This document shows, piece by piece, positions 1 to 64,000 of a stretch of 64,000 nt of DNA; the first letter of the stretch is position 1; the number at the start of each line of letters is the position of its first letter. The position numbers and the translations under genes are program-made. Where the stretch lies: NCBI RefSeq assembly GCF_014202315.1, contig NZ_JACHGN010000001.1:457757-521756 (forward strand), in the 5' to 3' direction. Below the pieces are notes generated by a model. The model was not told the DNA's origin and did no database searches. It saw only the letters and a list, made by a program, of their open reading frames with translations. The stretch is from Thermocatellispora tengchongensis. GTDB lineage: Bacteria; Actinomycetota; Actinomycetes; Streptosporangiales; Streptosporangiaceae.

Positions 1-317
1 ACCGCGCCGGACAACAGGTGCGTCAACGGCCGTACCGGGCGGCGCGCGATGAGGCCCTGGTCCATCAGGCCGGTGAGGGCCTCGGCCAGATGGCGGGCGG
101 AGGCGGCCTCGTCCATGGCCCGCCACTCGTTCCAGCCCAGGACCGCCGGGCCGTCGATGAGCATGATCCGGCGCACGTCCGGATCGGTGCTGGCCGTGAG
201 GAAGGTCCGGCATCCCGCGGTGAAGTGCGTCCAGGGGTCGTCGTGCGCGTCGGCCGCCGCCGCCACCTTCCTGCCGATCTCGTCCTGAACCTCCCGCAGG
301 ACGGCCCGGAAGAGGTC
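1..317 (-). pseudogene. TetR-family regulator remnant, N-terminal DNA-binding part lost
   Basis: Read on the minus strand from about 317 down to the window edge, the frame matches the ligand-binding half of a TetR repressor: DLFRAVL (end of the HTH-linking region), then a stretch ending in [18 protein letters not shown], then [12 protein letters not shown]. The helix-turn-helix that should precede DLFRAVL is missing. At about position 318 the sequence changes directly into a VOC protein on the opposite strand. The C-terminus runs out of the window. The match is by remembered family patterns, so it is an inference, but the run of typical TetR_C motifs is good. Without an HTH it cannot act as a repressor. 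Confidence 0.7.
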
Positions 318-653
318 CGCGAGGTGACGTTCGAGGCCGACTGGTACGTCAGCCTGCGCCGGCCGGGCGACCCGCCGTACGAGCTGGCCCTGCTCGACCA
401 CGGTCACCCGACCGTGCCCGAGGCGTACCGCAGGCCGGTCCAGGGCGTCCTGTTGAACTTCGAGGTCGAGGACGTGGACGCCGAGTGGGAACGTCTCGTC
501 CTGGGCGAAGGGCTCACGGCCGAGCTGGATCTGCGCACCGAGGAGTTCGGCCAGCGGCACTTCATCGTGGCCGACCCCAACGGGGTGCTCATCGACGTGA
601 TCAAGGAGGTCCCGCCCGCCGCCGCGTACGCGGACAACTACGTCACGCGCTGA
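318..653 (+). pseudogene. VOC (glyoxalase-like) protein remnant, N-terminus lost
   Basis: The plus-strand frame from about 322 to the stop at 651-653 reads [20 protein letters not shown], then [15 protein letters not shown] and [14 protein letters not shown], which is the second half of a small VOC-fold protein (usual length about 130-140 residues). The first ~30 residues with the first beta-alpha unit are missing. Upstream of 318 the reading frame is open only because it is antisense to a TetR remnant. TetR and VOC genes are often divergent neighbours, so one deletion removed both 5' ends. A start at 18 would give a chimeric 211-residue product, which is unlikely to be functional. Confidence 0.7.
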
Positions 654-761
654 CCACAGGGCGGCGCGGTGCTCCGCGGGGCTGGAGACCGGCCGCCTGC
701 GACCCGGTGCCCTGAACCTCGAACTGCGTTGGACCTGTCGGGACCTGTCAGATCTCCAACG

Positions 762-851
762 TGGCGGAGGGTGTGGGATTCGAACCCACGAGACCATCGC
801 TGGCCTGGCCGCTTTCAAGGCGGCTGCACTAGTCCACTATGCGAACCCTCC
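762..851 (-). tRNA. tRNA-Ser (anticodon TGA)
   Basis: On the minus strand a complete class II tRNA can be folded. The acceptor stem GGAGGGT (851-845) pairs with ACCCTCC (772-766), followed by a G discriminator and an encoded CCA (764-762). The anticodon loop CTTGAAA, closed by a GC-rich stem, gives anticodon TGA, and there is a long variable arm as expected for serine. The T-loop TTCGAAT is canonical. It decodes UCA and wobble UCN codons. Confidence 0.95.
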
Positions 852-1177
852 GGGCACGACAGCCACTCTAGCGCCGCGGCGGCGGTTGTGAGGTCGGGCT
901 GTTGCGGATGAGTCGGCTTTTGCCCCGGATGGCGTGAGGGCATACCTCCCCAAAGCTCGCCAAGCATCCTGCTGACCTGCATAATGGGCGATGGCGCGGC
1001 CCCGCGCCCGACCTCCTGACCGTACGCCCACGCCGTACGGCCCAGCGGAGGCAGAGGGGATCGATGTCCTCGGGGCGCCTGCCAGAGCGGTGATCGGGTG
1101 ACATCCGGCTCTCCACGGGCGGAGCGTGTGCACGGGCGTGGGCGAGTGCGTACGCGTGCCGCCGTGACGGAGCGAAG
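852..1177. other. Intergenic region, 326 bp
   Basis: No convincing gene on either strand; the open frames here differ in each phase and match nothing recognised. It lies between the tRNA-Ser 5' side (so it should hold the tRNA promoter) and the gene starting at 1178, which has a weak Shine-Dalgarno-like GGAGCG about 6 bp ahead of its ATG. No repeat stands out. Confidence 0.5.
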
Positions 1178-2650
1178 ATGACCGACCACAAGCACCTCAA
1201 GCGCCGCGTCCGCGCCCGCATGGCCAAGACCGGCGAGTCCTACACCACCGCCCACCGCCACGTGACGGCCCCACCCGCCGGCCATCGCGAGTCGTCCCTG
1301 CTCGCCCGGCTGCTCACCCGCTCCGGCGTCCACGCCTACGACGAGACGACCCTGTACGGCCTGGGCGGCGGCATCGGCTTCATGTACTTCGTGTTCGAGT
1401 ACCAGGGCATGCACCCGTCACTGACGATCGTCGCCCAGGCGCACCCCGCCCCCATGATCCCCACGGCCCTGTCCCGCATCGGAGTGCCGTACGAGATCAA
1501 GCAGACGGGCTCAGCCCGGGTCGCCGAACGCACCCTCCGCGAAACCCTGGCCGAGGGCCGCCCCGCCATCTGCACCGTTGGCGCCTTCTCCCTGCCCTGG
1601 CGCCCCCGCCTGCCCTACCCGGACCCGCTGGACGTCGCCGTCCTCGCCCTGGAGGAACAGGACGGCACCACCGTCGTCCACCTGGACGACCCCCTCCCGG
1701 GCACGACGACCCCCACGAAGTGGACCATCCCCCTCCCCGATTTCATGACAGCGTGGTCGGCCCCCAAGAAGGACCGCCACCGCCTGATCACCATCCCCAC
1801 CACCCCGGACGTCACCCCCGGCCCGAACGCCGCCCACGAGGCCGTAGCCGACACGGCCGCCAAACTCACCGGCCCCGTCCTGGGCAACGCCTTCGACGTG
1901 AACTTCGGCCTGTCGGGCATGGCCAAACTGGCCACCCACCTCGCCGACCGCCGCACCAAGGAGGGCTGGACCCGCAGGTTCTCCGACCCGGAGGCGTTCT
2001 TCACGGCGATGACCCGCCTGCACGCCTGCCTGGAAACCGACCACACCGCCCCCGCCGCCGGCCGCCCCCTCTACGCCGCCTTCCTGGACAGACTCGCCAC
2101 GCACTCCGGCCCCACCCAAGCCCTCCACACCAACGCCCCTTCCTCTCCCGCCGCCACCCCGGAAAACACCACCCCGCCCCCACCCACACCCCGACCGGCA
2201 GGCACCCCCACGCCCTCACCGGCAGGCACCCCCACGCCCCCAACCCCCAACGCACTCCCCCCAACCCCCGCCGCACCCCCCGGGCCCGCCCGAACCACCC
2301 CCGCGCCCCAGCCCTCCTACCAGGCCGCGGCAAGGCTCTTCCACGAGGCCGGCGCCGTGTGGTCCGACATCGCCACAACCGCCATCGCCCACGAGGCGTT
2401 CACCCGATACCGCACCCACCTGGCTGAATTCCGCCAGTTCCTTCGCCAGCCCGGCACCCCGCAGCCCACCGCCGTGGCGCGCGCCCAGGACCTCTACACC
2501 CACCTGTTCGCCACAGCCGCCGCCGACGCCCACCTCCTGGCGTCCACCGAAACCCGTGCCACCATCCTGGCCACCCTCGCCGAGAAGGTCGCCCAAGCCC
2601 ACCACCTTGAGTCCCAAGCCGTGGAACTCCTCGCCCCCCGCGTCCCCTGA
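1178..2650 (+). CDS. BtrH N-terminal domain protein with proline-rich linker
   Basis: 490-residue protein. Residues 1-30 form a basic leader (RVRARMAKTGESYTTAHRHV) that I recall from many actinobacterial proteins. Residues ~33-210 resemble the BtrH_N domain (butirosin biosynthesis protein H, NlpC/P60-like fold), with GLGGGIGFMYFVFEY as the clearest motif. A helical part (~225-320) follows, then a Pro/Thr/Ala-rich linker (~325-385) and a C-terminal helical domain. In BtrH-type acyltransferases a cysteine follows the His-rich start of the domain; here the aligned stretch GHRESSLLARLL has no cysteine, so thioester chemistry looks unlikely. The function is unknown. No operon partner is visible, and the neighbour downstream is a repeat array. 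Confidence 0.75.
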   Translation: MTDHKHLKRRVRARMAKTGESYTTAHRHVTAPPAGHRESSLLARLLTRSGVHAYDETTLYGLGGGIGFMYFVFEYQGMHPSLTIVAQAHPAPMIPTALSRIGVPYEIKQTGSARVAERTLRETLAEGRPAICTVGAFSLPWRPRLPYPDPLDVAVLALEEQDGTTVVHLDDPLPGTTTPTKWTIPLPDFMTAWSAPKKDRHRLITIPTTPDVTPGPNAAHEAVADTAAKLTGPVLGNAFDVNFGLSGMAKLATHLADRRTKEGWTRRFSDPEAFFTAMTRLHACLETDHTAPAAGRPLYAAFLDRLATHSGPTQALHTNAPSSPAATPENTTPPPPTPRPAGTPTPSPAGTPTPPTPNALPPTPAAPPGPARTTPAPQPSYQAAARLFHEAGAVWSDIATTAIAHEAFTRYRTHLAEFRQFLRQPGTPQPTAVARAQDLYTHLFATAAADAHLLASTETRATILATLAEKVAQAHHLESQAVELLAPRVP

Positions 2651-2884
2651 GATCCCCGCACAGCGCCCCACGCACCGAGGCGAGGGCGGAAGATCGCCAC
2701 CCCGCCCTCACCCGGACCTCGTCCACTCCCGGGCGCAGTAAGGGCAGGCGAACGGTGCGCCCGCATGCCCCTTGAGACGACCAGGACCAGCCACGAGTTC
2801 TCACGGCCTCAGGTCCGACGCGTTGCCCGCCGCCCGCCCGGCCTCACACAGCGGCAAGGACGGGCGGCCCCGCTACCGCCTTCG

Positions 2885-3130
2885 TGCACGCACAGGTGTT
2901 GCTCGCCCCGTGCGAGGCCACGCCACCGTCATCGTGCTCCCGGAGGCGCTGTTCGCCCCGTACGAGGTCCTCGCCATGGCCTCGTGCTCGCGCAGGTGTT
3001 GCTCGCCCCGTGCGAGGCCACGCCACCGTCATCGTGCTCGCGGAGGCGCTGTTCGCCCCGTCCGAGGTCCTCGCCACGGCCTTCGTGCTCGCGCAGGCGT
3101 TGCTCGCCTCGCGCGTCGCCACCGGTTGCT
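2885..3130. repeat. Tandem repeat, ~50-bp units in 100-bp pairs
   Basis: About five related units are visible. GCTCGCCCCGTGCGAGGCCA occurs at 2901 and again at 3001, and the blocks GGAGGCGCTGTTCGCCCCGT alternate with them, so the period is 100 bp made of two diverged ~50-bp halves. A last partial unit ends near 3130. All three plus frames are open through the array, so open frames here are not evidence of a gene. It sits between the 3' ends of two convergent genes (2650 plus and 3165 minus). Confidence 0.8.
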
Positions 3131-3164
3131 CGGCCAGGCAGGTCGCCCCCAAAAAGCCCACACC

Positions 3165-4052
3165 TCACTCGTACGGCTCGCTGGGCGCCTGGATCGGGTC
3201 CACGCTGATGGCGGAGATCTCCGGTGGGACCGTGCCCAGCGGCACGTTGTCCGACTTCGGGGGAATCCAGGTGCCGGTCACCTCGACCCAGGTGTCCGCA
3301 GGCGGCTGGTTCGCCCCTCTGACCGTGACCTTGAGCGGGAACGCGTCAGCCGCGCAGCACGCCAGTTGCATGCGGGTCACGTACCACTGGTTCTTCTTCT
3401 TGGCCGGGACCACGAACCCGGTGAGACGCACCTGCCGGCCGGTGAGGGTCTTGTTCTTGTCGCCCCAGGCGCGGCCGATGAACTCCCCGACGGTCATGTC
3501 GGTGGCGCGGTCGGCGGGCAACGGCTGGTACGCGACCGCCTCCGACGCCGCCGGGGGCGGGGGCGCGGTGTCGACGCGGGCCGCGGCGTACGAGCCGAGC
3601 GCGGGTGGTGAGATGAGGAACAGCGCGAACACCGGCAGGCACAGCAGCCACGCCACCTGCGGCACATGTGAGTGGTCGTGCCCCCCATGCCCGGCATGAG
3701 AGCCGGGGCCAGAAGCGGACGCGGAGGCGGAGACGGACGCGGCCGCCGAGCCCGACGTGGAGGCAGGAGCGGACGCGGAGGCCGAGTCCGACGCGGAGGC
3801 AGGAGCGGACGTGGAGACCGAGTCCGACGTTGAGGCCGTGGACGTCGCGGTGGATGCTGTCGTGTCGGCGGGCCGGCGCCAATCCCGGATCAGGCCGACC
3901 ACGCCCAGCACCACCAGGACCGCCCCCGCCGCGATCAGAAAGGGCCGGAAGCCGGGTTTGACGTAGTTCAGATAGGTCGTGGAGAACGCGGAGATCCGCA
4001 GCACCGTGCCTCCGAGCAGCATGAGCACCAGGCTCTGTGACATGCGCTTCAC
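3165..4052 (-). CDS. TIGR03943/YcgQ-like membrane protein
   Basis: About 295 residues. Two N-terminal membrane helices (MSQSLVLMLLGGTVL and FLIAAGAVLVVLGVVGLI) are followed by a Ser/Ala/Thr low-complexity stretch ending in a His-rich tail (HAGHGGHDHSH), another hydrophobic helix, and a C-terminal soluble domain with YVTRMQLACCAADAFPLKV, the hallmark of the TIGR03943 family. The GTG start at 4052 overlaps the stop of the permease gene (GTGA), so the two are translationally coupled. The pair resembles YcgR/YcgQ of Bacillus, which is known to be under zinc-responsive control; a role in metal homeostasis is inferred from this and from the His-rich segment. The low-complexity insert is unusually long. 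Confidence 0.8.
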   Translation of the reverse strand: MKRMSQSLVLMLLGGTVLRISAFSTTYLNYVKPGFRPFLIAAGAVLVVLGVVGLIRDWRRPADTTASTATSTASTSDSVSTSAPASASDSASASAPASTSGSAAASVSASASASGPGSHAGHGGHDHSHVPQVAWLLCLPVFALFLISPPALGSYAAARVDTAPPPPAASEAVAYQPLPADRATDMTVGEFIGRAWGDKNKTLTGRQVRLTGFVVPAKKKNQWYVTRMQLACCAADAFPLKVTVRGANQPPADTWVEVTGTWIPPKSDNVPLGTVPPEISAISVDPIQAPSEPYE

Positions 4053-5209
4053 AGCAGCACCCACCCCACCACGGCGCTGACCAGGACCGCGAGGCCGAAG
4101 GTCAGCGGAACGAACCTCACCGCGAACGAGCGGCCGAACGTGCCGATCTGGAGTGCGATGAGCTTGAGGTCCACCATCGGGCCGACGACCAGGAAGGCGA
4201 GCTGGGCCGTGGGCGAGAAGGTGTTCAGCGAGGCCGCCACGAAGGCGTCGGCCTCGGAGCAGATCGACAGCAGCACGGCCAGCAGCGCGAGCACCAGGAT
4301 CGACAGCCACGGGATGCCCGCCACAGAGTCCAGCCACTCGCGCGGCACCACCACGTTGAGCGTCGCCGCGGCGAGCCCGCCCACCATCAGGAACCCGCCC
4401 GCGTGCAGCAGGTCGTGCCGCATGGCCGCGGCGAACACCGCGAGCTTCGACTCGCCCTCGTGGGCGTGCGGCCGGTTGCGCAGCCAGCCGGCCTTGCCGA
4501 AGCGCAGCCAGATCCACCCCGCGAGCACGGCCACCGCCAGCGAGGCGGCGAACCTGCCCACCACCATCATCGGCTCGTTCGGGAACGCCACCGCGGTGGC
4601 GACCAGCACGATCGGGTTGATCGCGGGGGAGGCCAGCAGGAAGGCCAGCGCCGCCGCCGGCGTGACGCCCCGCGCCATCAGCCCCGACGCGACCGGTACG
4701 GACGCGCACTCGCAGCCGGGCAGCACCGCCCCCGCGACCCCCGCCACCGGCACGGCCACCGCCGGCCGCCTGGGCAGCGCCCGGGTCCAGAACGAGGCGG
4801 GCACGAACGCGGCGATGGCCGCCGACAGCGCCACCCCGAACACCAGGAACGGCAGCGCCTGCACGCAGATCGCCACGAAGATCGTGGCCCAGGTCTGCAG
4901 CGCGGGCGAGGTCAGGTACGGCGCGAGCACCCACCGCCCGGCGAGCAGCACCACGATGACCGCGACGAACGCCCACGGGACGGCCACCCCGGCCGCCTCC
5001 CGCCGCCCCCAGTCGGCCGGTGGCACCGAGTCGTCGTCCCAGCCCCCGTCGCCCGCCCCACGCCCCGTACGCGCCCCCGACTCCTCCTCCGCAGACAGGG
5101 GCCGGCCGCCGGGACCGCCGGTGGAGCCCGGAACGTCAGAAGCACCAGGACCGCCAGAAGAGTCGTCGGGCGGCCTGTCGATGGTCACTCTGCCGGACAT
5201 GCGCCTCAT
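4049..5209 (-). CDS. Permease of the YcgR/UPF0718 (ArsP-like) family
   Basis: About 386 residues with a long polar N-terminus followed by roughly eight membrane helices, including VAVPVAGVAGAVLPGCECAS, whose GCECASVPVA segment is the cysteine-containing signature of the predicted-permease (UPF0718) family. ATG candidates lie at 5209 and 5200; I prefer these to the upstream in-frame one at 5275 because the DnaA-box-like sites lie upstream. It precedes and overlaps the TIGR03943 gene by 4 bp. The substrate is not known, though metal or metalloid export or repair is plausible for the family. Confidence 0.85.
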   Translation of the reverse strand: MRRMSGRVTIDRPPDDSSGGPGASDVPGSTGGPGGRPLSAEEESGARTGRGAGDGGWDDDSVPPADWGRREAAGVAVPWAFVAVIVVLLAGRWVLAPYLTSPALQTWATIFVAICVQALPFLVFGVALSAAIAAFVPASFWTRALPRRPAVAVPVAGVAGAVLPGCECASVPVASGLMARGVTPAAALAFLLASPAINPIVLVATAVAFPNEPMMVVGRFAASLAVAVLAGWIWLRFGKAGWLRNRPHAHEGESKLAVFAAAMRHDLLHAGGFLMVGGLAAATLNVVVPREWLDSVAGIPWLSILVLALLAVLLSICSEADAFVAASLNTFSPTAQLAFLVVGPMVDLKLIALQIGTFGRSFAVRFVPLTFGLAVLVSAVVGWVLL

Positions 5210-5252
5210 CCTGACAGAGCTTCGTCCCGCCCGTCCGGGAACCGACCGTTCC

Positions 5253-5292
5253 TGTGGATAACCCGCGCGCCCCACACGTCCCCTGTGGATAA
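5253..5292. promoter_or_regulatory. Two direct DnaA-box sequences (TGTGGATAA)
   Basis: TGTGGATAA, the reverse complement of the strict DnaA box TTATCCACA, occurs at 5253-5261 and at 5284-5292 in the same orientation, 31 bp apart (about three helical turns). Both lie in the 88-bp gap between two minus-strand genes, upstream of the permease start. Two exact 9-mers this close are unlikely by chance in DNA this GC-rich. They could titrate DnaA or regulate the permease operon. Confidence 0.6.
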
Positions 5293-5297
5293 AGGCG

Positions 5298-6167
5298 CTA
5301 AAGCTGGCTCAGCAGCCACCTGGGCCCGGTGACGCTGACGGCCGGGCCCACCGCGGTCACGCGCTCGCGCAGCTCCCGGTCGGCCGTCACCACCAGGACC
5401 CGCTCCCACGGCCGCCGGTCGCGCACCGCGGCCACGATGGCGTCGTCCCCGCTCCGCGGGGCGGAGATCACGCTCACCCCGTCAGGGGACTCGGCGTCGC
5501 GCGCGGCCCCCTCCACGACCGCCACGAAACGCGGATACCACGGATCGAGGGCCGCCATGTGCTCGGGCGGGGTGCGCAGGCCGTACCGCGCCAGTGCGCT
5601 CACCTCGGCGAGCAGGCGGGACGCCGCCCCCGCCCGATCCCGCCACCACCCGTGCTCCGCCCGCGCGCCCACGATGTTGGCCATGTCGAGCACGATCACC
5701 AGCGGGCACAGCAGCGGCCGGATGGCCGGCCACGTCTCCGCGAACCCCGGGTGCAGCCTGCGCTCGGTCACCTCGGCGAGCGGAATCCACCGCATCTCGG
5801 CGCTCTCGGCGTTGGCGGGCGCGGCGTCCAGCAGCGTCTGCGCCTCGGCGATGACCGTGCCGAACGACCAGCCGCCGTGGTCGTCGAGGTAGACGCCCTG
5901 CACGCGCAGCCCCTCGCCGCCGAGCGCCGCCTCCTCGCGCGCCTCGCGCAGCGCGGAGGCCACGACGTCCTCGTGACTGTCGCGCGCCCCGCCGGGCAGC
6001 CCCCACGTGCCGCCGTGATGGCTCCACCAGGACCGCTTCTGCATCAGCACGTGCGGCGTGCCGTCGTCGTCATGGTGCACCGCGAGCAGGCCCGAGGCGC
6101 CGTGCAGACCCCAGTGCCTGTGCCCTCGCCCGCACATGGCCCATCCGTCGCCGTCCTTGGCCGCCAT
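5298..6167 (-). CDS. NUDIX hydrolase fused to NYN-like domain
   Basis: 289 residues. Residues ~20-150 form a NUDIX domain with a complete box: GGARDSHE, then REAREEAAL fits GX5EX7REUXEEXGU except for a degenerate final G. From residue ~155 a second domain starts with PLVIVLDMANIVGARAEHGW, carries RSGDDAIVAAV, and ends with ERVLVVTADRELRERV. This resembles PIN/NYN-type nuclease domains, with Asp residues at the start (LDMAN) and end (VTADREL). The combination is common in actinomycetes as an annotated NTP pyrophosphohydrolase; the true substrate is unknown. ATG at 6167 or 6137 could be the start. Confidence 0.85.
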   Translation of the reverse strand: MAAKDGDGWAMCGRGHRHWGLHGASGLLAVHHDDDGTPHVLMQKRSWWSHHGGTWGLPGGARDSHEDVVASALREAREEAALGGEGLRVQGVYLDDHGGWSFGTVIAEAQTLLDAAPANAESAEMRWIPLAEVTERRLHPGFAETWPAIRPLLCPLVIVLDMANIVGARAEHGWWRDRAGAASRLLAEVSALARYGLRTPPEHMAALDPWYPRFVAVVEGAARDAESPDGVSVISAPRSGDDAIVAAVRDRRPWERVLVVTADRELRERVTAVGPAVSVTGPRWLLSQL

Positions 6168-6212
6168 GAATCCATCTTGCCGCAGCCAGGGCTTGGCTAC
6201 GATGCATCCGGG

Positions 6213-7484
6213 ATGGACGGCTCGCTCTCGCCGTTACGGCTGCCGTACGACGCCTTGCGGCTGGCGGCCGGGTTCTTCCTGCCCCTGGCCTTCTTCTACG
6301 CCCTCGCGGTGCTGGCCCACGACGCCGTGATCCTCCTGGCCGTCTACGTGGCCGAGCCGACCGGCTGGCGGGCGTACGCGGGATTCGGCGTGCTGAGCTT
6401 CGCGGTGCTGTTCACGCTCATGGGCTACATCGCGATGCTGAACACGCTCGGCCGCCGCGAGCTCGTGACCGAGACCTCCGTCCTCACCCTGGACGAGCGT
6501 GAACGCCGCCTCGTCGAGGCCCTCTCCCACACGCTCCTGCCGTTCCTGATCTTCTACGGCGCATGGGGCCTGTTCACCGACGACGTCAGGCGCTTCTACT
6601 CACTGTCGGTCGAGCTGGGCCCGCTCCAGGAGAAGGACGTCGTGGCCGAGGCCGAGACCCTGCTGCGCCTTTTCGACATCAACATCCTGATCGTCGTGCT
6701 CACGCTGGTCATCTTCCTGCTGAAGGTCGCGGTCGAGCGCCTGTACGCCGCCCGCCCGCTCAAGGTGCTGGGCGTGGCCACCAGCTCCCTGGAATGCCTG
6801 TGGATGTTCTACGGCATCATCTCGATCGGCAACTGGCTCGGCGAGATCCCCGGCTGGCTGAGCACCCGCGCGGCCTGGCAGGCGGCCCTCGGCCTCATCC
6901 CCGCGCAGGTCACCGAGGCGTGGCAGGCGATCACGCCGTACCTGCCCGACCCCAAGGACGGCCTGGTCCTGCCGCTGCTGTGGCTGGCGATCACCGCCGT
7001 CGTCTACAGCTCCGACGTCACCCGCGACGAAAAGGTCATCGAGGGCACCAAGGTCGAGGGCCGCGTCTCGGGCCTGTGGAACAAACTGCCCGCACACCTG
7101 CAAACGGCGACGGAGTTCCTGTCGCGCGGCATCCGCGACAAGTACGTCCCGCTGCTCAACGGCCTGCGCTTCGCCCTCGGCTCCGGCGCGGTGTTCTGCC
7201 TGACCTTCTGCGCCCTGTACGTCGCCCTCGACGCACTCGCCGACCTCGCCTTCCTCGGCGTGACCAGGCTGATCGGCCCGCACGAGATCCTGTGGTGGCA
7301 GATGTGGAACGGCGCCGCCGGCCTGCCCGTCGCCCTGGTCTTCGAGGTGCTGCGGGTGTGCCTGCTGGCCGCGGCCTTCGACCTGGCGCTCCAGCGCATC
7401 GCCGTACGCCGCGGGTCTACCGGTTCAGCCGAACCAGCCCCTGCTCCCACGTCGACACCCGCACCTCAAGCCCAAGAGACCTGA
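6213..7484 (+). CDS. Polytopic membrane protein, unknown function
   Basis: 423 residues with about seven to eight hydrophobic segments, for example FFLPLAFFYALAVLAHDAVI near the N-terminus, INILIVVLTLVIFLL in the middle and a final helix before a Pro/Thr-rich C-terminal tail. No recognised family motif. The ATG at 6213 lies 9 bp after a TACGAT hexamer (6198-6203) with TTGCCG upstream, so a leaderless transcript is possible. The last 68 bp overlap the 3' end of the convergent gene 7417-7986, so the tail codes on both strands. Confidence 0.8.
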   Translation: MDGSLSPLRLPYDALRLAAGFFLPLAFFYALAVLAHDAVILLAVYVAEPTGWRAYAGFGVLSFAVLFTLMGYIAMLNTLGRRELVTETSVLTLDERERRLVEALSHTLLPFLIFYGAWGLFTDDVRRFYSLSVELGPLQEKDVVAEAETLLRLFDINILIVVLTLVIFLLKVAVERLYAARPLKVLGVATSSLECLWMFYGIISIGNWLGEIPGWLSTRAAWQAALGLIPAQVTEAWQAITPYLPDPKDGLVLPLLWLAITAVVYSSDVTRDEKVIEGTKVEGRVSGLWNKLPAHLQTATEFLSRGIRDKYVPLLNGLRFALGSGAVFCLTFCALYVALDALADLAFLGVTRLIGPHEILWWQMWNGAAGLPVALVFEVLRVCLLAAAFDLALQRIAVRRGSTGSAEPAPAPTSTPAPQAQET

Positions 7485-7986
7485 GCGCGTCCTGCGGCAC
7501 GACGAAGACGGCCCGGATCGTACGCTCCTGGTTCAGCGGCAGCGGCACGTTCTCGTCGCGGTCCTTGACGATCACGCACCCGTACGCGTGCTGCCCGTCC
7601 TCCGGCACCAGATCCCGCCGAATCGTGGCCTTCCACCTGCGCCCGAGCCCGTCCACGGCGACGGCCGGACACGCGAGCCCCGCCTTGGGGTCGTCGAACC
7701 ACTTCACGGCCTGCGCGGTGACCGGCTTGACGGAGTAGACGGCCACGGCGACCTTCGTACGCGGCGGGATCGGCCGGGCGCCTTGCTGCGGCACCCCCTC
7801 GGTGATGCTCTTCAGCCGCCACTCCATGCCCGCCATCACCGCCGCCCGTCCGGCCGAGGCCGTCACGATCTCACTGGCGGTCTTCGTGGAGACCTCGTAC
7901 TTGTGCCGCCACGGCAGCACCCGCAACGCCACCAACGCCGGCAGGACCAGCAGCAGCCCGAGCGCGAACGCCAGATTCCGCTTCAC
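7417..7986 (-). CDS. Membrane-anchored protein, third gene of operon
   Basis: 189 residues. An N-terminal hydrophobic segment (NLAFALGLLLVLPALVAL) serves as signal anchor and is followed by an exported domain of about 160 residues without recognised motifs; two cysteines (LACPAV and YGCVIV) could form a disulfide. The GTG start at 7986 overlaps the previous stop as GTGA. It is the last gene of a three-gene operon whose products share size and layout. The 3' end overlaps the convergent membrane protein gene by 68 bp. Confidence 0.8.
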   Translation of the reverse strand: MKRNLAFALGLLLVLPALVALRVLPWRHKYEVSTKTASEIVTASAGRAAVMAGMEWRLKSITEGVPQQGARPIPPRTKVAVAVYSVKPVTAQAVKWFDDPKAGLACPAVAVDGLGRRWKATIRRDLVPEDGQHAYGCVIVKDRDENVPLPLNQERTIRAVFVVPQDALRSLGLEVRVSTWEQGLVRLNR

Positions 7987-8552
7987 AGCTCCCGCGTCCC
8001 CCCGATCACCAGCGCCGGCGCCGGGGCAGGCGTCCCCTTCACCCCCAGATCGATCGACGTGCCGCCGCCGAGCCACCGCAGCCCACGCTGCCCCTGCGTG
8101 AACACCTTCAACGTCACGCCCGCCACGGCCTGCGGCGGCACCTCGAACAGCAGCGGCCCGTGCACCGGCATGCCCGGCTGAAGCTCCACCTTGTCCAGCG
8201 TGCCGAGCGCGTCACTGGCGGCGTACACACTGCCCTCCGCCGTCTCCACCTCAACGCCTTGCAGTCGCAACGCCTCGGAGGTGGCCGCCGCGGTCGCCCA
8301 GACGACCATCCACACCCCCGGTGTGGTCATGGGCTCGCCCACGAACCCCAGCTCATCCTTGAACTGCACGGCCCGGGCGAACGCCACCCGCTCCGCCCGT
8401 ACCACGAACTCCTCGGTACGCACCTGGCTCCCCAGCCCGCCCGCCGTCGTGATCGGCGCGTACTGCTCGGCCGGCCCCGGCGCCACCCGCTGCACCACGG
8501 CGATGACCGCCAGCAGCCCCACACACGCGACGACCCGCCACACCCGCGTCAC
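7983..8552 (-). CDS. Membrane-anchored protein, second gene of operon
   Basis: 189 residues. One N-terminal helix (VWRVVACVGLLAVIAVVQRV) is followed by an extracytoplasmic domain with a beta-rich pattern (VRTEEFVVRAERVAFARAV). The GTG start at 8552 is coupled to the upstream stop by a GTGA overlap, and the stop is coupled to the next gene the same way. No family is recognised, but the domain could be immunoglobulin-like, as in DUF4352-type proteins. Confidence 0.8.
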   Translation of the reverse strand: MTRVWRVVACVGLLAVIAVVQRVAPGPAEQYAPITTAGGLGSQVRTEEFVVRAERVAFARAVQFKDELGFVGEPMTTPGVWMVVWATAAATSEALRLQGVEVETAEGSVYAASDALGTLDKVELQPGMPVHGPLLFEVPPQAVAGVTLKVFTQGQRGLRWLGGGTSIDLGVKGTPAPAPALVIGGTREL

Positions 8553-9151
8553 CGCCGCACCCGCCCCGAGACGACCGCCAGATCCTCCCCGGGCCGCCAC
8601 TCCGGCAGATCGGACCCGAACCCGCCCGTGTACTCCTCGTCCCGGACCCTGACGTCCACCCGCTCCGGCACAGGCACCCGCTCCGGCACCTTGTAGACGA
8701 CCCGCACCGACTCCCCGAGCCCCGGATGAAGCTGCGAGCGCGAACTCCGCCCATCCCGTACGACGGTGGCGCCGCTGATGTCCCCGAACCGATTCATCTC
8801 ATAGCCGCCGACCCGGACGAACAACGACGCGGTCAGATCCCGTACGGTCGCGGGCAGCCGCGACACGTTCTCCACCTTCAGGTCGAGAACCAGAAACCGC
8901 CCCGGCTCCGGATCGCCAAAGGAGGGCAGCGGGTCCACGGTGGCATAAGCCGCCCCGCGCACATCAAGCGCGAACCGCTGCCCTTCGACGATCGTCCCGA
9001 ACCCGATCCGATCGACCTTCTCGGCCGCGGCCTCCAACCCACCCGCCCGCCAGACGATCGTGACCCCGACAGCGAGCAGCAGCGTCAAAGCCGCACCGAC
9101 GATCCACCGCCGGCGCGAGCCACCGCCCTCCGCAGGACTCACGCGCGGCAT
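8549..9151 (-). CDS. Membrane-anchored protein with DUF4352-like domain, first gene of operon
   Basis: 200 residues. The ATG at 9151 is followed by a basic start and the helix WIVGAALTLLLAVGVTIVW. The exported part carries FLVLDLKVENVSRLPATVRD, the strand pattern of DUF4352/immunoglobulin-like proteins, which protect or present ligands at the cell surface; this is a weak structural guess. It leads a three-gene operon with 4-bp overlaps, suggesting equal amounts and perhaps one complex at the membrane. Confidence 0.8.
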   Translation of the reverse strand: MPRVSPAEGGGSRRRWIVGAALTLLLAVGVTIVWRAGGLEAAAEKVDRIGFGTIVEGQRFALDVRGAAYATVDPLPSFGDPEPGRFLVLDLKVENVSRLPATVRDLTASLFVRVGGYEMNRFGDISGATVVRDGRSSRSQLHPGLGESVRVVYKVPERVPVPERVDVRVRDEEYTGGFGSDLPEWRPGEDLAVVSGRVRR

Positions 9152-9393
9152 AGTAACCGCCCACCCACTCACACCGACAAGAAACCCGCGCGCCCTTGCG
9201 CGGCCGCGTGGTGGTGCGGGCTGCTGACCCACCCGCCACCCCCGCCCTACCGGGCGGGCCCCTCACGTCCGTCGTGGCTGGGGTGCGGTGGGCGGCTGCG
9301 GGTCCGTGGCTCCGGACAGGCGTGGGCCTTTGTCCCGGCGGTCAAGCGCTCTGAGACCGTCGAGCACCCGGATGTGTGAAAGGGCATGAAAGA

Positions 9394-9429
9394 GCCCCGC
9401 CAGGCGCCACCTCAAGACCCTGGCGGGGC
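9394..9429 (-). terminator. Stem-loop terminator after 9487 gene
   Basis: GCCCCGCCAGG (9394-9404) pairs perfectly with CCTGGCGGGGC (9419-9429) across a 14-nt loop. On the minus strand it is followed by CTCTTTC, a weak T-tract. It lies downstream of the minus-strand gene ending at 9487. The rest of the gap between 9152 and 9486 shows nothing else I can name. Confidence 0.65.
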
Positions 9430-9486
9430 CGGCCACCCACAGCCGCGGAAGACGACACGCGGTCCATATGGGGGCGTTTCGGGGGC

Positions 9487-9756
9487 TCAGAGGGCGGCAG
9501 CCGCCCGGCGAGCGGTCCGGTCCTCGGTGCGCAGCTCCATCACCAGCTCCACCGCGCCCGGCCGGCCGATGATGTTCCGCAGCCCGGCGGCGCGCTGCCG
9601 CGGGGGCAGCGGATCGAGGCGGACGGCCCACCACATTGGCCCCGGCGTGATGATCCATCCCGGCCACGTCCCGCTGATGAGGTGCAGGTACAGGGCTTCC
9701 TGACAGCTCAGCGGGACCGCCCGAGGGCGGGGCATCGCGAGCAGTCCCGGGCTCAT
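9487..9756 (-). CDS. Small protein, third in HATPase cluster
   Basis: 89 residues from the ATG at 9756, which overlaps the stop of the ATPase gene (ATGA). Tryptophan- and proline-rich centre (TWPGWIITPGPMWWAVRL) and a charged C-terminus. No known family. The coupling to an anti-sigma-type ATPase suggests a shared role, for example as a regulator partner. Confidence 0.7.
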   Translation of the reverse strand: MSPGLLAMPRPRAVPLSCQEALYLHLISGTWPGWIITPGPMWWAVRLDPLPPRQRAAGLRNIIGRPGAVELVMELRTEDRTARRAAAAL

Positions 9757-10154
9757 GAGACCGTCACCGCAGCCCACACCGTACGCCGATCGCGGGTGAT
9801 GTAGTGCCCCCACCGGTCGGCCAACTCCTCGACGAGAGCGAGCCCATACCCGGACTCCTCCACCCGCGGCCAGCGCTTGACATACGGCCGCTGCTCGGAG
9901 CCGTCGTCGGTGACTTTCACCCCGGCGAACGCAATGCCATCGAAGTCGGTCCCCTCCACCACGGTCACCGCCACCCGTCCGCCCGGACGCTTGGAGTGAC
10001 TGTGACGTACGGCGTTGGCAATCAGCTCGCTGGTGATCTGTACGAGGTCGTCGATTCGCGGGTGGCCGGCCAGCGTCTTGGCGACGAACTCGCGTCCATC
10101 ACGGGCGGCGAGCGGCGTACCGGCGAACTCACACCTGCTGACGCTCACCGGCAT
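9753..10154 (-). CDS. RsbW-like ATP-binding protein (anti-sigma type HATPase)
   Basis: 133 residues of the short GHKL ATPase type: the N-box region ELIANAVRHSHS, the G1-like VKVTDDGS and the G2-like GYGLALVEELADRWG. Proteins of this size in actinomycetes resemble anti-sigma serine kinases (RsbW/SpoIIAB). The ATGA overlap downstream and a 10-bp overlap upstream place it in an operon with two small proteins. The XRE/TPR regulator upstream is on the same strand, an arrangement like the whiJ-type regulator clusters of Streptomyces, though neither small protein is a clear DUF397. Confidence 0.85.
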   Translation of the reverse strand: MPVSVSRCEFAGTPLAARDGREFVAKTLAGHPRIDDLVQITSELIANAVRHSHSKRPGGRVAVTVVEGTDFDGIAFAGVKVTDDGSEQRPYVKRWPRVEESGYGLALVEELADRWGHYITRDRRTVWAAVTVS

Positions 10155-10342
10155 GACGCCCTCCGCCTGAGCCGCGCCCGCACCTCGGCGAGGCTCGGCG
10201 CAGTCACGCCCTGCCCACCCCTCTTGGCCGTCCAGCCCCCGGCCGGGACGGGAGCAAAGGCCCAGTCGGGGAACTCGGCGCGTGCCTCTGAAACAAGCCG
10301 CTCCATGACCGGATCGGACTCGTTGTCAATCAGCGGAGTCAT
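10145..10342 (-). CDS. Small protein, first in HATPase cluster
   Basis: 65 residues from the ATG at 10342: acidic N-terminus (LIDNESDPVMERLVSEARAE), then an aromatic/proline centre (FPDWAFAPVPAGGW) and an Arg-rich end. No recognised family. Its 3' end overlaps the start of the HATPase gene, so they are probably co-translated. Confidence 0.6.
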   Translation of the reverse strand: MTPLIDNESDPVMERLVSEARAEFPDWAFAPVPAGGWTAKRGGQGVTAPSLAEVRARLRRRASCR

Positions 10343-10429
10343 GCGTGGAACCGTACGGCTACTCACAGTAAGTGAGCCGAACAGCCCTCGAAGAACTACC
10401 GGTTCACGGCTACCGAACCCCGAGTTCGG

Positions 10430-11617
10430 TCAGAGGAGAATGTTGTGCCGCTGCGCAAGGAAGCGAACTTCGGGTGCCCACGAAGGGCGAGCACGACGAG
10501 CGAGGGCGTGAACCATCTCACGCAACAACGGCTTGTGATCCAGTTCCTCGGGACACTCCCGCTCGATGCGCATGAGGTAGACCAAGCTGGCGGCATCGTC
10601 CCCCAGGTCCTCGCACGCGCGTGCCACCTGTGTCAGATGGGTGGTGCGGCGCTCCAGGCTCGGCGTCGTCTGGACATCTATGTCGTCGGCGACGGTGAGC
10701 ACGGCCTCCGGGTGTCCGGTGTCATGCTCGACACCGGCCATGTGGATCGCCACATTCGTTGGACTGAAGAAGGCCGGATCGTAGACGGAAGACGCGTCCA
10801 CGCGGTCGGCGAGTTGCCTTGCCCTGCCGCGCAGGATCTCTCGCGCCTGGTCGTCATCGCCACCCCGGGCAGCCGCGACGGCGGTGAGCAGGTGCAAAGC
10901 ACCAAAGGCCCGGATGTGCCGCTGGTCGCCGTCCCCCACGGCGGGCTCGAACATGGCGATGCCACGCTCTCCGATCTCGCGCGCGATCGTGTGCATGTCA
11001 TCGCTCAAGGCCGCCTGGCCCCAGTTCCAGTGCGCCCATGCCAACATCAGCGGGTCAGCCGCCGCTTCCGCGTACCGCATCGCCCGGTCGGCGGCCAGGT
11101 GCGCGAGATCGACGCGGCCCAGATGTTTGAGCACCCCGCGAGCAAGGATGTAGGCGTCCGCGGCGGTCCGGTAACCCTTCCGCGTGCCGGCCAGGCTCAC
11201 CGTCTCCGCATCGCTGATGATGCGGGGCAGATCCTGCATCAGCATCGAGTAACGGCGAGTCGAGCCGAACCAGGCGTCACGGGCGGCGGCGATGCGCTCG
11301 GCCAACTGTTCGACGTCCGGCGGCTCGGAATCGGACGAGACGCCGCGGTAGGTGAACAGGGCACGCTCGATACCGCTGATCTGCGGTCTGCCGGGCTCGT
11401 GGGTCTCGCGCGGGGCCTCGCCGAGCAGAACGGCAGTGCGTACGCCGAGCACCTTCGCGATCTCGCGAAGCATCGGAAGCGACGGGGTCCTCTTCCCCTG
11501 CTCGATGAGTTCGATGTGGCGGCTCGTGCAGCCGGTTCGCGTGGCGAGCGCAGTGGTGCTCATTCCACGCCGTTCGCGCTGCAATCGGATCATTTGCCCG
11601 GTGGTGCCCTCGGACAT
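10430..11617 (-). CDS. XRE-family regulator with TPR-like C-terminus
   Basis: 395 residues. HTH_3 domain at ~5-65 (MIRLQRERRGMSTTALATRT, then HIELIEQGKRTPSL), followed by about 320 residues of helix pairs of TPR type. This layout is common in actinomycete developmental or signal-peptide regulators. The start at 11617 (ATG, MSEGTTG) is preferred over 11647 because the HTH begins right after it. A short inverted repeat ACCGAAC/GTTCGGT at 10412-10430 overlaps the stop region and may help termination. The target is probably the small HATPase cluster downstream. Confidence 0.85.
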   Translation of the reverse strand: MSEGTTGQMIRLQRERRGMSTTALATRTGCTSRHIELIEQGKRTPSLPMLREIAKVLGVRTAVLLGEAPRETHEPGRPQISGIERALFTYRGVSSDSEPPDVEQLAERIAAARDAWFGSTRRYSMLMQDLPRIISDAETVSLAGTRKGYRTAADAYILARGVLKHLGRVDLAHLAADRAMRYAEAAADPLMLAWAHWNWGQAALSDDMHTIAREIGERGIAMFEPAVGDGDQRHIRAFGALHLLTAVAAARGGDDDQAREILRGRARQLADRVDASSVYDPAFFSPTNVAIHMAGVEHDTGHPEAVLTVADDIDVQTTPSLERRTTHLTQVARACEDLGDDAASLVYLMRIERECPEELDHKPLLREMVHALARRARPSWAPEVRFLAQRHNILL

Positions 11618-12087
11618 AGGCCCTGGCCTTCCTGAACGTCTCGTCAACGTCAGGGTATGACGCAGGACTTTGCATCGCCATCAAACGCTTGGGAGGCCCC
11701 GGTGATGACCTGACGGGAACCGTGGCCGGAAGCGAGATTAAGGACGCGGAGCCCTCGGGAACTCACCCGTACGACAGCCGCCCTCCTAAGCGAGTGCCGC
11801 AATTTCGAATCCTGCCGGCGCACTCTTATCCACCAGGCATTTTCCTCTGACCTGCGCTTTCTCTACTGTATCCCTACGGGCATGAACGGCGTCGGGCCAC
11901 GATCGGCGAGCGTGAAGTCCAACGCTGATCCGAGCTTGAGTAACCGCTCGCTGTTCCACCTCTCGAATGTGACTTCGCTGAGGTAAGCACCCCCACGCCG
12001 GACCCTAACCCGCCAAGGCCGCTGTCATAGCCATCCGGTTTGCCAAGTACCCCCGAGACTGTCAGTCTCCGGACATATCATGATCCA
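11618..12087. other. Divergent intergenic region, 470 bp
   Basis: Lies between two divergent genes (XRE regulator and type IV restriction gene). It is less GC-rich than its surroundings, especially 11810-11990, as expected for two promoters. No ORF, tRNA or strong repeat recognised. One near match to a DnaA box (TTATCCACC at 11827) is not enough to call. Confidence 0.5.
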
Positions 12088-13272
12088 ATGGCTTTGTCCG
12101 ACCTTGATCGCAAGATGGTCTTAGAGGCCATCGAGGAGTACGACCAGTTGGGCCGCGATGCCTTCCTGGAGCGGTATGGCTACCGGGAGGCGCGCGACTA
12201 CTTCGTGGTCCACAACGGGCGTCGATACGACTCCAAGGCCATCGCCGGCGTGGCACACCGTGGTGTCAGCGGTCGTCCGCTTCGCCCATCGGAGTTCTCT
12301 GGAGGGGCCGCAACGGTCGGCAGGATCCTCGGCCACCTCGGGTTCCTCGTCACTCGGCAACGGGATGCGTCGCCTGCCGAGGTGTTCCTTGAGAAGATCA
12401 GGAATCTTGACACTGCCGTCTCAAACGGTCGATCCAAGCGGCACCAGCCCCTTACGCTGCTGTGGGCCCTCGGCCGCGCCGCGCGTCGAGAGAAACGCCT
12501 CGCTCCCTGGGATGTCAGCCATACTGAGATCAGTGCTCTCATCAGGGAATTCGGCTTGGACGGCGACAGGCCCAATCCCGAGTACCCGGTCTTGAAGCTC
12601 ACGCACTTCGAGTTATGGACTCTGCCTGAACATCGGGAGCCGCCCCGGCCCAGTGGCAGCGCCCTTCTAGGGTGGATGCGCCGAAACCAGCCGATTTCCG
12701 GTCTACGCGAGTGGGTGTACGACCTGGTGGCGGAGAACGAGGCGGTACGGTGTCAGGCGATCGCATACCTCTTGAGCACCTACTTCCAGGACAAGGACCA
12801 AAACGCGCTGCTCACGCGCGTCGGCCTGGGGGACGTCGACAACGAGCCACCTCCGCTGCCGCAGCATGTTCGCACTCCGGACCGCCGCCCGACCACGGTC
12901 AGGAGGATCATCCGGGACAACGCGCTCTCGCGGCTGATCAAGACCTTGCACGATTACACATGCCAGGTCTGCGGAACTCGGCTGCTGCTCCCCCAGGGCA
13001 AGTACGCCGAGGGAGCTCACATCCGCCCGCTCGGCAGCCCGCACGATGGTCACGACGTGGCGGGCAACCTCTTGTGCCTCTGCCCCAACGACCACGTGCT
13101 CTTCGACCAGGGCGCGATCATCATCAAGAACGACCTCACGGTGATCGACCGGCTCACGGGCGCGCCGAGGGGCACTTTGCGCATCATCGCCGGCCACGAC
13201 ATCGATCCGCAGTACCTGGCGTACCACAGAGACATGTACCGAGGCGCCGCATCGCTCTCGCCTGTCCTGTGA
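12088..13272 (+). CDS. ScoMcrA-like type IV restriction endonuclease (sulfur-binding domain + HNH)
   Basis: 394 residues from the ATG at 12088. Residues ~1-95 match the ScoMcrA N-terminal head (YFVVHNGRRYDSKAIAGVAH). Residues ~103-245 look like the DNA-phosphorothioate-binding domain (SKRHQPLTLLWALGRAARRE, then PWDVSHTEISALIREFG). The C-terminus is an HNH nuclease: C292/C295, GAHIRPLG with H311, and CPNDHVLFDQGAI with C332, N334 and H336. ScoMcrA itself also has an SRA domain; no clear SRA is seen and the protein is shorter. It should cut phosphorothioated DNA entering the cell. No dnd genes are in the window, as expected for a host that does not modify its own DNA. Confidence 0.85.
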   Translation: MALSDLDRKMVLEAIEEYDQLGRDAFLERYGYREARDYFVVHNGRRYDSKAIAGVAHRGVSGRPLRPSEFSGGAATVGRILGHLGFLVTRQRDASPAEVFLEKIRNLDTAVSNGRSKRHQPLTLLWALGRAARREKRLAPWDVSHTEISALIREFGLDGDRPNPEYPVLKLTHFELWTLPEHREPPRPSGSALLGWMRRNQPISGLREWVYDLVAENEAVRCQAIAYLLSTYFQDKDQNALLTRVGLGDVDNEPPPLPQHVRTPDRRPTTVRRIIRDNALSRLIKTLHDYTCQVCGTRLLLPQGKYAEGAHIRPLGSPHDGHDVAGNLLCLCPNDHVLFDQGAIIIKNDLTVIDRLTGAPRGTLRIIAGHDIDPQYLAYHRDMYRGAASLSPVL

Positions 13273-13318
13273 AGACGTCGAGGAGGGATGAAGGTCGTCA
13301 CTGGAGCGCAGGTAGAGG

Positions 13319-13627
13319 TTAGGTCTTACCAGAGTCGCGCTTGGCAAGGCGTTGGCGCTCAGCGGCCAAGACCTCTCTGACGAGTTCCGCCTCGGTGAGG
13401 TCCACCGCCTCGGGACTGGAGTCAGTCATGGCGCTGACCCGGGCGAAGTCGTCGAACCAGCCGCCCATCATCGGTCGCCAAGGATCGGCTCCGGCCGCGA
13501 TGAGGGCACGGGCGTTGTCGGGACAGTTGGCGAAAACCGCCTCCCAGAGCGCGGTACGGCCGTTGTGCTCGGCGTCGACATCGTCCACGTGCCGCCGGAG
13601 CGGTCTCCTATGAGCAGGGCAGCACAT
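13319..13627 (-). pseudogene. Ankyrin-repeat protein remnant
   Basis: The minus frame starts with a good ankyrin unit (DVDAEHNGRTALWEAVFANC, then ARALIAAGADPW) but then changes to an unrelated acidic/charged end (DDFARVSAMTDSS, then LVREVLAAERQRLA). No proper start is seen before the ankyrin unit and only ~1.3 repeats are left. This looks like a piece of a larger ankyrin protein joined by deletion to the end of another gene. Probably not functional. Confidence 0.5.
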
Positions 13628-13713
13628 TGGCGGTGCGAGGCACCAGGGAACGTTGAGAGCTGTCGAGTGACGAACCGTGACTCAGGGCCAGGGCGGTGAC
13701 ATTGGCCCAGGTA

Positions 13714-14484
13714 TCAGCCGCCGCCCTTGCTGAAGTGCTGGTAGTCCTTGGTTCCCGACCAGTAGCCGCCCCATTCCCAGCCCTTCGAGGCGAAGAGTCG
13801 CACGACGCGGTCGCCGGGGTTGATGACGCCCGCGGCGTCCACCGGGCGGTCGGCGAACTTGCGGGCGTTCTTGTGGGCAACTGAGCCGTCGGCGCTCACG
13901 TACGGGTTCTCGCGCGGGTTGATGTCGATCGCCAGCCCGTACGCGTGCTTGGACCAGCTACTCGAACCCGTGGCGGCGCGGCAGTTGAAGGCGGAGGTGT
14001 TGTTCGCCTCGATGGAGTCGAAGTCGTCGCCCTTGTACTTGTCGACGAGTTCCATCTTGTAGATGGGGAAGCGCCAGGCGTACAGGCGTTTGAAGACCGA
14101 CTCGATGTCGTCGGTGACGTCCTCATGGACGACCAGTTCGCCGGTGTGGGCCTTGTCGTCGAAGCCCCAGTACGTCAGCGTGACCAGCCTGAGGTCGTCG
14201 AGGCCCACCGGGCAGCCGGGGCGCCAGGAGTATCTGAGCTGGTCTCGGGTGACCTTGGACACCTTGGAGGTGAAGGCGGGCGGGCCCGTGCGGGTGGGGC
14301 TGGGTGTCGGCGTCGCCGTCGGTGTGGGTGTGACGGCAGGCGTTGGGGTGGTCTGGGTGGTGGCGCTCTGTGTGGGGGCGCAGGCGGTCACGGTGGTGGC
14401 GCATCCGAGCGCTAGGAGGGTCACAGCGCTCCTGCGGGCGGTGTGCGCCCGGGCCGGATTCGGTGTTCTTCCTCGTGAGGCCAT
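13714..14484 (-). CDS. M15-family peptidase lipoprotein (VanY-like)
   Basis: 256 residues. Lipoprotein signal with lipobox VTAC (near residue 35), then a Thr/Pro linker and an M15-type domain: SWSKHAYGLAIDINPRENPY (near ~176-195) gives the SxHxxGxAxD zinc motif, and DYQHFS near the C-terminus gives the last His ligand. Such enzymes cut L-Ala-D-Glu or D-Ala-D-Ala bonds in peptidoglycan at the outer face of the membrane. A stand-alone gene; the remodelling role is inferred from the family. Confidence 0.9.
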   Translation of the reverse strand: MASRGRTPNPARAHTARRSAVTLLALGCATTVTACAPTQSATTQTTPTPAVTPTPTATPTPSPTRTGPPAFTSKVSKVTRDQLRYSWRPGCPVGLDDLRLVTLTYWGFDDKAHTGELVVHEDVTDDIESVFKRLYAWRFPIYKMELVDKYKGDDFDSIEANNTSAFNCRAATGSSSWSKHAYGLAIDINPRENPYVSADGSVAHKNARKFADRPVDAAGVINPGDRVVRLFASKGWEWGGYWSGTKDYQHFSKGGG

Positions 14485-14512
14485 ACGTCAGCATATGCGA
14501 CCGGTGAGGCGA

Positions 14513-15436
14513 TCACCTCTCTGCGTGATCGTGGTGGCGGAGCGCGGCGCCGATCCAGCGGTGCGCCAGGGTCTCCTTGGGGGGCCAAGGGGCGTCCTGG
14601 ATGGTGGCGATCAGCTCCCAGTAGCGCTCGGCGCGTTGGTCGTGTTGGTCGTAGTTGTCGCGCATGCCCTTTCTGAACGCGGCATCGAGAGGGACGTGGT
14701 ACGTCTCGGCCAGGGTGGTGAGGATCTGCTCCAGTACGGGGGCCGCGGCGGGGGAGTCGGGCGGGATGCCGGCGTCCAGGGCCGCCAGGGCGTACTCCAT
14801 GATCCGTGCGTTCGCCGCCTGCCACGTCGTCGGGTTCAGATCGTCGGACTGGGACCAGAAAGCGGCGCTCTGGTCGCGTAGCCGCGCCCGGAAGTCGTCG
14901 TCCGAGAGCAGCGCGGTGAGCTCCAGCCAGGCGTCGAGCTGGGCGACGGTGGGCTCGTCGGGGAGGTCGGGGACCATCGCGGCGCGCAGGCAGCGCATCC
15001 ACTCCCTGGCCGCCTGGTTGCCGGCCGTCACGTCGTCCACGAAGTCCTCCACCAGCGCGGCCACCTCGGCGGCGCCCATGCGGCCCAGGGCGTTGAGGCG
15101 GTGCAGGTCCTCGTCCGTGGGGTCGTCGTGGTCGAGGATGGCGCGGAGCACGGTGCGGGTGCGTTGCAGTGACTTGATCTGGGTCTCGACCGTACGCAGG
15201 TGCAGCGCGAGCACCTCGCGCAGGTTGCGGTCGCCGAGGGCCTTGATGGTCGCCAGGTCGACGCCGATCTCCCGCAGGGCGCGGATGGCCTCCAGGCGTA
15301 CGCGGTCCTCGTCCTCGTACAGGCGGTAGCCGGCGGCCGTGCGCTCGCGCTCGGGGAGCACGCCGGTGTCGCTGTAGAACCTGATCGTCTTGACGGGCAG
15401 GCCGGTCAGGTCGGATAGCCGGCCGATCGTGTACAT
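14513..15436 (-). CDS. MerR-family transcriptional regulator with long effector domain
   Basis: 307 residues. The MerR winged helix at 1-70 begins MYTIGRLSDLTGLPVKTIRF and continues with AAGYRLYEDEDRVRLEAI; a coiled coil follows and then a ~200-residue helical domain with no known signature. An operator-like dyad with MerR-type spacing lies just upstream, in the 44-bp gap shared with the variant L11 gene. It likely controls itself and may control the L11 gene. Whether it binds a drug cannot be told from the sequence. Confidence 0.9.
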   Translation of the reverse strand: MYTIGRLSDLTGLPVKTIRFYSDTGVLPERERTAAGYRLYEDEDRVRLEAIRALREIGVDLATIKALGDRNLREVLALHLRTVETQIKSLQRTRTVLRAILDHDDPTDEDLHRLNALGRMGAAEVAALVEDFVDDVTAGNQAAREWMRCLRAAMVPDLPDEPTVAQLDAWLELTALLSDDDFRARLRDQSAAFWSQSDDLNPTTWQAANARIMEYALAALDAGIPPDSPAAAPVLEQILTTLAETYHVPLDAAFRKGMRDNYDQHDQRAERYWELIATIQDAPWPPKETLAHRWIGAALRHHDHAER

Positions 15437-15445
15437 AATCGCTTG

Positions 15446-15466
15446 AGCCTCCAGTAACGGGAGACT
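15446..15466. promoter_or_regulatory. MerR-type operator between MerR and L11 genes
   Basis: AGCCTCC (15446-15452) and GGAGACT (15460-15466) form a 7-bp inverted repeat with one mismatch and a 7-bp centre containing AGTAACG. This is the shape of MerR operators set between -35 and -10 elements spaced 19-20 bp apart. The gap is only 44 bp and is shared by two divergent starts. Confidence 0.6.
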
Positions 15467-15480
15467 TTACCGTCCCAGGC

Positions 15481-15909
15481 ATGGCGACGAAGAAGAAGAT
15501 CAGCCGAGTTGTGAAGTTGCAGGTACGGGCGGGGGAGGCCAGCCCGGCGACGGTGGGCAAGGACCTGGGGCCGCTCGGCGTCAACCTGATGGAGTTCTGC
15601 AAGCAGTACAACGCGGCCACGCAGGAGTTGCGCGGGTTCGTGGTGCCGGCCGTCCTGACCGTGTACGAGGACCGGTCGTTCGAGCTGGAGACCAGGCAGC
15701 CCACGACGGCGTCCCTGCTGCGACACGCGGCGGGGCTGCAGGGCGGGAGCGCGCGGCCGGGGCACACGGCGGCGGGGACCATCACGCGGGAGCGGCTGCG
15801 GGAGGTCGCGCGGCGCAAGATGGCCGACCTGAACACCGCCGACCTGGACCAGGCCGAGAAGATCATCGCTGGTACGGCGCGGTCGATGGGGCTGCGGATC
15901 GAGGGCTGA
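15481..15909 (+). CDS. rplK: Variant ribosomal protein L11 (uL11 paralogue)
   Basis: 142 residues, full length for L11. C-terminal RNA-binding half is conserved: REVARRKMADLN and KIIAGTARSMGLRIEG. GVNLMEFCKQYNAAT in the N-terminal domain is also conserved. But the proline loop that normally reads PSPPVGPALG reads SPATVGKDLG: the prolines at E. coli positions 22, 23 and 26 are replaced by Ala, Thr and Lys. Pro substitutions here are known to give thiostrepton resistance. It is not next to rplA, so it is most likely a second copy next to a MerR regulator. Conditional use under thiopeptide stress is an inference. Confidence 0.85.
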   Translation: MATKKKISRVVKLQVRAGEASPATVGKDLGPLGVNLMEFCKQYNAATQELRGFVVPAVLTVYEDRSFELETRQPTTASLLRHAAGLQGGSARPGHTAAGTITRERLREVARRKMADLNTADLDQAEKIIAGTARSMGLRIEG

Positions 15910-16284
15910 CGGGCGGGGCCGGAGGGGGATATATGCCGATCTTGCCGGGCGCGCAAGATCTTTAACCGGGCTTTTTGCGGAAACTCTCGCGCGCATGTTC
16001 GATGCCGCGCTACAGTCGAACGCGTCGGATCGAACAAGGGTTCGGACCACAAACGGCCTGGTGAGGGGTGTGCCATGACGGCGATCGCGTCCGAGCGGAC
16101 GGTATTCGTCCCTGTGGTGCCCGCGCCTCGCGAGGCCGAGCGGGGTCCCGTTCGACCCGTGGCCCCCTCGCTTGCCCCGCCGGGAGCCACCCGGCGGGAG
16201 GAGTTTCGGAAGAAGGCGACACGCCGTAGCTATTTCTACGGAAATCTACGACGGCCGCTATACCCCGTCATAAAGTCCGAGAGC

Positions 16285-17466
16285 GTGGACCCCGTGCGCA
16301 ACCCCTATGCCCCCGGTGCCGGGCAGCGGCCTCCCGAGCTCGCCGGCCGTGATCGTGAGCTGCAGCAGTTCGAGGTCGTGCTGGAGCGGGTCGCCCGCGG
16401 GCGGCCCGAGCGCAGCATGGTGCTCACCGGGCTGCGCGGCGTCGGCAAGACCGTGCTGCTCAACACGTTCAAGTCGATGGCCATGCAGCGGCTGTGGGGC
16501 ACCGGCAAGATCGAGGCCCGGCCCGACCAGTCGATCCGGCGCCCGGTCGCGGCGGCGCTGCACATGGCGGTCCGGGAGCTGGCGCCCCGGCATCGCGCGC
16601 CCGAGCGCATCGAGGAGTTCCTGGGCGTGCTCAAGGCGTTCGCCATGCGCGACCCGTCGGCGGCCAAGGGCACCTCGCACTGGTCCCCGGGCATCGACGT
16701 GCCGGCCAGCCGCGGCCGCGCCGACTCCGGCGACCTGGAGATCGACCTCACCGAGCTGTTCGTCGACGCCGCCTCCGTGGCCACCGACCTCGGCGTGGGC
16801 ATCGCGCTGTTCATCGACGAGATGCAGGACGTCCAGCCGCCCGACGTCTCGGCGCTGTGCGCGGCCTGCCACGAGCTGTCCCAGAGCGGCGGCCCGCTGA
16901 TCGTCGTCGGCGCCGGCCTGCCGCACCTGCCGAGCGTGCTCAGCGCCAGCAAGAGCTACAGCGAGCGGTTGTTCCGGTACGCCCGCATCGACCGGCTCGA
17001 CCGCGCCGCGGCCGACCTGGCCCTGATCGCCCCCGCCGAGCGCGAGGGCGTCGAGTTCACCCAGGAGGCCCTCGACGCCCTGTACGAGGCGGCCGACGGC
17101 TACCCGTACTTCGTCCAGGCCTACGGCAAGGTGGCCTGGGACCTCGCGCTGCGCAGCCCGATCACGGTGGACGACGTGAAGCTGGCCGCGCCCGAGGCCG
17201 AGGAGGAGCTGGCGGTCGGCTTCTTCGGCAGCCGGTACGAACGCGCCACCCCGGCCGAGCGCGACTACATGCACGCCATGGCCTCCATCGGCGACGACCC
17301 GGTGGCGACCGCCGAGGTCGCCGAGGTGCTGGGCCGTAAGCCCTCCAGTCTTTCCCCGGCCCGTGACAGTCTGATCAAGAAAGGTCTCATCTACAGCGCC
17401 GAACGCGGGCTGATCGCGTTCACCGTGCCCCACTTCGGGAAGTTCCTGCGGGCCCAGCCGGTCTAG
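16285..17466 (+). CDS. AAA-type ATP-binding protein (Orc1/Cdc6-like)
   Basis: 393 residues from the GTG at 16285 (PVRNPYAPGAGQRPPELAGR start). Walker A GLRGVGKT at ~49-56, Walker B ALFIDEMQD near 175, a sensor-1 region near IVVGAGLPHLP and a C-terminal winged helix (TAEVAEVLGRKPSSLSPARD). An in-frame ATG at 16075 with a GAGGGG box would add 70 residues, but that part is AT-richer and looks like upstream DNA. The family is common in actinomycetes and of unknown function; the fold recalls replication-initiator/STAND-type ATPases. Confidence 0.8.
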   Translation: MDPVRNPYAPGAGQRPPELAGRDRELQQFEVVLERVARGRPERSMVLTGLRGVGKTVLLNTFKSMAMQRLWGTGKIEARPDQSIRRPVAAALHMAVRELAPRHRAPERIEEFLGVLKAFAMRDPSAAKGTSHWSPGIDVPASRGRADSGDLEIDLTELFVDAASVATDLGVGIALFIDEMQDVQPPDVSALCAACHELSQSGGPLIVVGAGLPHLPSVLSASKSYSERLFRYARIDRLDRAAADLALIAPAEREGVEFTQEALDALYEAADGYPYFVQAYGKVAWDLALRSPITVDDVKLAAPEAEEELAVGFFGSRYERATPAERDYMHAMASIGDDPVATAEVAEVLGRKPSSLSPARDSLIKKGLIYSAERGLIAFTVPHFGKFLRAQPV

Positions 17467-18060
17467 GGCGGGCTGAGTTCAGCTCGGCATGGCTCGGCTG
17501 GGTCTGGGCTGGCTTGGCCTGGCCTTGCCTGATCTGGCCTGGGCGATGGCCTGGTCTGGCTGGTTCCGGCCTGCGCTCTGCTCAGCCCGGCTTGGCGGGT
17601 CTCCGGCTCCGGCTGGGGCCCTGGCTGGGCCTGGCTCGGCTTGGTCGGGCGGGGCTTGGTTTGGCGGGTCTCCGCTTCCAGGGGCTCCGCCTGGCAGGGC
17701 TCCGCCTGGCAGGGCTCCGCCTGGCAGGGCTCCGCCTGGCTGGCCCGGCCAAGCTGTGCGGCTGGTCCGGCGCGGCCGAGTTGATCCAGACCGGTCGGCT
17801 CGGCCGGTGGTCCAGACCGGTCGGCTCGGCCGAGTTGGTCCCGGCTGGCGTCGGCTGGTCCGGCTGGCGTCGGCTGGTCCGGCGCGGCTGGTCCCGGCCC
17901 TGTCGGGCTGGTCCGGCCACACCGGACCTGGTCGGCCAAGCTGGCCGCGGTCGGGCTCTGGTCGGCTTGGCCTGGCGTTTGCCGGTCGGTCGGCGGAGCG
18001 GCGCCTGCGGGAGCTTCTCTGCTACATATCTGGCGCCTACCGGCGGCCAGCGGGCGAGCG
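17467..18060. repeat. Low-complexity G/T-skewed region
   Basis: Built from degenerate GGCTTGG, GGCCTGG and GGTCCGGC words. It contains four copies of an 18-bp unit (CCGCCTGGCAGGGCT) near 17690-17745 and repeats of CCGGTCGGCTCGGC near 17790-17830. All frames on both strands are nearly stop-free, which explains the long but unconvincing open frames here (Gln/Pro/Ala-rich on the minus strand). I see no gene. Confidence 0.75.
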
Positions 18061-18099
18061 AGTGTGGTCGCTCCTGGTGCTCGTAGCGCTGTCATAGAC

Positions 18100-18143
18100 C
18101 TCTATACGGCTTTCTAGAGGGGAAGCTAGAGAGCCGTATAGAG
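18100..18143. terminator. Long AT-rich palindrome, possible two-way terminator
   Basis: CTCTATACGGCTTTCTAG (18100-18117) pairs with CTAGAGAGCCGTATAGAG (18126-18143) with a single mismatch and an 8-nt loop. It is much richer in A/T than its surroundings and lies between a plus gene ending at 17466 and a minus gene ending at 18530, with a repeat array on each side. A bidirectional terminator is the simplest reading; a protein-binding site is also possible. Confidence 0.55.
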
Positions 18144-18290
18144 CTAAATCGTGTCCGATGCGGCTCGTGCTCACGGCCACGGGCCGCGCGGGCCGCCCGC
18201 GTGGGGCAGCCTCCCGCTGGGCCCCGCGCGGTTGGCACCGGTGCCGACAGCCCTCGCCCGGGCCCGCTCGGGCAGCCCTCCGTGCGCGCA

Positions 18291-18365
18291 GCACCGGCGC
18301 GGGCGGCACCGGTGCGGGCGGCACCGGTGCGGGCGGCACCGGTGCGGGCGGCACCGGTGCGGGGA
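18291..18365. repeat. 15-bp tandem repeat, five units
   Basis: Five head-to-tail units of GCACCGGTGCGGGCG; the first has GCACCGGCGC and the last ends GGGGA. Each unit contains the palindrome GCACCGGTGC. Degenerate 15-bp relatives continue to about 18500 (for example GCGCGCAGCACCGAC twice near 18430). No gene is seen between 18144 and 18529. Confidence 0.9.
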
Positions 18366-18529
18366 GCCTGTGAGGGCAGCCCTGCCCGGGGGCGCGAGGG
18401 CAGTCCCCGCGCGGGCGGCGCCGACGCGCGCAGCACCGACGCGCGCAGCACCGGCGCGGGGAGCCTGTGCGGGCAGCCCCGCCCGGGCTCGCGCGTGCCG
18501 TCGATCGGGTTTTATATGCGCATCTAGCT

Positions 18530-19384
18530 TCAGGCCGATACCGGGATAGATTCCGCCAGATTCGTCACCGGCTCGCCGTCCGCCGTCACCATGGCCACCC
18601 GTACCGGCGGCCGGCGTCCGCTCAGGTACAGCGCGAACACCACGTCCACCATCTCGCCGTCCGGGGTGCGGCCGGGGAAGGAGAAGAACCGCCAGCACAG
18701 TTCGCGCCAGATGTCTGTCGGCTGCTCCGACAGCAGGAGCGGGGCGTGCGCGCGCCATGCGGCCGTGCCGCGGAGGCGGGCCAGGCCGGCCGCGGGTGGG
18801 AAGGGGCGCTGCTCGCAGGGGGCGCGGTAGCGGAGGCGGGCGATGGTCTCCTCCAGTTCCGGCGACAGGGCGGCCAGGAGCAACAGGGCGCCGCCGACCC
18901 CTGTGGCGAGCAGCGTCCACGACAGGCCCGGCGTGGGGATGAGCAGCGACAGCACCGAGGCCGGGGACCACGTGGCGGCCACCGCCATGCCGGTCAGGGC
19001 GATCGTGCGGCCGATCGAGCGCAGGCCGATCGGGCGGGCGCTCACCTCGCCGAAGCAGCCGCAGCCCACGTCGGGCCGGCGGCGGCGCAGTTCCAGCAGC
19101 ACGTACGTTGCCATGGAGAAGAAGGCGATCGTGGCCCAGCGGAAGATCGGCAGCTCGGTGAAGATCAGTCCGAGGGCCAGGAGCAGTTCGCCCGCCGCGC
19201 AGCAGTACATGGCCGGGGCGCGCCAGCGTTCGCCGACCAGTACGGCCGGGCCGAGCCGGGCCAGCGCTCCGGGCTCGGCGGCGCCTCGGGCCGTGGCGAT
19301 CTTCGCGATGGTGCCCATGAGCAGGAGCAGCGCCAGCACGAACACCTGCGCCGACGCGATGGTCTCTAACACGTGTGCCCTCAC
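18530..19384 (-). CDS. MauE/DoxX-like membrane protein with extra C-terminal domain
   Basis: 284 residues. The first ~180 residues hold four to five helices with YCCAAGELLLALGL and, in a loop, RPDVGCGCFGEV, the cysteine pattern of MauE-type proteins that help disulfide formation in methylamine dehydrogenase maturation. A C-terminal ~100-residue polar domain is not part of the usual family. The GTG start at 19384 overlaps the stop of the cysteine-rich partner (GTGA), which suggests that this protein oxidises or helps that one. Confidence 0.8.
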   Translation of the reverse strand: MRAHVLETIASAQVFVLALLLLMGTIAKIATARGAAEPGALARLGPAVLVGERWRAPAMYCCAAGELLLALGLIFTELPIFRWATIAFFSMATYVLLELRRRRPDVGCGCFGEVSARPIGLRSIGRTIALTGMAVAATWSPASVLSLLIPTPGLSWTLLATGVGGALLLLAALSPELEETIARLRYRAPCEQRPFPPAAGLARLRGTAAWRAHAPLLLSEQPTDIWRELCWRFFSFPGRTPDGEMVDVVFALYLSGRRPPVRVAMVTADGEPVTNLAESIPVSA

Positions 19385-20412
19385 CCCAATCCGACCAGGG
19401 CGTTGAAGCAGCCCTTGGTCAGGTCCCCACCTAGTTCCACGAAAGAGATCGGTGACAGCTCCGCGATCCTGCCCCGCGGTGACGTGTCACATTCCACGCA
19501 GCGATCACAGAAACGTCCGGCCAGGCAGCCGCAGGCGACGATGGGCACCGTCGCCGAGCGGTCGGCGCAGACGTTCCTGATGGTCAGCATCGACCCCAGA
19601 GAAAGGTACGGGAGGCCGGTGCAGGAGATCTCGGAGTCGGCGCACCCGGTGTCGGATCGCTCCAGCATCGGGTAGCTCGCGCCGTGCTCCTCTTCATCGA
19701 AGGTGTCCGCCCAGGTGACCGCTCCGGAGAGCCGGGACTGCGCGCCGCCGTACACAGGAGGGGGTGAGGGCACGGCGGTGGCCCGGTAGGCCGGTTGCGA
19801 CGTGGCGGGCAGGTACGCGATCGCGCCGTGCTCACCGCGCACGCCGATCGCGTCGAACAGGTAACCGGGCTCGAACTTCGGGTGGCGCACCTGGATGCGT
19901 CCCGAGGCCCGGTAGGGAATCCGGATGCTGCGCCGGCCCCGATGCGGGCCGCAGTCCAGCTCGACGACCTGGTCCTTGCCGTCGGCCACGATGGACAGGA
20001 TGGTGCCGGTGATCCGGGTGATGTCGGACCAGATCTGCTCGGCCACCTTGCCGTCGCGCAGCGTACGGATGATCACACCGGCGCCCTGCGGCAGGTCCGC
20101 CGGAGCGATCTTGGCGCCTCGCCACGCGGTCGCCCACGGGGCGATGACCAGGCGTTCCTCGTGACCGTCCGGGGTCTCCACGATGATCAGGTGCGGGCTG
20201 ACGTCCCGCACCTCCCCGACGACCGCGCGCACCGGCGCCGGGTGCGCCCGCGTGCCCTCGTCCGTGCCGGCGCTGACGCCTGCGTCACCGTACGCAGGCG
20301 CCGCGCCGCGCCGATGGACGCCGCCGGAGACGACCTCTCCGGACGTGTGCGCATTTCGGCCAAGCGCGGCTGCCGCCAGTACGCGGCGCCGGTCGGGGGT
20401 CGGGTACGTCAT
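19381..20412 (-). CDS. Cysteine-rich protein with possible Tat-like signal
   Basis: 343 residues from the ATG at 20412. The N-terminus TPDRRRVLAAAALG looks like a twin-arginine signal, though the hydrophobic stretch is short. Residues ~55-190 form a beta-rich domain (PHLIIVETPDGHEERLVIAP). The C-terminal ~90 residues have about nine cysteines, including VACGCLAGRFCDRCVECD. Translation is coupled to a MauE-like gene. I do not recognise the family; an exported, disulfide-bonded protein matured by its MauE-like neighbour is the natural guess. It does not match the MauA light chain well. Confidence 0.75.
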   Translation of the reverse strand: MTYPTPDRRRVLAAAALGRNAHTSGEVVSGGVHRRGAAPAYGDAGVSAGTDEGTRAHPAPVRAVVGEVRDVSPHLIIVETPDGHEERLVIAPWATAWRGAKIAPADLPQGAGVIIRTLRDGKVAEQIWSDITRITGTILSIVADGKDQVVELDCGPHRGRRSIRIPYRASGRIQVRHPKFEPGYLFDAIGVRGEHGAIAYLPATSQPAYRATAVPSPPPVYGGAQSRLSGAVTWADTFDEEEHGASYPMLERSDTGCADSEISCTGLPYLSLGSMLTIRNVCADRSATVPIVACGCLAGRFCDRCVECDTSPRGRIAELSPISFVELGGDLTKGCFNALVGLG

Positions 20413-20797
20413 CGCCTTCCCATCAGGTCGCGTGGCTCCTGACATACAGCCTCACATGGCGATCCGGCGTCCCCCACCGGTATTCCCCGAAAATTGCCCC
20501 AGCAGGTGGAGGTGGTAGCAAAATACACATCCCTGGTACAAGCGGTGTCTACCGGTTTCCAGCCGTCTGGACCGAAATCGCCGCGTGGGGGTGACCGCGG
20601 ACGGGGAGGGCGGCCCGTCGGTCCCGCCGCCACCGAGCTTGCGTCTTCTTTGCCGTCGGTGGGACGAAACCTGGATTCCGGATCAGCCGAATTATGGCGT
20701 GCGGCTGCGATTCTGGCCACTAGGAGTGCTCTGGCGGGGAGCCGAACGGGCGCGCCGCGAAGCGCACGAACAGACCCCTCATGACTCGGTGATCGCG

Positions 20798-21511
20798 ATG
20801 GACCTGGACTGTGATGAGTTCCGCGCATATGTCAAGACACGGGGGCCCGCCCTGCTCCGCACCGCGTACCAGTTGACGGGTCATCCCGCGGACGCCGAGG
20901 ACCTGCTGCAGTCCGCGCTGGCCAAGACGTACCTGGCCTGGGACCGGATTCAGGACCGGGCCGCGCTCGACGGGTACGTGCGGCGCGCCATGGTCAACAT
21001 CAACATCTCCTGGTGGCGGCGGCGCAAGCTGGAGGAGTACCCGTCGGAGGAGCTGCCCGAGCCCCCGGCCCACGTCGCCCCGGGCAACGAGCCGATCCAC
21101 GAGCGGCTGGAGGAGGCGCTCGACCGGCTGCCCGACCGCATGCGCGCCGCCATCGTGCTGCGCTACTACGAGGACATGACCGAGCCGGAGATCGCCAAGA
21201 CGCTGGGGATCAGCGTGGGGACGGTCAAGAGCACGGTTTCGCGGGCCATGGCCAAGCTGCGCGGCGACCTCATCGTCCCGGGGCCGTCCAAGCCGGCGAC
21301 GGCGACGATCCCCGAGCAGATCCCGCCCGTGCCGGAGCAGCGTACGCCGGACGAATCCTCCGAAAACGTGCGGTTGGCCGCCGATGCCGCCGAGGGCGTA
21401 CGGTTGGCCACCGCATCCCCCGAGGGCGTACGGCTGCCTGCCGAATCCCCCGAGGGCGTACGCGTGGACGCCGATCTGAGCGGCGCCGCCGCGCCCCGCG
21501 TCCGTGGCTGA
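20798..21511 (+). CDS. SigE-type RNA polymerase sigma factor (ECF) with repeat tail
   Basis: 237 residues. Region 2 (LLRTAYQLTGHPADAEDLLQ, then YVRRAMVNINISWWRRRK) and region 4 (LPDRMRAAIVLRYYEDMTEP, then EIAKTLGISVGTVKSTVSRA) are typical of the SigE-family ECF factors of actinomycetes. After residue ~165 there is a tail that is not part of the family, with four 10-residue units like EGVRLATASP. No anti-sigma gene is next to it; the following gene is an acyl-CoA ligase. ATG 20798 is chosen, and GTG at 20789 is possible. Confidence 0.9.
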   Translation: MDLDCDEFRAYVKTRGPALLRTAYQLTGHPADAEDLLQSALAKTYLAWDRIQDRAALDGYVRRAMVNINISWWRRRKLEEYPSEELPEPPAHVAPGNEPIHERLEEALDRLPDRMRAAIVLRYYEDMTEPEIAKTLGISVGTVKSTVSRAMAKLRGDLIVPGPSKPATATIPEQIPPVPEQRTPDESSENVRLAADAAEGVRLATASPEGVRLPAESPEGVRVDADLSGAAAPRVRG

Positions 21512-21540
21512 CGGTTGTCCACAGCCTGTGGACAACCGTC
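21510..21540. promoter_or_regulatory. Palindrome of two inverted DnaA boxes
   Basis: TTGTCCACA (21515-21523) and TGTGGACAA (21527-21535) face each other across GCC, inside a perfect 15-bp-arm palindrome (21510-21540). TTGTCCACA is the preferred Streptomyces DnaA box. It starts inside the sigma-factor stop codon and could also be a terminator hairpin. A second, smaller dyad (CGTAT/ATACG) follows at 21541. Confidence 0.65.
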
Positions 21541-21593
21541 GTATTGTCCATACGGCATTCCCGGGTGAGACTCGGATACCGGAGGTGTAGCCG

Positions 21594-23231
21594 ATGCTCC
21601 CCACGATGCCGGACTTCCCCCTCACCATCACCGCGATCATGCGGCACGGCACCGGGCTGTTCCCCGGCCACGAAGTGATCACCTACACCGGCTCCGGTTT
21701 CCGGCGGCAGTCGTACCGCGAGCTGCGGCGGGACGCGGAGCGGCTGGCGTACGCGCTGCGCGATCTCGGTGTCACGGGCGACCAGCGCGTCGCGACCTTC
21801 ATGTGGAACAACGCCGAGCACCTGGCGGCGTACCTCGCGGTGCCGTCGATGGGGGCGGTGCTGCACACGCTGAACATCCGGCTGTACCCCGAGCAACTGA
21901 TCTACATCGCCGCGCACGCCGAGGACGAGGTGGTGATCGCCGACGCCACGCTGCTGCCGGTGCTCGGCCCGTTGCTGCCGCAGCTCAAGACCGTCAAGCA
22001 TCTGATCGTGGTGGGGGAGGCCGGCGACGCGCTGGACGCGGCCGCGGCCGGTGTGGAGGTGCACGACTACCACGCGCTGCTCGCCGGGGCGCCGGACGCC
22101 GCGTTCGACTGGCCCGAGCTGGATGAGAACACCGCGGCGGCCATGTGCTACACCAGCGGCACGACCGGCAACCCGAAGGGCGTCGTCTACAGCCACCGGT
22201 CGACGTACCTGCACTCCATGTCCGTCTGCACCGGGAACGCGATGGGTTTGTCGGCGAATGACCGGGTGCTGCCGATCGTCCCGATGTTCCACGCCAACGC
22301 GTGGGGCTTGCCGTACGCCGCGCTGCTCGCGGGCGCGTCGCTGATCATGCCCGACCGGTTCCTCCAGGCGCCGCACCTGGCCCGGGTGATCGAGGAGGAA
22401 CGGCCCACCGTCGCGGGCGCGGTGCCGACGATCTGGGGGGATCTGCTGCGGTACGCCCGGGAGCACCGGCCCGATCTGTCCTCGTTGCGCCTGGTGCCGT
22501 GCGGCGGCTCGGCCGTACCGGAAGCGCTGATGCGGGCGCTTGAGACCGAGTTCGGGGTCAATGTGGTGCAGGCGTGGGGAATGACGGAGACCTCCCCACT
22601 CGCCTCGATGGCCCACCCGCCGCAGGAGGCGGCCGACCCGTGGGCGTACCGGACGACGCAGGGGCGGATACTGGCCGGCGTCGAGGCGCGGATCGTCGGC
22701 GACGGCGACAGCCCGCTGCCGAACGACGGCGTCTCGGTCGGCGAGCTGGAGGTGCGGGGGCCGTGGGTGACCGCGTCGTACTACCGCGATGAGGACACCG
22801 AGCGCTTCCACGACGGCTGGCTGCGCACCGGCGACGTGGGGCGGCTGGACGATCGGGGCTTCGTCACGCTCACCGACCGCGCCAAGGACGTGATCAAGTC
22901 CGGCGGGGAGTGGATCTCCTCGGTCGAGCTGGAGAACCTGCTCATGGGCCACCCGGACGTCGTGGAGGCGGCGGTGATCGGCGTGGCGGACGAGCGGTGG
23001 GGCGAGCGTCCGCTCGCGTGCGTGGTCGTGGACGGCAAGACGAGCAGGGACCGGGAGGGCGCGGCGAGGCTGCGGGCCTACCTGGAGGGCCGGGTCGCGG
23101 CGTGGCAACTGCCGGACCAGTGGGCGTTCGTGGACGAAGTGCCCAAGACGTCGGTCGGCAAGTTCGCCAAGCGGGTGCTGCGGGTCATGGCGGGGGAGGG
23201 CGAGCTGACGGTCATCCGCCTGCGCCCGTAG
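21594..23231 (+). CDS. Long-chain fatty-acid/acyl-CoA ligase
   Basis: 545-residue adenylate-forming enzyme. Motifs in order: [16 protein letters not shown] (A3, P-loop), WGMTETSP (A5), GWLRTGDVG (A7), [15 protein letters not shown] (A8) and the catalytic Lys in [11 protein letters not shown] (A10). It activates a fatty or medium-chain acid as acyl-AMP and joins it to CoA. The size and motifs fit the FadD/AlkK-like group; the substrate is not known. The last 20 bp overlap the convergent MarR gene. Confidence 0.92.
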
Positions 23232-23727
23232 CCACTTCTTCCTCCGTACGCTCCACGTGCTCGGCGCCCGCGGTGGCGGACGGGCGTACGACGTCGCGGA
23301 TGATCCGCAGTGCTTCCAGCAACTGGTCGAGCTGCTGGGGCGTGAGCAGGCCGGTGAACCACTGTTCGATGTCCGCGATGTGCGTGGGCAGCACGCCTTC
23401 GAGCCGGGCCGCGCCGGCGTCGGTCAGCACCGCGTACGAGGCGCGGCGGTCGGTGGGACACGCCTGGCGGCGTACCAGGTCGTCACGTTCCAATCTGTCC
23501 ACGACCCGGGTCACCCCGCTCGTGGACAGGTTCGTCTGCGCGGCGAGATCGCTCATGCGCAGCCTGCGATGCGGCGACCGGGCCAGCCGCAGCAGCGTCT
23601 CGAAGTCGATCTCCGACATCCCCGCTGCGACCAGGGCCGGAGTCGTCTTCGCGGTCAGACCCGCGTGCACCTCGCTCAGCAGACCGATGGCGGTCAGTCG
23701 CGGGTCGTTAAAGGGGATCACGTTCAC
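23212..23727 (-). CDS. MarR-family regulator
   Basis: 171 residues. Winged helix with MSDLAAQTNLSTSGVTRVVD and the wing DLVRRQACPTDRRASYAVLT. Divergent from the YceI gene with a ~100-bp gap that holds the palindrome GGAATATTCC (23754-23763). MarR/YceI neighbours are a frequent arrangement, so regulation of YceI is likely. Its 3' end overlaps the acyl-CoA ligase gene. Confidence 0.9.
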   Translation of the reverse strand: MNVIPFNDPRLTAIGLLSEVHAGLTAKTTPALVAAGMSEIDFETLLRLARSPHRRLRMSDLAAQTNLSTSGVTRVVDRLERDDLVRRQACPTDRRASYAVLTDAGAARLEGVLPTHIADIEQWFTGLLTPQQLDQLLEALRIIRDVVRPSATAGAEHVERTEEEVATGAGG

Positions 23728-23826
23728 AGTCTAGATGACGTTAGTTGACGAGCGGAATATTCCTCATGTAGAAATCTGTTGGCTCAACCATCTGCAGGAC
23801 ACCCACCTCTGCCTGGAGGCACAGAC

Positions 23827-24390
23827 ATGTCTACCCGCGCCTGGGAAGGCCTCACGATCCCGACGGCCGGCACCTTCAACCTTGACCCGGCCCACACCCG
23901 CATCGGCTTCGTCGTGAAGCACATGATGGTGAGCAAGGTGCGCGGCAACTTCGAGGAGTTCTCGGGGAGTGTCGTGATCGCCGAGAACCCGCTGGAGTCC
24001 AGCGCCGAGCTCACGATCAAGACCGCGAGCATCAACACCCACGCCGCCGACCGCGACGGCCACCTCCGCAGCGACGACTTCCTCGCCGCCGAGAAGTACC
24101 CCGAGATCACCTTCCGCAGCACCCGCGTCGTGGGCCACAGCGACGACGAGTTCACCGTCGTCGGCGACCTCACCATCCGCGACGTCACCAAGGAGATCGA
24201 GCTCAAGGTCGAGTACGGCGGCGCCGGCACCAACCCGTGGGGTGCGGAGCTGTTCGGCTTCTCCATCTCCGCCGAGTTCGACCGCGAGGAGTTCGGCCTG
24301 ACCTGGAACCAGGCCCTGGAGACCGGCGGCGTACTGGTCGGCAAGAAGGTCAAGGTCGAGATCGAGGGCGAGGCCACCCGCCAGGCCTGA
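23827..24390 (+). CDS. YceI-family lipid-binding protein
   Basis: 187 residues; the ATG at 23827 fits a protein without a signal peptide. It begins FNLDPAHTRIGFVVKHMMVS and continues with GHLRSDDFLAAEKYPEITF and VVGDLTIRDVTKEI, the standard YceI pattern. YceI proteins form a lipocalin-like barrel that binds isoprenoid-type lipids. Divergent from a MarR gene that probably controls it. The actinomycete members are cytoplasmic, as here. Confidence 0.92.
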   Translation: MSTRAWEGLTIPTAGTFNLDPAHTRIGFVVKHMMVSKVRGNFEEFSGSVVIAENPLESSAELTIKTASINTHAADRDGHLRSDDFLAAEKYPEITFRSTRVVGHSDDEFTVVGDLTIRDVTKEIELKVEYGGAGTNPWGAELFGFSISAEFDREEFGLTWNQALETGGVLVGKKVKVEIEGEATRQA

Positions 24391-24436
24391 AACCGGCCAT
24401 CTGACCAGCCCGAACGCGGTCATCCACAGGTTTACC

Positions 24437-24473
24437 CACATCCGTTGTCCACAGCCTGTGGACAACGGATGTG
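24437..24473. promoter_or_regulatory. Second palindrome of inverted DnaA boxes
   Basis: An 18-bp perfect inverted repeat with a single central C contains TTGTCCACA (24445-24453) and TGTGGACAA (24457-24465), identical in its core to the element at 21510. It lies about 50 bp after the YceI stop and ahead of tRNA-Ser. A further TCCACAGG half-site is at 24423. DnaA binding or transcription termination are both possible. Confidence 0.65.
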
Positions 24474-24565
24474 CCTCGCCTCACACCGCCACACGCCACC
24501 TGGCCAATCCGCTTTGCCGCACGGCGCGAAGGCCGGTACGCTGTCGTGAGCCACATCGGCTACCA

Positions 24566-24655
24566 GGAGGCTTCGCCTAGTCAGGTCTATGGCGCCGCAC
24601 TGCTAATGCGGTTTGGGTTTACCGCCCATCCGGGGTTCAAATCCCCGAGCCTCCG
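24566..24655 (+). tRNA. tRNA-Ser (anticodon GCT)
   Basis: The acceptor stem GGAGGCT (24566-24572) pairs with AGCCTCC (24648-24654) with a G discriminator; CCA is not encoded. The anticodon loop CTGCTAA is closed by CGCA/TGCG and gives GCT, reading AGC/AGU. It has a long variable arm and the T-loop TTCAAAT. A strong terminator follows immediately. Confidence 0.95.
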
Positions 24656-24662
24656 CTCGACG

Positions 24663-24698
24663 AAGGCCCTCTCCCGGGTTCGGGACGAGGGCCTTTTT
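24663..24698 (+). terminator. Rho-independent terminator of tRNA-Ser
   Basis: AAGGCCCTC (24663-24671) pairs with GAGGGCCTT (24687-24695), followed by further T residues. It comes 8 bp after the tRNA 3' end. Confidence 0.9.
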
Positions 24699-24836
24699 GA
24701 TCTTCTTGTGTCGCCGCCCCGTACCCGCGACCGCGCGGTCCACCCCTCCCACTCGTGGGAGGACGGAAGGGTGTTGTCCCGCCAGGGCGTGACATACTCC
24801 TGCACCCGACATGATCGACGTAGTCAGGAGACTCAC

Positions 24837-25325
24837 GTGCAGTCAGGTGCATGGCGATTACTCGCCGCTGTTCTCGCTTTACTGCCGACCATGTACTCCC
24901 CGTGCGGCTGGGACGCCTCGCCCGGTTACTGCACCATCGAACATCCGAAATCCGGGGTGGGGTTCACCGCCCTCGCGCATCTCGTTCTCGGCAACGAATC
25001 ACCGACACTCTGGCCGTCCGTCTTCGAGAGCGCACTGCTCGTGCTCGCCATCCCGTTGCTGCTCGTAGCCGCTGCGATCAAGCTGCGCAGTCGTCATGCC
25101 GGCCTCGTCGCGGTCGGGGTGTTGAGCGCGTTCGGGCTGGTGAATGTCCTGGCGAACGCTCTCAGCAAGATGATCGGTGGATCGGACTACGTTCGCTACG
25201 TCCTGGGGCTTGAAACGCATGCCGTAGCAGCACCGTCCATATGGATTGGTTTGTCGATGCTCGGTGCGGCGTACGCACTCCGGCGGGCCGCCCGGCAACC
25301 TCAGGCGCAGGAGGCGCGGGCCTGA
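24837..25325 (+). CDS. Small integral membrane protein
   Basis: 162 residues from the GTG at 24837, which has AGGAG 7 bp upstream (24826-24830). Three to four hydrophobic segments (WRLLAAVLALLPTM, VFESALLVLAIPLLLVAAA, LVAVGVLSAFGLVNVLA and SIWIGLSMLGAAYAL) and a cysteine pair in an exported loop (SPCGW and GYCTI). No family recognised. It stands alone between the tRNA terminator and a convergent NmrA-type gene. Confidence 0.75.
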   Translation: MQSGAWRLLAAVLALLPTMYSPCGWDASPGYCTIEHPKSGVGFTALAHLVLGNESPTLWPSVFESALLVLAIPLLLVAAAIKLRSRHAGLVAVGVLSAFGLVNVLANALSKMIGGSDYVRYVLGLETHAVAAPSIWIGLSMLGAAYALRRAARQPQAQEARA

Positions 25326-25365
25326 CCTGCGCCGGAGCGGCCCCGGGCGGCGAGGTGGGGGCGGG

Positions 25366-26211
25366 TTACCGGAATGCCGCGGTGTTGCGGTGGGCCCAGG
25401 CGGCGTAGGTGTGGGGCGGGCGGCCGAGGACGAGTTCGACGTCGGGGCTGATGCGCTGTTCGGCGGGGGTGGGGGTGCCGAGGATGGCGAGGGTGGTCTC
25501 GGCCACGGGTTCGGGCATGAAGTGCAGCATCTGCGCGCGGGCCTGGTCGCGGGTCTGCTCGACGAACCGGACGGGTTCGCCGAGGGCGTCGCCGATCGCT
25601 TCGGCCTGTTGCCTGGGCGTGATGAGGGCGGGGCCGGTCAGTTCGTAGATCTGCCCGGCGTGGCCGTCCTGGAGGAGGGCCGCCGCGGCGACTTCGGCGA
25701 TGTCGAGCGGGTCGATGGTCGGCAGGCCGACGTCGCCGAACGGTGCGGCGACGGTTCGCGTCGTACGGATGGATTCGGCCCAGGCGTAGGTGTTGGAGTT
25801 GAAGCCGCCGGGCCGCAGGATCGTCCACGCCATGCCCGATTGCCGCACGGCATCCTCGATGGAGCGCATGAGGGTCCCGTGGGAGGCCGACTGCGGACGG
25901 GTCGCCACCCCCTGGGAGGACAGCAACACCACCCGCTCCACGCCGCCGGCCTTGGCGACGTCGAGGATGTCGTGCGGGCTGAGCGAGTGCGCGCCGGCCC
26001 CGCCGCTCTGGAGGAACAGCGCGTCGGCGCCCTCGACGACGGGGCGCAGGCTCTCGGGCTCGGCCAGGTCCGCCCGTCTGTGCCCGACGCCCGCCGGGAC
26101 GTCCGCCGGCGAGATGCCCCGGGAGGTCGCCGTCACGTGCTCGCCGGTCGCGGCGAGTGCCTGCACCAGCGAACGGCCGACGTTGCCGGTGGCTCCGGTC
26201 ACCACGATCAT
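25366..26211 (-). CDS. NmrA-like NAD(P)-binding protein
   Basis: 281 residues. A Rossmann start VVTGATGNVGRSLV, then VERVVLLSSQGVA and WTILRPGGFNSN, as in NmrA/YtfG-type atypical short-chain dehydrogenases (quinone oxidoreductase or sensor-type). Divergent from a TetR gene 82 bp away that shares its promoter region and is likely its repressor. Confidence 0.9.
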   Translation of the reverse strand: MIVVTGATGNVGRSLVQALAATGEHVTATSRGISPADVPAGVGHRRADLAEPESLRPVVEGADALFLQSGGAGAHSLSPHDILDVAKAGGVERVVLLSSQGVATRPQSASHGTLMRSIEDAVRQSGMAWTILRPGGFNSNTYAWAESIRTTRTVAAPFGDVGLPTIDPLDIAEVAAAALLQDGHAGQIYELTGPALITPRQQAEAIGDALGEPVRFVEQTRDQARAQMLHFMPEPVAETTLAILGTPTPAEQRISPDVELVLGRPPHTYAAWAHRNTAAFR

Positions 26212-26223
26212 GTCATCCTCCGA

Positions 26224-26293
26224 ATTAGTTAGTTAGCTGACTGAGATGGAGAACATAGCACGGCCCGACGGTCGCTTGTCTATAGTCAGTCAG
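26224..26293. promoter_or_regulatory. TetR operator and leaderless promoter region
   Basis: CTGACTGA (26236-26243) and TCAGTCAG (26286-26293) are inverted copies; near the first lies AGTTAGTTAG. TATAGT at 26281-26286 ends only 7 bp before the GTG of the TetR gene, the usual layout for a leaderless transcript. The repressor likely covers both promoters. Confidence 0.5.
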
Positions 26294-26896
26294 GTGACCA
26301 ACTCAACCAGGGCGTCCGCGCGAGGGGCCGGCAAGCGGCGGCGACTGACGGCCGCGGCCGCCCGGGTCCTGCACGAGCAGGGTGTGGAGCGCACCACCAT
26401 CGCCGACATCGCCGCCGCCGCCGAGGTTCCCGTCGGGAACGTGTACTACTACTTCAAGACCAAGGACGAGCTGATCCAGGCCGCCCTCACCGAGCACGCC
26501 GGGCACCTCGCCGAACTCACCGGCGAGCTCGACAAGCTGCCCGATCCGCTCCAGCGCCTCAAAGCCCTGGTCGACGCGTGGGTCGGGCAGCGCGACATCG
26601 CTGCCCGCTACGGCTGCCCGACCGGCACCCTGGCGGTCGAACTCGACAAACGTGCCGAAGGAGGACTCGACCTGGAAGCGGGCAAGGTCATCCGGCTGCT
26701 ACTGGACTGGACGGAGCGGCAATTCCGTGAACTGGGCCTGCCCGACTGCGGCGATCTCGCGCTCACGTTCGTCGGCGCCTACCAGGGCATGTCCCTCCTG
26801 GCCAACGCCCTGCGCGATCCGGAGATCATGACCCGCCAAGGAGCCCGCCTGACCCGCTGGCTCGACTCCCTCGCCGACCGCGACGTCCCGCTATAG
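26294..26896 (+). CDS. TetR-family regulator
   Basis: 200 residues from the GTG at 26294. HTH with LHEQGVERTTIADIAAAAEV, then PVGNVYYYFKTKDELIQAAL, and a C-terminal ligand domain of TetR_C type (YGCPTGTLAVELDKRAEGG). It probably represses the divergent NmrA-like gene and itself. Confidence 0.92.
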   Translation: MTNSTRASARGAGKRRRLTAAAARVLHEQGVERTTIADIAAAAEVPVGNVYYYFKTKDELIQAALTEHAGHLAELTGELDKLPDPLQRLKALVDAWVGQRDIAARYGCPTGTLAVELDKRAEGGLDLEAGKVIRLLLDWTERQFRELGLPDCGDLALTFVGAYQGMSLLANALRDPEIMTRQGARLTRWLDSLADRDVPL

Positions 26897-26910
26897 CTTT
26901 CGGTCCCAGG

Positions 26911-27624
26911 TCATGACAGGGCCGCCTCAAGGTCGGGCACGCCGGACAGTGGTTCGGCCAGGCGCTCTCGTTCCGAGGCGCTCAGGGGGATCTCGCGGAC
27001 GCGGGTGAGCAGTTCGCGCGCCCGTTCTGGGTCGGAGAGGGTCAGGGCTATCTCGGCGCGGTAGAGGAGCGCTTCGACGAGGTCCACGTTCGGGGCGTCC
27101 TTGGCCCGTGCCAGCGCGCCGTCGAGGATCTTGGCGGCCTGCCGGTGATCGCCGTGGGAGTCGCCCATGACGACCGCGTTCTGCAGTGCGGTGGCGAGCT
27201 TGCTCGTCGCCGGTTCCCGCCCGCCGGCGTCCTCGTCGGAAGGGAAGATCCGGATCCAGTTGCCGCCCGGGTCGACGATCGTGAAGCCGGTGAGGTTGTC
27301 GACGTTCTTCCGCTTCCGGGGCCTGGTCATCCGCGGGATGCCGGAGACCAGGAGCTTGCCGTACGCCGCTCGCATGCCCGCCGCGAAGGCGCGGAAGAGC
27401 TCTCCGGTGTCGGGGACGAGGACGATGCAGGTGCCGTAGGACTCCTCCGGGTTGAAGTCCGGCATGCCGAAGAAGTGCAGGTGGATGTCTTCCCGCTGGA
27501 GGGCGAGGTACGGGTTCGGGCGGGATTGGCGATAGGTCCTGGTGAAGCCGAGTGCGGTGTAGAACTCCTCGACGTCGTCGATGGACTGGCAGGGCAGCGC
27601 CGGCACGGTCTTCTCGTTGGCCAT
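26911..27624 (-). CDS. VOC-family (bleomycin-resistance-like) protein with helical tail
   Basis: 237 residues. Residues 1-130 are a VOC domain (ALPCQSIDDVEEFYTALGF, then REDIHLHFFG and GFTIVDPGGNWIRIFP). Residues ~140-237 form a helical, TPR-like extension (ILDGALARAKDAPNVDLVEA). The extension is known from similar annotated bleomycin-resistance proteins. An operator-like palindrome overlaps its promoter, and the PadR gene lies just upstream on the same strand. Confidence 0.88.
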   Translation of the reverse strand: MANEKTVPALPCQSIDDVEEFYTALGFTRTYRQSRPNPYLALQREDIHLHFFGMPDFNPEESYGTCIVLVPDTGELFRAFAAGMRAAYGKLLVSGIPRMTRPRKRKNVDNLTGFTIVDPGGNWIRIFPSDEDAGGREPATSKLATALQNAVVMGDSHGDHRQAAKILDGALARAKDAPNVDLVEALLYRAEIALTLSDPERARELLTRVREIPLSASERERLAEPLSGVPDLEAALS

Positions 27625-27642
27625 CTCGCTCCTCGGGAGCAG

Positions 27643-27658
27643 TAGTCAAATTTTACTA
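27643..27658 (-). promoter_or_regulatory. Palindromic operator ahead of VOC gene
   Basis: TAGTCAAATTTTACTA is an inverted repeat with one mismatched pair, strongly AT-rich in GC-rich DNA, centred about 26 bp before the VOC start codon. A good binding site for the PadR regulator encoded next to it. Confidence 0.55.
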
Positions 27659-27694
27659 GCTCGCGCTTCGAGTGTACTCACGGATGGCTCGTGG

Positions 27695-28282
27695 TCAGCG
27701 GTTGGTGCTGCCGGACGGTGCCGGTTCGGCGTCCTCGCGGTGCGTGCCCCGTTCCAGGCGCTGGATCAGGCCGCGGGTCCATTCGGCGCCGCTTGCCGAG
27801 AAATGCGTCCACAGGCGCATGATCTCGGTGATCGGCTCCCAGTCTCCGGGATCGGCGTCGTCGGGCGTCCAGTGCCGAGCGACTTCGGCCCGCCAGCCGT
27901 CGAGCGCCGTCACCCGCTCCTTGAGCAGCGCGATGGCCTCTTCGCGGGGCAGGCTGTCGAGAAAGCCGACCGCGGCCGTCAGCTCGTCGATCTTCTGGTC
28001 GTGCCTGGACAGGGCCGTACGCAGCAGGCGCAGGAACTCCGCGTCGCCTTCGCCGGTGAGCTCGTACTCCACGCGTGGCGGGCCCGCCGGGCTCGGCTCA
28101 ATGTCGTGGGCGCGCAGCAGCCCCTGCTTGGCCATCTGCCTGAGGGCGTGGTAGATCGAGCCCGGCTTGGCCGTGGACCACTCGTGCGCTCCCCACGCCT
28201 CCAGGTCGCTGCGTACCTGGTAACCGTGCGCCCGGCCACGTTGCCGGATGGCCCCGAGCACCAGCAGCCGGATGGCCGACAC
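27695..28282 (-). CDS. PadR-family regulator
   Basis: 195 residues. PadR winged helix (VLGAIRQRGRAHGYQVRSDL, then AKPGSIYHALRQMAKQGLL) and a C-terminal Vir-type helical domain with SLPREEAIALLKERV. It lies 70 bp upstream of the VOC gene on the same strand and likely represses it. Confidence 0.9.
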   Translation of the reverse strand: MSAIRLLVLGAIRQRGRAHGYQVRSDLEAWGAHEWSTAKPGSIYHALRQMAKQGLLRAHDIEPSPAGPPRVEYELTGEGDAEFLRLLRTALSRHDQKIDELTAAVGFLDSLPREEAIALLKERVTALDGWRAEVARHWTPDDADPGDWEPITEIMRLWTHFSASGAEWTRGLIQRLERGTHREDAEPAPSGSTNR

Positions 28283-28409
28283 CTGCGCCCCACCTCCACG
28301 TATCGACGGTTCGTCACCAACGGTACGCCGGATGCCCCCGGGCCCCGCACCGCATCGCCCCGGTCCGCTCGCCGAGGGGTTCGGGCGGAGCGATGCGCGC
28401 GGAAAGGTC

Positions 28410-28784
28410 TCAGCAGGCCCCGATGCAGTCCTTCTCGCCGAGGTTCTTGCCGTCGAAGGTGAGCGTCAACTTGCCCTTGACGACGCCTTTCTCGGGATCG
28501 GCGGACGTGACGGTCCCCGTGATCGTCGCCTTCTTGCCGTCCTGGGTCTGGCCGGAGCATTCGATCGGCGTACCGCCGTCGCTCGACGCCGATTCGGACG
28601 TGCAGTCGAGTTCGCCCGCGAGTTTGGCTCCGGACGCCTCTTCGAGGGCCACCTGACCCAGTACGCTCAACGTCCCTTCCGCGGTGCCCTGCTGTACGCC
28701 TTCCTGGACTCCCTGCTGGATACCGGAGCAGCCCGCCGTCATCGTGACGGCAAGCAGGCAGAGGCCGGCGAAGGTGAGTCTCAT
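28410..28784 (-). CDS. Small lipoprotein, DUF4333-like
   Basis: 124 residues. Lipoprotein signal with lipobox MTAGC near residue 19. The mature part has four cysteines (DCTSE, ECSGQ, DCIGAC) and the strand pattern KKATITGTVTSADPEKGVV, recalling small actinobacterial DUF4333-type domains. Anchored on the outer face of the membrane; role unknown. Confidence 0.8.
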   Translation of the reverse strand: MRLTFAGLCLLAVTMTAGCSGIQQGVQEGVQQGTAEGTLSVLGQVALEEASGAKLAGELDCTSESASSDGGTPIECSGQTQDGKKATITGTVTSADPEKGVVKGKLTLTFDGKNLGEKDCIGAC

Positions 28785-29128
28785 GTTCGCCCTTCTGTGA
28801 GTGATCGTCCGATGAGGGTGATCATCATAGCGACTCATAACCGGAAAAAATCCGGATTTGTGGCACTGGTGGGGCAGCCGCCCCTTCCGCCCGTCATCAT
28901 GGCGCCGAGCGTACGGAAGCGGTCCGCGCGACCGCCTTTCCCGTGATTTCACCATCGCTTTCCCTTGGCGGTGAACTGCGGGACCGCGCGCCTGCACCGG
29001 TCGATTCCGCGTTTCTGTAAGGATCGCCACTGTCACGCCCGTATCGCCCGGACAAACGGGTCCGACCCGGGTTGCGGCAAGGATTCAGGCGCGGCCGTCG
29101 GCCGCGTTCCGGAAGGAGCGATAGCCAC

Positions 29129-29782
29129 ATGTTCACAGCCGGCACAAAAAGGTGCGCAACCTCCTGGCGCGTGCGGGGAACGAGTGCGCTCACGGGCCTG
29201 GCCGTGGCGGGGCTTTCCGCGGTTCTCGTACTGGCGCCGGCCCCACCCGTGCTCGCCTCGGCGGGCGGCACCCAGGCTGTGGCCACTCCGGACGACGACA
29301 ACAACAACAAAAAGCGGAAGCGGTGCCGGCCGGACTTCTTCGTCAAGCTCGACGACCTGTCGCCGATGAATTTCTTCATCCCGCGGACCCGGTTCATCGA
29401 CGGCCCCGGTGGCACGATCACCGCGACCGTGGAACGGGAGACCCGCGTTTACGCGGAAATCGAGATCGAACGCGAGCAGCAGCCCGAGCTGACCCGCAGG
29501 GACATCATCCGCAGGTTCCGCCTGATGATCAACCCGCTGCTCGCTGAGGAGCACGTGGTCAGGGCCGGCCACCAGTACACACACGAGATCAGCAAGGGCA
29601 AGTACGGCAACCTGTGGTACCGCGTCTTCGGTTACCGGGTCGGATTCACGGCCTGGCGGCAGCTCGGCACCTGCCGCCTCCACAGGGTGACCAGCGGGGT
29701 CGCCAGTGTTCCGGCCCGGGTGGAGGGCTGGAAGTACTGGGAGACCGACCACCCGGTGTTCCGCGGACGCAGACTCCACTGA
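29129..29782 (+). CDS. Exported protein, unknown family
   Basis: 217 residues from the ATG at 29129, with GGAAGGAG 10 bp ahead. Signal peptide (basic start, then ALTGLAVAGLSAVLVLAPAP) with likely cleavage near VLASA-GG. The mature protein starts with an Asp/Asn-rich stretch and continues as a beta-rich domain (DGPGGTITATVERETRVYAE). A start 57 bp upstream is possible but has no ribosome site. No motif for a function. Confidence 0.8.
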   Translation: MFTAGTKRCATSWRVRGTSALTGLAVAGLSAVLVLAPAPPVLASAGGTQAVATPDDDNNNKKRKRCRPDFFVKLDDLSPMNFFIPRTRFIDGPGGTITATVERETRVYAEIEIEREQQPELTRRDIIRRFRLMINPLLAEEHVVRAGHQYTHEISKGKYGNLWYRVFGYRVGFTAWRQLGTCRLHRVTSGVASVPARVEGWKYWETDHPVFRGRRLH

Positions 29783-29927
29783 CCCTCGGACAGACCTTCG
29801 GCGGAGGTCACCGGCGAACGGGCGGCTCACCGCCCGCGGCCGTACGGGCCGCGTCGCCGGCGCTCGGCAGGGCGCCGGACGCGGTGGTGCTCAGGTCGCG
29901 GCGGGGTGCGGCCGCCCGTTCGCCCTT

Positions 29928-30215
29928 TCATTCCACCGTTCGCAGTATCTGCTCGATCGACGCCGTTCGCGCCCGCAACTCGGCCAGATCGGCCGCCATG
30001 CGCTCCTGGGTCTCGTTGCTGTTCTCCGCGAGCTGCTCGAATCGGCGTACGAGCTGCCGCAGCTCCTCGGTCTGAGCGGCGCCGAGCTTCAACTTGCGCG
30101 CTTCGAGCAGCGTCACGATGATCAGAGCGATCAGAAAAGTGCCCACGACCAGTACGGCGATGAGCAGGGCCGTCTGCGGCCAGGAGGTGGGCCCGGCCGG
30201 GGTGAGCAGGTTCAT
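29928..30215 (-). CDS. Single-helix membrane protein with coiled coil
   Basis: 95 residues: membrane helix TALLIAVLVVGTFLIALIIV near residues 15-35, then a heptad-type coiled coil (ELRQLVRRFEQLAENSNETQ to the end). The start overlaps the stop of the ArsR-like gene by one base (TGATG). It probably senses or tethers something for the regulator next to it; this is inferred from the coupling only. Confidence 0.8.
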   Translation of the reverse strand: MNLLTPAGPTSWPQTALLIAVLVVGTFLIALIIVTLLEARKLKLGAAQTEELRQLVRRFEQLAENSNETQERMAADLAELRARTASIEQILRTVE

Positions 30216-30565
30216 CAGGAGTGCTCCTTGGGTCCGGGACCCTGATCCGGGTCCGGCCGGGTGAGGGTCTTGGCCGCCTCGGCGAGCACCGATGCGTTCA
30301 CACGCAGGTCGAAGCCGGTGACCTCGTAGTACTTCATGGCCTTGCCATCAGGGGAGAGCTCAAGGCTGCCGACGATCAACCCCGCCGCTTCGAGACGGCG
30401 CAGGTGCATGTGCAGAAGCGGACGGCTGACCCCGATCTCGCGCGCCAGGTGACTGACGTAGTCGCGCCCACCGGCGAGCGCGGCGATGATCCGCAACCGC
30501 AACGGGTTGGCCAGGGCCGCCAGCATCTCGACCAGGTCATCACCGGTCGGCCCGTCGTCCGTCAC
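30215..30565 (-). CDS. ArsR-type winged-helix regulator
   Basis: 116 residues. MLAALANPLRLRIIAALAGG, then VSHLAREIGVSRPLLHMHLR and AAGLIVGSLELSPDG form an ArsR/HTH_20-type winged helix without the metal-site cysteines. GTG start at 30565. Coupled with a small membrane protein, an arrangement common in actinomycetes. A perfect palindrome TACATATGTA lies just upstream and is probably its own operator. Confidence 0.88.
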   Translation of the reverse strand: MTDDGPTGDDLVEMLAALANPLRLRIIAALAGGRDYVSHLAREIGVSRPLLHMHLRRLEAAGLIVGSLELSPDGKAMKYYEVTGFDLRVNASVLAEAAKTLTRPDPDQGPGPKEHS

Positions 30566-30573
30566 GCTTCCCC

Positions 30574-30583
30574 TACATATGTA
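30574..30583. promoter_or_regulatory. Palindrome TACATATGTA upstream of ArsR-like gene
   Basis: Perfect 10-bp dyad 9 bp ahead of the GTG, within an AT-rich patch (TTACATATGTA on the minus strand). The likely site of autoregulation. Confidence 0.5.
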
Positions 30584-30790
30584 AGCTTCTTGTTACACGA
30601 GGAACCGTAGCATCGCGCCGCGGACATTGACAACGGCGGGAAGGGCGGGGGATCGCGCCGCTCGGAGTCTCGGGAGAAGGGCGCGGTGCCTGGGACGGCC
30701 GGGGAATCGGCATGTGGGGAAGCACCACCGCTCTCGGGGCGGTGAATGCGTCAGAAATGGGGGGTGGGGGGTTGGGTGGATTATTCGGGG

Positions 30791-31396
30791 CTATGAGGTC
30801 GTGTTGGTGGGCGGGCAGAACACTCTTGGGTTCCACGGCTCGAAGAGGCCGCGCGGGTTGTTCAGGAACAGCCAGAGGTGCATCTCGTAGTGGATCGGCA
30901 TGCCGTTCTCGCGAGGCTCGATCGGGCCCTGGAATTCGCGCCCGAACAGCTTCGGCCGGTCGTCCGCGGTGGCGATGCGCTGGTCGCGGTCTCTCTTGAT
31001 GTATTCGACCGCGCCGAGCCTGCGCCCGCCGTTGTACGGGACGTAAACCAGGGCCTCAGGCCGGTACGGGTCCAGCTCCGGGTCCTCGACGAGCCGCTCG
31101 TTGACGTAGTGGTAGCCCATCCCTCCGATGCGCTCGCCGTTCTCGCCGGTGTACGGATACTGGGCGCACACGTCGGTCCGCCGGTAGCCGAATCGCTCCG
31201 CGACCCTGGGGTCGTCGAACTTGGACAGCGCCTTGCGCAGCTTGTACAGCCACTCCGGGGGCTTGGGGGTTCGGGTCTCCTGGATGACCGGCTGGGACTG
31301 CGGCTTTCGGTCCTGGGGTGCGGCGGACGGCGCGGCGGTGAAGGCGGCCGTTCCCGCGCATGCGGAGGCGAGCAGCAGAGCTGCGATTCTTCTCAT
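30791..31396 (-). CDS. Exported protein, unknown family
   Basis: 201 residues from the ATG at 31396. Signal peptide RRIAALLLASACAGTAAFTA. The mature part contains GYHYVNERLVEDPELDPYRP, then EALVYVPYNGGRRLGAVEYI and HYEMHLWLFLNNPRGLFEPW, a pattern I have seen in secreted actinomycete proteins of unknown function. Two cysteines (VCAQY and VFCPP) near the ends may pair. Confidence 0.8.
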   Translation of the reverse strand: MRRIAALLLASACAGTAAFTAAPSAAPQDRKPQSQPVIQETRTPKPPEWLYKLRKALSKFDDPRVAERFGYRRTDVCAQYPYTGENGERIGGMGYHYVNERLVEDPELDPYRPEALVYVPYNGGRRLGAVEYIKRDRDQRIATADDRPKLFGREFQGPIEPRENGMPIHYEMHLWLFLNNPRGLFEPWNPRVFCPPTNTTS

Positions 31397-31500
31397 GCCT
31401 GAGTTTTTCAGCCGACTTCGATCGGCACAAACGTCAGGACGGACCAAGATTTCGCCGCCGATACGGAAGGGCGGGGTTATTCGGAAAGCATTTCGCGCTA

Positions 31501-31590
31501 TGCCGATTAATGCGGCTTGATGCAGGCTAATACAGCCTAATGCGGGCTAATGTAGGCTAGTGCGGGTTGATGCAGCCTATTGCTGGTGTT
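31501..31590. repeat. 10-bp periodic array, nine units
   Basis: Exact 10-bp spacing of degenerate units beginning TGC or TG/TA: TGCCGATTAA, TGCGGCTTGA, TGCAGGCTAA, TACAGCCTAA, TGCGGGCTAA, TGTAGGCTAG, TGCGGGTTGA, TGCAGCCTAT and TGCTGGTGTT. The period is close to one helical turn. It lies between two minus genes and runs into the stop codon of the phosphatase gene (31577). Confidence 0.85.
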
Positions 31591-32047
31591 GCAGAAGCTG
31601 GTGGAGGAATCGGTGCTGTGCCCGGGTTTCCACTGCTTTCGCATCGTACGCCGTGCGCACCCACGTGACCGCGTCCGCCGGCGCCGTCCCCTGAAGCACG
31701 GCGAGGGCCGCCAGTGCCGTCCCCGTACGCCCGCGCCCGCCACCGCACGCGATCTCCACTCGCTCGCCGCGCTCGATGCGAGCCAGGGTGTCACGGAGCC
31801 CGGCCGCCGCCTCTTCCGGGCGCCGGGGTGGGGAGAAGTCGGGCCAGTCGATACGCAGATGTGGCCAGCCCGGTGTCCATGGCCGCAGACCGACCAGTAG
31901 CCGGGCGTACAGGTTGGGGCGGTCGAGAGGGTGGCCCAGCAGATACACCCCGAACTCCGGCGGCGGCTCCGGCAACACCCCGGCCCGCAGCCCCCGGGCC
32001 AGCACTTCACCACCGGCGGGCAGCGTCACGGTTTTCGGGCCATTCAT
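31577..32047 (-). CDS. Protein-tyrosine/dual-specificity phosphatase-like protein
   Basis: 156 residues from the ATG at 32045-32047. The P-loop ACGGGRGRTGTALAAL fits CX5R of cysteine phosphatases, with the general-acid Asp likely in HLRIDWPDFSPP. The usual His before the Cys is Ala here. Small size matches the bacterial DSP-like group. The 10-bp array overlaps its last codons. Confidence 0.85.
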   Translation of the reverse strand: MNGPKTVTLPAGGEVLARGLRAGVLPEPPPEFGVYLLGHPLDRPNLYARLLVGLRPWTPGWPHLRIDWPDFSPPRRPEEAAAGLRDTLARIERGERVEIACGGGRGRTGTALAALAVLQGTAPADAVTWVRTAYDAKAVETRAQHRFLHQLLQHQQ

Positions 32048-32204
32048 TGGGCCGATGTTACCGGCGCCCGGATGCCCAGAGCGGACCTTTGGGAGGGCTC
32101 GGGCGGGCCCGCTGGTTGTGCGGCGGGCCCGTGGTTTGGGTGGCGGGCCAATAGGCGGGCCGCCGCGGTCCTGGGTGGGGGAGCACGACCTCTGAACCGC
32201 CTCC

Positions 32205-32905
32205 GCCGGGCACCACCGCCGTGCCGTCGGCTGACCCCCGGGTACCGCCGTTCTGCCGCGCTCCTGTACCGCCGCGCCTACGCATTCCCACACCCCCACC
32301 TCTGCACCGCCGTGCCGTCGCCCCTACGCATTCCTGCTCCGCCGTGCTGTCGGTTGACCCTCGGGTGCCGCCGTCCTGCCGCGCTCCTGTACCGCCGCAC
32401 CTGGCATTCCTGTACGGCCGCACCCCTGCACCCCGTGCCGTCGGCTGACCCCCGGGTGCCGCCGTCCTGCCGCACTCCTGTACCGCCGCTCCTACGCACT
32501 CCCGCACCCCCTCACCTCTGCGCCGCCGCCCCTACGCATTCCTGCACCGCCGCGCTTTCGGCTAACGCCGGGTGCCGCCGTACGCCTGTACCGCCGCACC
32601 CACGCCCCCACGCACCCACGCACCTCTGCACCGCCGTGCCGCCGCCCCCACGCATTCCTGCACCGCCGCGCTTCGGCTAACCCCGGGTGCCGCCGCACGC
32701 CTGTACCGCCGCACCCACGCCCCCACGCACCCACGCACCTCTGCACCGCCGTGCCGCCGCCCCCACGCATTCCTGCACCGCCGCGCTTCGGCTAACCCCG
32801 GGTGCCGCCGCACGCCTGTATCGCCGCACCCGCGCACCCACGCACCCCTGCGCCGCCGTGCCGCCGCATCTCTGCACGGCAGCGCCGCCGTACCCCTGCA
32901 CCCCG
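32205..32905. repeat. Minisatellite, ~115-bp units plus degenerate copies
   Basis: The word ACGCCTGTA recurs at 32582, 32697 and 32812, giving an exact 115-bp period with nearly identical units. Older copies with variable spacing reach back to ~32205, each holding GGCTGACCCCCGGGTGCCGC-like and ACGCATTCCTGC-like words; GGCTAACC/GGCTGACC words occur at about 32227, 32352, 32445, 32560, 32674 and 32789. All frames are open through the array. I see no gene from 32048 to 33114; 32906-33114 is ordinary G/C-rich spacer. Confidence 0.88.
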
Positions 32906-33114
32906 TGTCGAGCGCTGGGGGTGTCGGCTGGGGTGGTGTGGCTCACCGGGGGCTTGTGCTCCCCGCGCGGGTTTGCCTCCGCGCGCGGTCTTGTTCCCCG
33001 TGCGCGGCCTTGCCCCGCCCGGCTTGCCCGGGTTGCCCCCGCGCGGGTGCCCACCCTGCCCGTGCGGGGGAGTACGGGTTCTCCCCGGTGAACCTGCTGA
33101 CCTCCGTGGCTTGG

Positions 33115-33732
33115 CTAGGGCGTGCGTGTGGCGGCTCCGGTGCGGGACTGGGGGGTGAGGGCTCCGGTCAGGAAGATCGCGGTGATCGCGGCGCTGGCCT
33201 GTTCGACGCCGAGTTCCCTGCCCGCCGACAGGGACGCGACGCCCTCGACCAGGCCGACGTACACCTTGAACAGTGCCTGTGTGGGGAGGTCGCGGCGGAA
33301 GGCGCCCTCGCTCGCGCCGCGTTCGAACTGCCGGCGCAGTGGCTCGATGAGCCGCCGCTCGGCCGCCGACGCGCCTGCGGGTGGGGGGTCTTCCAACGCC
33401 TTCTGGAACAGGGCGAGGCCCTGGTACTTGCTGATCGTGGCGACCACGGCCCGGGTCATGCGCGCGATGGCCACCTCGACCGGTACCTCGTCCAATTTGG
33501 CGTCCGCGATCCGGCCGGCGAGGTCGGTGAGCGCGGTCTCGGTCAAGGCCCGGACCAGGACGTCCCGGTTGGGGAAGTAGCGGTACAGGGTCGCTCTGGC
33601 GACGCCGGCCGCCGCGGCGATGTCGGCCATGCTCGCGGCCTCGCCCCGCTCGGCGAGGACGCCCGCGGAGATCTCCAGGATCCCGGCCGCCACGTGATCG
33701 CGTAGCGCCGGCCGTCTGCTGATCGCGGCCAA
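33115..33732 (-). CDS. TetR-family regulator
   Basis: 205 residues. HTH LAERGEAASMADIAAAAGVA followed by RATLYRYFPNRDVLVRAL, then a C-terminal effector domain (RLIEPLRRQFERGASEGAFR) as in AcrR-type repressors. The ~380-bp spacer upstream (33733-34111) is AT-rich near 33940-34000 (TAGTCTTACTCTAAG) and may hold its operator, but no divergent target gene follows. Confidence 0.9.
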   Translation of the reverse strand: MAAISRRPALRDHVAAGILEISAGVLAERGEAASMADIAAAAGVARATLYRYFPNRDVLVRALTETALTDLAGRIADAKLDEVPVEVAIARMTRAVVATISKYQGLALFQKALEDPPPAGASAAERRLIEPLRRQFERGASEGAFRRDLPTQALFKVYVGLVEGVASLSAGRELGVEQASAAITAIFLTGALTPQSRTGAATRTP

Positions 33733-34039
33733 GCTAGAGCACCACCGCTGTCATCTGCATGTCCGTCGTGCTCTCCTCCGATCGGCCGCGGATCGGGGCA
33801 GGCGGTCACCGCCGGCGCGGCGCCGGCACGGCGGTCGCGTCGCGGGTGGTGCGAGGACCCGTGGGAAGGGGGATACGCGCACGGGGATTCCTCCGTTCTG
33901 GTCGAACGTGTGGACGAGGGACGGTGGATGCGGCGGGCACATCCCTTTCTAGTCTTACTCTAAGTCGCCGATCAGACACGATCTGTTGCACGATCGGGTG
34001 AAGATTTTCGGAGGCGGGGGCGGCCGCGTACGTACGAAA

Positions 34040-34074
34040 ACGGCGGAGGCGGTCATATCACCCGCCTCCGCCGT
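34040..34074 (-). terminator. Terminator of the 34112-36127 gene
   Basis: ACGGCGGAGGCGG (34040-34052) pairs with CCGCCTCCGCCGT (34062-34074); on the minus strand the stem is followed by TTTTCG. It lies 38 bp after the stop of the lipase-like gene. Confidence 0.85.
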
Positions 34075-34111
34075 CACGTCCCGCGCTCAATGCGCGGGCG
34101 CGAGTACGCGC

Positions 34112-36127
34112 TCAGCGCCGGCCGCAGTCGTTCGCCCGCGTCCGGTCGCCGAACCGGCTCGCGAACCAGTCCGCGACCTGCATGGCCTGGTGGAACTCGT
34201 GCATCGTGCCGCCTGTCTCGCGCTGTGGCTCCTCCTGCCGGACGTCCACCTCGGCGCCGCACAGCTTCGACCCGATCGCCTGGGGCGACAGCTCGCGCAG
34301 TTTCTCCAGATCGCCCGCCTTGTAGCCGTCCTGTAGGTACATCGACGTACCCTGCGGCTGCTCGTAGCGGTTCAGGATGGCGTTCACCGTCTCATCGACG
34401 TGCCGGAGGCCGGAGTCCTGGACGGACGGCGAGGCCGCGCCGGCGCCGGTCGCGAGGCGGGCGTCGCCGGTGGACATGTCCATGAACTGCGGCGTCCGTC
34501 CCACCTGCGCCGGGCATCCGGTACGCGCGGCGCCGATGACGACGAAGTGGCGGCCGAGCTCAGGCGCGTACGCGCGCTGGAGCATCACCGGCCACCACGG
34601 GCTCAGGGAGCGGTAGTAGTAGTACCCCCACAGACCCCATGGACCGTCGAACGGGATGAACGGGTCGCGGGGCTGGGCGTCCGCCTGGGGCCTCTGTGTG
34701 CCGAGGCCGAGGCCGAGGTCGAGGCCGAGGTCGAGGTTGAGCAGCGAACGCGACGCGGTGGTGAGGGCGGCCGAGGCCGCCGAGGTCACCGCCGCCACCG
34801 GGCTCGTCGGCGCCTCGGCCGCGGGAGCCGCGGAGGCGGAGAGAGTCCGGCTGAGCTGGCGTGCGGCGCGTACGGCGTCGAGCGCGTTCAGGCCGCTCGT
34901 CGCGTGCTCCACGGTACGCGGTGCGGCCGGGCGGCCCGGCTCGGACGCGGTCACGGTGACCGGCTCGTCCGGGATGACCACCGCGAAGCCCTTGTTCAGC
35001 AGCGCCGACACCTGGAGCGTGTCCGCCATCCGCGCACCGTACGACCACATCGGCGTCGAGGCCGTCATGGCGCCGGCGCACTCGGCCGCGTTGCCCCTCG
35101 TGTACACGACGAGCGGACGCGTGGTGGTCGGGTAGGGCGCCTGCGGCACCAGCACCTGCGCGGTCGCCGGCACGTACCTGATCTGGAACCGCCGGGATTC
35201 GGTGATCCCCAGCGGGTCGGTGGCGATCGGCTCGGCCACCCGGCTGCGGTATCTGATCAGATACACCTCCGTATCGGGGTACCAGCGCGACTGCTGCGTG
35301 GCGGCCGTGAGCATCATGGCGAGCGTGTCGGGGCGCAGCATCGTCAGCGCCTCGATGAACCGTGCCGTCTCGGGTCCGAGCAGGACGGTGAGCAGGTCCA
35401 TGGGCAGGTCCCGCGCGACCGACCCGAGAGTCCGGGCCGATGCGGCGTTCTGGGCGGACGCGAGCCGCTGTGCGGACCCGGTGCCCTCGGCCGTTGCGCG
35501 GCGCTCGGCCGTGCGGTCGTCCGTGCCGGAGTCGTCGTCCGCCGGGTCGCCGCCCGGGATCACGTCCTGGACGACCTTCGTGGTCTCCTCCAGCATCGAC
35601 ATGACGCGGTCGGCGAACCCGCCCGTCTGCCCGCCCGCGGCCCTGGTCGCGAGCAGCCTGTCGAGCAGGGGCGCGACCGTCTTGGCCGCCTCTACCTCCG
35701 ACTGAGTGGTGGTGGGGCCGGCGTTCGCCTTACGTCCCGATACGGAATGGTCCGAGGTGACCTGGCCGGACTGGCCGGACTGGCCGGGCGTTCCGGACTC
35801 GACGGCTTCCTGGAACGCGGGGTCGGCGACGATCTGGCTGATCGTGCGCGACTTGACGATGTTCTCGCGGTTCCGGCCGTCCTTGCTCCGAGGGCCCCAG
35901 AAGTCCAGCAGCTCGCCCAGCGGCCCCTGCTTGAAGGCCGGGTCGGCGGCCGGGTCCCACCTGTAGAAGGGGGTGATGTCGGCGTTCCCCCCTACGGTGG
36001 AAACGGGCGGCTCGTACGAGGCCGCAACGGCAGATGACGGATATGTGGTGACAAATGTCCCCGCCATTACCGTGCTCGTCACAACCATGGCGACCCCCCA
36101 CACGGGAAGGCGTCGCGGGTGTATCAT
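34112..36127 (-). CDS. Exported secretory-lipase-like protein lacking the catalytic serine
   Basis: 671 residues from the ATG at 36127 with GGAGGAG just ahead. Signal peptide (WGVAMVVTSTVMAGTFVTTY). Long polar N-terminal part with Gly/Ser/Gln-rich linker. The C-terminal ~350 residues follow the LIP-type alpha/beta hydrolase pattern: RPLVVYTRGNAAECAGAM, then GLNALDAVRAARQL, then LWGYYYYRS near residue 500, PELGRHFVVIGAA and MQVADWFASRFGD. Where secretory lipases have GYSQGG, this protein has GYYYYR, so the nucleophile is missing. Between them is an Ala/Leu/Asp-Gly repeat segment (LDLGLDLGLGLG). Likely a binding or structural protein rather than an enzyme. Confidence 0.75.
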   Translation of the reverse strand: MIHPRRLPVWGVAMVVTSTVMAGTFVTTYPSSAVAASYEPPVSTVGGNADITPFYRWDPAADPAFKQGPLGELLDFWGPRSKDGRNRENIVKSRTISQIVADPAFQEAVESGTPGQSGQSGQVTSDHSVSGRKANAGPTTTQSEVEAAKTVAPLLDRLLATRAAGGQTGGFADRVMSMLEETTKVVQDVIPGGDPADDDSGTDDRTAERRATAEGTGSAQRLASAQNAASARTLGSVARDLPMDLLTVLLGPETARFIEALTMLRPDTLAMMLTAATQQSRWYPDTEVYLIRYRSRVAEPIATDPLGITESRRFQIRYVPATAQVLVPQAPYPTTTRPLVVYTRGNAAECAGAMTASTPMWSYGARMADTLQVSALLNKGFAVVIPDEPVTVTASEPGRPAAPRTVEHATSGLNALDAVRAARQLSRTLSASAAPAAEAPTSPVAAVTSAASAALTTASRSLLNLDLGLDLGLGLGTQRPQADAQPRDPFIPFDGPWGLWGYYYYRSLSPWWPVMLQRAYAPELGRHFVVIGAARTGCPAQVGRTPQFMDMSTGDARLATGAGAASPSVQDSGLRHVDETVNAILNRYEQPQGTSMYLQDGYKAGDLEKLRELSPQAIGSKLCGAEVDVRQEEPQRETGGTMHEFHQAMQVADWFASRFGDRTRANDCGRR

Positions 36128-37271
36128 GTATCTCCTCCGGGACTGAGAATGGTCAAGCACGAAGCGGCCGTAGTCGAAAGCCTGATCACCCAATTCGACC
36201 CGAAAACGAGTGCTGTCTCGCACATCCTCCGAGTGACACTTACAGCCTAGAAAGCATTCGCGGTCACTTGTGCCGATTGTCCGCCTTGTCGTGATGGCAA
36301 CGAGCGGCTGACGTGCGGAAAGCGGGCGTCCTGCCGAAGCGTGCGGTTCCTCGCGACATGGCGTTCGCGACTCCGCTTCCCAATGCCACTAATTTTGGCA
36401 TGCGGGCGCATGGAGTCGCGATCCTGGCATACCTCAATTGATGCGGATTAACCCCAAACAGTTTTCCTGATATCCCCAAGAAGCAGCCTTAAGTGCCCGC
36501 TTCGGCCGCCTGTTGGTCCGCTTATTTGTGCAAATGACCCGAAATTTCGTGTGCGGTCAGGCGGGCGCGAATGTGGTGGCGGCGGGCGTACGAATGCGGG
36601 CGGCTCACGCTCAAATCCACCAGCGCATGCAATATGCCCAACTGTGCCGCCGACAACCCGAAAGGCTTGATGTCGCCGATGTCCTGATGTCCGCGCGTCC
36701 GCCCGGTCCGGGCGTCCGCGGCTCTCGATGGCGGACTGAGTCCGTACGTACCCGCCTGCGGCCGTACGAGTCAGACCGCTTCTGGTGGGCTGAAGGCGCC
36801 CGGAAGGTGCCCGAAGGCCGCCGGATGGCGCCCGAAGACGCCCGAAGACCCCCGGAATGCGCCCGGATGGCTCCCGAAGGCGGCTGAAAGAGGGCTGAAG
36901 GCGGCCGGAGGGAGGCGAGAGCTTCAGAAAGCCGTACGAACCGTGAAAGAGTCCCCGCACCGAGAGGAGCGCAGCCGCCGGATCCCCGTCCCCCGAGCCC
37001 CCTGCCCCAGGTCCCCCCTCGTAGGACCTGGGGCCCGTCCTAATCGGCGGCTAGTTGTTCGGCCTCCTCGTGCAGCGCCCACGTCAGGAGCAACTCCAGC
37101 CGGAGCTCCGCATCAAGGAGGTCGGTCACGAGGTCGCGCATCGTGGCCTCCCTGACGGAGGTTGGGCCTCCCTGGCCAGTAGGACGTGCGGGGGCCGATA
37201 CAGGTTGACCGAAACCGCCAAACCGCTGGGGCCCAAGTTGCGCCCGGTGGAGAAGGTGAAATCCGATCGCG
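36128..37271. other. Non-coding region, 1.1 kb, with GCCCGAAG repeats and a hairpin
   Basis: No convincing intact gene. At 36790-36910 a plus-strand run of 12-15-bp words of type GCCCGAAGGCGCCCGGA repeats about eight times. CCCCAGGTCC (37005-37014) and GGACCTGGGG (37024-37033) form a hairpin. On the minus strand near 36520-36690 a short open stretch (LSAAQLGILHALVDLSV) looks codon-like but has no matching start and stop, so it may be a remnant. The end of the region carries the sigma-factor promoter and GGAGAAGG (37249-37256). Confidence 0.5.
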
Positions 37272-37808
37272 ATGCAACAGAACCGACCCCACGAACGTCC
37301 TTGGGGCGTGGATTTCGAGGAGTTCGTGCGAGCTCGCGGAAGCGCGCTGTACCGCTACGGGTTCGTGCTGACCGGCAACGCCGAGGACGCAGCCGACCTC
37401 GTTCAGGAGGCGTTGCTCCGCCTGAGCGACACGTGGTCGCGCGTGCGCAGGAAAGACGATCCCGAGGGATACGTACGCACGATCATGGCGCGGCAGCACA
37501 TCAGCTGGTGGCGCCGCCGAAAGCGCGAGCACCTCGTGGCCGCGGTGCCCGAAGGCACCATGACCGACGCCGGCGTCGATCGCCTCGCCGCCGACACCGG
37601 CCTGTGGGCCGAGCTGGCGGCATTACCCAGGCGGCAGCGTGCCGTCCTGGTCCTCCGCTACTACGAAGACCTGTCCGACCAGGAGATCGCCAAGATCCTC
37701 GGCATCTCGTGCGGCACCGTGCGCAGCCAGGCATCCAGAGCCCTGGCGGCACTCCGCGTACGCTCGGCGGCCCACGCCGCCGTGCTCCAGCCGGGAAAGG
37801 CGTCATGA
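37272..37808 (+). CDS. SigE-type ECF sigma factor
   Basis: 178 residues. Region 2 (GSALYRYGFVLTGNAEDAAD, then YVRTIMARQHISWWRRRKRE) and region 4 (LPRRQRAVLVLRYYEDLSDQ, then EIAKILGISCGTVRSQASRA). ATG at 37272 follows a GGAGAAGG box at 37249-37256. Its stop overlaps a 21-codon ORF that in turn overlaps the anti-sigma-like gene, so all three are co-translated. It very likely is held inactive by the membrane protein downstream. Confidence 0.92.
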   Translation: MQQNRPHERPWGVDFEEFVRARGSALYRYGFVLTGNAEDAADLVQEALLRLSDTWSRVRRKDDPEGYVRTIMARQHISWWRRRKREHLVAAVPEGTMTDAGVDRLAADTGLWAELAALPRRQRAVLVLRYYEDLSDQEIAKILGISCGTVRSQASRALAALRVRSAAHAAVLQPGKAS

Positions 37809-37870
37809 CCGACCGAGCTCCAACCGAAGCAGCCACCACGAACCGAGCTTCAGCCGGGAACGCACCATGA
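37805..37870 (+). CDS. 21-residue linking ORF between sigma and anti-sigma-like genes
   Basis: ATG at 37805 overlaps the sigma-factor TGA (ATGA), and its own TGA at 37868-37870 overlaps the ATG of the next gene (ATGA again). The product is MTDRAPTEAATTNRASAGNA plus one residue, polar and without known motif. The double overlap argues that ribosomes re-initiate twice, so this is likely a translated relay; the peptide itself may have no role. Confidence 0.55.
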   Translation: MTDRAPTEAATTNRASAGNAP

Positions 37871-39585
37871 GCCACGACCACGACCACGACTACGACGACG
37901 AACACGACAGACACACCCAGGGCAGACGCGACCGCCCCCTCAACGGCCACGACCATCCTCACGACGGAAGCGGCCGCCCCCACAGCGGACACGGCCACGA
38001 CGTCCACGACGGCCACGTCCATGACGGAAGCGGGCGCGATGGACGCGACCGCGCCGGAGACGGGCGCGACAGATACGACAGAGGCGACCGCGACGGAGGC
38101 GGTCGCGACAGGCGCGAGCACGACAGGCACGAGCACGACAGACGCGAGCACGACAGATATCGCCACGACAGCACCGAGGCCGAGCTGGTCCGCACTTTGG
38201 CGAGGGCCGCCGAGGCCGCTCCCGAGCCCATCGGCGACCTCGCGGCCATGGTGGCGGCCCGCCGCAGGACGCGTACGCGTCGGCGTGCGCAGTCCGCGCT
38301 CGCGGTCGCCGGGGTGGTCACGGTCATCGCGGCGGGCAGCGCCGTGACGGGAGTCTTCTCCAACAGGGGCGGAGAAGACCACGTCACGGCCGCCGACAAG
38401 TCCCGTACGACCGCCACCGCCACGGTCACGCCCACCGCCACGGCCACTTCCACAGGCAGCGGCGAGCTGACGGCCACCATGAGTCCTCCGCCTGCCGACG
38501 GCGCCGATGCGTCCGTCCCCAAGGCCGCCGAGGTGTGGCCCGGCGCGGTGTCCACGATCCCGGCCGCCGCCGGAGACGGATGGCGCTACCGTCCGGTGGA
38601 CGCGTTGAGCCCGACCCAGATCCTGCTGTCCGCCGAGTCGTCCTTCGAGAAGGCGGGCCGGCTGGAGGTCTACGACACCGCCGCCAAGCGGGCCACCGTG
38701 CTGACGGAGCTGCCCGCGCCGGAGGGCGTCAAGGGCTACTTCGTCCAGCGCACCGAGGTGGGCCCCGGTCACATCGCCTGGTACGGCACGACGCCCAACG
38801 ACGACACCGATTGGGCCGACGTGTGGGTCGTCCCCCGTTCGGGAGGCGAGCCGACCCGGCTGGCCGAGCTCACCGGCGCCCGCTCGCGGATCGACGCCAT
38901 CGGCGTGTCCGAGGGCCATGTCTACTGGTCGGTGGCCTCGGGCGGGATCTACCGTGTCCCGATCTCCGGTGGCACCCCCGAGCCGGTCGCCGGCACCGAG
39001 GGGCTGCACCTGCGGGAGTATCCGTGGGCGAGCGACGTGTCGGAGTACGGCGACTTCGACAAGAACCAGACCTTGCTGGTCAACGTCGAGACCGGCGAAC
39101 GGCGCCAGATCGACGCCGTGGGCCGGACCAACGTGCGGTGCGGCTCCACCTGGTGCGTCGGGACCGAGGCCGGCAGGAAGGCCGTCGCATGGCGCCTGGA
39201 CGGCTCCGGCGCCCGTTCCGTGCCCGGCACTTCCCCGTTCGGCCAGGGGATCCACCTCGGCCGGTTCGTGCCCCTGAGCACCACCGGCATCTACGATCTG
39301 GCGACCGGCACGCAGGCGCGGATCGGCGCGACCCGCGACGACGGCGGGACCAGCCTGGGCCACGGCACGTCCTCCTCGCCCAGCGCCATCTTCTACTGGG
39401 AGGCCGGCACGGTGAAGACCAAGGAGGTCTGCCGCACGATCAGCGAGCGCGAGGTCGAGCAGATGGAGCTGCCCGAGGGCGCCAAGGGGCCGACCCCGGG
39501 CACCGAGGAGTGCCACCGAGAGGAGGCGCAGAAGCCGAAGGAGTACGAGGTCCTCAATCTGGCCGCGGTCCCACCGGCGGAATAA
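37867..39585 (+). CDS. Anti-sigma-like membrane protein with His/Asp-rich N-terminus and beta-propeller
   Basis: 572 residues from the ATG at 37867. Residues 1-100 are extraordinarily rich in His, Asp, Arg and Gly (MSHDHDHDYDDEHDRH, later HEHDRREHDRYRHD). Residues ~102-135 (ELVRTLARAAEAAPEPIGDL) resemble the sigma-binding part of SigE-family partner proteins. A membrane helix (SALAVAGVVTVIAAGSAVTG) lies at ~144-164, then a Thr/Ser linker and an exported ~350-residue domain with WYGTT, IYRVPISGGTPEPVAG and similar blade repeats, likely a beta-propeller. No HxxxCxxC zinc motif. Likely the regulator of the sigma factor upstream; the N-terminus may bind metal or act as disordered spacer. Confidence 0.8.
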   Translation: MSHDHDHDYDDEHDRHTQGRRDRPLNGHDHPHDGSGRPHSGHGHDVHDGHVHDGSGRDGRDRAGDGRDRYDRGDRDGGGRDRREHDRHEHDRREHDRYRHDSTEAELVRTLARAAEAAPEPIGDLAAMVAARRRTRTRRRAQSALAVAGVVTVIAAGSAVTGVFSNRGGEDHVTAADKSRTTATATVTPTATATSTGSGELTATMSPPPADGADASVPKAAEVWPGAVSTIPAAAGDGWRYRPVDALSPTQILLSAESSFEKAGRLEVYDTAAKRATVLTELPAPEGVKGYFVQRTEVGPGHIAWYGTTPNDDTDWADVWVVPRSGGEPTRLAELTGARSRIDAIGVSEGHVYWSVASGGIYRVPISGGTPEPVAGTEGLHLREYPWASDVSEYGDFDKNQTLLVNVETGERRQIDAVGRTNVRCGSTWCVGTEAGRKAVAWRLDGSGARSVPGTSPFGQGIHLGRFVPLSTTGIYDLATGTQARIGATRDDGGTSLGHGTSSSPSAIFYWEAGTVKTKEVCRTISEREVEQMELPEGAKGPTPGTEECHREEAQKPKEYEVLNLAAVPPAE

Positions 39586-39595
39586 AGTTCGGGTT

Positions 39596-40090
39596 ATGAG
39601 GATCTTCAAGGATCTGGCCGAGCTCAAGGCGGCCAAGGGCGAGCATCTCGGCTACACCGAGTGGCGTACGGTGAGCCAGGAGCAGGTCAACCAGTTCGCC
39701 GACGCGACCGACGACCACCAGTGGATTCACGTCGATGTGGAGAAGGCGAAGTCCGGCCCGTTCGGCGGCACGATCGCCCACGGCTACCTGAGCCTCGCCC
39801 TTCTCCCGTCGTTCATGACCGAGCTCTTCCGGGTCGGCGGCCTGAAGATGGGCATCAACTACGGCCTGAACAAGGTCCGGTTCCCGTCCCCGGTGCCCGT
39901 GGGCTCCCGCATCCGCGCCGGCGCCGAGATCCTCGACGTCAAGGGCACCCCGTCGGGCACGCTCTCCATCCTCCGCCTGACCGTGGAGGTCGAAGGCGCC
40001 AAGCGCCCGGCCTGCGTGGCCGAGTCCCTGTCCCTCTACGTCCCCGCCGACGACGACCCCTCACCGGAATCCGCGACAAGTTCGGAGTAG
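39596..40090 (+). CDS. MaoC-family (R)-enoyl-CoA hydratase-like protein
   Basis: 164 residues of single hot-dog fold: QVNQFADATDDHQWIHVDVE holds the catalytic Asp/His pair (D..H of hydratase 2 motif), followed by GPFGGTIAHGYLSLALLPSF. It hydrates trans-2-enoyl-CoA to (R)-3-hydroxyacyl-CoA. ATG at 39596, 10 bp after the anti-sigma-like stop. Its 3' end overlaps the convergent response-regulator gene by 55 bp. Confidence 0.9.
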   Translation: MRIFKDLAELKAAKGEHLGYTEWRTVSQEQVNQFADATDDHQWIHVDVEKAKSGPFGGTIAHGYLSLALLPSFMTELFRVGGLKMGINYGLNKVRFPSPVPVGSRIRAGAEILDVKGTPSGTLSILRLTVEVEGAKRPACVAESLSLYVPADDDPSPESATSSE

Positions 40091-41412
40091 TAGATGGCCG
40101 CCTGAACCCGGCTGCGCAGCCCCAGTTTGTTCAGCACCCGGCTGACGTGCGTCTTGGCCGTGGCCTCCGCCATGTTCAGCTCGCGAGCGATCTCCGCGTT
40201 GGACAGGCCGCGTCCGACGCACGCCAGCACCTCCCACTCCCGAGGAGTGAGCGCCCCGGCCGCCCCGGCCTGTTGCTGCGCCATGCCCCCGGTGATTGCG
40301 GACGGTACGGCGGCGTCGCCATACGGCTCACCTGCCCGATATGTCCCGGTCTCGCCGTGTGAGCCGTAAGGCGGATACATGCTGGTATCGCCGGGTGTGC
40401 CGGCGGCCGGATGCATCCTGGCGTCGCCGGGTGTGCCGGAGGCTGGATGCATCCTGGTGTCGCCGCCTGTGCCCGCGGCCGGATACGTCCCGGTCTCGCT
40501 ACCTGAGTCGGCGGCCGGATGGGGCCCGGCCGTGGGGCGCGCGGGAGCACCCGGTGCGGACCCGGCATGAGTCGTCCCCGCTTCCGGGCGCGCCGCGGAC
40601 CCGGATGGAGGTGCACCCCCCGCCGGCGTCGCGGACCCAGATGGAGCTGCACCTCCCGCCGGCGTCGCGGCCCCAGATGCGTCCGCGCCCCCCGCTGACG
40701 CCGCCGCCCCAGATGCGCCCGCGCCCCCTGCCCGCGGCACGGATCCCGAAGCGGCTCCACCCCCTGCCGGCGCCGTGGACCCGGAAGCGACTGCGCCCCT
40801 TGCCGGTGTCGCGGACTCCGGTGGGACCGTGGCCTTCGCCGGTGCCGCGGCGCCCGGGGCCGGGCTGGGCCTCGATGCCGGGCCGGGCCTCGACACCGGC
40901 GTGGACCTCGGTGGGATCGCGGATCCAGGCAACGCCGTGCCGACACCCGCAGGTCCTGAACGCGGGCCACCCGCCCCTCTCCCTCGCTCCGTGGCGAACG
41001 CCTTGATCAGCCGCCGGGTCACCGACGGCGAGACGATGCCGTCCCCGCGCGCCACGACACGTACGGCATCGATCAGGGCCTGTGCGTCGGTGTTCTTGAG
41101 CAGGAAGCCGGCCGCCCCTGCCCGCAGCGCCCCGAACACGTACTCGTCCAGGTCGAAGGTCGTCAGGATCAGCACGTCGGTGATGCCTGCGAGCCGCTGG
41201 GTGGCCGAGATTCCATCCATCCGGGGCATCCGGATGTCCATCAGCACGACATCGGGGCGCAGTTCGTTCGCCATGGCGACCGCGGCCTCCCCGTCGGCGG
41301 CCTCGCCCACGACCTCGATGTCGTCGGCACCGCCCAGGATCAGCACGATCCCGGCCCGCACCGCCGCGTGATCGTCCGCCACCAGCACCCGTACGGGCGC
41401 GTTCTCACTCAC
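40036..41412 (-). CDS. NarL/LuxR-type response regulator with a very long repeat linker
   Basis: 458 residues from the GTG at 41412 (GTG at 41421 also possible). Receiver domain 1-~125 with DD at 13-14 and phosphoacceptor D59 in VVLMDIRMP. The LuxR HTH at the end reads LTPREWEVLACVGRGLSNAE. Between them are about 240 residues of low complexity: Gly/Ser/Pro/Ala repeats (GSATPAGGAAPSGSATPAGG) and five to six 12-residue units (ARMHPASGTPGD type). Usual linkers are 20-30 residues. It overlaps the sensor kinase gene by 8 bp, forming a two-component operon. Confidence 0.88.
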   Translation of the reverse strand: MSENAPVRVLVADDHAAVRAGIVLILGGADDIEVVGEAADGEAAVAMANELRPDVVLMDIRMPRMDGISATQRLAGITDVLILTTFDLDEYVFGALRAGAAGFLLKNTDAQALIDAVRVVARGDGIVSPSVTRRLIKAFATERGRGAGGPRSGPAGVGTALPGSAIPPRSTPVSRPGPASRPSPAPGAAAPAKATVPPESATPARGAVASGSTAPAGGGAASGSVPRAGGAGASGAAASAGGADASGAATPAGGAAPSGSATPAGGAPPSGSAARPEAGTTHAGSAPGAPARPTAGPHPAADSGSETGTYPAAGTGGDTRMHPASGTPGDARMHPAAGTPGDTSMYPPYGSHGETGTYRAGEPYGDAAVPSAITGGMAQQQAGAAGALTPREWEVLACVGRGLSNAEIARELNMAEATAKTHVSRVLNKLGLRSRVQAAIYYSELVADSGEGSSSAGT

Positions 41413-42595
41413 CGGAACCACCCCTGGCGCCGCCGAGCCCCCAGAGCCCGTCCCCGCCGTCCTGAAGCGGCAATTCCCCCCGAACCCGCCACCCGTCCGA
41501 GCACGGCCCGGCCTCCAGGGTGCCCCCTACCAGCGCGGCCCGCTCTCGCATGCCCACGATTCCGGCGCCCGCTCCGGGCAACTCCCCGGGGGCACCGGCC
41601 CGGCGCACCGGATTGGCCACGGCCACCACCACGCTCCGCTCCCGGTACTCCACGATCACGCTCGCTTCCCTGCCGTCCCCATGCTTGAGCACATTGGTCA
41701 GTGCCTCCTGCACGATCCGATAGCCGGCGAGGTCCACGGCCGCGGGCAGGTCGCGGGGTGTGCCGGTGACCTCCAGGCGCACCTCGACCCCGGCCAGCCG
41801 GGCCCGCTCCACCAGTTCACCGACATCGGCGACGCGGCGCCGTACGACATCGGCGGAAGCGTCGTCGTCCCCCTCCTGCCGGAGCAACTGGATCATGGAC
41901 CGCATCTCCGCCATCCCCTGAACGCCGTTCTCCCGGATGCTCTCCAGCACCTTCCGTACGGTCGCGGCGTCCAGGTCGGATCGCGACAGGACACCCGTGG
42001 CCTGTATGGCGATGGCGCTGAAGTGATTCGCGATCAGGTCGTGCAGCTCGCGCGCCATCCGTGTACGCTCCTCGTTCACCGCCGCCCGCCGGTCGAGCTC
42101 CGCCAGCCGCGCCACCTGCTCCGCCCGCGTCCGCTCGGCCTCCGCCTGCTCGCGATGTTGCCGAATGATCACCGCCGTCAGCACCGGCGTGGTCAGCACC
42201 AGCCCTGCCTGCACCGCTGCGACGGCGAGCACCCGCCAGTCCCCGGCGACCACCCAGGCCCCGGCGCCCACCACCACCGCGAGCACGGCCGTGATCCTCA
42301 GCATCCACCGGACGATCGCCCGCGGCCCGTACAGCGTGGCGGCGTACAGGTTGTCGGTGAACACCAGCACCGTCCCCAACGACGGCCCGACCACCAGATC
42401 CCCGCTGATCCCCACGAGCCCCAACCCCAATGCCACCAGCGGCGCCCGCCGCCGCACCGCGACCGCCGCACACACCGCCACCAGCGGTGGCACCAACATC
42501 CACTCCTCGACCCCGCGCCGCATGTAGGCGTCCCCCGCCAGCAGGACCAACCCCCCGGCAAGACATCCCAGGGCCAGCCACACGTCCCGCTTCAT
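41405..42595 (-). CDS. Sensor histidine kinase (NarX/DesK-type)
   Basis: 396 residues. Five to six N-terminal helices (LALGCLAGGLVLLAGDAYM and others), then a HisKA_3 dimerisation domain with the phospho-acceptor in RMARELHDLIANHFSAIAIQ, and a HATPase end (LTNVLKHGDG, then GAGIVGMRERAALVGGTLE). It phosphorylates the regulator encoded downstream. No exported sensor domain, so the signal is likely sensed in the membrane. Confidence 0.92.
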   Translation of the reverse strand: MKRDVWLALGCLAGGLVLLAGDAYMRRGVEEWMLVPPLVAVCAAVAVRRRAPLVALGLGLVGISGDLVVGPSLGTVLVFTDNLYAATLYGPRAIVRWMLRITAVLAVVVGAGAWVVAGDWRVLAVAAVQAGLVLTTPVLTAVIIRQHREQAEAERTRAEQVARLAELDRRAAVNEERTRMARELHDLIANHFSAIAIQATGVLSRSDLDAATVRKVLESIRENGVQGMAEMRSMIQLLRQEGDDDASADVVRRRVADVGELVERARLAGVEVRLEVTGTPRDLPAAVDLAGYRIVQEALTNVLKHGDGREASVIVEYRERSVVVAVANPVRRAGAPGELPGAGAGIVGMRERAALVGGTLEAGPCSDGWRVRGELPLQDGGDGLWGLGGARGGSGE

Positions 42596-42768
42596 GCCTC
42601 CACCCCATCACGCCCCGGGACCACCCCGCCTCCCCACCACGCACGATCCCGCTACACCGAACGATGTACGCCGACCGGGGGCCGGCAGCAGTTGGCTCTA
42701 CCACCTGAGCGCATGCGGTACAGTTGTCTTCGTCGCCCCGCCACCCAGGCGAAGGCAACACACCACCA

Positions 42769-42841
42769 GCGGCCGTAGCTCAATGGATAGAGCATCTGAC
42801 TACGGATCAGAAGGTTAGGGGTTCGAGTCCTCTCGGCCGCG
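42769..42841 (+). tRNA. tRNA-Arg (anticodon ACG), 3' end formed by attL
   Basis: GCGGCCG (42769-42775) pairs with CGGCCGC (42834-42840), discriminator G at 42841. Anticodon loop CTACGGA gives ACG (I34, reading CGU/CGC/CGA). The T-arm is AGGGG-TTCGAGT-CCTCT. Its 3' part from 42797 on is the attL copy of the 47-bp repeat that bounds the integrated element, so the gene stays intact after integration. Confidence 0.95.
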
Positions 42842-42843
42842 CA
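42797..42843 (+). repeat. attL, 47-bp direct repeat
   Basis: Starts TGACTACGGATCAGAAGG within the anticodon arm and runs to CGGCCGCGCA just past the tRNA. Identical to 53698-53744; the flanks differ at both sides (C before, CAGCAG after). Confidence 0.95.
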
Positions 42844-43949
42844 CAGCAGAAAGGCCCGCTACTAGGGGAAACCTGGAGCGGGCCTTCGTGTTTGTCAGGA
42901 CACAGGTCGTGCAGCCGGGCATGCGGTAGCGGCGCGTCCGGGTGGGCCTTGTTGTAGCGCTTGATCAGGATCGGGAAGAGCGAGCTGACCGTATCGGGAT
43001 GGATCGGCTCGCCCCAGGCGGTCGTGAACACGTGGTCATCGGCTCCACGCCACTCGGGGCCGACCGCGAGTTTGTCGGCGGCCTGCATCCTGCGCTGGTC
43101 GCGGAGGACCCGGACCGTGCCGTCGTCAAGGCTGACGATGCGTTCCCTGCCGCTCTTGGTGGTCCCCTCGACGCGCTCACCGTCGATGAACGCGGCCGAC
43201 CCCGTGATGACCAGCTGCTTGCCGTCGAGGTCCACGTCCGACCACCGCAGGTGGAGAAGCTCGCCGCGACGGGCCCCGGTGTAGGCCGCCAGATGGAGGA
43301 ATACCCATAGCCGGTGCTCACGGGCGTGCAGGAGAAAGGCTTTGAGCTGGTCCGTCGTCCAGACAGTGCCAGGCTCGTGCGTCTCACGGCGGGGACGCTT
43401 GGCCCTCTCGACCGGGTTGGACGGAAGCAGCTCGTCGACGTTCACCGCGTCGCGGAACGCCTTCCGGAGGACGGCGTGGACGTAGTCGATGGTGCGGGAG
43501 GAGAGCGGCCGGCCGTTCCTGCCGCCACCGGCCATGAGGTCCCTGTACAGCTTCGTGATCGTAGAAGGGCGCACGGCCTGAAGGCGGAGGTCACCGACGC
43601 GCGGCTTGACGTACCGGTCGAGCAGGTACCGGTAGTCCGCGAGCGTCTTGGGCTTGATCTCGACGGCGTGAGCCTCGATCCACTCGGTGAGGTATTCGGC
43701 GACGGTGATGGTGTTGCGGTCGATGTACTCGCCGCGCCTGGCCTTGACCCGCGCCTCGTCACGGGCGGCCTTGGCGTCGTCCTCCGTGGCGAAGCCGCCT
43801 ACCCAGCGGGGCCGGCTCTCGCCGGTCTCCGGGTCCCTGACGCGGACGACGTAGGACCAGGTGGTTCCGCGTTTCACCACGCCGTCGCGGAGCTTCGGGG
43901 TCTTCTTGCGGGGACGCTTGTCCGGGCTGTCTGCGGGGGTGCTGGTCAT
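42807..43949 (-). pseudogene. int: Tyrosine integrase, C-terminal catalytic part deleted
   Basis: SAM-like core-binding domain and the first half of the catalytic domain are intact, with TGARRGELLHLRWSDVDL (first catalytic Arg) and the Lys region VEGTTKSGRERIVSLDDG. The frame breaks after PHARLHDL at about 42903, where the family continues with the HxxR box and ends with the Tyr nucleophile. The rest of the open frame (CPDKHEGPLQV, then RPRGLEPLTF) is the terminator and the attL/tRNA read backwards. About 70-90 codons are missing. Without HxxR and Tyr it cannot recombine. Confidence 0.85.
42851..42886 (-). terminator. Terminator just inside attL
   Basis: AAGGCCCGCT (42851-42860) pairs with AGCGGGCCTT (42877-42886). 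It belongs to the element: it sits after the truncated integrase on the minus strand, where it is followed by TCTGC. Confidence 0.75.
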
Positions 43950-44131
43950 GCCGCGTCCTCCTTTTCCACGAGGCGGGTGATGTAGTCGGTCAGGGCGGTG
44001 ACGGGGATGCGGCGGGAGCCGTCGATGCGGATCGAGGCGAGAGCGCCGGTGGCGAGCAGTTGGTAGAGCTTGCTGCGGGAGATGGCCAGGGCGTTGGCCG
44101 CCTCAGGGACGGTGAGGAGGAGTCGCGTCAT
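43946..44131 (-). CDS. xis: Excisionase / MerR-like HTH protein
   Basis: 61 residues from the ATG at 44131: LTVPEAANALAISRSKLYQL, then GALASIRIDGSRRIPVTAL, the classic excisionase-type HTH_17. Overlaps both the upstream rep stop (ATGA) and the downstream integrase start (ATGA). Excises the element together with Int and sets direction of recombination; here Int is broken. Confidence 0.92.
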   Translation of the reverse strand: MTRLLLTVPEAANALAISRSKLYQLLATGALASIRIDGSRRIPVTALTDYITRLVEKEDAA

Positions 44132-45501
44132 GGGCGGCCCCCGGGCAGCGGGGTTCCGGTGAGCGCGGCTGTCAGGAGCAGGTCGCCGGCGGAGTGGCCC
44201 TTGCCGGCGTACTGCCACTCGCTGATGACCAGGACGGTGTCCTCGTCGAAGAGCGGGAGGCGGCCGGTGGTGATGTCGTCGGTGCGGGCGTGGTGTTCGC
44301 GGGCCGCTCGCAGGTCGCCGAGGGTGGGGCCGTAGTGGCGGGAGCGGGTGGAGAAGTGGCCGCGGAAGCCGAGCATGTGGGCCCACTGGGTCAGGCGGAG
44401 GTCGGCCAGGGCCTCGATGGCGCCCAGGCGGAGGCATTCGGTGATGAGGCGGCGTGCGTGGTCGCGCAGGTTGTAGGCGTCGAGGTTGTCGAGGGGGTTG
44501 ACGCGGCGGTCCAGGGTGCCGACGCATTCGGCGGCTTTGGTGGCGTACTTGGCGATGTAGCCGGCGACGGCCTGTTCGGTGAGGTCGCCGGTCAGCGTGA
44601 TGGGGCGGGTGTCGAGCTGGGTGCCCCACTTGAACAGGCGGGCAGGCTGGCCCTCGTGAGCGGGGACGAGGGCGCTGACGACGCGGGCGGCGTGGTGGAC
44701 GGCGTCGGTCAGGGTGTCGGTGGTGGCCCAGGGCGGTGGTGGTGCGGTGGGGCCGCCGGGGCCGTCGAGGCGGATGACGGCGTGGAAGTGGACGGCGCCG
44801 CGCCGCTGGTACTCGGCGACCTTGGCGAAGGAGACGGTCAGGTGATGGCGCAGATCCTTGAGGGGCAGCCCGCCGGCCTTGGCCAGGTGGCGGCGGAGGG
44901 AGTCGGCGAAGCGCTTCCACAGCAGCGGGGCCAGAGCGTTGAACAGGACCGAGCCGGTGTAGTCGTAGCAGTCGGGGCAGAGCGGTTCGCCGAGGCGCGG
45001 GTCGTCGGGCGCGTGCTTGGTCGTGCAGGACAGCGTGTGGCCGTGCGGGCAGGTGGCGGCGTCGCGGCGGGGGTGGCAGGGCAGGGCCTTGCCGTTCTGC
45101 TCGCGGCGTGCGTGGACGGGGCCGAAGGAGGGGGCGGTGAGGGTGACGAACAGGGTCGGGTGTGCGGTGACGGTTTCCGGGACGCCTTTGCCGCCGATGA
45201 GGCCGGCGCGGATGAGGTGGTAGGTGTCGGCGCGGTAGACCTCGGCGCAGGACGGGCAGCGGGAGGCGCGGCGGGTCTTGCAGGGCAGGCGCAGAACGCC
45301 GTCAGGTTCGGTACGGGTGGTGTAGCGGTGCAGGAGCCGGCCGGTGGCCTGGTCGTAGTGTTCGACCTTGCCGCGTAGGTGGATGGGCTGGCGGCAGCCG
45401 CCGGTGCGGTGGACCTGGGCGGCCCAGCGGTCGTAGTCGGGGCTGTTGAGCCGGGTGATCATACCCGTGAGGGCGTGCGGGTTGGTGGTGCGGGCGGGCA
45501 A
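44128..45501 (-). CDS. Rolling-circle replication initiator (RepSA-like)
   Basis: 457 residues, likely TTG start at 45501 with GGAGG upstream. Zinc-finger-like cysteines at the front (RCPSCAEVYRADTYHLIRAG) and CPHGHTLSC/CPDCYDY; HUH-type motif GAVHFHAVIRLDG (H..H) and catalytic Tyr region VAGYIAKYATKAAE. Family used by pSAM2-type AICEs, which replicate by rolling circle before transfer. Coupled to xis. Confidence 0.9.
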   Translation of the reverse strand: MPARTTNPHALTGMITRLNSPDYDRWAAQVHRTGGCRQPIHLRGKVEHYDQATGRLLHRYTTRTEPDGVLRLPCKTRRASRCPSCAEVYRADTYHLIRAGLIGGKGVPETVTAHPTLFVTLTAPSFGPVHARREQNGKALPCHPRRDAATCPHGHTLSCTTKHAPDDPRLGEPLCPDCYDYTGSVLFNALAPLLWKRFADSLRRHLAKAGGLPLKDLRHHLTVSFAKVAEYQRRGAVHFHAVIRLDGPGGPTAPPPPWATTDTLTDAVHHAARVVSALVPAHEGQPARLFKWGTQLDTRPITLTGDLTEQAVAGYIAKYATKAAECVGTLDRRVNPLDNLDAYNLRDHARRLITECLRLGAIEALADLRLTQWAHMLGFRGHFSTRSRHYGPTLGDLRAAREHHARTDDITTGRLPLFDEDTVLVISEWQYAGKGHSAGDLLLTAALTGTPLPGGRP

Positions 45502-45598
45502 GATGGAGACCTCCTTTCACTCGTTCGGGTGAGGGGATGGCCCCCGACCTGGCGTTCGTCTTGGCGGATGTGCGGCCAGGCCGGGGGCGCCGCGCGTT

Positions 45599-45721
45599 TC
45601 AGGCGCCGTAGTCGTCGATGCCGGTGCCGTCGCAGTCGCGGCACCGCTCGCGGTCGTCGTCCAGGCCGGTGCCGTTGCAGGTGCAGCAGCGGTAGCGGAT
45701 CACCGGCAGGGGTTCGGGCAC
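45599..45721 (-). CDS. 40-residue DnaJ-type zinc-ribbon protein
   Basis: GTG at 45719-45721 follows GGAGG (which overlaps the upstream gene's stop region). The product contains CCTCNGTGLDDDRERCRDCD followed by GTG: two CxxCxGTG-type units, the pattern of the DnaJ zinc-finger. Present in many AICEs and plasmids as a small protein upstream of rep. Function unknown, perhaps DNA or chaperone contact. Confidence 0.8.
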   Translation of the reverse strand: MPEPLPVIRYRCCTCNGTGLDDDRERCRDCDGTGIDDYGA

Positions 45722-45725
45722 GGGG

Positions 45726-45887
45726 TTACCTCCTTTCGCGTGGGCGGGTGGTCAGGTAGACGCGCCAGTGGTGGGGCCTGCCGCGGTCGGGGTAGACGCG
45801 GGAGACGGCGCAGATGGTGAAGTGCAGGCGGAGCCGGAACAGGGCGTCGATGATCTCGGCTCGGGTGCCGTCGATGCGGATACGCAT
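45726..45887 (-). CDS. 53-residue AICE protein
   Basis: ATG at 45887 to TAA at 45726-45728. Sequence begins MRIRIDGTRAEIIDALFRLR and ends in HHWRVYLTTRPRERR, with a possible RNA- or DNA-binding strand-helix pattern. The stop overlaps the ribosome site of the zinc-ribbon gene, so they are co-translated. No known family. Confidence 0.7.
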   Translation of the reverse strand: MRIRIDGTRAEIIDALFRLRLHFTICAVSRVYPDRGRPHHWRVYLTTRPRERR

Positions 45888-45908
45888 GATCGGGTTCTCC
45901 GTTCGTGG

Positions 45909-45998
45909 TCAGGTGGCGGGTGCGGGATCGGGGTGGGCGTCGAGGAAGTCGGCCAGGGCGCGGAGGCCGGTGATGATGGCGGTGCGGTCGTCGGTCAT
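45909..45998 (-). CDS. 29-residue AICE peptide
   Basis: ATG at 45998: MTDDRTAIITGLRALADFLD, ending in HPDPAPAT. The LRALADFLDAHPD helix recurs at the start of larger actinophage and AICE proteins. Preceded by GGGAGA ribosome-site-like bases. A short but plausible gene. Confidence 0.5.
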   Translation of the reverse strand: MTDDRTAIITGLRALADFLDAHPDPAPAT

Positions 45999-46013
45999 GT
46001 GGGTCTCCCTTCG

Positions 46014-46595
46014 TCAGGTGGTGCGCAGGGTGTGGAGCAGGTCGGTGGCGAGCTGGTCGGAGACGCCGAGGCGGGTGCGCAGGGCATCGCCGGTGATGGG
46101 GGTGCCGTGCCGGGCGTGGTGTTCGTCGGCGATGCGGCGGGCGTAGTCGATCAGGGCCGGGGCCGGTCCGCTGCGGCGTTCGTTCTGGGGGACCGGAGTG
46201 GGCGCGGGGTGGGGAGTGGTGGCGCGGCGTTCCAGCATCGAGACGGCGATGAGGAAGGCGGCGGCCGGGGTGGCGCCGGTGATCCAGCCCCATACCGTCG
46301 GGTCGGCTTGTTCGAGGTTGGCGGCCAGGGACAGGGCGATGCCGCCGGTCAGGACGAGGACGGGCCAGGAGATCGGGCCGTTGCGCCGGCGGCCGGTCTG
46401 CTTGTCGCGTTGGCGTTCGCGGGCGGCCATGACGCACGTCAGGTCGATGCAGATGGCGACGGCCCAGGACATCCAGCCGGTCTGGCCGTGTTCGGTGGCG
46501 GTGTCGCGGATGTGGGTGAACGATCCGGCGCCGGCGATGGCGGCCAGGACGAGCACGGGGCCGGTGTCGAGGAGCCAGCGGGTGATGCGTCGCAT
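46014..46595 (-). CDS. SpdB-like DUF2637 membrane protein
   Basis: 193 residues: four membrane helices (LLDTGPVLVLAAIAGAGSFT; WMSWAVAICIDLTCVMAARE; ISWPVLVLTGGIALSLAANL; WITGATPAAAFLIAVSML) and a polar C-terminus with a winged-helix-like end. DUF2637 (SpdB-like) proteins act in plasmid spreading between mycelial compartments. Part of the transfer operon, 18 bp from the FtsK gene. Confidence 0.88.
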   Translation of the reverse strand: MRRITRWLLDTGPVLVLAAIAGAGSFTHIRDTATEHGQTGWMSWAVAICIDLTCVMAARERQRDKQTGRRRNGPISWPVLVLTGGIALSLAANLEQADPTVWGWITGATPAAAFLIAVSMLERRATTPHPAPTPVPQNERRSGPAPALIDYARRIADEHHARHGTPITGDALRTRLGVSDQLATDLLHTLRTT

Positions 46596-46613
46596 CGTGC
46601 ACCCTCCTTTCGG

Positions 46614-47933
46614 TCAGGCGTGGGCGTGTTCGGGCAGGTGGGTGGTGATCTCGTTCCAGGACGGGGTGAGGTGGGCGTGGGTGTGGGTGGCCTGTTCGGC
46701 GGTGTGCTCGGTGACGTGGAAGGAGCGGGCGCGGTACCACTGGCCGTCCTGGGAGGCGACGATGGCCACGCCGGGTGTCTCGGCGGGGATGGCGCGGGCC
46801 GAGGCGAGGGCGGCGGGGTCGAGGTCGTCGAGGGTCATGGTGGCGGTCTCGGGGTCGTTGACCCGGTGGCAGATCCGCCCGGAGCACTGTGCCCGCAGGG
46901 CGGTGACGCCGGGGCCGAGGTCGGAACCGATGCGCTGGCCGCAGCAGAACAGGTAGATGCCAAACGCCCGCCCGAGTTGGGCGACCCGGAGCAGCGCGGT
47001 CGAGGTGCGGGCGATCTCGTCCTTCTCGCTCTTGTCGGCCATCAGGTACAGCTCGGCCAGCTCGTCGACCAGGACCACGACGGGCACCGGTCGCAGCGCG
47101 GGCGGGAGTTGCCAGATGTTGCGGGCGGCGGCCTGTCGGCACACGCCCATCCGGTCGAGCATCAGCGCGACCAGGTCATCCAGCAGCCGCCCGGCTTCCT
47201 CGCGGCAGGTGGCCAGGGCCGACAGGCGTGGTGCGTACGGGGTGAACTCCACGCCGCCCTTGAGGTCGATGCCCACCAGGGCGACCGGTTGTGGGGCCAG
47301 GCCGACGATCAGGGCGTTGGCCAGATTGGACTTGCCGGACTGTGTTGCGCCGGCGTTGAGCCAGTGCGGCACGGTGCGGAAGTCGATCATCCAGGGCCGG
47401 CCGGTTTCCAGTCGTCCCACGGTGACCTTGAGCAGGTCGGTCGAGGGCGGGAGCTGGTTGACGGTGACGAGTGGGTCGCGCATGGTCGCCGACAGGACCA
47501 CCCGTCCGGGGCCGGGTGAGGAGACGCGGATGGCGTGCACGCTCCAGGAGTGGGCGAGGCGTTCGGCGGCGTCGGTGTAATCGCCGGGGGTCTGGCCTTC
47601 CAGGGTGTGGAGGGTGACGCGCCAGCCGTGCCGGGTGGGCCGTGGCAGCCACATCAGCGGTTTGGTGTCCACGGCGACCCGCTGGAAGCGGCGCCTGACG
47701 CGGACGATGCCGGTCGAGGCGATCAGGCCGGGGACGGTGGTGAACCACCAGCGCTGTCGCTTCTTGGTCAGCCCGCACCCGAGCGCCACCCGCCGCCAGG
47801 ACGCCCGCACCGACAGGGCGACGAGCGGGAAGGCGGCGATCAGCCAGAACGACGGGTAGTGCCAGCGGCGCCAGGCCCACAGCCCCGCCCCGATCAGGGG
47901 AAGAGCCGCGAGCCAGGCCGGCAGGTCAGGCAT
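46614..47933 (-). CDS. FtsK/SpoIIIE-type DNA-transfer ATPase (TraSA-like)
   Basis: 439 residues. One to two helices at the N-terminus (LPLIGAGLWAWRRWHYPSFW), then the FtsK domain with Walker A HWLNAGATQSGKSNLANAL and Walker B PVVVLVDELAELYLM. Moves double-stranded DNA through hyphal contacts as in pSAM2 TraSA. Upstream stop/start overlap with the SCO3933-type gene is 8 bp. Confidence 0.92.
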   Translation of the reverse strand: MPDLPAWLAALPLIGAGLWAWRRWHYPSFWLIAAFPLVALSVRASWRRVALGCGLTKKRQRWWFTTVPGLIASTGIVRVRRRFQRVAVDTKPLMWLPRPTRHGWRVTLHTLEGQTPGDYTDAAERLAHSWSVHAIRVSSPGPGRVVLSATMRDPLVTVNQLPPSTDLLKVTVGRLETGRPWMIDFRTVPHWLNAGATQSGKSNLANALIVGLAPQPVALVGIDLKGGVEFTPYAPRLSALATCREEAGRLLDDLVALMLDRMGVCRQAAARNIWQLPPALRPVPVVVLVDELAELYLMADKSEKDEIARTSTALLRVAQLGRAFGIYLFCCGQRIGSDLGPGVTALRAQCSGRICHRVNDPETATMTLDDLDPAALASARAIPAETPGVAIVASQDGQWYRARSFHVTEHTAEQATHTHAHLTPSWNEITTHLPEHAHA

Positions 47934-48255
47934 CGGCGGCCTCCCGCATCGGCAGGAGCGCCGAGGCGCGGTAGGAGATGCCCCAGCGGCCGGCGATCTC
48001 CCAGACGTAGCCGAGCAGGCCGACGGCGTTGATCGGGTCGCCGGCGGTGATGGGCGGTTCGCCGGTGGTGCCGATCTTGACGAGTTCGATGCGGCCGGAC
48101 TCGTCCTCGACCGAGACGGTGACCTCGTAGACGGTGTTGCCGTTCTTGTCGGTCTTGATCTCGCCGGTGTCCCGGTTGAGGACGCGGGGGCGCGGGGCCT
48201 TGACGCAGGTGATGGTGAGCTTGCCGGTGTCCACCGGGATCGGGATCGTACGCAT
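47926..48255 (-). CDS. SCO3933-family regulatory protein
   Basis: 109 residues starting MRTIPIPVDTGKLTITCVKA, then PRVLNRDTGEIKTDKNGNTV and a strand-rich end, the pattern of the SCO3933 family found beside AICE transfer genes. Divergent from the GntR gene, so probably under KorSA-like control. Biochemical role unknown. Confidence 0.85.
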   Translation of the reverse strand: MRTIPIPVDTGKLTITCVKAPRPRVLNRDTGEIKTDKNGNTVYEVTVSVEDESGRIELVKIGTTGEPPITAGDPINAVGLLGYVWEIAGRWGISYRASALLPMREAADA

Positions 48256-48346
48256 GGCGTGATGACCTCCTTGTTCGTCCTGGTCAACATAGTTAACCTA
48301 GTTGGATCAGTTGGCGTGGCTGTCTTGGTGTGGTGAGATTGACGCG
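48256..48346. promoter_or_regulatory. Divergent promoter/operator of transfer operon and GntR gene
   Basis: 91-bp gap between the two divergent starts. AT-rich centre (near 48287-48315) with three similar words, AGTTAAC, AGTTGGA and AGTTGGC, spaced about 10 bp apart, in keeping with a GntR/KorSA binding site that blocks transfer genes. Confidence 0.55.
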
Positions 48347-48715
48347 ATGGTCAAGCACACCGGGCGGCCCGGCTACCTCCAGATCGCCGACGATCTCCGC
48401 GCCCAGATCCGAGGCGGCGCCCTCGCGCCCGGAACCCCGCTGCCCTCCACCGCCCAGCTCGCCGAGCAGTACGACGCCTCGCTGAGCGTGGTCAAGATGG
48501 CCGTCGGCATCCTGCGCAACGAGGGCCTGGTCATCGGCCAGCAGGGCAAGGGCGTGTTCGTCCGCGACCAGGCCGACGCCTCGGCCGGCAGCGACCTGGC
48601 CGACGAGGTCGCCGAGCTGCGCACCGCCGTACAAGACCTGTCGGCGCGCCTGGCGAAGGTCGAGGAGCAGCTTGCTACGTCCACGACACGCCGTTCCGCA
48701 CGTGGCAGCCGGTGA
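48347..48715 (+). CDS. GntR-family repressor (KorSA-like)
   Basis: 122 residues from the ATG at 48347. GntR winged helix YLQIADDLRAQIRGGALAPG, then LPSTAQLAEQYDASLSVVK, followed by a short coiled coil (LADEVAELRTAVQDLSARLA) in place of an effector domain. Short GntR proteins next to tra genes in AICEs act as KorSA-type transfer repressors. The last 41 bp overlap a convergent small gene. Confidence 0.88.
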   Translation: MVKHTGRPGYLQIADDLRAQIRGGALAPGTPLPSTAQLAEQYDASLSVVKMAVGILRNEGLVIGQQGKGVFVRDQADASAGSDLADEVAELRTAVQDLSARLAKVEEQLATSTTRRSARGSR

Positions 48716-48866
48716 CCCTGCGGGCCAGCGACGCCGGCACCCCGTCAGCCTGACGGCGCAGGGTCATGCCCCTGTCCTCACGGCGGATGCCGACCAGCAC
48801 CGTCACGTACCCGGCCAGCAGCGCCACCCCGAACACCCCGGCGACGATCAGCGGAAGCCAGCTCAC
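48675..48866 (-). CDS. Small membrane protein of the AICE
   Basis: 63 residues from the GTG at 48866: SWLPLIVAGVFGVALLAGYV is one membrane helix, followed by a basic tail. GTGA overlap with the upstream zinc-ribbon gene. Unknown function. Confidence 0.65.
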   Translation of the reverse strand: MSWLPLIVAGVFGVALLAGYVTVLVGIRREDRGMTLRRQADGVPASLARRVTGCHVRNGVSWT

Positions 48867-49078
48867 GTCCAGCTCACCCTCGCCGCCACGACGGTACGAG
48901 GGCCGCGCGGAGGACGCCTGGACTCGGCCCGCCGCCGCTCGCGCCGGTTCCTGGCCCGCCGCCTGTTCGCCCAGCGCTCCCGCGCCAGGCACTTGGAGCA
49001 CTGCGCCTGCCCCTCGGCCAGCGCGTTGCCGCACCAGCACGAGGGCGCCCCGTCCGGAAGCTTGATCTTGCCTGTCAT
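48863..49078 (-). CDS. Small zinc-ribbon-like basic protein
   Basis: 71 residues from the ATG at 49078: SCWCGNALAEGQAQCSKCLA gives CxC...CxxC, and the rest is very Arg-rich (RERWANRRRARNRRERRRAE), so nucleic-acid binding is likely. Coupled to the small membrane protein. Start is preceded by AAGGAGGG. Confidence 0.7.
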   Translation of the reverse strand: MTGKIKLPDGAPSCWCGNALAEGQAQCSKCLARERWANRRRARNRRERRRAESRRPPRGPRTVVAARVSWT

Positions 49079-49230
49079 CGTGCGTCCCCTCCTTCTGTCG
49101 GAAGCCGTTGTGGCTGCGTGCAACCGAGAATGCGGCGGAGCGTGAGGACGAGATCACTACACGACGGGACATGTTCAAGACGTTCGGCCTACGATGTTGC
49201 GGTCTCCGGACGTCCCCACTGGCGGGTGAG

Positions 49231-49965
49231 ATGGCGAACGAACGGCTACGCGCGGCGCTTCTGCGGAAAGGCGTGACCATCGCCGACCTGGCCGAGGCGA
49301 TCGAGGTCGATCCCAAGACCGTCGAACGCTGGATCACCAAAGGCCGCGAACCGTACCGCAAACACCGCTTCGCCACGGCCTCGTACCTGGGCGTGGACGA
49401 GTCCTACCTGTGCCCCGACGCGTTGTCCCGCGACCAGGTCGCCGCGGCCTCGCACAGCGAGGTCATCGCCGTGTACCCGCACCGCTGGACCGTTCCCCGG
49501 GACGTGTGGGGACGGCTGTTCGGCGGGGCGTCCCAGGAGATCGGCGTCCTGGTCTACAGCGGGCTGTTCCTGGCTGATGACGCAGGCCTGGTGCGGCTGT
49601 TCGCCGACAAGGCGCGGGAGGGGGTGCGGGTGCGTATCCTGCTCGGTGATCCCGACTGCGCCGAGGTCGCCCAGCGTGGCGCGGATGGGGGTGTCGGCGA
49701 CGGCATGGCCCCGCAGATCCGCAGCGCCCTGGTCCTGTACCGGCCGATCACGGGGCTGGAGAACGTCGAGATCCGGCTCCACGACACGATCCTGTACAAC
49801 TCGATCTACCGGGCCGACGACGAATTCCTGGTCAACACCCACGTGTACGGCGCCGGCAACGCCGCCGTCCTGCACCTGCGCCGGGTGGCCGGCGGGGACA
49901 TGGTCGCCACCTACGCCGAAAGCTTCGAAAGGGTCTGGGAGCGGGCTGTCCCGGTAGGGTCCTGA
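49231..49965 (+). CDS. XRE-type regulator with PLD-like C-terminal domain
   Basis: 244 residues from the ATG at 49231. HTH (LLRKGVTIADLAEAIEVDPK, then TVERWITKGREPYRKHRFAT) and a C-terminal domain with IGVLVYSGLFLADDAGLVRL, then VRVRILLGDPDC and THVYGAGNAAVLHLRR, as in DUF5919 proteins that resemble phospholipase D/ParB-type folds but without a clear HKD motif. Found often in AICEs ahead of a NUDIX gene. Possible role in controlling transfer. Confidence 0.8.
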   Translation: MANERLRAALLRKGVTIADLAEAIEVDPKTVERWITKGREPYRKHRFATASYLGVDESYLCPDALSRDQVAAASHSEVIAVYPHRWTVPRDVWGRLFGGASQEIGVLVYSGLFLADDAGLVRLFADKAREGVRVRILLGDPDCAEVAQRGADGGVGDGMAPQIRSALVLYRPITGLENVEIRLHDTILYNSIYRADDEFLVNTHVYGAGNAAVLHLRRVAGGDMVATYAESFERVWERAVPVGS

Positions 49966-49968
49966 GCC

Positions 49969-50444
49969 ATGGGCCGGCGCATCGACTTCCACCACGACCC
50001 CGACGCGCCCAAGGCCAACAGCCTGGTCCCGTCGGTGAACGTCATCGTCACCAACGACGCCGGCGACCTGCTGATGATCCACCGCACCGACAACGACAAC
50101 TGGGCCGTCCCCGGTGGGGCCATCGACCTGGGCGAGTCCCTGCTGCAGGCCGCCGTACGCGAGACGCTGGAGGAGACCGGCATCACGTGCGAGATCACCG
50201 GCCTGTCCGGCACCTACACCGACCCGGGACACGTGATCCTGTACACCAGCAACGGCGAGGTTCGGCAGGAGTTCTCCATCGTCCTGATCGCCCGAGCCGT
50301 CAGCGGCACGCCGACCCCGAGCAGCGAGTCACGCGAGGTCCGCTGGGTCCTCGTGATCAGGTGCTCGGCCTCCACATGGACCGGTCGATGCGCATGCGGA
50401 TCGAGCACTACCTGGCCGGTGTTGGCCTGCCGCATATTGGCTGA
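49969..50444 (+). pseudogene. NUDIX hydrolase (Pif-like) with a frameshift
   Basis: NUDIX box intact: GGAIDLGESLLQAAVRETLE then ETGI. In frame 1 the protein is normal up to SREVRWV (50350); after that the frame is lost, but +1 gives PRDQVLGLHMDRSMRMRIEH to a stop at 50442-50444, which is the expected family end. One C is missing in GGGTCCTCG near 50347-50351. pSAM2 carries a NUDIX gene, pif, that blocks transfer into cells already holding the element. The mutation could be real or a sequencing error. Confidence 0.8.
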
Positions 50445-50512
50445 TCGCCAGCAGCACCGCCATAGTTGACGCGTCCGGCACCTGTCACCACGAGATGCCG
50501 CGGGAGCGTCGC

Positions 50513-51007
50513 ATGCAAGGCTGGTGGGCGAACTTGTTACAAGGCGCGCTCTCTGCGGTCATCGGCGGCATCGTGGCCGCAATAACTGCTTGGGCCGTGG
50601 TCACAGCGACAAGGCGCCACGAGAGACGAGCCGCACTTGAGATCGAGGCCCGTACCAGCGCGATCGAGTTCTTCCTTCTCCTTGCTGACATAGACACCCA
50701 GCTGACCAAGGCCCTCGACAACCAGGCCACAGTGCCGCACATCACCGACAGCAAGGAATGGACGCTCAAGGCATTGAAGGCTGAGATCGCCATGTTCTCT
50801 CTCGGGCAGGAGGTGGGCAACGCGTTCTCTCAGAAGATCGGCGATCTCAGGCGCGCCCTGGAGTTGGCAGAGGGAGATAACCCTCCTAAAGAGCAGCTCG
50901 TGACGGCCTCTCTGGAGGCGCTGCATGCATGCGCTGATCATCTTGCCGAGTGGCTCATGCAGGGACGCCACAGGTCGGAATCCACGCCGACCAAGGCCAA
51001 GCTCTAA
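50513..51007 (+). CDS. Membrane-anchored AICE protein, unknown
   Basis: 164 residues from the ATG at 50513 (GGGAG 6 bp ahead; ATG 50495 is possible). One membrane helix AVIGGIVAAITAWAVVTATR then a helical soluble domain (ALEIEARTSAIEFFLLLADI; ALELAEGDNPPKEQLVTASL). AT-richer than the transfer genes. No family recognised. Confidence 0.7.
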   Translation: MQGWWANLLQGALSAVIGGIVAAITAWAVVTATRRHERRAALEIEARTSAIEFFLLLADIDTQLTKALDNQATVPHITDSKEWTLKALKAEIAMFSLGQEVGNAFSQKIGDLRRALELAEGDNPPKEQLVTASLEALHACADHLAEWLMQGRHRSESTPTKAKL

Positions 51008-51015
51008 CACATTGA

Positions 51016-51597
51016 TCACGCTTTCTGGTCACGGCTGCCCTTCAATGCGGCGCTGACGCTTCTCACCGCCGCGAGGATGCACGGGGTCGCTGCGGTGATC
51101 GAACGAGAGACGAGATGCTCGGCACCGTAGCGAGAGTGGATCTCCGCCAGCCGGTCGCGTACGTCCACGCGCCGGCCGTCCGGGCTGGTGGTCATGTCGC
51201 AGTAGGTCAGCGCCCGCGCCAGGTCCGGCCGTTCGGTGTCGAACTCGGCCGCCAGCACCTCGTACAGATCCCGTTGCCGTGCCTCGTTGTCCGCGCACGA
51301 GTGGTAGGCCACCAACCGGCACAGCCGTTCCTCGGCACCGGCCACGTCACGCAGGTACCGGGCGCCGTCGAGCTGATGCATGCCCGTGTCCACCAGGTCA
51401 GGGGCGTACCCGATGTCATGCAACAGACAGGCGGCGATCAGGGTGCCGGTGTCCGGGCCGAGGAGCGGCGCCAGGCTCTCGGCCCGTTCGGCGACGCCTT
51501 GGGTGTGCGCCCAGCGCCGGGGCAAGGCGGTCTCCAGCAGATCCTTGGCCAGCCCGTACGCCCACTCAACCTGTCCCACACGCCACACAATAGGCAT
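51016..51597 (-). CDS. HD-domain metal-dependent phosphohydrolase
   Basis: 193 residues: RRWAHTQGVAERAESLAPLL, then CLLHDIGYAPDLVDTGMHQL, LVAYHSCADNEA and LTYCDMTTSPDGR, giving the H...HD...H...D metal ligands of HD phosphohydrolases. May act on nucleotides. Paired on the minus strand with the double GntR protein, a pairing I have seen in other actinomycete elements. Substrate unknown. Confidence 0.85.
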   Translation of the reverse strand: MPIVWRVGQVEWAYGLAKDLLETALPRRWAHTQGVAERAESLAPLLGPDTGTLIAACLLHDIGYAPDLVDTGMHQLDGARYLRDVAGAEERLCRLVAYHSCADNEARQRDLYEVLAAEFDTERPDLARALTYCDMTTSPDGRRVDVRDRLAEIHSRYGAEHLVSRSITAATPCILAAVRSVSAALKGSRDQKA

Positions 51598-51645
51598 CCG
51601 GGACCGAACCGGGTCAGACGACGCGGCCAGACGTCCCAGGACGTC

Positions 51646-52137
51646 TCACCCTCGCTGCTCGCCCTGCTCACGGACGAACCGGCCACGGCCATGCTCGGCC
51701 ACCACCAGGCCCTCACGCTCCAGCACGGCCAGCGCTTGGCGCACCGTGTTGCGCGAAGCGGCGAAGCGCCGCCGCAGCGCGGCCTCACTGGGGATCGGGG
51801 CGCCGGCCGCGAGCGTTCCGCGCTCGATCTGCTCGCGGAGCGTCTCAGCGATCACCAGGTATCGGTACGGCGCCGCCGGCGCGGCCCCGCACACGATCCG
51901 CCCCTTGGCGGGGATGGTGACCAGCAGGCCCTCGTCCTCCAGGATCGCCAGCCCCCGCCGGACGGTGTTGCGCGCCACCCCGAAGGCGCGGCCCAACGCC
52001 GCCTCCGAGGGCAGCGCGCTGCCCGGCGGGAACTCACCCGAGGCGATCCGCTCCCGGAGCCGGTCGGCGATCTGCGGGTAGATTCGCCCTCCGGTCAGCC
52101 ACCGGCCGGAAGCCGCCGGTTCAGCCGCGGTAGGCAT
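51646..52137 (-). CDS. Regulator made of two tandem GntR winged helices
   Basis: 163 residues. First HTH ~20-83 (QIADRLRERIASGEFPPGSA; AFGVARNTVRRGLAILEDEG), second ~92-155 (VIAETLREQIERGTLAAGAP; RFAASRNTVRQALAVLEREG). No effector domain. The two halves are clearly similar, so it is an internal duplication that likely binds two half-sites as a monomer. Lies directly upstream of the HD gene on the same strand. Confidence 0.85.
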   Translation of the reverse strand: MPTAAEPAASGRWLTGGRIYPQIADRLRERIASGEFPPGSALPSEAALGRAFGVARNTVRRGLAILEDEGLLVTIPAKGRIVCGAAPAAPYRYLVIAETLREQIERGTLAAGAPIPSEAALRRRFAASRNTVRQALAVLEREGLVVAEHGRGRFVREQGEQRG

Positions 52138-52368
52138 CGACCATCTTGCTCAGATCGATGCGCAGCTCACCCTGCTCGCCCTCGCGCCACTGCGCCTCAG
52201 TCTCTCTCGAGCTCCGCTCGATGCTCTACATCTACCTTGGACGGATTTAACTTCTGAGTAAAGGAGCCACTCGCAGCTTCCGGATCGCCTGAACGCTTGA
52301 GGTAGCGGGTGCAAGCGACGCGAGTAGCACGTCAAGGACGAGGCGCTCCCACAGAACCGGAGTCTCAA

Positions 52369-53256
52369 TCAAATTGCCAGCGAAAATCGGTACCAACCTC
52401 GCTTCTTATTCCACGCTATTCCGGTCTTGTGCCACGGTGCTGGGATGAGCCATAGGTGCGTTATAGGGGCGACAAGAGTAGGAGGCATCGTAGGGACAGT
52501 AGCGAGCTCTGTGTGATCTTCGAGAGATCGCCATACAGGCCAATCAACGCTGTTCATGTGTGCGTAAACAGCTAGATGCGCCTCGACGCTCTCCGTAGAA
52601 GCGAGTTTCGATCGGTTGTCCTGATTGGCTGTATCCGCCATAAAGGCGTCTATCCACTGCACTACAGCGTCGGCTGACCAATTCCAGACTCCACCGCCGA
52701 GCTCCATCATCAAGCCGATCCGCGGGCCATAGGGTCCTATAGGTATCGCATCAGCGCTACGGACTCCCAGAGCGCGGAGTCGGCGAGCAGTGTTGGCGCG
52801 GTGCTGAGCCCCTACTACTCCATGACGACGGTCGACATCCCATGTCTGCACCTGACACTCGTCAAACCTCGAAACGTTCCATTTTTCTAGAGTGGACAAG
52901 AGGCCTTCCGCCTGTTTGTGCAAAAGCTTCAACGGTGGCTTCGAGATTGTATGAAGAATCCACGAGTTACGCAGGCTAGATGCCTCCCAAAAGCCATCAT
53001 CAAACTTTGGAAGGCTATTCAGGGTCCCAAGCGCTTCACCGTCCACATCGGAAGTGACTTCGACGGGGGCGGGCGGGCGGTCCGGGTAAATGATCTGCAA
53101 GTCGTGCATGCTTGTTCTGGACTGATCATCATGCTGGACTACCGGAACCCCGAGGGTTTGCTCAATGCTAGCTCTGGCAAGTTCTTCTGTAGGAGATAGC
53201 TGAATACGCTTCTTTGGCATGACCAAATCATACAGCATATTTTTGAAATCGCTCAT
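52369..53256 (-). CDS. Low-GC cargo protein with nuclease-like pattern
   Basis: About 295 residues from MSDFKNM (53256); 53277 and 53220 are other possible starts. Base composition is near 50% GC by eye against ~71% around, so it was acquired from elsewhere. Counting from 53277, H58-D59 in SMHDLQIIYPDRPPAPVEVT is followed by E73-V-T75, which recalls the D...ExK pattern of restriction-type nucleases but lacks the Lys. The rest is helical, with WNVSRFDECQVQTWDVD. No known family. Position at the right end of an AICE is typical for cargo such as defence genes; that is inference. Confidence 0.6.
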   Translation of the reverse strand: MSDFKNMLYDLVMPKKRIQLSPTEELARASIEQTLGVPVVQHDDQSRTSMHDLQIIYPDRPPAPVEVTSDVDGEALGTLNSLPKFDDGFWEASSLRNSWILHTISKPPLKLLHKQAEGLLSTLEKWNVSRFDECQVQTWDVDRRHGVVGAQHRANTARRLRALGVRSADAIPIGPYGPRIGLMMELGGGVWNWSADAVVQWIDAFMADTANQDNRSKLASTESVEAHLAVYAHMNSVDWPVWRSLEDHTELATVPTMPPTLVAPITHLWLIPAPWHKTGIAWNKKRGWYRFSLAI

Positions 53257-53277
53257 CAAAACATAGCGACATTCCAC

Positions 53278-53697
53278 GCGTAGTGGAGGAATCAGGGGGA
53301 AATCTGAGCCATCAAACAGGAAGGTGACAGATGGTGGTATTCGGACGATTGCTGACTTCGACTCTGATCAAACCATCGGTGGCAAGGTCGTAGCGACAGT
53401 AACGTCCTCACGCGCCGACGCATCGCGCCACCATCCGCACTCGCCTGACTATGGCCTCGACTAGCTGAGCAGGACGATTGCTCCGACAGGAAAGCGGACG
53501 GTCGGGCTGCCGCGCCGCTTCCGGTGCTCGGGCCTGGCGGCCCTGCGCTCCGGGTCGGCTTGCCACCGGATACGCGGGTTGCTGTGGTCTGCTGTACAGC
53601 AGGGAAGTACAGCAACGCCGCCTCACACGGCCTGATCGTCCCGTACGGCGTTACACGGTTGAGCAGCGGCGCCGACTCTCGACCGCGGCCCTCCGCT
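53278..53697. other. Right end of the AICE, non-coding, possible Int arm sites
   Basis: Between the low-GC gene and attR no gene is convincing. It contains GCTGTAC/GTACAGC (7-bp arms near 53590-53615), with TACAGCA words on both sides, which could be integrase or excisionase arm-type sites. Left part is AT-rich (53278-53345), likely the promoter of the cargo gene. Confidence 0.45.
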
Positions 53698-53744
53698 TGA
53701 CTACGGATCAGAAGGTTAGGGGTTCGAGTCCTCTCGGCCGCGCA
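53698..53744 (+). repeat. attR, 47-bp direct repeat
   Basis: Identical to attL at 42797-42843. It is a tRNA-Arg 3' fragment (anticodon arm to discriminator) without the 5' half. The bases after it (ACAGAAAAGACC) are the original downstream flank of the tRNA gene. Confidence 0.95.
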
Positions 53745-53751
53745 ACAGAAA

Positions 53752-53784
53752 AGACCCTCCGGGATCATCCCGGAGGGTCTTTTT
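53752..53784 (+). terminator. Original terminator of tRNA-Arg, now beyond attR
   Basis: AGACCCTCCGGGAT pairs with ATCCCGGAGGGTCT around a C, ending at 53780, and is followed by TTTTG. Integration of the AICE moved it 10.9 kb away from the tRNA gene. Confidence 0.9.
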
Positions 53785-53819
53785 GATCTCCGTGCGGCAG
53801 CCGCATGCAGCAACGTCCT

Positions 53820-54190
53820 CAAACGATCCCGCAGGCGTCGCCCGGACCCTCGTCGCAGCCCTCCGGCTGACTCGGCCGCAGATCAGCGCCGCCCTCAAGC
53901 GCCACGGCCGGATCTACCACCTGCAAGTCTGGACCGAGAAGATCCATGCCGGGCTGCGCGCCGAGCACCTGCGGTAACCCGGCACCCAGGCCCTGGTGCT
54001 GCTGGCCGTGCTGGACGCCGCCTGTGCGTCGGTCACGGCGCCGGAAGAACCACCATTGCCGCCTGCGCGCACGCGACGACGCGCTCATCGCCAGCTTCCC
54101 GGCTGGGATCTGACCGGTGCTCGACTGGTCGGCGATGTCGGCGACGACCGTTTCGCCTCGCCCTCGTCCGGATCGTGATCCCGGCGGCCA
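53820..54190 (+). pseudogene. Decayed IS110-type transposase fragment
   Basis: Reading across stops and frames: ALRLTRPQISAALKRHG, then KIHAGLRAEHLR (ends at a stop near 53977), TQALVLLAVLDAACASV, ALIASFPG and TGARLVGDVGDDRF. This is the order seen in the C-terminal half of IS110-family transposases (HhH-like part with PGLGxxxGARxLGEFGDD). At least two frame changes are needed. Inactive. No inverted repeats are expected for IS110. Confidence 0.6.
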
Positions 54191-54798
54191 ACGTTCATGG
54201 GGCACTTCCTGGCCTGCTCGGCTTTCTGGCAGCGTCACCAGGCTCGCGCGTTGATCAGCCGCCACCGCCGACGCGACCCGATCTCTCAAGGGTCGAATGT
54301 ATGACTCGCGTTGGAAAGATCAACCGCCATCAACACGAATCTCCACAATCGTGGTGCCACTCGACAGCCTGGCCTCACCGGAGTAGTTGCCGATCTCGTT
54401 GATCGGAAGTTCGCGAAGGCGTTTCCTTCATGCGCTGCACGATGAAATTCGCCTAGCCCGAGTGAGTGGCCTGGACGGTGGCGAGCTCTTCCGCCGGCGG
54501 GTCGAGTCTCAGCACTTCATCGCCGCGCCCTTCGATGCTTGTCCCGACCATTCTCGTGCCGCCCTCACGATCGCACTGCCGAGGGCATCCGCGTGCGCCC
54601 GTTTCGGCCTGTCCGCTGACCGTGGCGTCGATGGAAGCGGGCCTTCGGGCAATCGCACACAATGCGTTCTTCCTCAGGAATCGCCCCTCGCTTCAGAACA
54701 CTTGACAGTGACTTGACTAGTGAGTGGGCGGACGGTCACCGTCAGAACGGATCGGGGATGTTCCCTTCTTCGGCGAGGGATGGAAGGGCTAGATCGCA
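54191..54798. other. Gene-poor stretch, 600 bp
   Basis: Short frames on both strands without family matches or good ribosome sites, mixed base composition. Probably decayed mobile-element DNA. The last ~80 bp should contain the promoter of the gene at 54799 (GGAAGGGC at 54782-54789 as a weak ribosome site). Confidence 0.45.
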
Positions 54799-55869
54799 AT
54801 GAGCACCACCGATGCCAGCAAACGGTCCGGAGATCGTGATCGTGGCCGATTCGATTTGACCAACCGGCTGCTCACACAGGTCCCGGCTGACCGGGCAGGA
54901 GAATTCTGGTCGATAGGCGCCGACGGCGACGGGGGAATCGTGGTGAGCGGGGCTGAGGCTCTGATCGCCGCATTCGGGAGAGTGCGAGAGATGACCCGGC
55001 CGGTCCTGGCCGATCGGCGTCGTTACGCGGCGAACAATCGGCCGCGCGGGACGGTGCGGTTCGATCCTTGCTGGTTGGAGAGCCAGCGTGAACTGAATAC
55101 GGCGACCGTGCTCACCGACTCCGGGTACATAGGAGAAGGCGATCAGGAGGCCCTGGTCGCGATCCTGGAGCAGGCGGCACGGGCCGGGGACAACGTCTGC
55201 GCTGTCTTACCTCTGCACATCTCCTGGCTCGCGGATCCGGGTGTGAAGCTATTGACCGGCGAGGTGAATCAGCACGAGGTTCCGGTGGCGCTCGTCCTGG
55301 AACACGCCCGTGACCCGCTCGGCACTCGGTACGCGGTCAGCGGGCTCAAAGACCTGCTCAGCCAAACGCAGGTGCCGGTCGGTCTCCTGTGCACGGACAT
55401 CTCCGGCCTGGGGGCTATCGCCCACGGCGCGATGTGGGCCGCGGTCGGGGTTACTTCCGCCTTACGGCATCTGTACCCAGCCGACAGGAAGGGGCCTCCT
55501 TTCACAGGGGTGCGAGCGCGGCACGCAATCGTCCCGCGGTTGATGACGTTCATGAACGTTGAGCGGATCGCCGAAGGCTGGGCGCAGGTCCAGCGCCGCG
55601 ACGATGTGGATGAGAACATGTGGCGCTGCTACTGCGTCGAATGCGGAAACCGCACCATGGATCGGTTCGCGGCCTGTACGGATCTCAGCCTCGCCGCCCA
55701 CAACATCAGCATCCTGGACGACCTTCACCAGCAGATCACCAGCCCAGCCTCATGGGAGCGGGCGATCAGTGACGCACTGGGGTGGTACCACTGGATTCAG
55801 AACGAGTATCACCTCACCTGGGATCCACCCGCTTTCATGAACGCCTGGCTGCCCAGGTCCCGGCGTTGA
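54799..55869 (+). CDS. Unknown 356-residue protein, TIM-barrel-like with Cys motif
   Basis: ATG at 54799. The middle alternates strands and helices: TATVLTDSGYIGEGDQEALV, then CAVLPLHISWLADPGVKLLT, HEVPVALVLEHARDPLG and VPVGLLCTDISGLGAIAHGA, then GVTSALRHLYPAD. This looks like a barrel fold. Near the C-terminus CYCVECGNRTMDRF has three cysteines that could bind zinc. The look is faintly like tRNA-guanine transglycosylase-type enzymes, but no catalytic motif could be matched, so no function is given. Convergent overlap of 61 bp with the next gene. Confidence 0.7.
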   Translation: MSTTDASKRSGDRDRGRFDLTNRLLTQVPADRAGEFWSIGADGDGGIVVSGAEALIAAFGRVREMTRPVLADRRRYAANNRPRGTVRFDPCWLESQRELNTATVLTDSGYIGEGDQEALVAILEQAARAGDNVCAVLPLHISWLADPGVKLLTGEVNQHEVPVALVLEHARDPLGTRYAVSGLKDLLSQTQVPVGLLCTDISGLGAIAHGAMWAAVGVTSALRHLYPADRKGPPFTGVRARHAIVPRLMTFMNVERIAEGWAQVQRRDDVDENMWRCYCVECGNRTMDRFAACTDLSLAAHNISILDDLHQQITSPASWERAISDALGWYHWIQNEYHLTWDPPAFMNAWLPRSRR

Positions 55870-56399
55870 ACGGTCTGCTGCGACAACAGGGCGTCGTAGA
55901 CGATCTCCTCCACGAGGCGGTGGGCCCATGTCCGCTCGACGCTGACGTAGGCGTCCGGGGCCTGGATCACCTCCTGGGGTTTCTCTGCGGCCAGCAGACC
56001 AAAGCCGTGATAGATGCTCTCGGCCCGTACGGCATCCCGGTGTGCGACCTTCGCGGGCAGGACGGCCACGCGGGCGCCGAAAGCGGCGAAACCCGCTAGG
56101 TTCGCCCGTGCCGACCGCCACGAGGCTCGTACGGCGACAGCTCCGCGGATACGCACTGGTGACGGCCGTTGGAGGAACGAAGGAGCGACATGTGCTCGGC
56201 AGTGCAGCAACAGAGCGTCGGCCGTAGGGATCAACCCGGCTTTCTGACGCCTGGCGTGCTCGGGCTCGTCCAGCTCGCACACCACCACCCGAAGGGTGCT
56301 GAGCGCGCGCACCGTGACCACCTGGCAACCCTGCCACCCCAGCGCGGTAAGTACGCCTGGTAGGACGCTTTGCGTGAGGGATGCAGGCTGGGGCGTCAT
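55809..56399 (-). CDS. Unknown 196-residue protein
   Basis: ATG at 56399 (another at 56450). Basic, with QVVTVRALSTLRVVVCELDE, then PTADALLLHCRAHVAPSF, GAVAVRASWRSARANLAGFA and VAVLPAKVAHRDAVRAESIY. The strand/helix order recalls the core of small restriction-type nucleases, but no D...ExK motif is visible. Its last 61 bp run against the end of the gene at 54799, and its start faces the nuclease-helicase gene. Confidence 0.55.
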   Translation of the reverse strand: MTPQPASLTQSVLPGVLTALGWQGCQVVTVRALSTLRVVVCELDEPEHARRQKAGLIPTADALLLHCRAHVAPSFLQRPSPVRIRGAVAVRASWRSARANLAGFAAFGARVAVLPAKVAHRDAVRAESIYHGFGLLAAEKPQEVIQAPDAYVSVERTWAHRLVEEIVYDALLSQQTVQRRDLGSQAFMKAGGSQVR

Positions 56400-56570
56400 A
56401 GCCCACCACCCTGCCCACTCCTCCAGGGCGGCGCGCCGGGCGTTGCCCAATCGTCACCTCGTTGCCGCCGGGTGGACCAGCGGCGCCCCGGCAGACGGTC
56501 AGGCGGTGCTGCTTCAGGGCAGTCGTGGCAGACGGCGAAGCGGCGGGGGAGTAGATGGCCCACGCCATTT

Positions 56571-58445
56571 TCACCTCTCGAGGACAGGGACGCCCAAGTC
56601 GATCAGTAGCTGGTTGGTCGCGGGGTCGACGGAGTGGAGGACGGCTCCTCGCATACCGCGAGTCGCCAGCACCCGGTAGGTGTTACGGATCACTGTGTAG
56701 AAGTCGTCTGCGTTGATCTGGTCCGGGTCCCGGTTGTAGCGGCGTTCGGCCCGCCACCCGTTCCGCCACACCAGGTCCCGCCCGATGATGACGCCGGCGT
56801 AGTCATACTCGAACCCTTGGGCGCTGTAGATACAGCCGATCTGGCCGAAGCCTGCCGGGTCGGTGGCCCATAGCCATGATGGCGGGATCCCCTTGATGTA
56901 CTCGTCGGCTCTGGAGTTCCATGGGCGTCGCCAATCGCCGATGACGACGTCGTCCGGGAGCGTTCCGTCGGGATTCGGCTTGCTCCATGGCCAGCAGAAT
57001 CCCGCGGCGATGCGGGCCTTGTAGTTCTCCGCCACGCGCGCTCTCAGGTAGTTCTCCATCGCCAGCGGCGTGTGGGCGACATACAGCGTGAAGTTCTCCA
57101 GTGGCTGCCAGATCGGTCGCCCTTGGCTGGGGGCGAGCATGAGCAGCCGCTCGACCCAGTCGACGTACTCGGGCGAGCCGGAACAGCGGAACTGGTGCCG
57201 CAGGTTGATGACACGCATTGTGCAGCCGAGCTGTTCGGCCCTGTTGCGGATGAGTTCGAGTGATCCCACTTCGCCACGGCGCACGACTTGGTGCTCGTCA
57301 AGCAGGAACACCGGTACGCGGGCCGCGCGGATGAGTTCGTCGATCTGCGGCGGCGGGTCGCGTAGGTCGTCCTCGTCCATCCGATCACGCGAGGTTTTGC
57401 GGATCCGGTGCGCCTCATCCGCGATGATCACTTCTATGTCGCCCGGCGTGGCGTCCGAGAAGGTGTTGAAGTAGGTGAAAGCGCCCCGCTGATTACCGGA
57501 GAGGCCCGCGTACCTCCACAGGGTCCGTGTGAAGGATCGACTGCCGGTCGCGTGGATGGCATGTACCCTCTGGCGGGTCAGTGTGCCGAGCAGTTCAACA
57601 GCGATCACGCTCTTGCCGGTGCCGGGGCCGCCGACGATGACCACGACCTCCTTGGGGGCACCCTGCCTGCTCAAGGCCACCGAGCGACGCACGTAGTCGT
57701 AAGCCTCCCGTTGTTCCTCGAGCAGCGGGAATACCGTACGTTCGCGCACGCACTGGGAGACGCGGGCCATCAGCCCTTCAGCGGGTCTGACGGGTGCCTG
57801 CAGCAGGATTTCGGCCTGTTGCGCGGCCTGCTCGCCCGACAGCCGCCGGCGAAGCAGGTCCTTGAGTTCCTGGCGGTGCTCCCCTGCACCGTACAGCTCC
57901 ACCCATCTCTGCACCACGTCCTCCAGGCCCTGCACCTTGGGCCTGACGGCGTGAACCATGAGGGCGGGAGCGTTGTGCAGGTTGACGATGCCGCACAGTT
58001 TCTCATCGCGGAGCGTGGACACGTAGCCGCGTAACACCTGCAGGTAGCCCCACACCTGATTGGCCGGGTGGAGCTGCGGCGCTCCGTCGTCGCTGAGTCG
58101 CACCATGCCGGCGTCCGGCCTGACCCAGCGCCACTGCTTGTTCTCCACTACCACAACCGACATGAGGTCCGTTTGCGGGAAGGTGCCGACCAGAACCATG
58201 TCCATGCGGACGTCGGTGATCGGGGCCTTCAACTCCAGCAACACCTGCACGTCCCCGAGGCCGGCCTCTACAAGCAGGTGGACGACGGTGGGAATGCTGT
58301 TGGCCCAGGAGCGCACCTCTCGCTTGTCGGGCCTCTCCCAGAAGACTTCTCGAAAGCGTTTCTCCAGGTCGTCGCTGAAGCCGCCGCGAGCGATGGCAGC
58401 GGCGAGCTCGCCGGCACTGCTCTGATAAAGGCACTGCAACGCCAC
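56571..58445 (-). CDS. Nuclease-helicase fusion, DUF2075/Schlafen-AAA type (paralogue 1)
   Basis: 624 residues. The N-terminus has D82 and E101-N-K103 (RMDMVLVG; VVVVENKQW), a PD-(D/E)XK-type nuclease core. The C-terminal ~400 residues are an SF1-like helicase/ATPase: Walker A VIVGGPGTGKSVIA near 268-280, Walker B VIIADEAHRIRK near 337-348, FLLDEHQVV, LRHQFRCSGSPEYVDWVERL, and AQGFEYDYAGVIIGRD with RVLATRGMRGAVLHS at the end. Head to head with a 621-residue paralogue across a 462-bp gap. Nuclease-helicase proteins with this layout occur in anti-phage systems, so a defence role is a fair inference. Confidence 0.85.
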   Translation of the reverse strand: MALQCLYQSSAGELAAAIARGGFSDDLEKRFREVFWERPDKREVRSWANSIPTVVHLLVEAGLGDVQVLLELKAPITDVRMDMVLVGTFPQTDLMSVVVVENKQWRWVRPDAGMVRLSDDGAPQLHPANQVWGYLQVLRGYVSTLRDEKLCGIVNLHNAPALMVHAVRPKVQGLEDVVQRWVELYGAGEHRQELKDLLRRRLSGEQAAQQAEILLQAPVRPAEGLMARVSQCVRERTVFPLLEEQREAYDYVRRSVALSRQGAPKEVVVIVGGPGTGKSVIAVELLGTLTRQRVHAIHATGSRSFTRTLWRYAGLSGNQRGAFTYFNTFSDATPGDIEVIIADEAHRIRKTSRDRMDEDDLRDPPPQIDELIRAARVPVFLLDEHQVVRRGEVGSLELIRNRAEQLGCTMRVINLRHQFRCSGSPEYVDWVERLLMLAPSQGRPIWQPLENFTLYVAHTPLAMENYLRARVAENYKARIAAGFCWPWSKPNPDGTLPDDVVIGDWRRPWNSRADEYIKGIPPSWLWATDPAGFGQIGCIYSAQGFEYDYAGVIIGRDLVWRNGWRAERRYNRDPDQINADDFYTVIRNTYRVLATRGMRGAVLHSVDPATNQLLIDLGVPVLER

Positions 58446-58907
58446 GAAAGCGCTCCTTCGAGACGACGCCGGCCTGAGGCCGGCAGGCGAGGGGGACGAA
58501 GGATGGTGCGACTATTACTTTAGTGGCGTTTGATCACTTTGAATGTGACCGATCCTGATTCGCGGTGCTCGCCCGATGAGGGGGATTCGCCGACTATGGG
58601 CGGGTCATAAGTCGGTCATCTGGGCTGGATCTATGGCTTCCGACCGTCAGCGGCGGTGAAGTCGCAGCCAGATGAGGGCCGCTCGGCTACTCGCCGCCGG
58701 GACGCTCGGAGGTGGCAGTCCCTCGGCGGGACGGCGAGATCCTGCCGCGCCTCGTTCGCTGCATCTGGTTTTCCGAGGGAAACCGCCTCCGGTAGCCTCT
58801 TGACGACCTTGTTGCGGCCCGACGGGCTTCCGCGCTTGGACGGCTGAGCGCCGTAGTGGATACGCCCCCACCCGCGCGACTCGATTCGTGCTGCCTGGGG
58901 GAAGCCT
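58446..58907. other. Divergent spacer between nuclease-helicase genes, 462 bp
   Basis: AT-richer stretch at 58500-58555 (CTATTACTTTAGTGG; TTTGATCACTTTGAATGTG) probably contains the promoter of the minus-strand gene. 58620-58900 is G/C-rich with short unconvincing frames. No clear repeat or RNA gene. Length is large for a simple divergent promoter. Confidence 0.4.
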
Positions 58908-60773
58908 GTGACGGCATTGCGGCTGTCCGTCGAGAATCTGCTTGCCTCGCCGAACGAGGCGGTGCTCGCCGAGGTGATCAGCGAGCATGTGCGGAGGACC
59001 ACCGGCCGAGGCCCCTCGCCCGCAGAGGTACGAGCGTGGGAACGCAGTCTGCCTGCCCTCGCCCGTGATCTGGCCGACGCCGGCCTGACGAAAGTCGAGA
59101 TGCTGGTCGAGTACAAGCTGCCCCTGACGAGCAGGCGGGTGGACGTGGTGCTCGCCGGCGTTCATCCGCACACCGGCGACGACTCCTACGTGGTCGTGGA
59201 ACTCAAGCAGTGGAACCGCGCTGAGCCGTCAGAGCAGGGTGAGCATCTGGTCATCGTCGAGGGCATGCCGGGTCGAGAGATCCTGCACCCGGCCGAGCAG
59301 GTCCGCCGGTACTGCGAGTACATGTGCGACTTCCTCGGAGTGCTCCGCGACAGGCCGCAGGCGGTGCACGGTGTCGCCTACCTGCACAACGCCATGGAAC
59401 TCGACATCGATGGCCTGCGCGACCAGGTACGTGACGAACGTGCCAGGCTCTTCACCAAACAGCGCCGTGGCGAGTTCCACCGGTACCTGCGTGAACGCCT
59501 GGCCGACAAGCCTGGCGCCGAGGCCGCCGATCGTCTCCTGGAAAGCGCTGTCGCGCCGAGCAAGCAGCTCATGGCGCATGCGGCCCGGGAGATCCGGGAG
59601 CGGGAGCAGTTCACTCTGCTGGACGAGCAGCAGGTCGCGTACGAACTCGTCATGCGCGCGGTCGAGAAGGCGCGCAGGTCCGACTTCAAGCACGTCGTCA
59701 TCGTCACGGGTGGCCCGGGCAGCGGCAAGAGCGTGATCGCCCTTTCGCTGCTGGGCGAGCTCTACCGCCAGGGCAGGACCGCGCTGCACGCGACCGGCTC
59801 CCAGTCGTTCACACAGACCATGCGCCGCTACCCCGGCCGTGGAAGCACCCGCGTCAAGAACCTTTTCATGTACTTCAACAGCTTCACCGCGGCCGAGCGG
59901 AACGGCCTCGACGTGCTGATCTGTGACGAGGCACATCGCATCCGCGAGACCTCGACGAACCGCTTCACGCCCGCTGCCAAGCGCACCGGCCGGAGTCAAC
60001 TGGACGAGCTGATGGCGGCCGCCCGGGTGCCGGTGTTCCTCCTCGATGAGCATCAGGTGGTGCGGCCTGGTGAGATCGGCACCGTTCACGCCATCGAGAC
60101 GTATGCTCGGTCGCAGGGCTACGAGGTCAGCCGGGTGTCCCTGGACGAGCAGTTCAGGTGTGGCGGCAGCCGCGTCTACGAGCAATGGGTGCTTCGCCTC
60201 CTCGGTCTCGCGGACGGAGGCCCGATACCGTGGAACGGCGACGACGACTTCGAGGTACGCCTCGTGCACTCGCCCCAGGAACTCGAGGCCGCACTGCGCG
60301 CCAAGCCGGGGACAGCCCGCATGACCGCCGGCTACTGCTGGGTCTGGAGCGAGCCCCGCCCGGACGATTCCCTGGTGGACGATGTCGTCATCGGGGACTG
60401 GTCACGGCCCTGGAACGTCAAGAAGGACCGCGCGGTCGGAGACGCCCCGCCCAGCATGCTGTGGGCCACCGAGCCGAGCGGTTTCGGTCAGGTCGGATGC
60501 GTCTACACCGCCCAAGGGTTCGAGTACGACTGGTCCGGCGTGATCCTCGGGCCGGATCTCAGCGTTCGGGATGGACGGCTGGTCACGGTGCGTGAGAACA
60601 ACCGGGACCCCGCTTTCAAGAGCAAGAAGACGGTGCCGGACGCCGAGTTCGAGCGGCTGGTCCGCAATGTGTACAAGGTACTGCTCACGCGCGGCATGCG
60701 CGGCACCGTGATCTATGCGGTAGACCCGTCGCTCCGCGACTTCCTGCAGCGTCTTATCCCTGCCGAGACCTGA
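58908..60773 (+). CDS. Nuclease-helicase fusion, DUF2075/Schlafen-AAA type (paralogue 2)
   Basis: 621 residues from the GTG at 58908. Nuclease part with D79 and E98-L-K100 (RRVDVVLAG; YVVVELKQW), same spacing as in paralogue 1. SF1-like ATPase with IVTGGPGSGKSVIALSLLGE near 265-284, VLICDEAHRIRETS near 336-348, FLLDEHQVVRPGEIG, LDEQFRCGGSRVYEQWVLRL, QGFEYDWSGVILGPD and YKVLLTRGMRGTVIY. The two proteins are similar along the full length but clearly diverged, so this is an old duplication. The pair may form two arms of one defence unit or act against different targets. Confidence 0.85.
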   Translation: MTALRLSVENLLASPNEAVLAEVISEHVRRTTGRGPSPAEVRAWERSLPALARDLADAGLTKVEMLVEYKLPLTSRRVDVVLAGVHPHTGDDSYVVVELKQWNRAEPSEQGEHLVIVEGMPGREILHPAEQVRRYCEYMCDFLGVLRDRPQAVHGVAYLHNAMELDIDGLRDQVRDERARLFTKQRRGEFHRYLRERLADKPGAEAADRLLESAVAPSKQLMAHAAREIREREQFTLLDEQQVAYELVMRAVEKARRSDFKHVVIVTGGPGSGKSVIALSLLGELYRQGRTALHATGSQSFTQTMRRYPGRGSTRVKNLFMYFNSFTAAERNGLDVLICDEAHRIRETSTNRFTPAAKRTGRSQLDELMAAARVPVFLLDEHQVVRPGEIGTVHAIETYARSQGYEVSRVSLDEQFRCGGSRVYEQWVLRLLGLADGGPIPWNGDDDFEVRLVHSPQELEAALRAKPGTARMTAGYCWVWSEPRPDDSLVDDVVIGDWSRPWNVKKDRAVGDAPPSMLWATEPSGFGQVGCVYTAQGFEYDWSGVILGPDLSVRDGRLVTVRENNRDPAFKSKKTVPDAEFERLVRNVYKVLLTRGMRGTVIYAVDPSLRDFLQRLIPAET

Positions 60774-60947
60774 GCCGGTCGTCTCCCTGTCAGGCGCGCG
60801 CATCTTCTGCAGCAGGCGGTCCCGGAGCGCTGCCCGCGCGGCTGTCGGTCGGGCTCGAACGCGAGGGCTGCGCCGGTGGGTTGTCGCCGTGCTCGCGCTT
60901 GTCCTGCTGGCGGGTGGCGTGGTGGGGAGCTGGACTGGGAGGTGACT

Positions 60948-61715
60948 GTGACGCGGGAGGAAACGGGAGTGCGGGGGTCGGAGCGGCTGTGGCATCTTGT
61001 CCGGTCCTACGGCATGGGCGAGTGGTTCATGGCCGCGTGGGTGGAGGGCCTGGAGGTGTGGGAGGCCGCCAGGCGTCTGGGCGCGTCGGTGGCGGATGTG
61101 GACGACGGGGTCGTGTGCGCATGGACGGACGCCGTGCGTGGGCGGCCTGCCGACGGTGACGCGGGGATCGTCTGGGCCGGGCCGCTGACCGCGGGGTGGA
61201 CGCAGATCATCCAGGTGCGCGGGGCCGACTGCGAGACGGGCCTGCGGGAGCTGTCGTACGGCGGGCGGGCGCTGCTGGTGAGCTGGGGCCTGAACGGGCC
61301 GCGTGATCTCGAATACGCGGTTGACGGCGAGTACGTCACGGGGCTCAGCGTGACCGTTCCCGGCGAGCGCTGGGGGAGCGACCCTCACGCACTCGACTCC
61401 TACGCCCAAGGGCTGCGGTTCGATCTCAGCGACTCCGGTTGGCGGAGCGACCCGGAGTTGCCGCCGGGGTGGCTGGAGTACTGCGCGTGGGAGGAGGCTC
61501 GGCTGGAGAACGGGGAAGACCACGGCGAGGAGGACATGCCCGGCGAGTGGCAGGACCTCGTCGCGCTCGCCTGCAACGGGTATCACCCGCCCATGGCGAC
61601 GTGCCTGACGTCGGCCCTGGCGCTGGTCGGCAGGGTGACGGGCAGGGAGATCGACCGGGCCTGGATGGACCAGGCCCACACCCGCTACCTGATCCGCGGG
61701 GCGTCGGTCCGTTGA
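60948..61715 (+). CDS. DUF6461-like protein
   Basis: 255 residues from the GTG at 60948 (GGGAGG 10 bp ahead). ERLWHLVRSYGMGEWFMAAW, then VEGLEVWEAARRLGASV, and later GWTQIIQVRGADCETGLREL and DLEYAVDGEYVTGLSVTVPG, in line with DUF6461. The family is found across actinomycetes and its role is not known. Stands alone between the helicase gene and a convergent coiled-coil gene. Confidence 0.7.
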   Translation: MTREETGVRGSERLWHLVRSYGMGEWFMAAWVEGLEVWEAARRLGASVADVDDGVVCAWTDAVRGRPADGDAGIVWAGPLTAGWTQIIQVRGADCETGLRELSYGGRALLVSWGLNGPRDLEYAVDGEYVTGLSVTVPGERWGSDPHALDSYAQGLRFDLSDSGWRSDPELPPGWLEYCAWEEARLENGEDHGEEDMPGEWQDLVALACNGYHPPMATCLTSALALVGRVTGREIDRAWMDQAHTRYLIRGASVR

Positions 61716-61716
61716 C

Positions 61717-62097
61717 CTAGGCGCTGTCGGACTTCAGCAGGCGGTCGATGCGGCGGCTCAGGCCGCCCACCTCGCGCAGCAGGGCGTCGAGCGTCGCCTG
61801 GATCTCGGCGCGGGTGGCAGCGGACTGTTCGCGGAGCTGCCAGCGTACGCCGGCGATCTCGACGGTCACGGCCTCGGACTCGTCCTTCATCTCGGCCCGG
61901 ACCTGGGCGACGTCGGCCCTGACCTCGGCGAGGCCCAGGGACAGCGCGGCCATGCCGAGCTGCATGCCGTGCATGCGATCACGGATCTCGGCCAGGAGGT
62001 CCGCCGGCGGGCCGCCCGTCTCGAAGCCGCCGAGCCCCGCAGCTTCCAGGCTGTTCATGCGGAGCTTCAGGTCGGCGACCTCTGCCTCTACGTCCAC
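61717..62097 (-). CDS. Coiled-coil protein
   Basis: 126 residues, nearly all predicted helix with heptads: MDVEAEVADLKLRMNSLEAA, then GLAEVRADVAQVRAEMKDES and LREVGGLSRRIDRLLKSDSA. No enzymatic motif. Its stop is 1 bp after the end of the DUF6461-like gene, convergently. A structural or scaffold role is possible. Confidence 0.75.
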   Translation of the reverse strand: MDVEAEVADLKLRMNSLEAAGLGGFETGGPPADLLAEIRDRMHGMQLGMAALSLGLAEVRADVAQVRAEMKDESEAVTVEIAGVRWQLREQSAATRAEIQATLDALLREVGGLSRRIDRLLKSDSA

Positions 62098-62335
62098 GTA
62101 CCCCCGCCTCGGTCATTGACCCTACTGTCTGTGAGCACATGGTCGCAGACGAATCATGATCCTGGTGAGTCTCGGGCCAGGTCCGGGTAGGGAATTTTGC
62201 TTGGGCCCTCTTCGGTTGGGTGGGCCGGGGCGGTGGGGAAGTGTGGCCGCTCGGCAACCATTGCGTGTCGTGACTGATTTGCTACGGAGAGTGACTATGG
62301 GTGGTGCGCATGTCACCCACAGGAAGGAGAATCCC

Positions 62336-62524
62336 ATGCGTACCCCCATCAAGATCCTCGTGCTCGGATGTGCCGCCGCCGTGGCGGTCGTCGCCGCGCC
62401 CGCCGCCGCGTCGGCGCAGGCGATCGTCTGCACCGGCAACGTGCTGAGCGACGTGGTCTCGGTGAACGTGCCGATCGTGTCGCCCGGCGCCAGCGAGTGC
62501 TCGCAGCTCACGCAGGCCGTCTAG
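62336..62524 (+). CDS. Small exported protein with two cysteines
   Basis: 62 residues from the ATG at 62336 with AAGGAGA 7 bp ahead. Signal peptide IKILVLGCAAAVAVVAAPAA with cleavage near ASA-QA; mature part ~35 residues: AIVCTGNVLSDVVSVNVPIV then SPGASECSQLTQAV. Two cysteines could pair. It recalls small aerial-hyphae surface proteins (chaplin-like), but does not match DUF320. The gap upstream (62098-62335) likely holds its promoter. Confidence 0.75.
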   Translation: MRTPIKILVLGCAAAVAVVAAPAAASAQAIVCTGNVLSDVVSVNVPIVSPGASECSQLTQAV

Positions 62525-62728
62525 CCGAGCGTGATCGGGTCGCCGGCGCAGCGCACAGCCGGCGACCTCGTCAGCAGCGGGGTTGGTGGGGCGTGGCATC
62601 GGGTGGCATCGCATGGCACGGCGTCGGTGGGGTGTGGCATCGGAGGGTGTGGCGTCGCATGGCGCGGACTTGGAGGGTGTGCGTTGGAGGGTGCCGCCGC
62701 TGGTGGGCGACCTTCTCGCGTGGCGGCG

Positions 62729-63835
62729 CTACTTGCGGGGGCTCAGGGCGTACGCCGCCGCTCCGAAGATCAGCATGCAGGCCGCCGAGGCCGGGGTGAT
62801 GCCCAGCAGGGCGTCGGAGTGGCCGGTGTAGTGCAGGTGGCCGTTGAAGAGGAGCGGGGCCGAGACGGCGTTGCTGATGGTGTGCAGGACGATGCCGGGC
62901 CAGATGGAGCCCGTACGGATGCGCAGCTCGCCGAAGAGGGCGGCCAGCGGGACTATGCCCACGAGCAGCCAGGGCCAGGGGAGGGTGGTGGACGCCCGCA
63001 GGTCCGCCTCGGGGGTCCAGGCGAGGTAGAGGGGGATGTGCCAGAGCATCCAGACCAGGCCGACCAGGGCGTGCGCGGCGAGCCGGGGGACGCCCAGGGC
63101 CAGGGCGGTGCGGGTGCCGTAGCCGCGGAAGATGAACTCCTCCAGGAGGTTCTTCAGCAGCAGGGCGGGGATCGCGGTCGCGATGGCCGCCAGGAGGGGC
63201 GGTTCGCCGGGGGCGGGGGCGGCGGAGAAGGAGGCGGCCGTGGTCAGGACGGCGGCGGCGGTCGTGACGACGGCGGCGGCCGGGTAGAGGACCGTGGCGA
63301 AGGCAAACCAGCGTACGGGGTGGGCGATGCGGAGCGTCAGGCCCAGGGGGCCGGCGCCGTCGCGGTGGAGGTAGTGGAGGGCTAAGGCGGTCAGGGCCGG
63401 GAGGAGGATCCACAGGCCCTGGGCGGACGAGGCGTCGCCGAACGTCATCAACGGCCAGCCCGCGCCTGCCGCGATCACGGCCCAGACCGCGAAGTTGATC
63501 CGGGCTCGGCGGCGGGAGGCCGGCGTGGCGGCCGGTGGCGGCGCGGTGGGTGGGGGCGTGGTGGCCTGCGGCGTGGTGGCCTGCGGCGTGGTGGCCTGGG
63601 ACGTGGTGGGTGGGGGCGATGGTGTGATGGGCGTGACCGGTGGGGGCGCGGTGGGTGGCGGCGTGACGGCTGAGGACGTGGTGAGCGGGGGCGTGGTCGG
63701 CGGAGGCGTGGTGGATGGGGGCGTGGTGAGCGGGGGCGTGGTGGATGGGGGCGTGGTCGGCGTGGTCGGCGCGGGCGTGGTCGGTGTGATCGGCCGCGGT
63801 GTGGTCGGCTGCGGCGTGTTGGGTGGGGATGTCAT
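62729..63835 (-). CDS. CPBP-family intramembrane protease with Thr/Pro-rich N-terminus
   Basis: 368 residues. Residues 1-105 are Thr/Pro repeats (TTPPSTTPPPTTPPLTTS style). The rest has about eight helices with the CPBP motifs NLLEEFIFRGYG (EExxxR), LVWMLWHIPLYLAW (His) and GIVLHTISNAVSAPLLF (H..xN). These enzymes cut prenylated or other peptides in the membrane, and in bacteria are tied to bacteriocin processing or immunity. Start at 63835 overlaps the stop of the upstream gene (ATGA). Confidence 0.88.
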   Translation of the reverse strand: MTSPPNTPQPTTPRPITPTTPAPTTPTTPPSTTPPLTTPPSTTPPPTTPPLTTSSAVTPPPTAPPPVTPITPSPPPTTSQATTPQATTPQATTPPPTAPPPAATPASRRRARINFAVWAVIAAGAGWPLMTFGDASSAQGLWILLPALTALALHYLHRDGAGPLGLTLRIAHPVRWFAFATVLYPAAAVVTTAAAVLTTAASFSAAPAPGEPPLLAAIATAIPALLLKNLLEEFIFRGYGTRTALALGVPRLAAHALVGLVWMLWHIPLYLAWTPEADLRASTTLPWPWLLVGIVPLAALFGELRIRTGSIWPGIVLHTISNAVSAPLLFNGHLHYTGHSDALLGITPASAACMLIFGAAAYALSPRK

Positions 63836-64000
63836 GGGGTCGCCTTCTTGGTGGCGGGCAGGAGGGCGAGGGCCTCGTCGGCCCAGCCGATCGTGGCCTG
63901 GGCGCCGTGGCGGCCGGCCGCGATCGTGATCAGGTTGTAGGGCAGGTCGGGGGAGTCGGCTTCCTGGGTGGTGACGGTCCTGGCCAGGGCGTCGTAGTCG
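63832..64000 (-). CDS. C-terminal end of an unidentified gene (partial)
   Basis: The minus frame open from the window edge to a TGA at 63832-63834 encodes DYDALARTVTTQEADSPDLP, then LITIAAGRHGAQATIGWADE and ALALLPATKKATP. Helical, no family recognised. It overlaps the CPBP start by 4 bp (ATGA), so the two are coupled. Most of the gene is outside the window. Confidence 0.6.
   Translation of the reverse strand, partial: DYDALARTVTTQEADSPDLPYNLITIAAGRHGAQATIGWADEALALLPATKKATP

What the first reader, a model, noticed from the sequence alone, without database searches (positions are those of the whole stretch)
56571..60773. Head-to-head pair of nuclease-helicase paralogues, candidate defence system
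Two ~620-residue proteins share the same architecture: D-x18-ExK nuclease (D82/E101/K103 and D79/E98/K100) plus an SF1-like ATPase of DUF2075 type. They are diverged and divergent, with a 462-bp spacer. Single nuclease-helicase proteins (for example Nhi) are known in phage defence; a divergent paired version next to mobile-element relics is, to my knowledge, not described.
Basis: partly seen in the sequence, partly recalled or inferred. Interest (0 to 1): 0.7.

Follow-up and report, generated by a model that had tools for sequence, protein, structure and literature searches.

The report
Paired nuclease-helicases with RNA leader
Two related DNA-cutting motor proteins sit back to back in a mobile-DNA hotspot of an actinobacterium; they belong to a large, probably phage-defence, family whose members often sit with a nucleotide-destroying enzyme or a modified-DNA cutter, and one of the two is preceded by a conserved folded RNA, absent from Rfam, that probably controls how much of it is made.

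Summary
A (56571-58445 -) and B (58908-60773 +) are intact, 45% identical fusions of a PD-(D/E)XK nuclease and an SF1B helicase (Pfam SLFN-g3, formerly DUF2075). The D/E/K residues and a RecB-type QxxxY motif are near-invariant in 134 relatives. B's model (pLDDT 90) matches RecD/RecD2, Dna2 and SLFN11. Head-to-head pairing is not a conserved system: I saw it in one other genome (G254). Paralogue clusters are common but in every geometry, and most A-type genes have no B beside them. The better-supported picture: B-type genes commonly form an operon with a DCTPP1-type dCTP pyrophosphatase, A-type genes sit beside EVE-domain nucleases (closest solved relative VcaM4I), and the pair here lies in an 18-kb island at tRNA-Arg, outside the AICE in that island. 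A stands where the pyrophosphatase gene usually stands; a short relic of it remains. Unexpected: a ~100-nt structured leader RNA, not in Rfam, directly precedes nearly all B-type genes examined; covariation supports it, it can pair with the Shine-Dalgarno sequence, and every strong genomic match checked lies at such a gene. Defence is inferred from context and fold; nothing was tested. Verdict: new variant of a known kind.

The parts
56571..58445 (-). Gene A: nuclease-helicase, 624 aa; PD-(D/E)XK nuclease D82/E101/K103 with Q130xxxY134, SF1 helicase 265-607
58908..60773 (+). Gene B: nuclease-helicase, 621 aa; D79/E98/K100 with Q131xxxY135, Walker A 268-275, helicase 261-606
58813..58926 (+). 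Conserved structured leader RNA of B, running through the Shine-Dalgarno and the GTG start; only strong copy in the genome
   Evidence: R1: 88.9 bits, E=8.6e-20
58771..58803 (+). Probable relic of the C-terminus of a MazG/DCTPP1-like gene (FRGKPPPVAS*; intact relatives FRGSARKAPPLTS*)
58446..58907 (.). Spacer between the two start codons; ~55 bp at the A end resemble the spacer of the G254 pair, ~130 bp at the B end resemble the DNA before B in relatives
42843..60950 (.). 18.1-kb genomic island between tRNA-Arg(ACG) and DUF6461, absent in G215 and G330 where the two are about 230-245 bp apart
42797..53744 (.). AICE (int, xis, RepSA-like, FtsK/TraSA-like, GntR) bounded by 47-bp att repeats 42797-42843 and 53698-53744; the pair lies outside it
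   Evidence: gene names by reading of the sequence
54799..55869 (+). 356-aa neighbour with CxCxxC...H, weakly like tRNA-guanine transglycosylase; its 54662-56464 unit is found elsewhere without the pair, so probably a separate passenger
60948..61715 (+). DUF6461 gene: chromosomal flank marking the right edge of the island

Best explanation
A and B are two members of an actinobacterial family of Dna2-like (nuclease first, helicase second) RecB-type nuclease plus SF1B helicase proteins that most likely destroys invading DNA. Proposed working: the helicase loads on single strands or ends of replicating or damaged foreign DNA, translocates, and the nuclease cuts (inferred from fold and motifs). 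At standard loci B-type proteins work with a co-transcribed dCTP pyrophosphatase that would lower or sanitise the (modified) dCTP pool, and A-type proteins work beside EVE-domain nucleases that would nick base-modified DNA (partner genes shown, joint action inferred). B is kept low by a folded leader RNA that pairs with its Shine-Dalgarno sequence and has an alternative fold (structure supported, regulation inferred). In this window A occupies the place of B's pyrophosphatase partner inside a tRNA-Arg island, so the head-to-head pair is one local combination of a modular system rather than a fixed two-gene machine.
For: Catalytic residues near-invariant. B model pLDDT 89.8; best PDB folds are RecD of RecBCD (2.3e-11), RecD2, Dna2 nuclease-helicase, Dda, human SLFN11. 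Pyrophosphatase gene within 2 kb of the family gene at 46 of 80 loci, mostly just upstream on the same strand, of DCTPP1/RS21-C6 type, 5.9e-23. EVE-nuclease within 3 kb of 11 of 17 A-type versus 9 of 118 B/C-type genes (Fisher 3e-7); profile and fold both pick VcaM4I 6yex (1.6e-9, 1.9e-9). The same partners recur on Streptomyces and Nocardiopsis plasmids. Empty site in G215/G330. Leader: 97 aligned copies, 96% of cells paired against 34-49% when slid, double changes in helices P1 and P2, alternative pairing 99.5%; all 18 strong copies fetched lie directly before a family gene.
Against: No phenotype, no biochemistry. Many B/C-type loci have neither partner close by. The dCTP-pyrophosphatase gene is also widespread on its own (193 of 342 family genomes), so its adjacency could reflect a housekeeping neighbour. 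A DNA-repair role cannot be excluded. The pyrophosphatase relic is only about 11 codons. Loci counts are not corrected for phylogeny.
Confidence: 0.6

Rival explanations
1. A and B form an obligate heteromeric two-protein defence system expressed from the divergent spacer.
For: Same divergent arrangement in G254 (A 82%, B 64%), other A-B neighbours in four further genomes (L031, L140, L149, broken in L051), with A and B partners from different subclades, so adjacency arose more than once. Both genes are intact and under purifying selection.
Against: About two thirds of A-type genes and the great majority of B-type genes have no partner of the other type nearby. A and B have different usual partners. 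B is preceded by its own leader in every setting.
Confidence: 0.17
2. The family is a host DNA-repair or recombination nuclease-helicase, not a defence system.
For: Closest folds are RecD, RecD2 and Dna2; a nucleotide-pool-sanitising partner would suit repair.
Against: Patchy presence (121 of 343 genomes of the family), repeated paralogue clusters, EVE-nuclease partners, plasmid copies and an island location are unusual for a core repair enzyme.
Confidence: 0.2
3. The pair is inert cargo: leftover genes carried by the tRNA-Arg island.
For: Lies beside an AICE in an island with an unrelated passenger; the pyrophosphatase partner is lost locally and an orphan copy is elsewhere in the genome.
Against: Both frames intact, all motifs kept, low Ka/Ks, intact leader.
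Confidence: 0.05
4. The conserved DNA before B is a transcription-factor operator, not an RNA switch (rival for the leader only).
For: The inner palindrome GCACGA...TCGTGC is nearly invariant and would also suit a dimeric regulator.
Against: G-U pairs outnumber A-C mismatches in P0, P1, P2-inner and the alternative helix (13:4, 18:5, 7:0, 9:2), double changes keep P1 and P2, and the element runs through the Shine-Dalgarno to the start codon. In P2-outer, however, A-C mismatches (23) outnumber G-U (11).
Confidence: 0.25

Closest known systems
Pfam PF09848 SLFN-g3_helicase (DUF2075) proteins
   Same: Whole helicase half, full profile length, E down to 2e-86
   Different: The Pfam entry covers only the helicase; the RecB-type N-terminal nuclease is not in it
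Dna2 nuclease-helicase
   Same: PD-(D/E)XK nuclease then SF1 helicase order; fold hit 8e-9
   Different: About half the length, bacterial; no sequence relationship beyond motifs; iron-sulphur cysteines not looked for
Nhi (nuclease-helicase immunity, Staphylococcus)
   Same: Single-protein nuclease-helicase of anti-phage function (PMC12904381, PMC10732053); ATPase related
   Different: PADLOC Nhi model matches only residues ~235-420 with 28-31 bits
PADLOC PDC-S41 (phage-defence candidate)
   Same: Best PADLOC match of both proteins, 46 and 66 bits
   Different: Weak, best stretch is C-terminal only; no function described in the papers found
UvrD-like helicase fused to Cas4-like PD-(D/E)XK nuclease, multiple paralogues near EVE genes in Nocardia (PMC7641849)
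   Same: Architecture, multiple paralogues, EVE context, actinobacteria
   Different: One sentence only; sequences not compared here, so identity of the family is not proven
VcaM4I-type EVE-HNH modification-dependent endonucleases (PMC7897488)
   Same: Closest solved relative of the A-type neighbours
   Different: Neighbour genes of relatives, not present in this window; some have PD-(D/E)XK-like or DUF3883/NOV_C parts instead of HNH
DCTPP1 / RS21-C6 dCTP pyrophosphatase
   Same: Operon partner of B-type genes, 5.9e-23 to 2a3q/6sqw
   Different: Bacterial; activity untested; only a relic in this window
Hachiman HamAB
   Same: Helicase sensing damaged DNA plus nuclease (PMC12278908): functional analogue
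   Different: Two separate proteins, not detectably related here (no PADLOC match)

Membership tests
SLFN-g3 / DUF2075 helicase (PF09848) | Profile match above gathering score over the whole domain | tested here: met
   252.6 and 290.7 bits, cut-off 24, profile 1-354/354
RecB-type PD-(D/E)XK nuclease | D...ExK plus QxxxY on the following helix | tested here: met
   D79, E98, K100, Q131, Y135 each kept in 133 of 134; strands 77-85 and 92-100 and helix 128-142 in the model. No Pfam nuclease model matched
SF1B helicase | RecD/RecD2/Dda-like fold with Walker A and B | tested here: met
Nhi | Full-length similarity including the Nhi nuclease domain | tested here: not met
   Only the ATPase segment matches
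Nhi | Anti-phage activity linked to phage SSB | not testable with these tools
   needs phage assays
Conserved divergent two-gene system | A and B regularly adjacent and divergent across genomes | tested here: not met
   Divergent in window and G254 only; A without B at about two thirds of A-type loci
Anti-phage defence system | Protection phenotype | not testable with these tools
   context only
Known Rfam RNA family (leader) | Match to any of 4227 models | tested here: not met
   none at E<=0.5 in 52-62 kb
Structured cis-regulatory RNA | Compensatory base changes and fixed position before one gene family | tested here: met
   sequence conservation is high, so independent double changes are few
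Structured cis-regulatory RNA | Changes expression in response to a signal | not testable with these tools
   needs reporters and structure probing
tRNA-guanine transglycosylase (54799-55869) | Profile similarity and zinc site | tested here: inconclusive
   CxCxxC...H conserved; about 40 weak PDB hits are nearly all TGT but best E=0.15

The most novel reading that the evidence does not exclude
The leader is a bistable RNA switch, absent from Rfam, dedicated to this family of nuclease-helicases: box GACGGGC pairs either with GCCC (freeing the Shine-Dalgarno) or releases GCCCCC to close it, so that translation of a potentially self-harming DNA-degrading enzyme is turned on by infection or set by the enzyme's own concentration. 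A defence nuclease would then be gated after transcription by its own structured 5' leader, conserved from Streptosporangium and Micromonospora to Streptomyces relatives.
Probability: 0.35. Interest if true: 0.78.

Novelty: new variant of a known kind. Interest (0 to 1): 0.6.

Why it matters
The family is large (528 relatives of B found by one scan) and has no described function in the papers searched. Tying it to a dCTP pyrophosphatase, to EVE-domain modification-dependent nucleases and to a dedicated leader RNA gives testable predictions: it should act against phages with modified or heavily replicating DNA, and its dose should be set at translation. If the RNA is a switch, it would make directly testable how a bacterium keeps a self-harming nuclease silent until infection.

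Tried and rejected
Conserved head-to-head system: rejected on geometry counts. Pair as cargo of the AICE: rejected, attR at 53698-53744 lies 2.8 kb before gene A and no third att copy was found up to 19 kb beyond the window. Membership in Nhi: rejected. EVE or pyrophosphatase gene in the window: none found by profile search; the nearest pyrophosphatase is an orphan on another contig. TGT-like neighbour as part of the system: its close relatives (71-82%) travel without nuclease-helicases, although distant relatives sit near family genes in a few loci; left open. A sigma-70 scan of the spacer found nothing (it does not cover all actinobacterial promoters). A-type leader: an SD-containing hairpin is visible before A and in close relatives, but RNAalifold found no consensus over 17 sequences; not claimed. 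Literature: DUF2075 gave five irrelevant papers.
Full report
What is there. They are 45% identical over 590 residues, hit Pfam SLFN-g3_helicase/DUF2075 end to end and are the only two full-length members in the 11.65-Mb genome. In 134 relatives the nuclease residues D79, E98, K100 are accompanied by Q131xxxY135, the motif of RecB-type PD-(D/E)XK nucleases; each is kept in 133 of 134, and Walker A and B residues are about as constant. The AlphaFold model of B (pLDDT 89.8, pTM 0.89) matches RecD of RecBCD, RecD2, Dna2, Dda and human SLFN11. Nuclease-then-helicase order is that of Dna2. Ka/Ks is 0.07-0.19 against near relatives.

Is the pair a system? A family tree (quick method) separates an A clade (18 rows) from a much larger B/C clade. 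In the same taxonomic family 121 of 343 genomes carry a member. A next to B was seen here and in G254 head-to-head, in L031 and L140 as A then B on one strand, in L149 with an EVE-HNH gene between them, and in L051 with both genes broken. The A of G254 is 82% like ours but its B is only 64%, whereas the B nearest ours (91%, L140) stands beside an A of 58%: partners are exchanged. About two thirds of A-type genes have no B nearby. B genes also pair with other paralogues, often tail to tail. So clustering of paralogues is real, but no fixed divergent pair exists.

Usual partners. At 46 of 80 genome contigs a short gene lies within 2 kb of the family gene, usually ending about a hundred bases before the B start on the same strand. 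It passes the Pfam MazG cut-off and is closest to dCTP pyrophosphatase 1/RS21-C6 (5.9e-23). A-type genes instead sit beside ~320-340-residue proteins: 11 of 17 within 3 kb versus 9 of 118 B/C-type genes, Fisher 3e-7 (most of the nine share the locus with an A- or D-type gene; loci are not phylogenetically independent). A profile of these matches VcaM4I EVE-HNH endonuclease (1.6e-9), and the model of one (pLDDT 79.8) has VcaM4I as best fold followed by EVE and YTH domains. Variants carry DUF3883/NOV_C (L135) or, by reading of the alignment, a PD-(D/E)XK-like C-terminus. Independent confirmation comes from Streptomyces plasmids (DUF3883 gene directly before the DUF2075 gene) and a Nocardiopsis plasmid (EVE gene, pyrophosphatase gene, nuclease-helicase).

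The locus in this genome. tRNA-Arg(ACG) at 42769-42842 is followed by an AICE with 47-bp direct repeats (42797-42843, 53698-53744). In G215 and G330 tRNA-Arg and the DUF6461 gene are neighbours about 230-245 bp apart; here 18.1 kb lies between. The pair is in the second part of this island, outside the AICE. The 54662-56464 unit beside it is 75-82% conserved in five genomes without the pair. The ~130 bp before B are 82-85% like those before B in Planotetraspora, Microbispora and Microtetraspora relatives, where they begin inside the end of the pyrophosphatase gene; here the last codons read FRGKPPPVAS* against FRGSARKAPPLTS*. I infer that A stands where the pyrophosphatase stood. Short traces (APPL...) before B in other loci without the gene suggest it has been lost repeatedly. 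The genome keeps one orphan pyrophosphatase (74%) on another contig.

The leader RNA. The same comparison showed that the DNA from ~95 bp upstream of B to its start is conserved before most B/C-type genes; only the A-type-only loci and three Nocardiopsis-type loci plus L140 escaped a strict pattern search, and R1 later found one of those three, L167. The 97 copies vary in length (93-119 nt) in all three residues modulo 3 and carry stops in different frames, so it is not coding. Consensus: UGCGGCCCGACGGGCUUCCGC, a variable loop, GCGGA(C/U)A-GCCCCCA-C-CCGCACGA-loop-UCGUGCUG-CC-UGGGGG, then the start codon. Helices (alignment columns): P0 5-8/12-15, P1 17-20/51-54, P2 59-65/95-100 and 70-76/85-90. 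96.1% of cells pair, 34-49% if slid; five pairs have double changes, 17 cells (shuffles: 3.2). An alternative helix of box GGGC with GCCC, which would free the GGGGG, is paired in 99.5% of cells with four double-change cells. G-U pairs exceed A-C mismatches in four of the five helices, which favours RNA over a DNA palindrome; P2-outer is the exception, with many A-C at its closing pair. Rfam has no match. A covariance model finds a single copy in this genome, at B, copies in 41 of 151 family genomes and in a few more distant genomes of the class. All 18 strong matches fetched have a family gene directly downstream; the three weak ones (28-30 bits) do not and are probably chance. A-type genes lack it.

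Mechanism. Shown: domain composition, conserved catalytic residues, partner genes, leader structure by comparative evidence, island location. Inferred: that the helicase loads on foreign or damaged DNA and the nuclease degrades it; that the pyrophosphatase limits or cleans the dCTP pool; that EVE nucleases mark modified DNA; that the leader gates translation. Comparable known logic: Nhi and Hachiman respond to replication or damage intermediates (PMC12904381, PMC10732053, PMC12278908).

Prior knowledge. PMC7641849 (section 8) mentions multiple paralogues of UvrD-like helicase fused to Cas4-like PD-(D/E)XK nuclease as putative defence near EVE genes in Nocardia; this may be the same family and reduces the novelty of the proteins and of their clustering. 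I found no report of the pyrophosphatase operon or of the leader in the papers searched (full-text search of open papers only).

Limits. Loci counts mix related species; the tree was the quick method; the gene caller used for neighbours was home-made; no experiment was possible.

Noticed in passing
window 42797-53744: Apparently complete pSAM2-like AICE in tRNA-Arg(ACG) with 47-bp att repeats; the same tRNA site holds shorter inserts in G110 (~4 kb) and G113 (~1.4 kb), so it is an integration hotspot.
   Followed up: partly
window 54799-55869: 356-aa protein with conserved CxCxxC...H and weak TGT-like profile hits; distant relatives lie near nuclease-helicase genes in L099, L148, L189, L190.
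   Followed up: partly
window 58446-58560: Sequence just before A forms a predicted hairpin (CCUUCG...CGAAGG) that covers its AAGGAG Shine-Dalgarno; similar in L137, L146, L147, L150. No consensus fold over all A-type genes.
   Followed up: partly
L145 2983-9565: An A-type gene apparently split by an insertion, its C-terminal part read in frame into an EVE-like protein; not resolved whether fusion or disruption.
   Followed up: no
L224 (MT836681.1, human gut 'Bacteriophage sp.' scaffold): Carries a 58% B-like gene with leader RNA and a divergent pyrophosphatase gene; a bacterial or mobile-element contig, or a phage carrying the module.
   Followed up: no
L146 9686-12429: Beside an A-type gene: HNH protein plus AAA ATPase resembling Septu (PtuB/PtuA), read by eye, and an HsdM-like gene.
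   Followed up: no
L033/L034 7059-7161, L040 1906-2008: Divergent leader-like sequence ~0.8 kb before a B gene that lacks the usual leader; possibly a displaced or second version.
   Followed up: no
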